Source of the DNA: Thiemannella venezuelensis
GTDB taxonomy: Bacteria; Actinomycetota; Actinomycetes; Streptosporangiales; Streptosporangiaceae
Direction of reading: 5' to 3'
DNA: 39,358 bases
Assembly (NCBI RefSeq): GCF_014203605.1
Contig: NZ_JACHJJ010000040.1
Location: 1-39,358, forward strand
Each line of letters opens with the position of its first letter. Positions within the stretch are counted from its first letter, which is position 1. Positions 1-39,358 of the stretch are shown one piece after another. A model generated the notes under the pieces. That model saw only the letters and a list, made by a program, of their open reading frames with translations, ran no database searches and was not told where the DNA came from. The position numbers and the translations under genes were made by a program.

Positions 1-51
1 GCGCCGCACCACCTCGTGGTCGTCCACCAGAACCACCCGGATCACACCCAT
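1..51 (-). CDS. NarL/FixJ-type response regulator, N-terminal fragment
   Basis: Only the first 17 codons are inside the window; the gene runs off the left edge. They read MGVIRVVLVDDHEVVRR, the classic start of a receiver domain: a hydrophobic first strand followed by the acidic pair DD that helps bind magnesium at the phosphorylation site. The VDDHEVVRR stretch is typical of NarL/FixJ (LuxR-type output) regulators and is very like the start of mycobacterial DosR/DevR. The phosphorylated Asp and the DNA-binding domain lie outside, so the exact regulator cannot be named. The neighbouring genes (Acg-type nitroreductase, CBS protein, arginine catabolism remnant) fit a DosR-like regulator, which is inference. 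Confidence 0.75.
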   Translation of the reverse strand, partial: MGVIRVVLVDDHEVVRR

Positions 52-203
52 ACCCCTCAGCACCCCTCACCGCCGCCGACCGGACCCCCCGGCCGGCCCC
101 TCCGGGCGACGGCGCTCGTCCGTCCCCGGAGCAACCATCAAAACACGGGCCCCGCCCGGACAGCAGAACGGATCCGTCCGGTGACGTTGCGTAACCTGTC
201 CTC

Positions 204-569
204 ATGTCGAAACCAGATGTGGCGCTCCAGACCCTCGTAGATGTCGTCACCCACACCCAGGCCGGTATCAGCATCACCGTGACGGCCGACGGCGCGCCCA
301 TCACAGGGGTGCTCATCTCCGCCGAGGAGTTCGCCACCAACGTCGCCCAGCAGATAAGCAGGGCGCACGACTTCACGTCGGAGGATGTCAAGGGATTCAA
401 CCTCCTCTTCGAGCACCTCGGCGAGGCCGCTCGCGGGGAGTTCCTGCACCTGCGGAACGCGCATCTGGTCACGGGCGCCGAGGTCCCCCGGGAGGAGGGC
501 GGCTGGTGGCGCATCCGGATCGCCGATGTCAGCGGATGGTCCTGCGGCCAGATGTCCCCGCTGAGATAA
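204..569 (+). CDS. GvpU-like gas vesicle accessory family protein, orphan
   Basis: A 121-residue soluble protein with no signal peptide or membrane segment. The order of conserved pieces matches my memory of GvpU proteins: an early ITVTADGAPITGVLISAEEF stretch, a central helix, then EFLHLRNAHL and a C-terminal GWWRIRIADVSGWSCGQMS region. GvpU is an accessory protein of gas vesicle clusters, where it modulates vesicle assembly or clustering. No structural gas vesicle gene (gvpA, gvpF, gvpN) is visible here, so the protein is an orphan in this window and its role is open. The ATG at 204 is followed at once by family-like sequence; there is no strong Shine-Dalgarno. It is followed by 188 bases holding two inverted repeats and then a DoxX-like gene. 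Confidence 0.55.
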   Translation: MSKPDVALQTLVDVVTHTQAGISITVTADGAPITGVLISAEEFATNVAQQISRAHDFTSEDVKGFNLLFEHLGEAARGEFLHLRNAHLVTGAEVPREEGGWWRIRIADVSGWSCGQMSPLR

Positions 570-630
570 CCGTGACCGCCACGCTCCGGCTCGTCCGCGA
601 AACTCCCCGACCCGACCGGTGCGTCCGGGG

Positions 631-659
631 CCAAGGTCCCACCGGCGGCAGGACCTTGG
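631..659. promoter_or_regulatory. Inverted repeat CCAAGGTCC-N11-GGACCTTGG
   Basis: Two perfect 9-base arms (631-639 and 651-659) separated by 11 bases, in the gap between the GvpU-like and DoxX-like genes. It could fold as a weak terminator for the upstream gene or serve as an operator for the downstream one. A very similar element (AGGTCCC, then GGCGGCA, then GGACCT) occurs at 3739-3764 upstream of the nitroreductase, which favours a shared regulatory site over a terminator. Confidence 0.4.
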
Positions 660-667
660 AGACGACG

Positions 668-687
668 GCAGAGCCGTACGGCTCTGC
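668..687. promoter_or_regulatory. Perfect 20-base palindrome upstream of doxX-like gene
   Basis: The sequence GCAGAGCCGTACGGCTCTGC is its own reverse complement over all 20 bases, with no spacer. It lies 70 bases upstream of the DoxX-like ATG (758). A spacerless palindrome makes a poor RNA hairpin loop and is more typical of a site for a dimeric DNA-binding protein, for example a TetR- or GntR-type repressor. No such regulator is encoded nearby in the window, so the partner is unknown. Confidence 0.4.
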
Positions 688-757
688 GGGAAGACCGGGT
701 CCGGCCGATGTACTGGATGACAGAAGAGAGAGCAGCGCATCGGACAAGGAGCCAGTC

Positions 758-1327
758 ATGGCCGTCATCGAAGGACGCACGCCGGTCAACGGCCACGTCA
801 TCCCCACCCCCGCCGGCACCCGCGCCACCGCAGCCGCCACCCGCGCCCCCGCCGCCTACGCCTGGGCCGCCGCCCGGATCGCGCTGGGCTGGGTGTTCCT
901 GTGGGCCTTCGCCGACAAGACCTTCGGCCTCGGCTTCGCCACCCCCGCCGCCAAGGCGTGGACCAACGGCGGCAGCCCGACCACCGGCTTCCTCAAGGGA
1001 ACCGGCGAGAACGCCCTCGGCGGCCTCTTCGGCGGCCTGGCCGGACAGGCCTGGGTCGACTGGCTGTTCATGCTCGGCCTGCTCGGCGTCGGCACCGCCC
1101 TCCTGCTGGGCGCGGGCATGCGCATCGCGGCCGGCGCGGGCGCGGCCATGATGCTGCTGATGTGGGCGGCCCAGCTGCCCCTGGACACCAACCCGTTCAT
1201 GGACGACCACATCGTCTACGCCGTCGTCCTGGCCGGCCTGGCCCTGGCCCACGCCGGCGACACCCTGGGCATCGGCGCCTGGTGGGGCAGGACCGCCCTG
1301 GTCAAGCGACTCCCCGTGCTGAAGTGA
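758..1327 (+). CDS. DoxX-like integral membrane protein
   Basis: A 189-residue protein with a roughly 30-residue Ala/Thr/Pro-rich cytoplasmic leader and then about four hydrophobic segments: AARIALGWVFLWAF, WLFMLGLLGVGTALLLGAG, AGAAMMLLMWAAQL and HIVYAVVLAGLALAHAG. The first helix with its Arg/Trp pattern and the short DKTFGLG loop are typical of DoxX/TQO-small-subunit-like proteins, which are linked to quinone or thiol redox chemistry in the membrane; the exact reaction of this branch is not known. The start at 758 is chosen because AAGGAG sits 6 bases upstream; the longer frame that begins further upstream lacks family-like sequence. A strong hairpin follows the stop. Its neighbours suggest a redox or low-oxygen role. 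Confidence 0.75.
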   Translation: MAVIEGRTPVNGHVIPTPAGTRATAAATRAPAAYAWAAARIALGWVFLWAFADKTFGLGFATPAAKAWTNGGSPTTGFLKGTGENALGGLFGGLAGQAWVDWLFMLGLLGVGTALLLGAGMRIAAGAGAAMMLLMWAAQLPLDTNPFMDDHIVYAVVLAGLALAHAGDTLGIGAWWGRTALVKRLPVLK

Positions 1328-1337
1328 CCGCCCGCAC

Positions 1338-1371
1338 GACGCCCGTCCCCTGACCGAAGGGGACGGGCGTC
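1338..1371 (+). terminator. Hairpin terminator after doxX-like gene
   Basis: Arms GACGCCCGTCCCC (1338-1350) and GGGGACGGGCGTC (1359-1371) pair perfectly over 13 bases around an 8-base loop, starting 10 bases after the DoxX-like stop. There is no U tract, as is common for actinomycete terminators. The right arm also contains GGGAC-N4-GTCCA, so the same bases may double as a binding site for the next gene. Confidence 0.7.
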
Positions 1372-1373
1372 CA
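1360..1373. promoter_or_regulatory. Possible DosR/DevR-like box upstream of CBS gene
   Basis: GGGAC-GGGC-GTCCA matches nine of ten fixed positions of the GGGAC-N4-GTCCC core known for DosR/DevR boxes. It lies about 60 bases before the CBS-BON start. It overlaps the terminator arm, so the match may be a by-product of that hairpin. Confidence 0.2.
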
Positions 1374-1433
1374 GGTCGTGAGAACCCCACCTGTACGGCG
1401 AAAGCCCTCAAATCAAGCAGAAAGGTAGTGACG

Positions 1434-2105
1434 ATGATGATGCAGGTCAAAGATGTGATGGGCCGGGTGGCCATCGCGGTGCGGCAGGACGCCTCCTTCG
1501 CCGAGCTGGTCGCCACGATGCAGCGCTTCAAGGTCGGTGCGGTCACCGTGATCGACGCCGACCGCCGCCCGGTGGGCGTGGTGTCCGAGGACGACCTCCT
1601 GCTCAAGGAGATCGTCGACCATCCGCACGGTACGGCGTTGCTGCCGGGCCGCATCCGCCGCCGGGACCGCCGCAAGGCCGCCGGCACCCTCGCGAGCCGG
1701 CTCATGACGAGCCCGGCGATCACGGTCACCGCCGGAACGCCGGTGCGCGAGGCGGCCCGGCTGATGCACGCTCACCGGATCAAGCAACTCCCGGTGATCG
1801 ACACGGTGACGGGGCGGATCGCCGGGACCGTGCACCAGGGCGACCTATTGAAGATCTTCCTGCGCCCGGCCGCCGACATCCGCCGGGAGGTCACCGCCGT
1901 CCTCACCCGGCTCGGCATCCCCGCCGAGCAGATCACCGCCGGCGTCCGGGACGGCGTCGTCACGCTGGGCGGCCGGGTCGCCCGGTGCTCGCAGATCGCC
2001 TCGCTGGTGGCGGCCGTCCGGGCCGTCGAAGGGGTGGTGGAGGTCGAGGACGACCTGACCTTCCAGGTCGACGATCTCCTCACCGTCCCGATGCCCCTCC
2101 TCTGA
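1434..2105 (+). CDS. CBS-CBS-BON domain protein
   Basis: A 223-residue cytosolic protein. Two CBS domains are visible at about residues 5-60 (VKDVMGRVAIAV ... RPVGVVSEDDLL) and 85-143 (SRLMTSPAITVTAG ... GTVHQGDLLKIF), followed by a BON domain at about 150-215 (GVRDGVVTLGGRV ... VEGVVEVEDDL). CBS pairs bind adenine nucleotides as energy sensors. BON domains are thought to contact lipid or act as protein modules. Proteins of this layout are frequent in DosR-type regulons of actinobacteria. The start is uncertain among GTG 1428 and ATG 1434, 1437 and 1440; ATG 1434 has AAAGG about 8 bases upstream. It is a single-gene unit between hairpins. Confidence 0.85.
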   Translation: MMMQVKDVMGRVAIAVRQDASFAELVATMQRFKVGAVTVIDADRRPVGVVSEDDLLLKEIVDHPHGTALLPGRIRRRDRRKAAGTLASRLMTSPAITVTAGTPVREAARLMHAHRIKQLPVIDTVTGRIAGTVHQGDLLKIFLRPAADIRREVTAVLTRLGIPAEQITAGVRDGVVTLGGRVARCSQIASLVAAVRAVEGVVEVEDDLTFQVDDLLTVPMPLL

Positions 2106-2633
2106 GGCGGTCACCCCTTCCCTCCGCGACAGCGGCGGGCGCCCGCAGGGGCGGTACCGTCCACGGCCATGGGAGCTCACCCACGGCCCTCCTCCGAGCC
2201 TCACCGGGACCGGATCCACCAGGTGATCGACCGGATGAGCACCGGCCGCGCACCGACGGTGGAGAGATCCCGCGCCCGCCGGCCGTCCCCGACCTACGCA
2301 CCTACGCTGGGGGCGAATCCCCGCCGCCCAGCCGACCGGACCCACCCGCGCGCAGGGCGCCTTCCTCCGCGGCATCCCCTGGCGCCACCCGGTCACCTCC
2401 TCGACCGCCTGCCGTCCTCCCCCGTCTGGCGCCGGCAACGGCTTCAGCCACCAGGACCCCGGATTCCCGGACGTCGTGGCCGGCGAGAAAGCCGGCGCGG
2501 TGCGCCTCTCCCCGCCACCGGACACCGGAACGAGCCCGGCGTCGTGCCGGCCTGCGCCGGCGACGCGCCCGCCCTGGGGACCCCGGCCGCGGTGAACACC
2601 GCCGGGGCCTGAGCGACCCGGGTCCCCACCGAC
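2106..2633. other. Gap without a convincing gene
   Basis: These 528 bases follow the CBS-BON stop and precede the terminator of the convergent nitroreductase gene. The open frames here read as Arg/Pro/Ala-rich low-complexity shadows with no domain, no good ribosome site and no family resemblance. A short GC-rich palindrome (2135-2146) lies just after the CBS-BON stop and may aid termination. I see no tRNA, riboswitch or repeat here. Confidence 0.5.
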
Positions 2634-2666
2634 GCGGCGCCCCGCAGGGGATCTGCGGGGCGCCGC
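2634..2666 (-). terminator. Hairpin terminator downstream of nitroreductase
   Basis: Arms GCGGCGCCCCGCAG (2634-2647) and CTGCGGGGCGCCGC (2653-2666) pair perfectly over 14 bases with a 5-base loop. It lies 57 bases past the stop of the minus-strand nitroreductase and could also stop readthrough from the plus-strand CBS-BON gene. Confidence 0.7.
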
Positions 2667-2722
2667 TGTTCTCCGTGGCGAAGACGCCCGCGGCGGCGCA
2701 CGTTCCGTGATCGTGCGTGCGC

Positions 2723-3685
2723 TCAGGCGGCGTGCAGCAACTCGGGGACGGGCCTGCGCGGGGCGCGCGGCACGGCGGGGCCGTACCCGAGACGGATGAT
2801 CATCTGAGGGTGGCCGCCGGGATGCCGGGGATCGGTGTGGTGGCGCATGTCGCGCAGGTCCAGCGGCTGGTTGAGGAACGAGGCGGACACTCCGTGCAGG
2901 GTGGCCACCAGCAGGACCCGCTGCAGCGCCTGACCGGCGCGCAACCAGTGGGCGGGGTCGTCGCCCGGGGTGGTCAGGACGGCGAGGTGGGGACGGGCCT
3001 CGAAGCGGACGCGTTCCCGGGTCACCCTCGCGAGGTCGCGGACCGGCACCAGATCGCCGATCGGCCGCGGCCCCTGGACATAGGGCGGCATGCCGTCGGA
3101 GTGGGACGGGCCGGAGGTCCACCGGGCCAGCTCGGCGCGGTAGGCGCGGTTGCCGGTGAGCGTCTCCTCCGCCGCGGCGACCTCCTCCAGCAGGGCGACG
3201 CTCGCCGGATCGCGGAGGAAGACCAGTCCGGCCCCTTCCAACCGGGCGGCCATGCCCAGCTCGTCCGCGACCGCCGCCGGGATGGGGGCGTCGGTGAACG
3301 GCTGCCGGTTGGTACGCCGGATCTTGATCGCGTCGTACAGATCGTGCTCGGCCGTCGAGGCGGGAGCGGCGCTCGCGGGCCGTACCGCGGCCAGCAGGGT
3401 GGACGGATCGTCCCCGGCCGCCCGGGCCGACCAGATGAGCGGCCGGTGTCCGCTGACGCGCAGGGCGAGCCGGAGGTTGAACAGGGCCGCGCCGCAACTG
3501 ATGCGCAGGGAGCGGCCGCGCGGATCGGCCACTTTCAGCCAGCGGTCCGGATCGGCGTGGAGCTCGATGTACTCCCGGCGGCGGGCGACGAAGCGCCACG
3601 GCTGGGTGTTGTGCACCGAAGGCGCGGTGCCGGCCGCGGTGATGAGGCGGCGTGTTCCGGCGTGGGTGGCCAGTGGGTTGAGCAT
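2723..3685 (-). CDS. Acg-family nitroreductase-like flavoprotein
   Basis: A 320-residue protein of the Acg subfamily of FMN nitroreductase-fold proteins. Recognisable pieces are the N-terminal APSVHNTQPWRF stretch (about residues 20-32) that contacts FMN, a second half with RRTNRQPFTD, and a C-terminal PQMIIRLGYGP motif. The length matches the duplicated-fold Acg branch rather than the roughly 200-residue single-domain enzymes. Acg proteins belong to the DosR regulon in Mycobacterium tuberculosis, where members are induced by hypoxia and may sequester FMN rather than act as classic nitroreductases. The ATG at 3685 is preceded by an excellent AAGGAGG 7 bases away. The gene is divergent from the damaged arginine locus and shares with it a 343-base gap holding a 10-base-arm palindrome. 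Confidence 0.85.
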   Translation of the reverse strand: MLNPLATHAGTRRLITAAGTAPSVHNTQPWRFVARRREYIELHADPDRWLKVADPRGRSLRISCGAALFNLRLALRVSGHRPLIWSARAAGDDPSTLLAAVRPASAAPASTAEHDLYDAIKIRRTNRQPFTDAPIPAAVADELGMAARLEGAGLVFLRDPASVALLEEVAAAEETLTGNRAYRAELARWTSGPSHSDGMPPYVQGPRPIGDLVPVRDLARVTRERVRFEARPHLAVLTTPGDDPAHWLRAGQALQRVLLVATLHGVSASFLNQPLDLRDMRHHTDPRHPGGHPQMIIRLGYGPAVPRAPRRPVPELLHAA

Positions 3686-4028
3686 GGCGAACCTCCTTGC
3701 CTTGAGGCTCGCGCACCGGCGCGGACCAGGGCAGAGGCGTAGGTCCCGGCGGCACGGGACCTACGGACCGCGGAACGGCCGGGTTAGGGCGACGGATCCG
3801 CAGGGTAATGGCGACTACGTACTGTGACGACATAGCAGCGGTAAAGGCCGTTCGCCTACGCCGCCGAGCTGGAAAAAACGGTCCAATGAGGACAGATTCC
3901 CGGCTGCTGGACAGACGCACCACGGATCGCAGAAGACCCGGGACGGTCACCGGCCACCGCGCCGTCCATGCCGAGAGGGCCACCGCCGACCGGGCAGGTG
4001 GCCGCATCACCGTCAATCGGGAAGCACC
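3686..4028. other. Divergent intergenic region, nitroreductase / arc remnant
   Basis: 343 bases between two divergent genes. Apart from the inverted repeat listed separately at 3739-3764 and a possible DosR-like box at 3756-3770, I see no gene. The one short plus-strand frame (3808-4032) is Arg-rich, lacks a good ribosome site and resembles nothing. Both divergent promoters must lie here, but I could not assign -35 and -10 boxes with confidence. Confidence 0.5.
3739..3764. promoter_or_regulatory. Inverted repeat GTAGGTCCCG-N6-CGGGACCTAC
   Basis: Two perfect 10-base arms (3739-3748 and 3755-3764) with a 6-base spacer, 54 bases upstream of the nitroreductase start and between divergent genes, hence a likely operator. 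The right arm continues into GGGACCTACGGACCG (3756-3770), close to a relaxed DosR/DevR box. The arm and spacer sequence closely resembles the element at 631-659. Confidence 0.5.
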
Positions 4029-5594
4029 ATGAAAGACACAGAAGGCTGACCGCTCACCGGAGCGGCCGCCGCCGATCGGACCGGCCGGCAGGACAGCGCC
4101 CCTCCGCCCGCCGGGGAAGGCGGGCGGCTGGGACTGCTCCAAGCCGTCGCGCTGGTCGTCGGCAACATCGTGGGCACCGGGATCTTCCTGCTCCCGGCCT
4201 CCCTCGCGGCCTTCGGGACCGTCAGCATCCTGGCGTTCGGCATCGTCACCCTCGGCGCGCTCGCGCTCGCCGTCGTCTTCGGGCGGCTCGGCCGGCGCAT
4301 CCCGGCCTCGGGCGGGCCGTACGCCTACGCCCGCGACTCCTTCGGGGAGTTCCCCGGCTTCATGAACGCATGGTCGTTCTGGATCACGGCATGGGCCGGC
4401 AACGCGGGAATCGCCGTCGCCTGGGTGGGCTACGTCGTCCACTTCGCCGACGCGGCGTTCGGCCTGGACTGGAGCGGCACCGCCGCCCAGGTGGTCATCG
4501 GGCTGATCGGCCTGTGGATCCCGGCGCTGATCAACCTCGCCGGCGTCACCAAGATGGGCGCCTTCCAACTGGTCACGACCATCCTGAAGTTCGCCCCGCT
4601 GATCTTCGTCGCGATCGTCGGCCTGTTCTTCGTGCAGTCGGCCGACTTCGGCCCGTTCAACGCCACCGGCGGTTCGTGGATCGGCGCCGTCTCGGTGTCC
4701 GCCGCGCTGGTGCTGTTCGCCTACTCCGGCGTGGAGAGCGTCGGCATCGCCGCAGCCTCCCTGGCCGAGCTCGCCCGCGAGCACGAGCTCGTCATCACCC
4801 ACGGCAACGGCCCGCAGGTGGGGGTCCTGGCGCTGGAGAGCGCCACCGACCCCAACCTCACCCGCCCCTACCCGCTCGACACGCTCGGCGCGCAGACCCA
4901 GGGCATGATCGGCTACTGGATGCTCCAGGCGCTGCAGAACGCGCTGCCGGGCCGCCAGGTCATCTCCATGGTCAACCAGACGCTCGTCTCCGCGGTGGAC
5001 CCGGCCTTCGACGACCCCACCAAGTTCGTCGGCCAGGTCTACGACCGGGCCGAGGCCGGGAAACTGGCCGCGGAGAACGGCTGGGCGGTCAAGCCCGACG
5101 GACCGTACTGGCGTCGCGTGGTGCCCTCGCCCGCCCCGCAGCGGGTGGTGGAGACCCGGCTGATCCGGAGCCTGGTCCGCGACGGTGTCGTGGTGGTCTG
5201 CGCGGGTGGCGGCGGCGTCCCCGTCATCCGCAACGGCAACGGCCGGCTGCAGGGCATCGAGGCGGTCATCGACAAGGACCTGACCGGCTCGATGCTCGCC
5301 GAGGCGCTGGAGTGCGACGCCTTCCTGATCCTGACCGACGTGCCTCGGGTCATGAAGGGCTTCGGCACCCCCGAGCAGCAGGAGATCCGCCACACCACCC
5401 CGCACGAGCTGCGCGAGCTGGACTTCCCCGCCGGGTCGATGGGGCCGAAGGTCGAGGCGGCCTGCCGGTTCGTCGAGACCACCGGCGACATGGCCGCCGT
5501 CGGCCGCCTGGACCAGGCCGTGCAGATCCTCGAGGGTACGGCGGGCACCATCGTCACCCCCAACGCCACCTGGCCCCTGGCCAGCACGCTGTGA
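4029..5594 (+). pseudogene. ArcD-like permease / carbamate kinase fusion remnant
   Basis: The frame first encodes half of an APC-family amino acid permease (GNIVGTGIFLLPAS in helix 1, the RIPASGGPYAYARDSFG loop, the WSFWITAWAGNAG segment; about five to six helices). At about 4752-4770 it passes in frame into carbamate kinase (REHELVITHGNGPQVGVLAL, VVVVCAGGGGVPVI, VIDKDLT, AGSMGPKVEAA). The permease lacks its second half. The kinase lacks roughly its first 40 residues, including the conserved GGNA phosphate-binding motif. The only sensible ATG (4029) meets an in-frame TGA at 4047; without it the next standard start is GTG 4170, inside helix 1. ArcD imports arginine and ArcC makes ATP from carbamoyl phosphate, so a deletion inside an arc operon would explain the structure. 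A functional fusion starting at 4170 cannot be excluded. Confidence 0.65.
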
Positions 5595-5666
5595 CGATCG
5601 CGGAGCACCCGCCCCGCGCCCGTGGATGAACGCCCGGTCCCGCGGCCGTGCTCCGGCGCTCCGCCG

Positions 5667-6893
5667 TCACCCGGGAGAGCCGGACCGGACCGCCGCGGAC
5701 GGGCGCGGCCCGGGGCGCAGGCCGAACAGGAAGCGGGTCGGGGCGGTGCGGCGGACCAGGAGGTCGTACACCGCGAAGATCAGCACCAGGGAGACCACAC
5801 TGATCACCGAGAACTTCACGATGATCGGCGCCTCCCAGCCGACCACGACGAACGCGACCGCGACGACGATCGGCTGGTGCAGGACGTACAGCGGCAGAAC
5901 GGCCTCGGACAGGTAGGCGTACCAGCGGCGGGACCCGGACTCCCGCCGGGTCGCCGCCGACCGGCCGCGGCGGTCCAGGAAGCCGAGTATCGCGGTCAGC
6001 CAGCACCACCCGGTCACGCCGAACAGGGCTCGGCCGGCCACCGCCTGCGGGGTCGGGTCGGTGAAGGGGTCGCCGCCCGCGGTCATCAGCAGCGGCCCGC
6101 CGACCAGGAAGATCACCACGCCGGAGACCGCGAGCAGGCGCAGGTCGCGGCGGAGCGCGGCCCTGAACCGCTCGTCACCGGCGAAGGCGAACCCGAACAG
6201 GAAGAACAGCAGGTACGCCGCCCGGTGCCAGCCCGCGAACTGCTCCTCCAGCCCGGCCAGCGCGCACACCACCGCCAGCGGCACGGCCGGCAGCAGGATG
6301 GCTCCCGGGCGGCGCTCGGCGAAGACGGCGGCGCGGTCGGCGAGCCGCGGCCCCCGGGCGCCGCCCCAGCGCACCAGCGGGACCAGCACGAGGGAGAACG
6401 TCAGCAGCAGCAGCAGGAACCACAGGTGGCCGAACTCGAAGTGCCGCCCTTCGAAGATGAACGGGAAGTCGTGCCACTTGAACCCGTCCAGGTCGAAGAA
6501 GCGCGGCAGGAACTCCAGGTAGGACTCCTGGAAGGCGGGGTCGGCCCGCTGCCGCAACCACTCGGGCACGGGCACCAGCACGGCGGTCCCGAACACCAGC
6601 GGCACCCCGAGGCGGCGCAGGCGCTCGGCGACGTACTCCCCGGCGCCCCGCCGGCGCAGCGAGTGCCACGCCCCCAGGCCCGCCAGGAAGAACAGCAGCG
6701 GCATCGCCCACAACACGCCGAGGGCCGCGACGACCAGCGTGACCGGGGTGGTCTCGGCGTTCTTCACGTAGAAGTCGTCCCGGGCGTCGAAGACCAGCGC
6801 CGTGTGGAAGAACACCAGCCCGACGACCACCAGGCCCCGGATGGAATCCAGTTCTGTGCGCCGCTCGGACGTCGTGGCGGGTGACGATGGCAT
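5667..6893 (-). CDS. Acyltransferase-3 family membrane protein
   Basis: A 408-residue multi-spanning membrane protein of the acyltransferase-3 (OafA/OpgC-like) superfamily. The first helix carries the family signature, LDSIRGLVVVGLVFFHTALV, with the conserved Arg and His (about residues 14-33). About ten hydrophobic segments follow, including GHLWFLLLLLTFSLVLVPL and YLLFFLFGFAFAG. Such proteins move acyl groups onto extracytoplasmic sugars, lipids or other small molecules; the acceptor is not readable from sequence. The ATG at 6893 is 3 bases after the stop of the upstream DUF1707 gene, so the two are probably co-transcribed. It is convergent with the arc remnant across a 72-base gap. A role in modifying the polyketide is conceivable but unsupported. 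Confidence 0.8.
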   Translation of the reverse strand: MPSSPATTSERRTELDSIRGLVVVGLVFFHTALVFDARDDFYVKNAETTPVTLVVAALGVLWAMPLLFFLAGLGAWHSLRRRGAGEYVAERLRRLGVPLVFGTAVLVPVPEWLRQRADPAFQESYLEFLPRFFDLDGFKWHDFPFIFEGRHFEFGHLWFLLLLLTFSLVLVPLVRWGGARGPRLADRAAVFAERRPGAILLPAVPLAVVCALAGLEEQFAGWHRAAYLLFFLFGFAFAGDERFRAALRRDLRLLAVSGVVIFLVGGPLLMTAGGDPFTDPTPQAVAGRALFGVTGWCWLTAILGFLDRRGRSAATRRESGSRRWYAYLSEAVLPLYVLHQPIVVAVAFVVVGWEAPIIVKFSVISVVSLVLIFAVYDLLVRRTAPTRFLFGLRPGPRPSAAVRSGSPG

Positions 6894-6896
6894 GGA

Positions 6897-7316
6897 TCAG
6901 GATCCTTCCCCGGTCGCGTCTCGTCTTCTCAGGATGATCCCGGCCGTCACGATCGCCAAGATGAGCGCGGGCGGGAGCATGCCCGTCGGCCAGAAGTCCT
7001 GGGGGCACTCCTCGGCCACGCTCACCGCCGCCCAGACCGCGACGTTGACCGCGAAGACGACCGCCCAGCCGGTCCACACGAGCTTCAGCCAGCGCGGGAG
7101 CCCGGCCGGGGACGGGCTCGGCGGGTTCCGCCGGCGCTCCTCGGGCAGGTCGGCGACCAGGTCGGCCAGCTCGCCCCGGGTCGCCGACCGGTAGGCCCGG
7201 CCCACCCGCTCGTCGAACTCCCCGAAGTCGAGGCAGCCCTCCTCCACGGCCAGCCGCAGGCGCTCGGCGGCGTCGTCGCGGTCTCGGTCGGATGCGCGTA
7301 CGTCGCGGTTGTGCAT
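6897..7316 (-). CDS. DUF1707 domain membrane protein
   Basis: 139 residues. The N-terminal domain (about residues 7-60: VRASDRDRDDAAERLRLAVE, then CLDFGEFDERVGRAYRSAT and GELADLVADLP) is a textbook DUF1707/SHOCT-like module common in actinobacteria. It is followed by a basic Pro-rich linker and two transmembrane segments (LVWTGWAVVFAVNVAVWAAV and MLPPALILAIVTAGIILR). The function of the domain is unknown; it is often fused to membrane segments. The start at 7316 is supported by GGGAGG 7 bases upstream. It lies immediately upstream of the acyltransferase gene and 28 bases downstream of the phosphotransferase gene, suggesting a three-gene minus-strand unit. Confidence 0.85.
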   Translation of the reverse strand: MHNRDVRASDRDRDDAAERLRLAVEEGCLDFGEFDERVGRAYRSATRGELADLVADLPEERRRNPPSPSPAGLPRWLKLVWTGWAVVFAVNVAVWAAVSVAEECPQDFWPTGMLPPALILAIVTAGIILRRRDATGEGS

Positions 7317-7344
7317 GTCAGCCTCCCGGGCGACGGAGAGGTGG

Positions 7345-8010
7345 TCAGGACGGGGCGTGTTCGGCGAGGAAGGCCGCGATCCCGGCCTTCTCCGCGTCGG
7401 TGGTGTTCCGGTCCGCGCGCCGCCGGTCGGCCATGATCCTCAGGTACGGCCGCGCCGCCGCCGCGTCGGCGTCCTCCAGGAACGCCGCCAGCGCGGCGGC
7501 CCTGTGCTCCCCCAGCAGCGGCCCGGCCGGCACGGTGGCCAGGAGCAGCCAGGTGCAGGCGACGTCGGCGCCCGCCGCGCCGCGAGCCGCGTCGGCCCAG
7601 TCGACGACCCTCGGGCCGTCCGCGGTCAGGATCACGTTGGCCGGGTGGAGGTCCCGGTGGAGCAGGCGGTTGCCGGGGCAGCCGGGGGCGGCCTGGAGCC
7701 AGCCGGGGGCGCGCACCCCGGCCAGGTCGCGCAGCAGAGCGGCCAGGACGCGGACCCGGCGGGGCGCGTCCTCGGGCGCGCGGACCAGCTCCGCCAGGAG
7801 GTTCGGTCCGTCCACCCGCTCCATGAGGATGGCGGGGCCCTCGGCGTCGAAGACCTCCGGGGCGGGGAACCCGTGGCGGCGGGCGTGGCGCATGACGGCG
7901 GCCTCGCGTTCGAGGTCGCGGCCGTCGCGGGAGCGCCGGACGACCCGGCCGGGCCCGGCGTCGAGGATCTCGCAGTCCTGCCCGGCGGCTATCAACGGCC
8001 CAACGTCCAT
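7345..8010 (-). CDS. APH-family small-molecule phosphotransferase
   Basis: A 221-residue kinase-fold protein. The catalytic loop is LLHRDLHPANVI (His-Arg-Asp type) and the metal-binding motif is VVDWADA, both diagnostic of the aminoglycoside phosphotransferase/choline kinase-like family. The N-lobe carries ILMERVDGPNLL. It is shorter than classic aminoglycoside kinases (about 260-300 residues), with a compact N-lobe. The substrate is unknown. It is transcribed divergently from the polyketide exporter across 167 bases. That position would suit a self-resistance kinase acting on a hydroxyl-rich product, but it could equally be an ordinary flanking gene. Confidence 0.8.
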   Translation of the reverse strand: MDVGPLIAAGQDCEILDAGPGRVVRRSRDGRDLEREAAVMRHARRHGFPAPEVFDAEGPAILMERVDGPNLLAELVRAPEDAPRRVRVLAALLRDLAGVRAPGWLQAAPGCPGNRLLHRDLHPANVILTADGPRVVDWADAARGAAGADVACTWLLLATVPAGPLLGEHRAAALAAFLEDADAAAARPYLRIMADRRRADRNTTDAEKAGIAAFLAEHAPS

Positions 8011-8073
8011 GCCGGTCAGATTATGAAGTAAAGCTCCGGGCGGAAATGCCGGGCCACTGGCGGGTTTTTACGG

Positions 8074-8102
8074 CAACTACCTGCCACCACGTGCCCCGTC
8101 AA
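8074..8102 (-). promoter_or_regulatory. Putative sigma-70-type promoter for the phosphotransferase
   Basis: On the minus strand, TTGACG (8097-8102) is followed after exactly 17 bases by TAGTTG (8074-8079), a fair match to the main vegetative promoter of actinomycetes. Transcription would begin about 55-60 bases before the ATG at 8010. No equally good promoter was found for the opposite (exporter) direction in the same gap; TTCAAG-N16-TAGTCC near 8119 is a weak candidate. Confidence 0.4.
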
Positions 8103-8177
8103 TTCCCGGCGCCATCCGTTCAAGATGGCTTCAACCGCACTAGTCCGCTTACTCCACGACATTGGGGAGGTGACACG

Positions 8178-9014
8178 TTGCTGGTGGCAACCGATCTCGT
8201 CAAACGGTACGGCGATGTCCAGGCCCTTGACGGATTCACTCTGAGCGTGGCAGCCGGTGAGATCGTCGGGCTCCTGGGGCACAACGGCGCGGGGAAGACG
8301 ACCTTCGTCGAGATCGTGTCCCACCTGATCCGCCCCGACGGCGGACGGGTGACCATCGACGGCAGACCCCCGTCCGCCGCCCGCGGCGAGGTCGGCGTGG
8401 CGCCCCAGCATCTGGCGCTGTACCCCTCCATCACCGTGCGGGAGCACCTGGAGCTGTACGGCAGGCTCGCCGGCCTGCGGCGGACGGCGCTGCACGAGGC
8501 CATCGAGGAGCTGGCCGTCGTCCTGCGGCTCACCGAGATCATGGACAGGAGGACGGGCAGGCTCTCCGGCGGCCAGCAGCGGCGTACGCAGGCCGCCAGC
8601 GCCCTCGTCCACCGCCCCCGCCTCCTCCTGCTCGACGAGCCCACGGCCGGCGCCGACCTGGAGACCCGCCAGGCCATGCTGGACGTGGTCAAGCAGCGCG
8701 CGGGAGAGGGCGCGGCCGTCGTCTACACCACCCACTACCTGCCCGAGCTGACCGAGCTCCGGGCCACGATCGCGGTCGCGCGCAGCGGCCGGATCATCGC
8801 CAGGGGGGCCTGCGACGAGCTGCTGCGGGACCTGCCGGGCGAGGTACGCGTCACGCTGGACGGCGAGGAGGAGATCGCGGTCTCCACCTCCGACCCGGCG
8901 GCGGCCCTGGTCGACCTGCTCGGCCGGGTGAACCGCCCGGTCACCTCGGTCGACGTGCGCAACCCGTCCCTGGACGACCTCTACCGATCCCTGGCGGTCA
9001 CCCATGCTGCTTGA
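8178..9014 (+). CDS. ABC exporter ATP-binding subunit (DrrA-like)
   Basis: A 278-residue ATPase. Walker A is GHNGAGKT (about residues 34-41), the signature is LSGGQQ (129-134), Walker B is LLLLDEP (149-155), and the switch His is in TTHYLPEL. A C-terminal extension of about 60 residues is typical of drug-efflux ATPases of the DrrA type. It should pair with the permease encoded next, whose start overlaps its end by 11 bases. The start is taken as TTG 8178 because GGGGAGG ends 7 bases upstream; the longer frame from 8046 adds a Cys/His-rich leader with no similarity to the family. As first gene of the plus operon, it probably exports the polyketide and gives self-resistance. Confidence 0.85.
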   Translation: MLVATDLVKRYGDVQALDGFTLSVAAGEIVGLLGHNGAGKTTFVEIVSHLIRPDGGRVTIDGRPPSAARGEVGVAPQHLALYPSITVREHLELYGRLAGLRRTALHEAIEELAVVLRLTEIMDRRTGRLSGGQQRRTQAASALVHRPRLLLLDEPTAGADLETRQAMLDVVKQRAGEGAAVVYTTHYLPELTELRATIAVARSGRIIARGACDELLRDLPGEVRVTLDGEEEIAVSTSDPAAALVDLLGRVNRPVTSVDVRNPSLDDLYRSLAVTHAA

Positions 9015-9789
9015 CCCCGCCCCACGCCGCCTCGGCGTGCTCGACGCGCTGCACCGCATCGGCGCGCTGGCCCGGCACAACCTGATCATCCGGTTGCGCG
9101 ACCCCGGGCAGATGATCAGCTACGTCGCCATGCCCATGGTGCTCATGCTGGTGCTCAAGCCCCTGTACGTCCGGGCTCTCGACCAGGGCGTCGCCCAGAT
9201 CGCCACCGGCCTGATGGTGATGTTCTCGGTGTTCGCGATCTCCATGGCGGGCAACGCGATCCTGTCGGAGCGCACCTGGCGCACCTGGGACCGGCTCCGC
9301 GTGAGCAGGGCCCCGGCGTTCGAGCTGCTGATCGGCAAGACGCTGCCGCTGTTCGTGGTGATGATCGCGCAGCAGGCGATCCTGATCGTCTACGGCTGCC
9401 TGGCCATCGGGCTCCCGGTGCCGCCGTCGCCCCCGCTGGTGCTGCTGGCCATCGTGATCTGGGCGTTCGCGCTGCTGTCGCTCGGCGCGGTGCTGGCCAC
9501 GCTGGTGCGCAGCCACGGCGAGCTCAGCGTGATCTCCGACGTGGGCGCGCTCACCCTCAGCTCGCTGGGCGGGGCCCTGGTGCCGCTGAGCATCATGCCC
9601 GGCTGGGCGCAGGCGGCGGCGCACGTCTCCCCCGGCTACTACGCGCTGGACATGATGCAGGCCGCGGTGCGCGGAGACGCGGCCGGCGTCGTGCCGTCCG
9701 CGGCCGTGCTGCTGGTGCTGGGCCTGGCGGCGGGCGCGTTCGCCGCCCGCAGGCTGGCGCGCGGCTGGGGCCGCGGCGGGCTGCTGTGA
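9004..9789 (+). CDS. ABC-2 type exporter permease subunit (DrrB-like)
   Basis: 261 residues with a short cytosolic N-terminus and about six membrane segments, among them MISYVAMPMVLMLVLKPLYV, LFVVMIAQQAILIVYGCL and the C-terminal VVPSAAVLLVLGLAAGAFAA. The cytosolic loop ILSERTWRTWDRLRVSRAP is the typical ABC-2 family coupling loop, and IMPGWAQAAAHVSPGYYALD is the conserved stretch before the last helix. It overlaps the ATPase gene by 11 bases, so the two are co-translated, and the downstream PKS gene starts at or just after its stop. It is likely the membrane channel for efflux of the polyketide. Confidence 0.85.
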   Translation: MLLDPAPRRLGVLDALHRIGALARHNLIIRLRDPGQMISYVAMPMVLMLVLKPLYVRALDQGVAQIATGLMVMFSVFAISMAGNAILSERTWRTWDRLRVSRAPAFELLIGKTLPLFVVMIAQQAILIVYGCLAIGLPVPPSPPLVLLAIVIWAFALLSLGAVLATLVRSHGELSVISDVGALTLSSLGGALVPLSIMPGWAQAAAHVSPGYYALDMMQAAVRGDAAGVVPSAAVLLVLGLAAGAFAARRLARGWGRGGLL

Positions 9790-9818
9790 CAGGAACCTCC
9801 GTGAAGAAGGGCATGTTG

Positions 9819-12800
9819 ATGGATCAGCACCATTCATCCGGCGACGCCGATATCGCGATCATCGGCATGGCCGGCCGGTTCCCGGGTGCGGCCGACATCG
9901 AGACGTTCTGGCGCAACATCAGCACCGGCGTGGAGTCGTTCACTGAGTTCTCCGACGACGACCTCCTGGCCGCGGGCGTGTCGCCGGCGACGTTCCAGCA
10001 ACCGAACTACGTGCGGATGCGGCCGATCCTGGACGACATCCGCGGCTTCGACGCCGCGTTCTTCGGCTACAACCCGCGCGAGGCCACGCTCGCCGACCCG
10101 CAGCAGCGCATCTTCCTGGAGTGCGTGTGGGAGGTCCTGGAGTCGTCCGGGTACGCCGTCCCCGAGGGCCGGGGCAGCGTGGGCGTGTTCGCCGGGATGA
10201 ACATCAGCGGCTACCTGCTGACCCGGCTCATGGCCTTCCAGATGGGCATCGACACCAGCGCCCTGATGATCGGGAACGACAAGGACGCGCTGGCCACGAA
10301 CGTCGCCTTCCGCTTCGACCTGGACGGCCCCGCGCTGTCGGTGCAGACGTTCTGCTCGACCTCGCTGGTGGCGGTCCACCTGGCCGGGGAGAGCCTGCGG
10401 CGCGGCGAGTGCCGGATGGCGCTGGCCGGCGGCGTGTCGGTACGCATCCCCGACCGCACCGGCTACCTGTGGGAGGAGGGCGGCCAGGAGTCGCCCGACG
10501 GCCACGTGCGAACGTTCGACGCCGAGGGCCGGGGCAGCATGTTCGGCGACGGCGCGGCGGTCGTGCTGCTCAAGCGGCTCGACGACGCCGTGGCCGACCG
10601 GGACACCGTGCACGCCGTGATCCGCGCCTCGGCCATCAACAACGACGGCGCGATGAAGTTCAGCTACCTGGCGCCGAGCATCGACGGGCAGCGCCGCTGC
10701 GTGTCGGCGGCCCTCGCCCGGGCCGGTGTGGACCCCGACGACATCTCGTACGTCGAGGCGCACGGCACCGCCACCGAGGTCGGCGACCCGATGGAGGTGG
10801 CCGCGCTGACCCGCGCGTTCGGCGCCACGAAGCGGAAGCAGTACTGCGTGCTCGGCTCGATCAAGCCGAACGTGGGCCACCTGGACCGGGCCTCCGGCGT
10901 GACCGGTCTGATCAAGGTCGTCCAGTCGCTGCGCAACGAACTGATCCCCGGCACACTGCACTACCGCTCCCCCAACCCCGAGATCGACTTCGACGACAGC
11001 CCCTTCCGCGTCACCGCCGAGCCCACCCCGTGGCCACGCACGCCGGACAGGCCGCGCATCGCGGGCATCAGCTCGCTGGGCATGGGCGGCACCAACGCGC
11101 ACGCCATCGTCACCGAGGCGCCTCTCCCCGCACCGCGCGGCACGCGCTCGCGCCGCTGGCAGATCCTGCCGGTCTCGGCCCGGTCGCAGGCCGCCGCCGA
11201 GCAGTCGTGCGCGCGGCTGGCCGCCCACCTGGCGACGTCGTCGGACGACCTCGGCGACGTGGCGTACACGCTGCAGGCCGGGCGGAAACCGTACGGGCAC
11301 CGCAGGGTCGTGATCGCCGACTCGCCGGGGGCGGCGGCGGCCCGGCTGGCCGACCCGGCGGCCACACTGGGACGCGCGGACCCGACCGTCGGGCGGAGGA
11401 CCGGTTTCCTCGTCGCGGGGGTCGGCGAGCAGTACCCCGGCATGGTGTCCGCCCTCTACGCCGACGAGCCGGCGTTCCGCGCGGACGTGGACGAGTGCCT
11501 GGCCCTGCTGGGGCTGACCGCTCCCGGCCAGCTGTCCGACATCTTCGTCCCCGCCGAGCAGGCCGGGGGCGACGCCGACGACCTGGCCAGGCTGCTCGGC
11601 CGGACCGAGGCGGGCGCGCCGCGCTCCACCACCGAGCCGCACCTGGTGCAGCCCGCGGTGTTCGTGGCCGAGTACGCGCTGGCGCGGCAGCTCATCCGCT
11701 GGGGCGTCACACCCGAGATCATGATCGGCTACAGCCTCGGCGAGTACGTGTGCGCCTGCCTGTCGGGCGTGCTGTCGCTGCCGGACGCGCTGCGGCTGGT
11801 GGCGTACCGGGCCAAGCTCATCGCCTCGCAGCCCGAGGGGGCGATGCTGGCGGTGTCGGCCGACGAACGCCGGCTGGCCGCCGTCCTGGGCGAGGTGTTC
11901 ACCGGGGAGCTGGACGTGGCCGTCCGCACCGGCTCGCAGGTCGTGCTCGCCGGGCCGACCGAGGCGGTGGAGCGGGCCGCCTCGCTGCTGCTCGAATCCA
12001 AGATCGGGCACCGGCGGCTGGAGACCACGCATGCCTTCCACTCCCGGATGCTCGCCCCGCTGGCCGGCGAGCTGACGGCGTGGATCGCCGACAACATCAC
12101 GCTGAACCCGCCGGAGCTGCCGTACCTGAGCAACGTGACCGGCGAGCCGGCCACCGCCGAGGTCGTGACCGACCCCGGCTACTGGGCCCGCCACATGTGC
12201 GAGACCGTCGAGTTCGGCAAGGGGCTCGGCCGCGCGCTCGGGCAGGCCGACCTGGCACTCGTCGAGATCGGCCCCGGGCAGTCACTCGGCGCGCTGACCC
12301 GCGGGCACCCGTCCTGCGACCGCAACCAGTGGCCGCTCATCGTGACCACGCTCCCCGCCGCCGGCGACGCCCAGGACGCCGGCGCCGCCGTCGCGACCGC
12401 GGTCGGGAAACTGTGGCTGACCGGGGTGCCGATCGACTGGGCCGCGCTGCACGAGGACGACGGCTGGGCACCCGGCCGGGTGCCGCTGCCGACGTACCCG
12501 TTCGAGCGGCAGGACTACTGGCTGGAGATCGACCAGAGCGCGTTCAGCGGCGGCGGGGCCGCCGCCTACGACGAGAGCGACCCGACCAGCATCGCCAAGG
12601 CGTACCCGCGCCTGCCCGACACCCGCTGGATCCACGCGCCCGTCTGGAGGCAGACGACCGTCCGGCCCGCCCGCGAGGGGGGACCCGGGCGCTGGCTGGT
12701 CTACACCGACGAGGGCCGCGCGGCCGAGCTGGCCGCGCCGCTGCTCGCGCACCTCGCCGCGTCCGGCGAGGACGTGGTCCTGGTACGGCCCGGCGAGCGG

Positions 12801-14507
12801 TTCTCCAGCGACGGCGACGGCCTGCGGGTACGTCCCGGCTCGGCCGAGGACGCGCTGGCGGCGCTGCGCGAGCTGGCCGGACGCCGCTGGGAGCCCGAGC
12901 GCGTGGTGCACCTGTGGTCGGTGCGGGACGCCCCGATCGAGGAGACCCTGCAGCGCGGCCTGCACACGCTGGTCGGCCTGGCCCGCGCGGCCGGCGACAT
13001 GGGCCTGACCGGCTGGCAGCTCGACATCGTCACCTCCGGCGGCCAGCGGGTGCACCCGGGTGACCGCGTCCACGCCGGGCTCGGCACCCTGCTCGGCCCG
13101 GCCCGGCTGATCCCCGTCGAGTACCCGAAGGTCAGGACCCGCGTCATCGACGTCGACGCCGGAGCGGAGGCACTGCTCGCCGAGCTGCTCGCCGAGCCGT
13201 CCGACCAGGTGGTCGGGCTGCGCGGCGGGCAGCGGTGGATCCCCGACTACGAGGTGCTGGACGCATCCGTGATCGCCGCCAGGCCCCCGGCCGCCCGGGT
13301 CGAGAAGGGCGGCGTCTACCTGGTGACCGGTGGCCTGGGCGGCATCGGCCTGGCCATGGCCGAGCGGCTGGCCGAGCACTACCAGGCGCGGCTGGTGCTG
13401 CTGGGACGCACGCCGGTGCCGCCGCGCGAGCAGTGGCCCGCGATCCTGGCCTCCGACTCCACCGCCGCCGAGGTCCGCAGGCGTCTGGAGGGGCTGCGCC
13501 GCCTGGAGGCGGCCGGCGCGGAGGTCGTCACCGTCGCCGGGGACGTCTCCAGGCCCGATGACGCCCGCCGCGCCGTGGCCGCCGCCATCGAGCGCTTCGG
13601 CACGCTGAACGGCGTGCTGCACTGCGCCGGCGTGCCCGCCGTCGGGCTCATGCAGTTCAAGACCGTCGCCGACATGGAACGGGTGCTCGCGCCCAAGGTC
13701 ATGGGCACGCTCGCGCTGGCCGAGGCGCTGCGCGACACGCACGTGGACTTCCTCGCGCTGTACTCCTCCACCACCTCCGCCACCGGCGGCGGCGCCGGCC
13801 AGGTGGACTACTGCGCCGCCAACGCCTTCCTCGACTCGTTCGCGCTCAGCGACCCCCTGCCCGGCGTGACGGTCACCTCCGTCGACTGGTGCGAGTGGAC
13901 GTGGAACGGCTGGACCGAGGGCCTGGAGAACTACGACGAGGGCTCCAAGCAGTACTTCGCCTGGTACCGGGAGAACTTCGGCCTCACCTTCGACCAGGGC
14001 TGGGAGACCCTGCTGAGGGCCCTCGCCAGCGGCGAGCGGCACGTCGTGGCCTCCACGCAGGACTTCGCGCCTCTGGTGGCGATGAGCCGCAGGTCCTCGA
14101 TCGAGAGCCACCAGGCGACGGTGAAGAAGATCAGAGACGCGTTCGGCCGGCACCCGCGCCCCGATCTGTCCACCGCGTACGTCGAGCCGCAGACACCGGC
14201 CGAGGAGACCATCGCCGGGGTGTGGGCGGAGGCGCTGGGCCTGGATCAGGTCGGCGTACACGACAACTTCTTCGAGCTGGGCGGCAACTCGCTGCTCGGC
14301 ATGGAGATCATCGCTGAGGTCAGGAAGGCGCTGGAGCTGTCCTACCTGCCACCGCACATCCTCTACCAGGCGCCCACGATCGCCTCGCTCGCCGAGGCGG
14401 CCCAGGCCGGCCAGGACGCGGGCGAGCAGCCGAGCGAGGCCAGGGACCGGCAGCGGTCCCGCATCGCCCAGCGGCGCAACATGCTCAGGAGCGGAAGGAC
14501 GTCATGA
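9819..14507 (+). CDS. Type I PKS-A, one module: KS-AT-KR-ACP
   Basis: About 1562 residues. KS at about 10-430: active Cys179 in the unusual context [11 protein letters not shown], His315 in VEAHGTATEVGD, His354 in [12 protein letters not shown] between about 540 and 840: Ser639 in GYSLGEYV, specificity motif HAFH (738-741), conserved Arg in AYRAKLI; this suggests malonyl. A post-AT linker ends LPTYPFERQDYW. KR at about 1160-1400: TGGLGGIG near 1170, catalytic Tyr1331 and Asn1335 in VDYCAANAF. ACP: Ser1491 in ELGGNSLLGM. There is no DH, ER or TE. The C-terminus is a short basic tail. Starts at GTG 9786, GTG 9801 or ATG 9813 are possible; ATG 9819 has AAGAAGG 8 bases upstream. It overlaps the next PKS gene by 4 bases and is most like the second module of PKS-C. 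Confidence 0.92.
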   Translation: MDQHHSSGDADIAIIGMAGRFPGAADIETFWRNISTGVESFTEFSDDDLLAAGVSPATFQQPNYVRMRPILDDIRGFDAAFFGYNPREATLADPQQRIFLECVWEVLESSGYAVPEGRGSVGVFAGMNISGYLLTRLMAFQMGIDTSALMIGNDKDALATNVAFRFDLDGPALSVQTFCSTSLVAVHLAGESLRRGECRMALAGGVSVRIPDRTGYLWEEGGQESPDGHVRTFDAEGRGSMFGDGAAVVLLKRLDDAVADRDTVHAVIRASAINNDGAMKFSYLAPSIDGQRRCVSAALARAGVDPDDISYVEAHGTATEVGDPMEVAALTRAFGATKRKQYCVLGSIKPNVGHLDRASGVTGLIKVVQSLRNELIPGTLHYRSPNPEIDFDDSPFRVTAEPTPWPRTPDRPRIAGISSLGMGGTNAHAIVTEAPLPAPRGTRSRRWQILPVSARSQAAAEQSCARLAAHLATSSDDLGDVAYTLQAGRKPYGHRRVVIADSPGAAAARLADPAATLGRADPTVGRRTGFLVAGVGEQYPGMVSALYADEPAFRADVDECLALLGLTAPGQLSDIFVPAEQAGGDADDLARLLGRTEAGAPRSTTEPHLVQPAVFVAEYALARQLIRWGVTPEIMIGYSLGEYVCACLSGVLSLPDALRLVAYRAKLIASQPEGAMLAVSADERRLAAVLGEVFTGELDVAVRTGSQVVLAGPTEAVERAASLLLESKIGHRRLETTHAFHSRMLAPLAGELTAWIADNITLNPPELPYLSNVTGEPATAEVVTDPGYWARHMCETVEFGKGLGRALGQADLALVEIGPGQSLGALTRGHPSCDRNQWPLIVTTLPAAGDAQDAGAAVATAVGKLWLTGVPIDWAALHEDDGWAPGRVPLPTYPFERQDYWLEIDQSAFSGGGAAAYDESDPTSIAKAYPRLPDTRWIHAPVWRQTTVRPAREGGPGRWLVYTDEGRAAELAAPLLAHLAASGEDVVLVRPGERFSSDGDGLRVRPGSAEDALAALRELAGRRWEPERVVHLWSVRDAPIEETLQRGLHTLVGLARAAGDMGLTGWQLDIVTSGGQRVHPGDRVHAGLGTLLGPARLIPVEYPKVRTRVIDVDAGAEALLAELLAEPSDQVVGLRGGQRWIPDYEVLDASVIAARPPAARVEKGGVYLVTGGLGGIGLAMAERLAEHYQARLVLLGRTPVPPREQWPAILASDSTAAEVRRRLEGLRRLEAAGAEVVTVAGDVSRPDDARRAVAAAIERFGTLNGVLHCAGVPAVGLMQFKTVADMERVLAPKVMGTLALAEALRDTHVDFLALYSSTTSATGGGAGQVDYCAANAFLDSFALSDPLPGVTVTSVDWCEWTWNGWTEGLENYDEGSKQYFAWYRENFGLTFDQGWETLLRALASGERHVVASTQDFAPLVAMSRRSSIESHQATVKKIRDAFGRHPRPDLSTAYVEPQTPAEETIAGVWAEALGLDQVGVHDNFFELGGNSLLGMEIIAEVRKALELSYLPPHILYQAPTIASLAEAAQAGQDAGEQPSEARDRQRSRIAQRRNMLRSGRTS

Positions 14508-17500
14508 CCACCGGAACCGACTACGACTCCGCGGTCGCGTTGATCGGCATGTCCGGGCGCTTCCCCGGTGCCAGGAACGTGGCCGAGCTGTGGAGAAACC
14601 TGCTCGCGGGGATCAAGGGCCTGCGCGCCGTCACCGAGGAGGAGCTGCGGGAGGCCGGCGTCGACCCGGGCGTCCTCGCCGACCCCCGGTACGTGCGCGT
14701 CGGCGGCCCCCTGCACGACCTCGACCGTTTCGACGCCGCCGTGTTCGGGATCAACCCGCGCGAGGCCGAGACCATGGACCCGCAGCACCGGCTGTTCCTG
14801 GAGTGCTCGTGGGAGGCCCTCGAAGGCGCCGGGTACTGCCCGACCGACGTGCCCGGCCAGGTCGCCGTCTTCGGCGGGTGCGGGTTCCCCGACTACATCG
14901 TGCAGAACCTCCAGCACCTCGGCTCGCAGCCGGGCGGGACGCTGCTCATGGCCGTGGGCAACGAGCGCGACTCGCTGGCCTCGCTGGTGTCGTACAAGCT
15001 GGGGCTGCGCGGGCCCGCCGTGTCGGTGCAGACGTTCTGCTCGACGTCGCTGGTCGCGGTGCACCTGGCCTGCCAGAGCCTGCTCACGTACGAATGCGAC
15101 ATCGCGGTGGCGGGCGGCGCGTTCACCCCGCTCCCCCAGCCGGCGGGCTACCTGTACGAGCAGGGCGGCATCATGTCGCCCGAGGGCCGGGTGCGCAGCT
15201 TCGACGCCGAGGCGGGCGGCACCGTGATGGGCAGCGGGGCGGGCGTCGTGGCGCTCAAGCGCATGACGGACGCGCTCGCGGACGGCGACGTCATCCACGC
15301 GGTCATCCTGGGCTCGGCGGCCAACAACGACGGCCGCCTGCGGGCCGGGTACACCGCGCCCGGCGTGGACGGCCAGGCCGAGGTGATCGAGTCGGCGCTC
15401 GGTGTGGCCGGGGTCAAGCCCGACACCGTCGGGTACGTCGAGTGCCACGCCACCGGCACCATGCTGGGCGACTCGATCGAGCTGGCCGCCATGAACCGGG
15501 TCTTCTCCCAGCCGCGCGAGACGCCGTGCGTGCTGGGGTCGCTCAAGCCGAGCCTGGGCCACCTCGACCGGGCCTCCGGCGTGACCGGGCTGATGCGGGC
15601 GGCCATGACGCTCAAGCACGGGCTGCTGCCGGGCACGCCCGACTACCAGACCCCCAACCCCGCGCTGGCCACCGCGCAGGACCGGTTCACGGTGCTGACC
15701 GAGGACCGGCCGTGGGAGACGGGGCCGCACCCGCGGCGGGCCGGGGTCAGCTCGTTCGGGCTGGGCGGCACCAACGCGCACGTGGTCATGGAGGAGCCGC
15801 CGCGGCGGCCCTCCCGCCCCGACCGCCCCGGGCCGCACCTGCTGGTGTTCTCGGCCGGCGACGACCAGGCGCTGCGCGAGGTGACCGAACGGCTGCGCCG
15901 CCGTCTGACCGACGACCGCGGCGACGACCTCGCCGACGTGGCCTTCACGCTCCAGGTCTCCCGGGGCGGCTTCGCCCTGCGCCGCGCCGTCGTCGTCCAC
16001 GACCACGACGACGCGGTGGCCGCCCTGGACGACCCGTCCCGCTGGATCGACGGCAGAACCCAGCGCCGCAATCCCAAGGTCCGCCTCACCGCCCCCGCGG
16101 ACGCGCCGGAGACCTGGTGGAGCGAGCTGCACTCCGCGGCCGGGACGGTGCTGCGGCACGCCTCCGCGCCCGCCGGTCCGTCCCGCGAATCGGCACTCGA
16201 CGCGCTCGCCGACGGGCTCGGGGCCATCGGCGTCCGCGTGGTGCGGGACGACGACGAGCAGGTCGAGGAGGTCGTGGTCGCGCCCGGGGAAGGGGGCACC
16301 GCGGCCGAGTGGGTGCTGGGGGTCGTGGCGCGGCTGTGGATGGCCGGCAGCGCGATCGACTGGGCGGCGCTGCACAACGGGCAGGGACGCCGGGTCGAGC
16401 TGCCCACGTACCCGTTCCAGCGGCGCAGGTTCTGGGTGAAGGCCGGCCCCGCGCAGGCGCAGGCGCCGGCGGGTCAGGGCAAGACGTTCGACCGGTCGCG
16501 CTGGACCCACCTGCCGGCGTGGAAGCGGCACCCGCTGCCGGTCTCCGACCTGGACGAGCGGCTGCGCGAGGCGGGTCCGTGGCTGGTGTTCGCCGCCGAC
16601 GACCGCGGCGAGGCCCTGGTCGACCGGCTCGTCCGGGCCGGCGCCGACGTGACCGCCGTACGCGCCGGCGACCGGTTCGAGCAGGAGGACACCGGTGACT
16701 TCACCGTCCGCGCCCGCAAGGCCGACGACGTGGCGGAGGTGATGTACTCGCTGGTGGCCATGCCGAGGGCGATCGTGCACGCGTTCAGCCTGGCCTCTCC
16801 CGAGCAGGACCCCGGCGCCGACCCCGCGGCGCACTTCACCGAGGAGCAGCACCGCGGCTTCTACTCGGCGCTGGCGCTGTCCCGCGAGCTGGTCGACAAC
16901 ACCGGGTCCGCTCCTCGCGCCGAGCTGGTGCTGCTCACCCCGCAGGCGGTCAGCGTGGCGGGCGACGACCTGCGGCACCCCGAGCACGCCGCCCTGGCCG
17001 CGCTCGCCCCCAGTCTCCAGCAGGAGAACCCGCGGCTGCTCTGCCGCCACATCGACGTGGACGCCGCCGGCGACGCCGCCGTCCTGGCCGAGCAGGTGCT
17101 GGCCGCCGCGGTCGCCGGGCACGAGGGTCCGGTGGCGGTGCGCGCGGGCGAGACCTGGCTGCGTGCGTACGAGCCGTACCCGATCGAGGAGCCGGCCCCG
17201 GAACGGCGGCAGGTACGTGACGGCGACACCGTGCTCATCACCGGCGGCCTCGGCGACGTCGGCCTGGTCCTGGCCCGGCACTTCGCCGACGCCTACGGCT
17301 GCCGCCTGGTGCTCACCGCGCGCTCCCCGCTGCCGCCGCCCGAGGAGTGGGACGCCTACCTGGCCGCGCCCCCGCCCGGCGGCGAGCGCACGGTCCGGCA
17401 CATCCGCAACATCCGCGACCTGGAGAACCGGGGCGCGACCGTGCTCGCCCTGTCGGCGGACGTGGCCGACGAGGAGCAGATGCGGGCCGTCGTCGCCGCG

Positions 17501-18313
17501 GCGGTCGAGCGGTTCGACGCGATCGACGTGGTGGTGCACGGCGCGGGCGTGCAGGACGGGGCGTACTTCAACTTCGCGCACCTGATGGACCGGCAGCAGT
17601 GCGAGGCGCACTTCGCGGCCAAGGTGACCGGGTTCCACGTGCTGCAGAAGGTGCTCGGCGAACGGTGCCCGGACCGGCGGATCACCCTGTCGTCGATCGC
17701 GTCGGTGCTCGGCGGGATGACCCTCGGACCGTACGCGTCGGCCAACGCCGCCCTCGACGCCTACGCCCGCGTGGCGCGCACGGCCGGCCGGGGGCGCTGG
17801 GTCACCGTGGACTGGGACACCTGGAACATCGACCCCGACCGGGTGGCCGGCCACAGCGAGGCCGTCACCGACTACACGATGACCCCCGCCGAGGGCGTGG
17901 ACGTCCTGGAGCGGGCGCTGTCGGCGGCCGACCGGGTCGGGCACCTGGTGATCTCCACAGGGTCGCTGGACTCCCGGATCGCGCAGTGGGTCACCGGCGA
18001 CATCCACGGCGGCGGCGACGACTTCGACGACCGCGAACGGCACCCGCGCCCGGAGCTGAACAACCCGTACGTGGAGCCGCGCGAGGGCACCGAGGCCGCG
18101 CTGGCCGACATCTGGTCCCGCGTGCTCGGCATCGACCCCATCGGCGCCCTGGACAACTTCTTCGAGCTCGGCGGCCACTCGCTGCTGGCGATCGAGCTGA
18201 CCACCAGGATCCGCAGGACGCTCAACGCGTCGGTGCCGGTGACCGGCCTGCTGGAGTGCCCCACGGTCCGCCGGCTCGCCGAACTGCTCGACGCCCGCGA
18301 CGAGGAGGACTGA
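14504..18313 (+). CDS. Type I PKS-B, AT-less module: KS-(AT remnant)-KR-ACP
   Basis: 1269 residues. KS at about 10-430: Cys179 in [11 protein letters not shown], His315 in [12 protein letters not shown] (Gly to Ala after the His), His353 in [10 protein letters not shown]. Where the AT should be there are only about 190 residues between the end of the KS linker (about 445) and [13 protein letters not shown] (633), against about 440 in PKS-A. No GxSxG serine, no HAFH and no GEQYPG motif remain, although the flanking linker and the [11 protein letters not shown] stretch survive. KR at about 905-1140: TGGLGDVG near 912, Tyr1077 and Asn1081 in [13 protein letters not shown] Ser1226 in [10 protein letters not shown]. 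There is no TE domain. The extender must be supplied in trans. It is most like the first module of PKS-C, which keeps its AT. Translation is coupled to PKS-A (ATGA overlap). Confidence 0.92.
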
Positions 18314-18320
18314 GCACCCC

Positions 18321-19481
18321 ATGAAGCAGCCCGAGTACCTGCGGACCGTGCAGGGCTTCGCCCGGCGCGAGCTGCTGGGCAAGGACGCGTACTTGGACTC
18401 GCTGGCCGAGGCCCCGCTCCCGCTCTACCGGCGCTTCGCCGACACCGGCCTGGCGAACTGGTGGACGCCCAAGGAGTTCGGCGGCCTCGGCATGGGCCTG
18501 GAGGAGGGCGTCCGCATCGCGGCCGAGCTGGCGTACTCGGACGCCGGGGCCGCGTTCACGCTCTTCATCCCCGTGCTGACCACGAGCATGGTCCAGTGGT
18601 ACGGCAGCGAGGAGCTGAAGGAGCGCCATCTCAAGCCGCTCGTGGCCGGCGGCGGGTTCGCCGCGACGCTGGGCAGCGAGCACGCCGCCGGCAGCGAACT
18701 GGCCAGGATCACCACGACCGCGCGCCGCGAGGGCGACGCGGTCGTGCTCGACGGCCAGAAGGCGTTCTCCACCAACACCGACTTCGCCGACTTCCTCGTC
18801 GTGGTCGCGCGGGCCCAGGACGACCCGTCAGGCTACCTGGCCGTCCTGGTGCCGCGCGACACACCGGGGATCGCCGTGGACAAGCGGTGGGACGTCATCG
18901 GGCTGCGCTCGTCGGCCACGTACCAGGTGTCGCTGTCCGGGGTGCGGGTGCCCGCGGGGAACGTGCTGCGGGGCAACGGCCTGCGCCTGCTGGAGGTGGG
19001 CCTGAACGCCAGCCGCATCCTCATCGCCGCCACGGCCCTGGGCATCGCCCGGCGGGTGCGGGACGTGTGCATGGAGTACGCCAAGACCAAGTCGGTCAAG
19101 GGGGCGCCGCTGATCGCCAACGCCGTGTTCGCCGCGCGGCTGGGGCAGTTCGAGATGCAGATCGAGGTCATGGCCAACCAGTGCCTGGCGGCGGCGCGGG
19201 CGTACGACGAGATCGCGGCCCGGCCCGACGCGGGCGAGGAGTTCCTGCGCGTGGGCACGCTGAAGCAGGCGCTGACGACGAAGATGTTCTGCGGGCAGAC
19301 GGGGTGGCGGATCGCCTCGACCGCCTCGGAGATGTTCGGCGGGCTCGGCTACACGCACGACGCGGTCATCGGCAAGCTGCTCCGGGACATGCGGTACGTG
19401 TCGATCGTCGAGGGCGGCGACGACGTACTGCGCGACCTGGTGTTCAGCCGGTACGTGGTGCCGGTGTCGAAGCGATCGTGA
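18321..19481 (+). CDS. Acyl-CoA dehydrogenase-like flavoenzyme (first copy)
   Basis: 386 residues with the acyl-CoA dehydrogenase fold: an N-terminal helical part, a FAD-binding middle domain ([17 protein letters not shown]), and a C-terminal helical domain ending in [15 protein letters not shown], where the Glu sits at the place of the usual catalytic base. The family makes a 2,3-double bond or oxidises an alpha-hydroxyl on a thioester, here probably on a carrier protein. It differs clearly from the second dehydrogenase at 22060-23205, which sits in the FkbH cassette, so it probably acts on another substrate, perhaps the starter or the growing chain. It begins 8 bases after PKS-B, with GAGGAGG upstream, and is the last gene of the plus operon; its end overlaps the convergent phosphopantetheinyl transferase gene by 38 bases. 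Confidence 0.88.
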
Positions 19482-20202
19482 CCACCGCGGCGGCGTAGCC
19501 GGCGGCGACGCCGAGCCAGCGGACCGGTCCGCCGAGGGAGCGCGACCGCTCACAGGTCGCGCTCCCTTCGTGTCCTTCGCCGTGGACGAGCACGTCGCCG
19601 AGCCGGGCCAGGCCGCCGCCGGTGGCCTTGACGAACGCCTCCTTCGCGGTCCACAGGCGGAAGTACCCGGTCAGGGCCGCGCCGGGGGAGGCGGCGCGCA
19701 GGCGGGCCGCCTCCTCCGGGCGGTAGAGGCGGTCGGCCATGGCCAGGGGGTCGAGGTCGTCGCGGACGCGTTCGACGTCCACGCCCACGCGCCACCCCTC
19801 GGGGGCGACGGCGACCAGGGCCCACTCGTCGGAGTGCGACAGGTTGAAGTCGGGCGCGGGCCGGCCCCCCCCGGGGTCGAGGCGGGGGCGGCCCGAGGGG
19901 TCCGGGGAGAAGGCGACCCGGGCGGCGGGCACGCCGCAGACGCCGCCCAGCACGGAGCGCAGGGCGGCGTGCGCGACGACGTACCGGCGGCGGTCGACGG
20001 CGCGGGCGAAGGCGCATGCCCTCTCCCGCTCGCCCTCCGACAGCCACTCCCACCACTCCGCCCGCTCGGCCCGGTCCAGATGCGCCTTCCACACCCGCAC
20101 CCCGGCCGGCCACGACCACGCCCGCGCGTCCCCGGCCTGCGCGTCGGCGACCCGCGCGCTCGCGGACCGCGGGTTCACGGTCGCGGCCTGCGTCACACCC
20201 AT
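19444..20202 (-). CDS. Sfp-type 4'-phosphopantetheinyl transferase
   Basis: 252 residues. It has the metal-binding motif VGVDVE (139-144, Asp142 and Glu144) and the WTAKEAFVK motif (184-192, with Glu188), preceded by [13 protein letters not shown], the usual strand with the conserved Ser/His. The roughly 250-residue length is that of Sfp rather than AcpS. It should convert apo ACPs of the PKSs and the free ACP of this cluster to the holo form using coenzyme A. Its ATG at 20202 overlaps the stop of the thioesterase gene. It is the last gene of the minus operon, and its 3' end carries the terminator hairpin of the opposite operon and overlaps the dehydrogenase gene. Confidence 0.9.
19535..19567 (+). 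terminator. Terminator of the plus PKS operon, inside a convergent gene
   Basis: Arms AGGGAGCGCGACC (19535-19547) and GGTCGCGCTCCCT (19555-19567) pair perfectly over 13 bases around a 7-base loop, 53 bases past the dehydrogenase stop. It lies wholly within the coding region of the convergent phosphopantetheinyl transferase, in the segment for CERSRSLGG, so the protein tolerates a palindromic coding stretch here. Confidence 0.6.
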
Positions 20203-20981
20203 GGGCGGAGTGCCTCCGCGACGATCGCGTGGGTGCGGGGCGCCTGTTCGAAGACGGCGAAGTGGCCGCCGTCGAACGGGTGCGGGGTGAAGCCGGCGCT
20301 GGTCAGCGCGCGCCACCCCGACGCCTTGGCCGGGGAGACGCGCGGGTCCGCCGAGCTCGTCAGCAGCGAGATCGGCAGGCCCAGCGGCGGCTCGTCCCGG
20401 TAGACGTAGGTCTCCTTCACGGTGAAGTCGGCCTGCACCGCGGGAAGGATCATCTCCAGCGCCTCCGGGTCGGCCAGCAGCCACTCGGGGGTGCCGCCGA
20501 GCGCCCGCAGCAGCGCCGCCACCTCCCCCTTGTTCATCTTCCGCACCGGCGGCCCGTCCTCGTAGGTGAGGTGGGGGGCGTCGGAGCCGGAGACGAACAG
20601 GTGCACGGGAGCGGGCCCGCCCCTCCGCCGGATCTCGCGGACCAGCTCGAACGCGACGATCGCGCCGAGGCTGTGGCCGTACAGGGCGTACCGGCGACCG
20701 GCCGCGGACGCCTCCACGTCCGCGAGCACGGCGTCGGCCAGGTCCGAGACCAGCGGCTCCATGCGCTCGTAGGGCGGCTCCCGGTGCCGGGACTCGCGGC
20801 CGGGCGGCTGGACGGGCTGCACGGCCACGCCGGGCAGCTTGCGCTGCCACCCCCGGAACGCGGACGCGGCGCCGCCCGCGTGGGGCAGGCAGTACAGCGG
20901 CAGGGCGCCGGGTTCCGCGCCCGTGAGGGCGCGGAACGGCAGCCACCGCGACAGCACGTCCTCGGTGCTCGCGACGCTCAT
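20193..20981 (-). CDS. Type II thioesterase
   Basis: A 262-residue alpha/beta hydrolase. The nucleophile is Ser104 in YGHSLGAIVAF, the acid is probably Asp212 in TSSADPRVSP, and the base is His240 in FDGGHFAVF. The N-terminal YCLPHAGGAASAFRGW is the typical oxyanion region of stand-alone thioesterases of PKS and NRPS clusters (RifR/GrsT type). These enzymes remove aberrant acyl groups from carrier proteins and so keep the assembly line running; they normally do not release the final product. The ATG at 20981 overlaps the FkbH stop (ATGA), and its own end overlaps the transferase start by 10 bases. Confidence 0.92.
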   Translation of the reverse strand: MSVASTEDVLSRWLPFRALTGAEPGALPLYCLPHAGGAASAFRGWQRKLPGVAVQPVQPPGRESRHREPPYERMEPLVSDLADAVLADVEASAAGRRYALYGHSLGAIVAFELVREIRRRGGPAPVHLFVSGSDAPHLTYEDGPPVRKMNKGEVAALLRALGGTPEWLLADPEALEMILPAVQADFTVKETYVYRDEPPLGLPISLLTSSADPRVSPAKASGWRALTSAGFTPHPFDGGHFAVFEQAPRTHAIVAEALRPWV

Positions 20982-22063
20982 GTCCCGATCTCCAGACGGA
21001 CGTACGGCGGCGGCGGCTGCACGGCGCCGAGGTCGGCCTCCAGCACCACGTTCGCCCCGTTCCGCTCGGCCTCGCGGAACCCGGCGAACGCGTACGTCAC
21101 CTGCATCATCCGGTTGCGCCCGGTCTCCACGAAGTCGGCCCGCACCGCCACCCCGGCCTCGGCGGCCAGCCGCAGGACGTGGTTGAGCAGCACCATGCCC
21201 ACGCCCCGCGACATGACCCGGCACGACATCAGCAGCATGCGCAGCCACCAGACGCCCTGCCCCTTCTCGACCAGGACGAGCCCGATCTTGCCGTAGCCGC
21301 CGAACCTGTCGGTCAGCGACGCGACCAGGAGCAGATGGTCGGGGGACTCCCGCAGGGCGTCCAGCTCGTCGTAGGAGTAGGTGCGTCCGGTGGAGTTGAG
21401 CTGGTTGGTGCGGACGGTCAGCTCCTCGGCCCGCTGCAGGTCCTCCCGGCGGGCCGGGGAGATGGTGAACGACATCTCCAGGCTCGCCAGGAACTCCTCG
21501 TTGGTGCCGACGAAGCCCTCCTCCAGCTCGTCCCTGGCGAGCTGGCTGCGGTACATGTCGCGCCGCCGCGCCGACTCGTCGGTCACGAACCGGGGTCGGA
21601 ACTCGGGCCTGGACAGGGCCTCGTCCAGGTCGGCCACGTCCACGCAGACCACGTCGGGCAGCTCGTGGGCCACCTCGGCGCGCTCGAACTCCTGGTCGTC
21701 CACGAACGCGAAGGCGTCGATCCCGAGGTTGAGCGCCCTGGCGATGTTCTTGACCGAGTCGGACTTGGCGTTCCAGTTGATCTGCGGGTAGAGGAACAGG
21801 TCGGCCAGGCCCAGCTCGGTCAGCTTGGCCAGGGCCGCGTCGCGGTCGTTCTTGGACGCGATCGAGTGCAGGACGCCCTTGCCGTCCAGCTCGCGGATGC
21901 GCTCGACGACGGCGGGGCGCACGGTGACGTCGCCGTCCTCCAGCAGCACGCCGTCCCACAGGGTGTTGTCCAGGTCCCACACGACGCACTTGACGCGGCC
22001 CCGCCGGGGTTTCTCCGGCGCGACGAAGACGCCGGAGTCCTGGCGCTCGGTGGTCACGCTCAT
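20978..22063 (-). CDS. FkbH-like glyceryl-ACP synthase (HAD family)
   Basis: 361 residues. The HAD motif is VVWDLDNTLWDG (Asp30 and Asp32, residues 27-38), followed by IASKNDRD and FVDDQEFER, and a C-terminal half with the acetyltransferase-like MLLMSCRVMSRGVG segment typical of FkbH. The family loads D-1,3-bisphosphoglycerate onto a carrier protein and dephosphorylates it, giving glyceryl-S-ACP. This is the first step towards hydroxymalonyl- and methoxymalonyl-ACP, and also towards tetronate units. The two dehydrogenases and the free ACP directly upstream in the operon point to the extender-unit route. Both ends overlap neighbours by 4 bases, so all four cassette genes are probably translated together. 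Confidence 0.92.
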   Translation of the reverse strand: MSVTTERQDSGVFVAPEKPRRGRVKCVVWDLDNTLWDGVLLEDGDVTVRPAVVERIRELDGKGVLHSIASKNDRDAALAKLTELGLADLFLYPQINWNAKSDSVKNIARALNLGIDAFAFVDDQEFERAEVAHELPDVVCVDVADLDEALSRPEFRPRFVTDESARRRDMYRSQLARDELEEGFVGTNEEFLASLEMSFTISPARREDLQRAEELTVRTNQLNSTGRTYSYDELDALRESPDHLLLVASLTDRFGGYGKIGLVLVEKGQGVWWLRMLLMSCRVMSRGVGMVLLNHVLRLAAEAGVAVRADFVETGRNRMMQVTYAFAGFREAERNGANVVLEADLGAVQPPPPYVRLEIGT

Positions 22064-23205
22064 CTGGTCATCTCCCGCTCTGCCTGGCCTGCGATGGTGA
22101 TGCGCTGGATCTCGTTGCTGCCCTCGATGATCTCCATGACCTTGGCGTCCCGGTAGAACCGCGCCACCGGGTAGTCGGGGCTGCAGCCGTTGGCGCCGTG
22201 GATCTGCACGGCCTCGGCGGCGTGCCGGACCGCGGCGGTGGAGGCGAAGTACTTCGCGATCCAGGTCGCCATGATCGTTCCGGCGTCCCCGGCGTCCTTC
22301 AGCCGGCCCGCCTCGGCCAGCAGCAGCCGGGCCGCGCGGGCGTCGGTGACCATGTCGGAGAGCTTGGCCTGGATCAGCGGCAGCTCCGACAGGGGCCGTC
22401 CGCCCACCCGGCGGTGCGCGGCGTAGGCGACCGACGCGTCCAGGCACGCCTGGATGATGCCGACGGACCCGGCCGCCACGCTGTAGCGGCCGAGGTCGAG
22501 GGTGCCGGTCAGCACCATGCCTGCCGTGAAGCCGCTGCTCGGCCCGAGCAGCGCGTCGGGGCCGAGCACGACGTCGTCGAAGGAGACCTCGGCCAGCATG
22601 GAGGCGCGGGTGCCGAGCATGTCGTCGATCGGCGTGACGCGCACGCCCGGGGTGCTCCTCGGCACGAGGAAGGCGCCGATGCTGGCGGCGGTGCGGGCGA
22701 ACACCAGGAACAGGTCCGCCCGCTGCCCGCCGGTCGTCCACTTCTTGACGCCGTTGATCACCCAGCCGCCGCCGCCCTCGACGGCGGTGGTCGCGATCGC
22801 GGAGGTGTCGCTGCCGGCGCCCGGCTCGGACAGGCAGAACGCCCCCAGCGTCTCGCCGCCGGACAGCTCGGAGGCCCACCGGTCGAGCTGCTCCGGCGTG
22901 CCCCAGCGCTGCACGCTCCACGCGACCATGGTGTGCACGGTCAGCAGGCTGCGCAGCGAGGAGCAGCCGCGGCCCACCTCCTCGTGCACCTCGCCGAGCG
23001 TGACCAGGTCCATCCCGGCCCCGCCCGACTCCGGCGACAGGAACGGCGCCCACAGGCCCGCCGCGGCCGCGTGCCGCAGCAGGTCCTCGGGGACGCGGCC
23101 GATCCTGTCGTACTCATCCGCGTACGGCACCACGTGCGTGTCGACGAACGCCCGCGCCGAGCGCCGGTCGACGACCTGGACGGGTACCGGTGCGACGAGC
23201 GTCAC
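22060..23205 (-). CDS. Acyl-CoA dehydrogenase of the extender cassette (FkbI/ZmaI-like)
   Basis: 381 residues. It has CLSEPGAGSDTSAIATTA in the FAD-binding middle domain, KKWTTGG, and VMEIIEGSNEIQRITIAG at the C-terminus with the usual catalytic Glu. In hydroxymalonyl/methoxymalonyl-ACP pathways an enzyme of this family completes oxidation of the glyceryl C3 to the carboxylate after the 3-hydroxyacyl dehydrogenase has acted; that role is assigned from its neighbours. The start is GTG 23205, overlapping the ACP stop by 4 bases; no ATG lies close by. It ends in an ATGA overlap with fkbH. Confidence 0.9.
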   Translation of the reverse strand: MTLVAPVPVQVVDRRSARAFVDTHVVPYADEYDRIGRVPEDLLRHAAAAGLWAPFLSPESGGAGMDLVTLGEVHEEVGRGCSSLRSLLTVHTMVAWSVQRWGTPEQLDRWASELSGGETLGAFCLSEPGAGSDTSAIATTAVEGGGGWVINGVKKWTTGGQRADLFLVFARTAASIGAFLVPRSTPGVRVTPIDDMLGTRASMLAEVSFDDVVLGPDALLGPSSGFTAGMVLTGTLDLGRYSVAAGSVGIIQACLDASVAYAAHRRVGGRPLSELPLIQAKLSDMVTDARAARLLLAEAGRLKDAGDAGTIMATWIAKYFASTAAVRHAAEAVQIHGANGCSPDYPVARFYRDAKVMEIIEGSNEIQRITIAGQAEREMTR

Positions 23206-23459
23206 GCGGCGGCCACGGTCGGCGAGAGGCGGGCCACGAGCTCGGCCATCGCGGTGGCGGTGCGGAAGTTGTCGATCCGCAGTTCCTCGTTGGGGATGGT
23301 GACGTCGAAGGTCTTCTCGACGTACATCACCAGCTCCATCGCGAACAGCGAGTTGACGAAGCCGAGCGCGAAGATGTCCTGCGTCGCGTCGATCTCGGCC
23401 TGCGGGTACCGGCCGCGGACGAAGTCCAGGATCTGCTCCTGGGCGGTGAGGTGCGACAT
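23202..23459 (-). CDS. Free acyl carrier protein for the extender unit
   Basis: 85 residues from ATG 23459, or 89 from ATG 23471. The phosphopantetheine Ser lies in ALGFVNSLFAMELVMYVEK, where the usual DSL is NSL; the FVNS(L/M)FAM pattern is characteristic of the discrete ACPs that carry glyceryl, hydroxymalonyl and methoxymalonyl groups (FkbJ/ZmaD type). The acidic helix and short length fit a stand-alone carrier. ATG 23459 is preferred because GGAG lies 6 bases before it; the upstream ATG has no ribosome site. It sits between the two dehydrogenase genes of the cassette. Confidence 0.9.
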   Translation of the reverse strand: MSHLTAQEQILDFVRGRYPQAEIDATQDIFALGFVNSLFAMELVMYVEKTFDVTIPNEELRIDNFRTATAMAELVARLSPTVAAA

Positions 23460-23471
23460 CGATGACTCCAT

Positions 23472-24320
23472 TCAGTTCGTTGCGTAGGTGTAGAAGCCGC
23501 GGCCGGACTTGCGTCCGTGCAGGCCGGCGTCGGTCATCTGCTTGAGCAGCGGGCAGGGCCGGTACTTGCTGTCGGCGTAGTGCTCGTAGAGCACCTCGAC
23601 GCTGTAGAGGATCGTGTCCACGCCGATCAGGTCGGCGGTCTCCAGCGGCCCCATCGGGTGGCCGAAGCAGCTGCGGAAGACCTCGTCGACCGACTCGGCG
23701 TCGGCCACGCCCTCGTGGACGAGGTACGCGGCCTCGTTGACGGTGAGCATCAGGACCCGGTTGGAGATGAACCCGCAGGAGTCCTTGACGTCCACGGACT
23801 TCTTGCCCATGGCGGACAGCAGGTCGCGGGTGCGCTGAACCGTCTCCTCGGAGGTGTGCACGCCGGGGATGAGCTCCACGGCCGGCTTGGCGGGCACCGG
23901 GTTCATGAAGTGCACGCCGATCACCTTGTCGGGCCGCGTGGTGACGGAGCCGACCTTGGTGATGGGGATGGCGGAGGTGTTGACCACGAAGACGGTGCCG
24001 GGGCCGCAGACGGCGTCGAGCGTCTCGTACACCTGCCGCTTGGTCTCCCAGTCCTCGGTGACGTTCTCGATGACGAGGTCGCACTTGGCCGCGCCCTCCG
24101 CGCCCACGGCGGTGGTGATCCTGGCCAGCACCTCGTCGACGTCGAGGGCGGGGCCGCCCATGAGGCGGCTCATCCTGGTGTTGCGGGCGACGGCCGCCAG
24201 CGCGTCACTCAGGATCTTCTCGTCCCTGTCGACCAGCACCACGTCGTGGCCGGTCTGGGCGAGGTTCTGGGCGACGCCGACGCCCATGACGCCGGCGCCG
24301 ATCACTCCGATCAGGCTCAT
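23472..24320 (-). CDS. 3-hydroxyacyl-CoA dehydrogenase-like enzyme (FkbK/ZmaG-like)
   Basis: 282 residues. The N-terminal Rossmann motif GVIGAGVMGVGVAQ binds NAD, followed by DLVIENVTED, FVVNTSAIPITK and IGVHFMNPVP, the conserved active-site blocks of 3-hydroxybutyryl-CoA dehydrogenases, and a C-terminal helical domain ending GRKSGRGFYTY. In extender cassettes this enzyme oxidises the primary alcohol of glyceryl-ACP to the aldehyde. ATG 24320 is chosen (GGAG 5 bases upstream, Rossmann motif at the very start). An in-frame ATG at 24359 overlaps the PKS-C stop and would add 13 residues. It is the first cassette gene after the PKS genes. Confidence 0.9.
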   Translation of the reverse strand: MSLIGVIGAGVMGVGVAQNLAQTGHDVVLVDRDEKILSDALAAVARNTRMSRLMGGPALDVDEVLARITTAVGAEGAAKCDLVIENVTEDWETKRQVYETLDAVCGPGTVFVVNTSAIPITKVGSVTTRPDKVIGVHFMNPVPAKPAVELIPGVHTSEETVQRTRDLLSAMGKKSVDVKDSCGFISNRVLMLTVNEAAYLVHEGVADAESVDEVFRSCFGHPMGPLETADLIGVDTILYSVEVLYEHYADSKYRPCPLLKQMTDAGLHGRKSGRGFYTYATN

Positions 24321-24355
24321 GTCCGCTCCGTTCCGCTCATGGTGGATCTTGCCTC

Positions 24356-27300
24356 TCATGTGTGGGTTTCCTGAGGTTGGCGTGCGCGCCTCCGGGCGGC
24401 GGAGGCTTCGAGGCCCGAACGGCGCAGCTGGGCGCGCACGTGGCTGCCCTCGGCGTCGGCCTGCGCGGGCGCCGTACCCGAGGCCGGCGCCTCGACGATC
24501 CGGCTGAGCGCGGCCACGGTGGGGGCCTCGTAGAGGATGTGCGGGGGCAGCTCGTCCAGGTCGAAGGCCCGGCGTACGGCGGCCACGATCGCCACGCCGA
24601 GCAGCGAGTTGCCGCCGAGCTCGAAGAAGTTGTCCAGCGCGCCCACCCGGTCCAGCCGCAGCGACTCCCGCCAGATCGCGGCCACCTTCTCCTCGGTGGG
24701 ACCGGTCGGCTCCTGGTAGGAGGTGACCAGCTCGGGCCTGGGGTGCAGGTCGCCGCCGCCCATGTCGGGCGAGGTGACGGCCTCCAGCGTGAAGCGGGAG
24801 CTGCCGCGTACGAGGGTGGGGTAGTCCTGGGTGGAGACCACGACGCGCGGCTCGCCGGAGGCCAGGGCGCGCCGGAGCGAGCGCCAGCCGTCCGCGAAGC
24901 CGATGCCGACCCTGGCCCGGTTGCGGCGGAAGAAGTCGCGCAGTTCCTCCTCGTACCCGGCCAGGCCCGCCTCCCAGGCGTTCCACGTCCACTCGCCCCA
25001 GTCGACGGCGACGACGCGGCGGCCGGTGGCGGCCAGCTTGCAGGCGTAGCCGTCGAGGAAGGCGTTGGCGGCGCAGTAGTCCACCTGGCCGGGGCCGCCG
25101 CCGGTGGCGGAGGTGATGGAGGAGAACAGGACCAGGAAGTCCAGCTCGACCTCGTCCGGCCCGCCGATGCGCAGCGCCTCGGCGAGGGCCAGGGTTCCGT
25201 CGATCTTGGGGGCGAGGACGGCGTCCAGTTCCTCGGGCCGTTTGAACTGCATGAGGCCCATGCCGGGGACGCCCGCGGCGTGCAGGACGCCGTGGAGCGC
25301 GCCGAAGCGGGTCAGGGCCGCGTCCACCGCCCGGCGCGCGTCGGCGGCGTCCGCCACGTCGCCGACGACGATCTCGACCTCGGCGCCCAGCTCGACCAGG
25401 TCGCGGACCTGGGCGGCGCGCCGTTTCGCGGTCTCGTCGTGGTCGCCGTCCGCCGGCGGCAGGCCGGTCCTGGCCAGGAGGACCAGTTTGGCGCGGTGCT
25501 CGCGGGCCAGGTGCTCGGCCAGGCCGAGCGCGATGCCGCCGAGGCCGCCCGTGATCAGGTAGACGCCCTCGTCGCGGAAGGGCGCGTCCCGCGGGTCGGC
25601 GGGCAGCCGCTCGTAGTCCGGGAGCCAGCGGCGGCCGTTCCGCAGGGCGACCGTGCGGTCGGCCTGCGGGCGGGCCAGCTCGGCGGCCAGCGCGGCCAGG
25701 TCCCCGGGCGCGGGCGCGCCCGGGAGGTCGATCAGGCGGGTGGTCACCCCCGGGTACTCCAGGGGGATCACCAGGCAGGGGCCGGTGAGGGTGGCGCCCT
25801 CGGGGTGGGTGACCTCGTCGCCGATGACCTGCTGGGTGCCGGAGACCGCGACGTCCAGGGACCAGGCGGCGACGCCCGCCTCTCCCGCGGCCCTGGCCAG
25901 GGCGACGAGGGTGTGCAGGCCGCGGGCCGTGGTGTCCTCGCCCGGCTCCAGCGCCCACAGGTGCAGGACGCGGTCCAGGGGGCGGCCGGCGGCCTTGAGG
26001 TCGCGGAGCAGGGCGCGCAGGTCGGCGACGTTGCCCGGCCTGACGGTGTGGTCCCCGTCCGGGGTGGCCGTGTAGGCGTCGCCGGGGCGGGCCAGGGTGA
26101 CGGTGGCGCCGGTGGCCCTGAGGCTCTCGGCGACGGTGTCGGCCAGGCCCTCGCGGGTGAGGACCAGCCAGGAGGCGGGGCCGTCCGCCGCGGGGGCGGG
26201 GGGTGCGCTCTGGCGCCAGACGGGGAGGTGGAGCCAGTGGTCCTCCGGGAGCCTGGGAAGGCTCGTGATGGCGTCGAAGATGTCGTCCGGCTCGGCCGCC
26301 GCCCCGATCGCAGGCCGGCGCGGGGCCGGGGGCTCGATCCAGTGGCGCTGCCGCTGGAAGGGATAGGCGGGCAGCGGGATCCGGCCCGGGACGGCCTCCG
26401 CGGTCCAGAGGGCGCTCTCCCCCGCCCGGCCGGCGTCCTGGGCCCCGCCGTTCGCCGGCGTCCTGCCGTGGTAGGCGTCCCAGTCGACGGTGACGCCGCA
26501 CAACCAGAGGCGGGCCAGGCAGTCGGCCAGCGCGAGGTCGCCCGGCCTGGCGTCGCTCGCGGCGGGCAGCGTGTGGGTGATCAGCGGCCAGCGCTCGGGC
26601 GGGCAGCCCGCGCCGCGGACCAGCGCGCCGAGCGACTGCCCGGGACCGATCTCCACGACGGCCAGCTCGGGGTCGGCCAGCACCTTGCCGACGCCGTCGG
26701 CGAACCGGACGGTCGCGCACATGTGCCGCGCCCAGTAGCCAGGGTCGCACACGAGCGCGGCGTCGGCGACCTCGCCGGTCACGTTCGAGATGTACGGCAG
26801 GCGCGGCGCGTTCAGCCGCACGTTGTCCGCCACCCACCTGGTCAGCTCGTCGCTCAGCGGCTCCAGCATCCGCGAGTGGAAGGCGTGGGTGGTCTCCAGC
26901 GGGCGGCACGGCACCTCGGCCGCGCGCAGGTCGGCGGCCAGCCGCGTGACCGCCTCGCCGGGCCCGGCGACCACCGTGACCTGCGGGCCGTTGACGGCGG
27001 CGACGTCCAGGCCGCGCTCGTCCAGCCGGAAGCGGCGGCGCAGCCGGTCGGCCGGGAGCGACACGGCGAGCATCCCCCCCGCGGGGAGGCCGGCGATGAG
27101 CCCGGCCCGGTGGGCGACCAGGGCCAGGGCGTCCTCCAGCGACAGGACGCCCGCCAGGGTGGCGGCGACGTACTCGCCGAGGCTGTAGCCGAGCATGAGC
27201 CGCGGGGTGACGCCCCACGCGATGAGGGTGCGGGCCAGGGCGTACTCGACGGCGAACAGCGCGGGCTGGACGACCTCGGTGCGTTCGAGCGCGGCGGCCC

Positions 27301-30300
27301 GGCCACCGGTCGCGCCGCCGGTCGTGCCGCCGCGGCCGAGCAGGGCGGCCAGGTCCGCGCCGCCGCCCCGCTCTCCCGTGAGCAGGCCGGCCAGGTCCGG
27401 CAGGTCGTCGCCGAGCAGCGCCAGGCACTCGTCGAAGGCGGCGCGGAAGGCAGGTTCGTGGCGGTACAGGTCGCCGGCCAGGCCGGGGTACTGCTCGCCG
27501 ACGCCGTCGAAGAGGAAGGCGACCTGGCGCCCCTGGACGGTCTCGACCCGGCCCAGCAGGCCGGTCCGCTCGCCGAGCGCCTTCGCCGCCGCCGCGACGT
27601 CGCCGGCGACCAGGGCGCGGCGGTGCTCGAACGTCTTGCGCCCGGCCTGCAGCGTGTACGCCACGTCGGCCAGCCGCACGGCCGGTTCGGCGGCCAGGTG
27701 GCGGCCGAGCCGGTCGCAGGCCTGCTCCACGGCCTCGCCGTTGCGCGCGGAGACGGGCAGGACGTGGTGGCGGTGCGCGGCCGGCTCCGCGTCCTCCCTG
27801 ACGGGGGGCTGTTCGACGACCATGTGAACGTTCGTGCCGCCCATGCCGAGCGAGTTGAGCCCGGCGATGCGGGGGCGGCCGTCGCGGGTGCGCCAGGGGG
27901 ACAGCTCGGTGTTGACGTAGAACGGGCCGTCCTCGAAGTCGATCTCCGGGTTGGGGGTCGTGTAGTGGAGGCTGGGCGGGATCACGCCCTCCCGCAGCGC
28001 CAGCGACGTCTTGATCAGGCCGCTGGCCCCCGCCGCCCGGTCCAGGTGGCCCACGTTGGTCTTCACCGAGCCGATCGGGCAGTAGCCCTTCTCGCCCGTG
28101 GCGCCGAAGGCGCGGGCCAGCGCGGCCACCTCGATCGGGTCGCCCAGCTCGGTCGCGGTCCCGTGCGCCTCGACGTAGCTGATGTCGTCCCCGGTGACGC
28201 CCGCGTCGGCCATCGCGTCGGCGATCACCCTGGCCTGGCCCACGATGCTGGGGGCGGTGTAGCCCACCTTGAGCGCGCCGTCGTTGTTCATGGCCGAGCC
28301 GCGGATCACGGCCCAGATGTGGTCGCCGTCGCGGATCGCGTCCGGCAGCCGCTTGAGCAGCACCGCGGCCGCGCCGTCGCCGAACATGCTGCCCTTCGCC
28401 TGCGCGTCGAACGTGCGGACGTGGCCGTCGGGCGACTCCTGGCCGCCGGGGCCGTACAGGTGGCCGACCCGGTCCGGGACGCGGATGGAGACGCCGCCCG
28501 CCAGGGCCAGCTCGCACTCGCCGTTGCGCAGGCTCTGCACGGCCAGGTGCGCGGCCACCAGCGACGTGGAGCAGAACGTCTGGACGGCGACGCTGGGGCC
28601 GTACAGGCCGAACAGGTAGGAGACGGTGGTGGTCAGGGCGTCCTTGTCGTTGCCCATGATGACCTCGAAGTCGGTGAACTCCTGCTGGTCGCCCTCCAGG
28701 AGCCGGGCGGTCTGGCGGAGCAGGTACGTGCTGATGTTGGCGCCGCCGAACACGCCGACCCGGCCGCGGTGCTCGGGGGCGGCGTACCCGGCCTGCTCCA
28801 GGGCCTCCCAGCACACCTCCAGGAAGGCCCGCTGCTGCGGGTCGGTGATCGCGGCCATGCGGGGGCTCATGCCGAAGAACGCCGCGTCGAAGCCGGCCAC
28901 GTCGTCGAGCACGGGGCGGGCGGGCACGTACGCCGGGTCCCTGACCAGGTCGGGGGCCACCCCGGAGGCCAGCAGCTCCTCCTCGGTGAAGAAGCTGATC
29001 GACTCCACGCCGTCGCGCAGGTTCCGCCAGAACGCCTCCACGTCGGGGGCGCCGGGGAAGCGGCCCGCCATGCCGACGACCGCGATCCTGCGGTCCTCGC
29101 CCTCGGCGGTGGCCGGGGCCTGCTCCACGACCCGTACGGGGACGGGCGCGGGCTCCGAGCGTTCGCCGAGGACGGCGGCCAGGGTGTGCACGGTGGGCGC
29201 CTCGAACAGCGTCACGGTGGGCACCGCGACGCCGAACCGCTGCTTCACCAGCGCCAGCATCTGGAGCGCCACCAGCGAGTTGCCGCCGAGGTCGAAGAAG
29301 TTGTCCCGGGTGCCGACCGGCTCCACGCCGAGCACCTCGGACCAGAGGCCGGCCAGGTCGCGCTCGGCCTGCGTGAGGGGCGGCGTGTACGGCTGGGGGA
29401 GCTCGGGACGCGGGAACCGGTCCGCACGGGCCGGGACCGTCGCGGTCACCTTCCTCGGCAGCCGGTCGTCCAGGCCGCCGGCGGCCACCGTCAGCGCGGG
29501 GCGCGGGGCGGCGAGCACCCGGTCGAAGGCCTCCAGCGCCTCGGCGGCCGACATGGAGTGCGCGGCCATCGACGCGCCCAGGCCGCCCTCGATCCTGTCG
29601 AGCGTGACCGACCAGGTGTCCCAGCTCGCGGCGACCCAGGCGGGATTGCGGTGCGCGATCGCCGTGAGGGCGGCGTTGGCCGCGGCGTACGAGCCGAACG
29701 TGATGCCGCCGAGCAGAGCCGACGTGGAGGAGAACAGGACGCAGAAGCCGGGGGGCTCCTGGAGCCCGGCCAGCACCCGCTCCAGGACCAGGGCGCCGGT
29801 CACCTTGGCGGCGAAGTGCCTCTCCAGGGCGGCGGCGTCGAGGTCGCGGAGCGGGCGGAAGGTGTCCGGCGACGTCTCGGCGGCCATGTGGACGACGCCG
29901 CCCAGGGGGTGGCGGCCGTTCCCGGTGGCGTCGGCGACCATGCTGTGCATGGCGTCGGCGTCGGTCACGTCCACCTGCGGGGTGAGCACCTCGGCGCCGA
30001 GGCCGCGCAGGCGGGCGACCGCCCGGTGGCGGGGGTGCTCCGGGTCGGCCGGGAGACCGCGGCGGCTGGTGAGCACGATCCGGGCGGCTCCGGCCCTGAC
30101 CAGGTGCTCCGCCACGAGCAGGCCGACGTCGCCCAGGCCGCCGGTGATGAGGTACGTACGGCCTGCGGTGACGGCGGGGGTGTCCGCCGTCCCGGACCCG
30201 TGGGTGGTGTGGGTGCGGGTGAGGCGGGTGCCGGAGCGGTAGGCGACGAACGTGTCGGCGCCGCCGTGGTGGATCTCGGCGGCGAGTGCCCGGGCCGCCT

Positions 30301-33300
30301 CCTGCGGGGTCGAGTCGGGGGCGAGGTCGAGGGCGGCGCAGTCGAGGGTGAGGTACTCCTGGTTGGCGACCATGGGCAGGGTGGCCGCCGCGGCCTGGGC
30401 GGGGTCCGGGGTGTCGCCGTCGGCCACCGCCTGCCCGTTCCGGGTCGCGACCAGCACGCGGGTGTCGCCACCGCCCTCCTCGCCCCAGGCGTGCAGCAGC
30501 CGGGCCAGCGGGAGGACGGCGTCGCGCCCGTCAGCGTGCCGGTCGCCGGGCCCGCGGTCGAGCAGGCGCAGGTCCACCACGACGGCGGCGTCGCTCAGCC
30601 GCCGGGCCAGCGCCGCGTGGTCCTCCGCCGACTCCGGGTCGACGGCGTGGTCACCGGCCGGCGTCCCGGCGGAGGATCCGCCCGCCCGCACGGTCACGAC
30701 CTCGCTCCCGGCGGCCCGGAGCGCGCGGCCCACCGCCTCGGCGGTCTCGTCCCGCCCGGCCACCAGTACGCACCTCCCGGCCGGGGCGGCGCCGGGCGGC
30801 GCCGCGAGCGGCGCCGGCGTCCAGGCCGGGGCGAGAACACGCACATGCGCGGAGGACTGCTCAGCGGCCTGCGCGGAGGGGCCGCCCGCGACGGCCCGTG
30901 CCTGCGCGGAGGACCGGCCCGCGACGGGCATGGCGGGCGTGGCGGACGTCGCGGGCGCGGCGGGCGCGGGGGCGTCTATCCAGTAGCGGTCGCGCTGGAA
31001 GGGATAGGTGGGGAGCCCGACCTTGGCCACGGGGCGGTCCTGGCGGAAGCCTGGCCAGTCGAGCGGGGCGCCCGCCAGCCACAGCCGGCCCGCCGCCTCC
31101 GCGAGGACCTCCTGGGCGGGGCGGGGGTCGTCCGCGCCGGGGAGGGTGGGCACGATGAGGGGCCAGCGCTCGCGGGCGCAGTCGCGGTGGCCGCGGACCA
31201 TCGCGCCCAGCGACTGCCCTGGCCCGATCTCCAGCAGCGCGGCGTCGGCGTCGTGGCGCAGCAGCGTCGCCAGCACTCCGTCGAACTGGACGGGCGCGCA
31301 CATGTGCTCGGCCCAGTACGCCGGGTCCGTCACCTGCCCGGCCGCGGCCGGCTCCCCCGTGACGTTGGACACGTACGGCACCCGCGGCGCCTGGAGCGAG
31401 ACGTTGGCCGCGATCCACGCGGTGAGCCGCTCCCTGACCGGTTCCATCATGCGCGAGTGGAACGCGTGCGTCGTGGCGAGGGGACGGCACGGCACCCCGT
31501 CCGCCTCCAGCAGCTCGCGGGCGGCGCGCATGGCCGCCGGCTCACCGGACAGCACGGTGAGCCGCGGCCCGCTGACCGCGCCCACGTCGGCCCCCGTGAT
31601 CCCGGCCCGCCGCAGGCGGTCCACGAGGTCGGAGGCGGGCAGCGGGACCGCGCTCATCGCGCCCTCGGGCAGCTCGCCGATGAGGCGGGCCCGGTGGGTG
31701 ACGAGGGCGAGGGCGTCCCGCAGGGACAGCACGCCGGCGAGGGTGGCGGCGACGTACTCGCCGAGGCTGTACCCGGCCAGCGCCGCGGGCCGGACGCCCC
31801 ACGAGAGCACGAGCCCGGCCAGGGCGTACTCGACCGCGAACAGCGCGGGCTGCAGCACCTCGGTCGGGGTCGCGCCGGAGGAGGCGGCGCGGCCGAGGAG
31901 GCGGCCGAGCGCGTCGCCGTCGCCGCCCCGGCGCGGGCCGAGCATCTCGGCGAGCGGGTCGGTGCCGCCCATGAGCCCGCGCAGCACGGCCCGGCACTCG
32001 TCCAGCAGGTCGCGGAAGACCGGTTCGGTGCGGTACAGGTCGGCCGCCATGCCCGGGTACTGCTCGCCGGTCCCGGCGATGAGGAAGGCCACGGGCCGGT
32101 CGTCTCGGCTCTCGGAGCGGCCCATGACGCCGGCCGGCTCGCGCAGCGCGGCGGCGGCCTCCTCCGCGGAGGAGGCGACGAGCATGCGGCGGTGGGCGAA
32201 CACCCGGCGGCCGGTCTGGAGGGTGTGGGCCACGTCGTCCAGCCGGTGCCCGCGCCCGTCCCCGGCCAGGTGGGCGGCCAGGCCGGCGGTCATGGCGTCG
32301 GCCGCCTCGGCGGTGCGGGCGGACCAGATGAGCAGCTCCGGACGGGGCGGCTCCGCGGTCCTGGGCACCAGCGGCGCCTCCTCCAGCACGACGTGCGCGT
32401 TGGTGCCGCCGATGCCGAACGCGCTCACCCCGGCCCGCCGGATCCGGTCGGCCTCGCGCGGCCAGGGACGCAGGGCGGTGACCACGTCCAGCGCGGCCTC
32501 GCCGCCGGCGAGCTGCGGATTCGGCTCGGACAGGTGGAGCGTGGGCGGGATCTCGTCGTGGCGGAGCGCCAGCGCGGCCTTGATCAGGTTCGTGACCCCG
32601 GCGGCCCGGTCGAGGTGGCCCACGTTCGTCTTGACGGACCCGATCAGCAGCGACCGGCCGCGGAACACCTGCTGGAGCGCGGCCAGCTCGGCGGCGTCGC
32701 CGAGCGCGGTGCCGGTGCCGTGCGCCTCCACGTAGTCGATGTCGGCGGGCGTGAGGTCGGCGGCGGCCAGCGCCTCGGCCATGACGGCGGCCTGGCCGTG
32801 CACGCCCGGCGCGGTGAAGCCGACCTTGCGCCCGGCGTCGTTGTTGACCGCCCAGCCGCGGATGACGGCGTAGATCTGGTCGCCGTCGGCGAGCGCGTCC
32901 TCCAGCCGCCGCAGCGCGACCACGCCGACGCCGCTGCCCAGCGGCGCGCCGAGCCCGCCGGCGTCGAACGCGCGGCACTCGCCGTCGGGCGGTGCGATGC
33001 CGCCCTGCTGGTACAGGTAGCCCACCCGGTGCGGCACGTTGACCGCGACGCCGCCGGCCAGCGCCAGGTCGCACTCGAACCCGGCCAGGCTCGTGGCCGC
33101 CGCGCACACCGCGACGAGCGAGGTCGAGCAGTAGCTCTGCACCCCGTACGCCGGCCCGGACAGGCCGAGCGCGTGGGCGACCCGCGTGGTGAGGGAGTCC
33201 TTGTCGTTGGCCAGGCCGAGCGCCAGGTCGCCCATGACCGCGCCGATGCCGCTGGGGATGAGGTTGTTCTGCATGTACGAGCTGTGCGCGCACCCGCCGA

Positions 33301-33709
33301 ACACCCCGATCGCGCCCTCGAACCTCCCGGGGTCGCAGCCCGCGTCCTCCAGCGCCGCCCAGCCGTGCTCCAGGAACAGCCGGTGCTGCGGGTCGAGGAT
33401 CTGCGCCTCCTTGGGGCCGAACCCGAAGAACGCCGCGTCGAACAGCTCCACGCCGTCGATGACCGGGGCGGCCTTGACGTACGCGGGATCGGAGAGCATG
33501 TCCTCGGGCACCCCGGCGGCGCGCAGTTCGTCGTCGGTGAAACGGGTGATCCCGGACCGCCCGGCCCGGATGACCGACCAGAGCTCGGCGACGTCGGACG
33601 CGCCGGGGAAGCGGCCGGACATCCCGACGATCGCGATGTCGGTGCCCGGGCTTTCGATGTCGTCGTTCACGTCTCGCGTCCTCTTCTCCGTTGCTCGAAC
33701 GGTGGTCAT
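24356..33709 (-). CDS. Type I PKS-C, two modules: (KS-AT-KR-ACP)x2
   Basis: About 3117 residues. Module 1: KS Cys194 in [13 protein letters not shown] Ser648 in GYSLGEYV and HAFH 748-751; KR with TGGLGDVG near 1186 and Tyr1341 in FGSYAAANAAL; ACP Ser1478 in DLGGNSLVAL. Module 2: KS from about 1540, Cys1713 in [13 protein letters not shown] Ser2176 in GYSLGEYV and HAFH 2275-2278; KR with TGGLGGIA (last Gly replaced by Ala2727) and Tyr2878 in VDYCAANAF; ACP Ser3035 in ELGGNSLLGV. There is no DH, ER, MT or TE. The linker after the first AT is Ala/Pro/Ser-rich. Module 1 pairs in sequence with PKS-B, and module 2 with PKS-A. The start is ATG 33709 (ATGA overlap with PKS-D) or GTG 33670, which has a better ribosome site. 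There is no coiled-coil docking region at the N-terminus. Confidence 0.93.
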   Translation of the reverse strand: MTTVRATEKRTRDVNDDIESPGTDIAIVGMSGRFPGASDVAELWSVIRAGRSGITRFTDDELRAAGVPEDMLSDPAYVKAAPVIDGVELFDAAFFGFGPKEAQILDPQHRLFLEHGWAALEDAGCDPGRFEGAIGVFGGCAHSSYMQNNLIPSGIGAVMGDLALGLANDKDSLTTRVAHALGLSGPAYGVQSYCSTSLVAVCAAATSLAGFECDLALAGGVAVNVPHRVGYLYQQGGIAPPDGECRAFDAGGLGAPLGSGVGVVALRRLEDALADGDQIYAVIRGWAVNNDAGRKVGFTAPGVHGQAAVMAEALAAADLTPADIDYVEAHGTGTALGDAAELAALQQVFRGRSLLIGSVKTNVGHLDRAAGVTNLIKAALALRHDEIPPTLHLSEPNPQLAGGEAALDVVTALRPWPREADRIRRAGVSAFGIGGTNAHVVLEEAPLVPRTAEPPRPELLIWSARTAEAADAMTAGLAAHLAGDGRGHRLDDVAHTLQTGRRVFAHRRMLVASSAEEAAAALREPAGVMGRSESRDDRPVAFLIAGTGEQYPGMAADLYRTEPVFRDLLDECRAVLRGLMGGTDPLAEMLGPRRGGDGDALGRLLGRAASSGATPTEVLQPALFAVEYALAGLVLSWGVRPAALAGYSLGEYVAATLAGVLSLRDALALVTHRARLIGELPEGAMSAVPLPASDLVDRLRRAGITGADVGAVSGPRLTVLSGEPAAMRAARELLEADGVPCRPLATTHAFHSRMMEPVRERLTAWIAANVSLQAPRVPYVSNVTGEPAAAGQVTDPAYWAEHMCAPVQFDGVLATLLRHDADAALLEIGPGQSLGAMVRGHRDCARERWPLIVPTLPGADDPRPAQEVLAEAAGRLWLAGAPLDWPGFRQDRPVAKVGLPTYPFQRDRYWIDAPAPAAPATSATPAMPVAGRSSAQARAVAGGPSAQAAEQSSAHVRVLAPAWTPAPLAAPPGAAPAGRCVLVAGRDETAEAVGRALRAAGSEVVTVRAGGSSAGTPAGDHAVDPESAEDHAALARRLSDAAVVVDLRLLDRGPGDRHADGRDAVLPLARLLHAWGEEGGGDTRVLVATRNGQAVADGDTPDPAQAAAATLPMVANQEYLTLDCAALDLAPDSTPQEAARALAAEIHHGGADTFVAYRSGTRLTRTHTTHGSGTADTPAVTAGRTYLITGGLGDVGLLVAEHLVRAGAARIVLTSRRGLPADPEHPRHRAVARLRGLGAEVLTPQVDVTDADAMHSMVADATGNGRHPLGGVVHMAAETSPDTFRPLRDLDAAALERHFAAKVTGALVLERVLAGLQEPPGFCVLFSSTSALLGGITFGSYAAANAALTAIAHRNPAWVAASWDTWSVTLDRIEGGLGASMAAHSMSAAEALEAFDRVLAAPRPALTVAAGGLDDRLPRKVTATVPARADRFPRPELPQPYTPPLTQAERDLAGLWSEVLGVEPVGTRDNFFDLGGNSLVALQMLALVKQRFGVAVPTVTLFEAPTVHTLAAVLGERSEPAPVPVRVVEQAPATAEGEDRRIAVVGMAGRFPGAPDVEAFWRNLRDGVESISFFTEEELLASGVAPDLVRDPAYVPARPVLDDVAGFDAAFFGMSPRMAAITDPQQRAFLEVCWEALEQAGYAAPEHRGRVGVFGGANISTYLLRQTARLLEGDQQEFTDFEVIMGNDKDALTTTVSYLFGLYGPSVAVQTFCSTSLVAAHLAVQSLRNGECELALAGGVSIRVPDRVGHLYGPGGQESPDGHVRTFDAQAKGSMFGDGAAAVLLKRLPDAIRDGDHIWAVIRGSAMNNDGALKVGYTAPSIVGQARVIADAMADAGVTGDDISYVEAHGTATELGDPIEVAALARAFGATGEKGYCPIGSVKTNVGHLDRAAGASGLIKTSLALREGVIPPSLHYTTPNPEIDFEDGPFYVNTELSPWRTRDGRPRIAGLNSLGMGGTNVHMVVEQPPVREDAEPAAHRHHVLPVSARNGEAVEQACDRLGRHLAAEPAVRLADVAYTLQAGRKTFEHRRALVAGDVAAAAKALGERTGLLGRVETVQGRQVAFLFDGVGEQYPGLAGDLYRHEPAFRAAFDECLALLGDDLPDLAGLLTGERGGGADLAALLGRGGTTGGATGGRAAALERTEVVQPALFAVEYALARTLIAWGVTPRLMLGYSLGEYVAATLAGVLSLEDALALVAHRAGLIAGLPAGGMLAVSLPADRLRRRFRLDERGLDVAAVNGPQVTVVAGPGEAVTRLAADLRAAEVPCRPLETTHAFHSRMLEPLSDELTRWVADNVRLNAPRLPYISNVTGEVADAALVCDPGYWARHMCATVRFADGVGKVLADPELAVVEIGPGQSLGALVRGAGCPPERWPLITHTLPAASDARPGDLALADCLARLWLCGVTVDWDAYHGRTPANGGAQDAGRAGESALWTAEAVPGRIPLPAYPFQRQRHWIEPPAPRRPAIGAAAEPDDIFDAITSLPRLPEDHWLHLPVWRQSAPPAPAADGPASWLVLTREGLADTVAESLRATGATVTLARPGDAYTATPDGDHTVRPGNVADLRALLRDLKAAGRPLDRVLHLWALEPGEDTTARGLHTLVALARAAGEAGVAAWSLDVAVSGTQQVIGDEVTHPEGATLTGPCLVIPLEYPGVTTRLIDLPGAPAPGDLAALAAELARPQADRTVALRNGRRWLPDYERLPADPRDAPFRDEGVYLITGGLGGIALGLAEHLAREHRAKLVLLARTGLPPADGDHDETAKRRAAQVRDLVELGAEVEIVVGDVADAADARRAVDAALTRFGALHGVLHAAGVPGMGLMQFKRPEELDAVLAPKIDGTLALAEALRIGGPDEVELDFLVLFSSITSATGGGPGQVDYCAANAFLDGYACKLAATGRRVVAVDWGEWTWNAWEAGLAGYEEELRDFFRRNRARVGIGFADGWRSLRRALASGEPRVVVSTQDYPTLVRGSSRFTLEAVTSPDMGGGDLHPRPELVTSYQEPTGPTEEKVAAIWRESLRLDRVGALDNFFELGGNSLLGVAIVAAVRRAFDLDELPPHILYEAPTVAALSRIVEAPASGTAPAQADAEGSHVRAQLRRSGLEASAARRRARQPQETHT
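27156..27187. repeat. Repeated AT-domain DNA block, copy 1
   Basis: A 32-base stretch encoding the GYSLGEYVAATLA region of the second AT of PKS-C is repeated without a mismatch at 31740-31771 in the first AT. About 27 of its bases also occur in PKS-D near 36508-36534. These are homologous module repeats, not a mobile element. Confidence 0.8.
31740..31771. repeat. Repeated AT-domain DNA block, copy 2
   Basis: The second exact copy of the 32-base block, same orientation, 4584 bases from the first copy. That is about one module length, so recombination between copies would remove or add one module. Confidence 0.8.
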
Positions 33710-36700
33710 TTCCGGGAGCCGGACCTCGCCCGGCGGCGCCGCTGTCCCCGTGCCGAACCGGCGGTGAGCGCCTCCTGCGCGGCGGCGCCGTCGTCGTGCA
33801 GGGCCGCGGCGAACGCGGCCACGGTCGGGTGCTCGAACAGCACCGCGGGCGGGACGGAGCGGCCGAGCTGCTTCTCCACGGCCATCACCATCGCCATGCC
33901 GAGCAGCGAGTTGCCGCCGAGGTCGAAGAACGGGTCGTGGACGCCGACCCGGTCGATGCCGAGGTAGGCGCCCCACAGCTCGGCGATCTCGGCCTCGGCG
34001 TCGGTCCTGGGCGGCGCGTAGTCGGTGCGGAGCTGCGGGCGCGGGAAGCGTTCGCCCTGGGGCACGGCGGCCGCGGACCCGACCAGGTCGTCCAGGTCCA
34101 GCATGGACGTCCAGGCGCGCAGCACCTCGCGCAGCGGCTGCCGGACGGCCATGACGCCGCCGTGGCCGCCGGCCAGGATGCGGTCCAGGAACGCGCAGCC
34201 GGCGTCGTCGGGGAAGCCGTACCGCGCGCGGTAGTCGGCCACCCGGCCGGCCAGGCCGCCGCCCGCCGTCCTGAGGCCTTCCGACTGCCACACGTCGTGC
34301 CGCCAGGGTCCCCAGGCCACCGAGACGACGCGGGTGGAGGGGGCGGCGGCGGCCAGCGCCTGGCCGTACGCGTCGAGGACGGTGTTGGCGGCGCAGTAGT
34401 CGGCCTCGCCGACGCCGCCGAACGCGGTGACGGCCGAGGAGTAGAGCACCAGGACCTCGGGGCGGTCCTCTGCGGGGGTGCCGGGGCCGACCAGCTCGGC
34501 CAGCGGTCCCATGGCCAGCACCTTGGGGGCCAGCACGCGCCGCGCCTCCTCCGGGGTGCGGCGCCGTACCATCCCGCCCGCCGGGAGCCCGGCGGCGTGG
34601 ACCACGCCGTGGAGGCGGCCGAAGTGCTCGCGTGCGCGCCGCAGGGCGTCCCGGAGCTGCCCGGGCACCCCCGTGTCGGCCGTGAGGAGCAGCACCTCGA
34701 CGCCCAGGGCCTCGAGCTCGGCGACGTCCCGCAGCGTCCTGGCCGCCCTGTCCTCGCCGCCCCTGTCCTCGCCGCCCCGGGGTGCGCCGTCGCGGGAGGC
34801 CCCTGCCGCCTTCTCGTCGCCGAGCGGGGCGCCGGCGCGGGACAGCGGGGTGCGGCCGACCAGCGCCAGGCGGCGGACGCCCGCGCGGGCCAGGTACCGG
34901 GCGAGGGCCATGCCGAGGCCGCGGGTGCCGCCGGTGATGAGGTAGGCGCCGTCCGCGCGCCAGGGCTGCGGCGGTTCCGGCTGGTCGGGGACCTGGATCC
35001 AGTGGCGGACCCAGCGGCGGCCGCGGCGCCAGCCGGTCAGGGGGTCGGCCGCCTCGGGGGAGCCGTCCTCCTCCGGCGGCGTGAGGAGCTCGCGGGCGAG
35101 CTGGGCGGCCACGGCCGTGGCGGGCGAGCCCTCCTCGGCGTCCAGGTCCACGCCGCTCCAGGTCAGGCCGGCGTACTCGTGGCGGGCGGCCCGGCCGAGC
35201 CCGTGGGCGAGCGACCGGTGGGGGGCCGGCACGTCGCCGCCGAGGATCTCGGTGGCGCCCCGGCTCACGGTGAGCAGGCGTCCCGGCCGGTCGCCCAGCG
35301 CGTGCAGCGCCAGCAGGAGGCTGTCGAAGCCGTGCCCGACGGCCTCCCGCAACTCCTCGTCGCCGGGCAGTCCCGCGGCGGCGGCCAGGCTCCACAGGTG
35401 GGCCACGTGCACGGGGCCGGGGGGAAGCCCGGCGAACGCCTCCGCGTACTGCTCGGGCGCGGCCGGGTCGATGGTGAGGCGGCGGCCCTCGCGACGCGGT
35501 CCCGCGCCCGCCACCACCTCCACCACCGGGGTCCCGGAGGCGGCGGCCAGGTCGGCGAGCGCCGATCCGACGCCCTCGGGGTCGGCGAGGACGACGAGCG
35601 GGCCGGGGAGCGCGAGCGCGGCGGGGAGCGCGCCGGCGGCCGGGTCGCGCCGCCACGCGGGCACGAAGGCGTAGTCGCCGATCTCGGCGTCCCCCGGCCG
35701 TCCCGCCTCGGAGGCCTGAGGGGTCGTCCGGGGCCGCCGGGCGGTGGGCTCCGGCCAGAAACGGGTGCGCTGGAACGGGTACGCCGGCAGGCTCAGCACG
35801 CGGCCGCCGCCCGGGTGGACGTGCTCCCAGCTCACCCCGGCGCCCAGCTCCCACAGCGCACCGCAGGTGCTCAGCAGGTCGGCGTGGGCGTCGCGCGGCC
35901 CGGTGGTCGTCCAGTACGGCGGCAGCGTCCCGAGCACGGCGGCCGTACCGCCGGTCATGGTCTGGCGCACCAGGCCGCCGAGGGTCTGCCCGGGGCCCAG
36001 CTCGACGAACGCGGTCACGTCCTGCTCCAGGCAGTGGCGCACGCCGTCGGCGAAGCGGACCGTGCCGACGAGCTGGTCCGCCCAGTAGGAGGTGCCGGTG
36101 GCCTGCTCGGCGGTGAGCGGACGGCCGGTCAGGTTGGACACGACGGTGACGGCGGGGGCGTTCCGCCGGACCGTCTCCAGTACCGCGACCAGCTTCTCCC
36201 TGGCCGGTTGGAGCAGTGAGGAGTGGAAGGCGTGGGCCGAGCGCAGCGGGCGGCAGGCCAGGCCCCGGCCGGTCAGCACGGCGGCCGCCTGCTCGATCTC
36301 CGCGGGCGGGCCGCTGAGCACGGTCATGGACGGGCCGTTGAGCGCGGCCACGTCGACCTCCACCCCTTCGGCGGAGAGGGCGGCGCGGACGGGGGTCTCG
36401 GGGGCGGCCACCGCGACCATGCGGCCGGCGGGGGCCGCGCTGATGAGGTGCGCCCGTTCGATCACGACGTGCAGGGCGTCCTCCAGGGAGAACACCCCGG
36501 CCAGGCAGGCGGCGACGTACTCGCCGAGGCTGTAGCCGACGAGCAGGTCGGGGGTGATGCCCCAGTGGCGGAGCAGGCGGGCCAGCGCGTACTCGACCGT
36601 GAAGAGGAAGGGGTGCGCCACCGGGGCGTGGCCGAGCGGGTCGCCGGCGTGGTCGTGGCCGTCGTCCCTGCCCAGCATGGCGGCCAGGTCGGCGGGCGGG

Positions 36701-38574
36701 GCCGCCTGCCGTCCGGCCGTGAAGTACGGGCGCAGGTCCACGCCCGAGTGGCGTTCCACCAGGTCGGCGCACTCGTCCACGGCGGCGGCGTAGACGGGCT
36801 CCCCGGCGTACAGCTCGCGTCCGAGCCCGGCGTAGTGGTCGCCCACGCCGGGGAGCAGGAAGGCGAGGCGGGCGCGGCCGGTGACCCGGTGGCCGCCGCT
36901 GCCGTCGCCGGCGAGGGCGCGGAGCCCGCGTACGGCGTCGTCGAGGCCGGTGCAGACGAGTGCGCGGCGGTGGTCGAGCTCGGCGCGGCCGGTCTGCAGG
37001 GTGCGGGCGAGATCACCGAGCGCCGTGCCGGGCCGCTCCTCCAGCCAGCCGGCCAGCCGCCCCGCCTGCTCCCGCAACGCCGCCGCGCTACCCGCCGACA
37101 CCGGCACCACCCGGGTCCGCTCCTCCGCAGGGCCGGGAGCGGGCGTGGCGGGCGCGCTCCCCTCCACCGCCGCGCCCGGAGGCGACGGGGCCGGTGGAGC
37201 CTCCAGGATGACGTGGGCGTTGGTGCCGGAGAGACCGAAGGAGCTGACGCCGGCCAGGGTGGGGGCGTCGCGGTGCGGTAGCGGGGCGGCGGCCGTCACC
37301 GGCCGGACGGTGCCGTCGTCAGGGAGCGCGGCGGCCGGGGTGGTGAGGTTGAGGCTGGGCGGGATCAGGCCGTTCTCCAGCATCAGGATCGTCTTGATGA
37401 CGCCCGCGACCCCGGCGCCCGCCTGGGTGTGGCCGATGTTCGTCTTGACGGCGCCCACGTGCAGCGGACGGCCCGGGTCGCGCCTGCCGAACACGTCGTG
37501 CAGGGCCGACAGCTCGATGGCGTCCCCCAGGTGGGTGCCGGAGCCGTGCGCCTCCACGTAGTCGACGTCGTCGGGGTTCACGCGGGCCGCCGCCAGGGCG
37601 CGGGTGATGACGTCGGCCTGGGCGCGCCGGCTGGGCGCGGTGAGGCCGTTGCTGCGGCCGTCCTGGTTGACCGCCGATCCGCGCAGGACGGCCCGGATCC
37701 GCCGCCCGTTGGCGACCGCCTTCGACAGCGGCTCGAGGACGACCATGCCGCCGCCCTCGCCCATGACGTACCCGTCGGCCCTCTCGTCGAAGGTCTTGCA
37801 CCGCCCGTCGGAGCACATCATCAGGCCGGCGCACGCCTGGAGGTACACCGTGGGGTGCAGGGTGAGCGAGGCGCCCCCGGCGAGGGCCAGGTCGCACTCG
37901 CCCCGGCGCAGGCTCTCCGCGGCCAGGTGGATGGCGATCAGCGAGGAGGAGCAGGCGGTGTCGACGGTCAGGGTGGGCCCCATCAGGTCGAGCTGGTACG
38001 CGATGCGCCCGGCCGCCACGCTCGCCACGGCCCCCTGCCCCAGGTACGGGTCGGAGACGGCCTCGTCGTCCTGGAGTTCGAGCTGGAGCCTGCCGTACTG
38101 GAGCGTGTCCATGAAGCCGACCATCACGGCGGTACGGCTGCCCGCCAGGCGGGACGGCGCGAGCCCGGCGTTCTCCAGGCCCTCCCAGGCCAGTTCGAGC
38201 AGCAGGCGCTGGTGCGGGTCCATGCGCAGCGCCTCGCGCGGGGACAGGCCGAAGAACTCGGCGTCCCAGCCGGTGACGTCGTCCAGGAAGGCGCCGTACC
38301 TGGTGTACATGGTGCCGGGCACGCCCGGAGCCGGGTTGTAGTACGCGTCGACGTCCCAGCGCGAGGGCGGCACCTCGCCTACCGCGTCGTCGCCCCGCCG
38401 CAGCAGGTCCCAGAAGTCCTCCACGGTGGCGCCGCCGGGGTAGCGGCAGGCCATGCCGACGACGGCGATGGGCTCGTGGCGGCGTTCCTCCAGCTCGGTG
38501 AGGCGCTGGCGGGTCTGGGCCAAGTCGACGGTCACGCGCTTGAGGTAGGCGCGGAGCTTTTCCTCGGTCCCCAT
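33706..38574 (-). CDS. Type I PKS-D, one module: KS-AT-KR-ACP with N-terminal docking coil
   Basis: About 1622 residues. The N-terminus (about 1-33) is a charged amphipathic helix (EEKLRAYLKRVTVDLAQ, then RQRLTELEER), the standard coiled-coil docking domain of actinomycete PKSs. KS: canonical Cys208 in DTACSSSLIAI, then VEAHGSGTHLGD and NIGHTQAGAG. AT: Ser682 in GYSLGEYV, HAFH 781-784, Arg in IERAHLI. KR: TGGTRGLG near 1213, a long low-complexity loop with repeated GGEDR, Tyr1393 in ADYCAANTVL. ACP: Ser1556 in DLGGNSLLGM. There is no DH, ER or TE, and the C-terminal tail is short and very basic. ATG 38574 is preferred (GGAAAGG upstream, docking helix follows directly); GTG 38607, overlapping the previous stop, is the alternative. 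Its KS differs from the KSs of PKS-A, -B and -C, and it probably receives the chain from PKS-E. Confidence 0.93.
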   Translation of the reverse strand: MGTEEKLRAYLKRVTVDLAQTRQRLTELEERRHEPIAVVGMACRYPGGATVEDFWDLLRRGDDAVGEVPPSRWDVDAYYNPAPGVPGTMYTRYGAFLDDVTGWDAEFFGLSPREALRMDPHQRLLLELAWEGLENAGLAPSRLAGSRTAVMVGFMDTLQYGRLQLELQDDEAVSDPYLGQGAVASVAAGRIAYQLDLMGPTLTVDTACSSSLIAIHLAAESLRRGECDLALAGGASLTLHPTVYLQACAGLMMCSDGRCKTFDERADGYVMGEGGGMVVLEPLSKAVANGRRIRAVLRGSAVNQDGRSNGLTAPSRRAQADVITRALAAARVNPDDVDYVEAHGSGTHLGDAIELSALHDVFGRRDPGRPLHVGAVKTNIGHTQAGAGVAGVIKTILMLENGLIPPSLNLTTPAAALPDDGTVRPVTAAAPLPHRDAPTLAGVSSFGLSGTNAHVILEAPPAPSPPGAAVEGSAPATPAPGPAEERTRVVPVSAGSAAALREQAGRLAGWLEERPGTALGDLARTLQTGRAELDHRRALVCTGLDDAVRGLRALAGDGSGGHRVTGRARLAFLLPGVGDHYAGLGRELYAGEPVYAAAVDECADLVERHSGVDLRPYFTAGRQAAPPADLAAMLGRDDGHDHAGDPLGHAPVAHPFLFTVEYALARLLRHWGITPDLLVGYSLGEYVAACLAGVFSLEDALHVVIERAHLISAAPAGRMVAVAAPETPVRAALSAEGVEVDVAALNGPSMTVLSGPPAEIEQAAAVLTGRGLACRPLRSAHAFHSSLLQPAREKLVAVLETVRRNAPAVTVVSNLTGRPLTAEQATGTSYWADQLVGTVRFADGVRHCLEQDVTAFVELGPGQTLGGLVRQTMTGGTAAVLGTLPPYWTTTGPRDAHADLLSTCGALWELGAGVSWEHVHPGGGRVLSLPAYPFQRTRFWPEPTARRPRTTPQASEAGRPGDAEIGDYAFVPAWRRDPAAGALPAALALPGPLVVLADPEGVGSALADLAAASGTPVVEVVAGAGPRREGRRLTIDPAAPEQYAEAFAGLPPGPVHVAHLWSLAAAAGLPGDEELREAVGHGFDSLLLALHALGDRPGRLLTVSRGATEILGGDVPAPHRSLAHGLGRAARHEYAGLTWSGVDLDAEEGSPATAVAAQLARELLTPPEEDGSPEAADPLTGWRRGRRWVRHWIQVPDQPEPPQPWRADGAYLITGGTRGLGMALARYLARAGVRRLALVGRTPLSRAGAPLGDEKAAGASRDGAPRGGEDRGGEDRAARTLRDVAELEALGVEVLLLTADTGVPGQLRDALRRAREHFGRLHGVVHAAGLPAGGMVRRRTPEEARRVLAPKVLAMGPLAELVGPGTPAEDRPEVLVLYSSAVTAFGGVGEADYCAANTVLDAYGQALAAAAPSTRVVSVAWGPWRHDVWQSEGLRTAGGGLAGRVADYRARYGFPDDAGCAFLDRILAGGHGGVMAVRQPLREVLRAWTSMLDLDDLVGSAAAVPQGERFPRPQLRTDYAPPRTDAEAEIAELWGAYLGIDRVGVHDPFFDLGGNSLLGMAMVMAVEKQLGRSVPPAVLFEHPTVAAFAAALHDDGAAAQEALTAGSARGQRRRRARSGSRK
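34746..34775. repeat. Tandem 15-base repeat in the KR loop of PKS-D
   Basis: Two adjacent perfect copies of CCCTGTCCTCGCCGC (34746-34760, 34761-34775) encode a doubled GGEDR in a hydrophilic loop between the KR cofactor motif and its catalytic residues. The repeat keeps the reading frame. Confidence 0.8.
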
Positions 38575-38603
38575 CGGAAGAGCCTTTCCGGTCTCGGTCG
38601 CGG

Positions 38604-39358
38604 TCACAGTTCGTTGTCGATGAGGGCGAAGATCTCCTCGTCGGAGGCTGATTCGATCTGGTCCATCACGCCGCCTCGGGCGGCCGGGGCCGAGCCGAGC
38701 TTGGCGAGCGCGCTCTGCAGGATCGGCACGAGACGGTCGCGGATGGAGTCGGCCTCCCCGTTGGCGCTCGCGAGCGCCCGGTCGATCCTGGCGAGGGCGT
38801 CGCGGAGCGTGTCCTCGGGCACGGCCTCGGGCGGAGCCAGGGTCGTGAACAGGTACTCCGCGAGCGACGTGACGGTGGGATGGTCGAAGACGAGCGTGGC
38901 GGGCAGGCGCAGGCCGGTGTCGGCGTTGAGCCGGTTGCGCAGCTCGACGGCGGTCAGGGAGTCGAAGCCGAGCTCGTTGAAGGGGCGGTTCACCTCGACG
39001 CTGCCGGCGCTGCCGTGCGCGAGCACCGCGGCGACGTGGCCCTGCACGCTCTCGACGAGCAGGCGCAGCGCGTCGGGCCGGGGCAGGGCGGCCATGCGGC
39101 CGGCGAGGGTGGTGCCGCCCGCGTGCGCCGCCGAGGACACCGCCTGCCGGGGCACGCGGACGAGGCCGCGCAGCATGGGGGGCAGGTCGCCGTTCTCGGC
39201 CCGGGCACGCAACCCGGCCGTGTCCCAGCGCGCCGCCACCACGACCGCGTCGTCCCCGGCCACAGCCGCATCGAACAACCCCAACCCCTGCTCCACACTC
39301 AACGGAGCGATCCCGGCCCGGGCCAGGCGAGCAAGATCAGCCGGACCCAGCCCCCCGG
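38604..39358 (-). CDS. Type I PKS-E, C-terminal end (KR tail-ACP-docking)
   Basis: Only the last 251 or so codons are in the window; the gene continues to the right. The visible part starts with GPADLARLARAGIAPLSVEQ, the end of a ketoreductase domain (the conserved C-terminal segment), then an ACP with GFDSLTAVELRNRL, the canonical actinomycete form. It ends in an acidic helical docking tail (SDEEIFALIDNEL) of the kind that binds the N-terminal coil found on PKS-D. The TGA at 38604-38606 overlaps the possible GTG start of PKS-D. The number of modules upstream is unknown. Confidence 0.9.
   Translation of the reverse strand, partial: GGLGPADLARLARAGIAPLSVEQGLGLFDAAVAGDDAVVVAARWDTAGLRARAENGDLPPMLRGLVRVPRQAVSSAAHAGGTTLAGRMAALPRPDALRLLVESVQGHVAAVLAHGSAGSVEVNRPFNELGFDSLTAVELRNRLNADTGLRLPATLVFDHPTVTSLAEYLFTTLAPPEAVPEDTLRDALARIDRALASANGEADSIRDRLVPILQSALAKLGSAPAARGGVMDQIESASDEEIFALIDNEL

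Follow-up and report, generated by a model that had tools for sequence, protein, structure and literature searches.

The window analysed here, a stretch of 39,358 nucleotides from Thiemannella venezuelensis, holds the polyketide synthase (PKS) genes and accessory genes collected in Table 1, in which the modules of PKS-C are called C1 and C2. On the whole, an acyltransferase (AT) is carried by four of the five ketosynthase (KS)-containing modules; the exception is PKS-B, whose start is overlapped by the 3' end of PKS-A by 4 bases (ATGA). As had been claimed, the cluster encodes a route to an extender unit bound to an acyl carrier protein (ACP), namely the cassette of HADH, ACP, ACAD and FkbH genes. 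In a genome-contig scan of which the best 80 of 254 matches were kept (75 loci), PKS-B orthologues or parts of them are found in the 33 loci L009-L041, and 28 of these 33 have all four cassette genes; the gaps belong to L011, L037, L040 and L041, which are cut by contig ends, and to L027, where none lies within the flank. No O-methyltransferase gene was noticed next to the cassette. The putative thioesterase gene has no match in NCBIfam.

Table 1. Features of the window (L120 is the plasmid cluster of Streptomyces cattleya)
Feature	Position	Strand	Remarks
PKS-A	9786..14507	+	KS-AT-KR-ACP; AT 11406-12275, GYSLG
PKS-B	14504..18313	+	1269 aa, KS-(AT vestige)-KR-ACP
PKS-B ketosynthase	14528..15793	+	Cys/His/His motifs present
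PKS-B KS-AT linker, kept	15842..16069	+	residues 447-522; RWxxxxTxxR block at end
PKS-B condensed AT vestige	16070..16279	+	residues 523-592; no active-site Ser or His
PKS-B AT vestige end and post-AT linker	16280..16438	+	residues 593-645; post-AT motif
PKS-B ketoreductase	17228..17827	+	catalytic Tyr/Asn motif present
PKS-B ACP	18098..18289	+	GGHSL
Thioesterase (TE) by similarity and position, chain-release candidate	20193..20981	-	39% identity, S. cattleya stretch
FkbH-domain protein, proposed glyceryl-ACP former	20978..22063	-	69% identity to L120 gene
Acyl-CoA dehydrogenase family protein (ACAD), cassette	22060..23205	-	60% identity to L120 gene
Free-standing cassette ACP	23202..23459	-	62% identity to L120 gene
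3-Hydroxyacyl dehydrogenase (HADH), hydroxymalonyl-ACP cassette	23472..24320	-	71% identity to L120 gene
PKS-C	24356..33709	-	two KS-AT-KR-ACP modules; ATs C1 31208-32086, C2 26639-27517, both GYSLG
PKS-D	33706..38607	-	KS-AT-KR-ACP; AT 35920-36861, GYSLG

Several observations concern the surroundings of these genes. Directly after PKS-B stands a second acyl-CoA dehydrogenase (18321-19481), which is found in most relatives and for which the S. cattleya stretch has no separate counterpart. PKS-A resembles a copy of the C2 lineage set between ABC genes and PKS-B, and is absent from that position in L030, L031, L036 and L040. The genes at 195-7500 look unlike cluster genes by eye (CBS-domain, nitroreductase-like and membrane acyltransferase-like proteins), and the cluster edge is placed near 8046. 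On the other side, contigs C61 and C3 appear to continue the cluster of the window (C40); as we infer these joins from the ends of PKS genes and from relatives, some of the cluster may be missing from the assembly. The first PKS gene is adjoined on C3 by a region (4766-29483, loci L094-L095) that includes a type II PKS set with a fused KS-CLF, a cysteine desulfurase, and condensation-, adenylation-, carrier- and ABC-transporter-like genes; much of it is syntenic in four relatives, so that this region and the PKS cluster possibly form one large supercluster.

The interval singled out in the original prediction, 15836-16440, corresponds to residues 445-646 of PKS-B. The Pfam matches of this protein are ketoacyl-synt, the KS C-terminal extension, the CurL-like and RhiE-like KS-AT linker models, KR and ACP, with no match to Acyl_transf_1; PKS-A and PKS-C both match that model, and the genome search finds it in PKS-D as well. 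Between the GTNAH motif and the post-AT motif lie 223 residues in PKS-B versus 477-501 in the other four modules of the window, and the module alignment shows neither the active-site GxSxG nor the catalytic HAFH left in it. This demonstrates that the proposed AT loss is real; the size had been given as about 240 residues, while the module alignment shows a shortfall of about 255 or more against the sibling modules. The KS-AT and post-AT linkers are retained, as was also proposed, and are recognized by the linker models and by the motif blocks. Structure prediction gives a compact AT vestige without the active-site segment, in a comparison where VIA-align rechecked only the top Foldseek-ranked chains (999 aligned). 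When the vestige is aligned by hhalign with the AT modules of the window, only 93 columns are aligned, which are the KS end and the linker.

Such a gap could also arise if a 720-base segment were simply absent from this contig, and the contig is indeed a draft one whose end falls inside a PKS gene. However, among the best 80 of 254 matches the AT-less span measures 185-262 residues in all 31 PKS-B frames counted (the window and 30 relatives, without the frame-shifted L029 and without L037 and L041, which are cut by contig ends), and the PKS-A span measures 473-481 residues in all 28 frames (the window and 27 relatives). Since the 30 of 30 relatives counted among these best 80 of 254 matches come from separate assemblies and are equally AT-less, a missing segment of about 720 bases is excluded, and we give an assembly artefact next to no weight. 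A family search adds three further PKS-B members with 222-239 residues, perhaps overlapping the earlier ones, and a fourth that is partial.

The rest of the protein is well kept in relatives. Among the best 80 of 254 matches, the KS Cys/His/His, KR Tyr/Asn and ACP serine motifs are present in 31 of 31 frames, the RWxxxxTxxR block closing the KS-AT linker is found by pattern in 30 of 31, and the ACP ends within 25 residues of the C-terminus in 31 of 31. With its ACP near the C-terminus and no docking tail, PKS-B is probably the terminal module of the line. Compared with L011, the dN/dS of the window PKS-B is 0.17 in the KS, 0.27 in the KS-AT linker, 0.41 in the vestige, 0.15 in the KR and 0.21 in the ACP; the values of the close pairs with L009 and L010 are noisy (L010 KR 1.27, linker 1.12) and were not relied upon. 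In 15 non-redundant PKS-B rows, the majority-residue conservation is 0.87 for the KS, 0.79 for the linker, 0.53 for the vestige and 0.76 for the post-AT stretch, the vestige being the lowest of the eight stretches compared. In Nonomuraea dietziae (L029) PKS-B has a similar overall span and a frame shift in the KS at about 10740, which is either a sequencing error or the mark of an inactive gene. The ACP motif reads GGHSL in 29 and GGHSM in 2 of the 31 frames (best 80 of 254 matches), GGHSL also in module 18 of S. cattleya, and GGNSL in the L043 module and the four sibling ACPs.

The origin of the AT-less module was read from two quick KS trees, one of 115 rows including 17 PKS-B and one of 66 rows that also takes in the plasmid cluster of S. 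cattleya. In the former, the 17 PKS-B KSs form a single clade (SH-aLRT 100), which is nested in a clade of 83 rows (SH-aLRT 100) with A, C1, C2 and 43 other AT-bearing KSs; six other AT-less KSs also lie in this clade, which we count against the explanation favoured below. The KSs taken as trans-AT (those of the AT-less loci L061, L067, L071, L078 and L082) fall outside it. Forcing nine PKS-B KSs together with 14 of the KSs taken as trans-AT (L061, L067, L071 and L078), a group named after the first tree and then tested, costs 90 log-likelihood units with a p-AU of 1.2e-7, and a classical trans-AT origin of KS-B is rejected. A retained KS-AT linker lacking an AT active site is a trait that PKS-B shares with classical trans-AT PKSs, whose modules, unlike four of the five in the window, generally have no AT. 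As KS-B is located in a largely AT-bearing clade and apart from the trans-AT KSs, the AT was lost secondarily, just as first suggested. Judged from these sequences, the AT loss in PKS-B is real, old, conserved and secondary.

Which AT-bearing module is closest is answered differently by the trees. The original prediction took C1 as the sister module, and within the host genome PKS-B matches PKS-C module 1 best (50%); however, C1 is not its sister in either tree, and forcing it to be so is 22 log units worse, though not rejected (p 0.12). In the 66-row tree the next branch to B and S. cattleya 18 is the AT-bearing module of L043 (99), while in the 115-row tree L043 joins C1, an arrangement that is 1.2 log units worse and not rejected (p 0.49). 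With the trees in disagreement, L043 as the closest AT-bearing kin of KS-B was dropped as an argument, which slightly lowers our confidence in the explanation favoured below; the secondary loss stands while that kin varies. L043 itself (533-18391), from a Chloroflexota MAG, has three modules with GYSLG ATs followed by HADH, ACAD and FkbH, and is likely a polyol line outside Actinomycetota.

The 66-row tree pairs the modules of the window with those of S. cattleya: D with 16m2 (SH-aLRT 98), C1 with 17m1 (100), C2 with 17m2 (96) and B with 18 (99). Module 18 is likewise AT-less, so that the deletion probably occurred in an ancestor shared with the S. cattleya-type cluster. In 16m2 (L120, 413-10741, + strand), the counterpart of PKS-D, the AT is shrunken with GHGVG in place of GxSxG and is apparently dead in place. 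With the ATs gone from B and 18 and shrunken in 16m2, no fewer than two distinct modules of the family have lost AT function.

The gene order HADH, ACP, ACAD, FkbH, TE is the same in the window, in L120 and in the butyrolactol table (PMC5355916). By this order and by the kinship of modules D, C1, C2 and B, which rests on the S. cattleya relatives and not on the sequence of the producer TP-A0882, the cluster of the window is, as far as genes can tell, a butyrolactol-type polyol PKS. In butyrolactol A, glucose but not acetate labels C1-C8, from which its authors infer hydroxymalonyl-ACP, and labelling gives four hydroxymalonyl units; the C1-C2 pair is among the glucose-labelled, not acetate-labelled positions (PMC5355916). 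In the excerpted listing of its assembly line, Orf10-16 ends with KS/KR/ACP, Orf10-17 has two KS/AT/KR/ACP modules, both ATs being predicted as malonyl-type, and Orf10-18 is KS/DH/KR/ACP (PMC5932044). Labelling and collinearity together then place two of the four hydroxymalonyl positions in modules without a listed AT, as far as that excerpt goes, and by collinearity the AT-less last module would add one hydroxymalonyl unit, C1-C2. By kinship with these modules, hydroxymalonyl, the unit first proposed for PKS-B, is also the likely one.

A different unit would follow if FabD loaded malonyl on ACP-B, making the last unit malonate. Stand-alone AT frames of FabD size do exist in the genomes, and for haliamide the excerpt of PMC6274090 gives the proposal that a stand-alone malonate-type AT serves its AT-less modules. 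Against this, the butyrolactol C1-C2 pair, which by collinearity in the partial listing comes from the AT-less counterpart of PKS-B, is glucose-labelled (PMC5355916), and malonyl loading by FabD is therefore held unlikely here.

As to which enzyme could load ACP-B, the active-site signatures of the ATs were compared. All four ATs of the window are GYSLG, as are both of L017; GYS is found in 57 of 57 cluster ATs of the fetched loci (among the best 80 of 254 matches; near-copies, not independent) and in 3 of 3 of L043, the sole other fetched locus with both FkbH and ACAD. Loci without both genes show GYS in 4, GHS in 35 and no motif in 1 of 40 ATs, and GHS is also the motif of the three further host ATs that were read. 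In the excerpt of PMC4207774, ZmaA-AT (GYSFG) and ZmaF (GYSLG) take ACP-bound units and CoA-using ATs are GHS. The motif held to recognize the carrier, MXW for ACP and charged or RXR for CoA, is mixed in the cluster, with PCR, GHR and ACR, and points clearly to neither; like the malonyl-type prediction for the Orf10-17 ATs, this counts against loading by a sibling. ACP-B has 42-45% identity to the sibling ACPs, none being closer, so that no donor is singled out, and a further point against loading by a sibling is that DEBS ATs prefer their cognate ACPs at least 10-fold in the excerpt of PMC6164871. An AT would be unneeded altogether if KS-B took hydroxymalonyl straight off the free cassette ACP, where the extender is already bound, and left ACP-B unloaded. 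The ACP-B serine motif is, however, kept in 31 of 31 frames (best 80 of 254 matches) and under constraint, and the cassette ACP is only 30% identical to ACP-B; this makes direct use of the cassette ACP quite improbable.

The original prediction put forward a dedicated trans-loading step as a hypothesis and asked for a discrete AT. The host has one (C3:20777-21682), which lies some 18 kb past the AT of the PKS gene opening that contig; the distance to the outermost PKS AT is 18-21 kb in four of four relatives checked, where the region is syntenic, and orthologues (searched at E 1e-40) are found in 15 of the 19 genomes with PKS-B that were searched. Despite the constant distance, its candidacy is weakened by the same 15 of 19 genomes carrying a KS-CLF. 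This lies some 3 kb from the AT on one contig and is accompanied in the host by ACP, FabA-like and reductase genes, a set that would need a malonyl loader. At E 1e-40 no orthologue is found in Actinokineospora, Labedaea, Sphaerisporangium album and Streptomyces alkaliphilus (a fragmented assembly), all four of which retain an AT-less PKS-B. On the cluster contig of Actinokineospora (G007) all PF00698 matches lie in large PKS frames, and the short-frame matches of this genome are only a 322-aa frame elsewhere and a PKS piece. Moreover, the discrete AT is GHSVG with fabD as its best NCBIfam match (200 bits versus a cut-off of 261); no GYS-type discrete AT is found in the cluster, and this one is the sole discrete AT found linked to it, by contig joins that are themselves inferred. 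Therefore the search does turn up a discrete AT, but a FabD-like one that follows the type II KS-CLF, and a dedicated loader is not borne out. This AT most likely supplies the type II set and could serve PKS-B where present; as the trans-AT of PKS-B in general it is an improbable candidate, if one not to be dismissed lightly.

Sharing of the sibling ATs thus appears as the best-supported route of loading, and we put a probability of roughly 0.53 on the reading that PKS-B is a butyrolactol-type terminal module whose ACP is given hydroxymalonyl in trans by sibling GYSLG ATs. The AT of PKS-B would have been deleted in an ancestor while its KS, KR and ACP remained functional. FkbH and the two dehydrogenases would build hydroxymalonyl on the free cassette ACP, from which a sibling GYSLG-type AT (A, C1, C2 or D) would take it for its own module and also transacylate the ACP of PKS-B. 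KS-B would then condense and the KR reduce, with the free thioesterase probably releasing the chain. What the sequences show of this is the missing AT, its conservation, the separation of KS-B from the trans-AT lineage, the catalytic motifs that remain, the cassette and the kinship of the modules; the unit is deduced from the butyrolactol labelling, and the terminal place, donor AT and release are deductions too. The broader statement is that, in an otherwise cis-AT line, sibling ATs charge the ACP of an AT-less module on a different polypeptide with a carrier-bound extender, which makes local ATs dispensable and prone to repeated decay, as in the deletions of PKS-B and S. cattleya 18 and the shrunken GHGVG form of 16m2; it stands for us a little short of even odds.

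If sibling ATs do serve PKS-B, one carrier-accepting AT domain can feed several modules, and polyol engineering would be simpler than with one AT per module. Across the family, corresponding modules offer ATs that are intact, dead or deleted, and an orphan cluster that is conserved and widespread in Streptosporangiaceae is assigned to the butyrolactol type. Cis-AT lines with an AT-less module are already known, and PKS-B adds a member to this kind; what the comparison newly gives is the module kinship and a testable set of donor ATs.

Among known systems, colibactin (ClbG, aminomalonyl) is an analogue, and OzmQ KS1 of oxazolomycin belongs to the classical AT-less KS lineage. Zwittermicin A is alike in its hydroxymalonyl-ACP pathway and its GYS-type ATs for ACP-bound units, as far as the excerpts describe it, and its ZmaF is listed among discrete ATs as aminomalonyl-ACP-specific in that of PMC6164871. 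Oxazolomycin (OzmQ KS1) differs in being a line with a discrete methoxymalonyl-ACP AT, OzmC (excerpt of PMC6164871). The haliamide PKS-NRPS likewise has AT-less modules within an AT-bearing line, but uses malonate units with a stand-alone AT proposed, according to the excerpt of PMC6274090. The excerpted literature, which does not include the FEMS paper of 2015 on TP-A0882, nowhere takes up the loading of the AT-less module in butyrolactol or Herbidospora. The closest likeness is with the butyrolactol PKS (Orf10-16 to 10-18 of Streptomyces sp. TP-A0882, as excerpted) and S. cattleya pSCATT, which have an AT-less KS module in the same place; however, in its partial listing the butyrolactol line has two AT-less modules of four, versus one of five in the window. 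The window further differs from both in its extra module A and in the division of modules among genes, and its ACAD1 and PPTase have no counterpart of their own in the S. cattleya stretch. Finally, the pks-1 cluster of Herbidospora is, by domain order and protein size in Table 2 of the PMC4599437 excerpt, the same cluster as that of the window, with a protein of 1261-1265 aa given as KS/KR/ACP in all five type strains.
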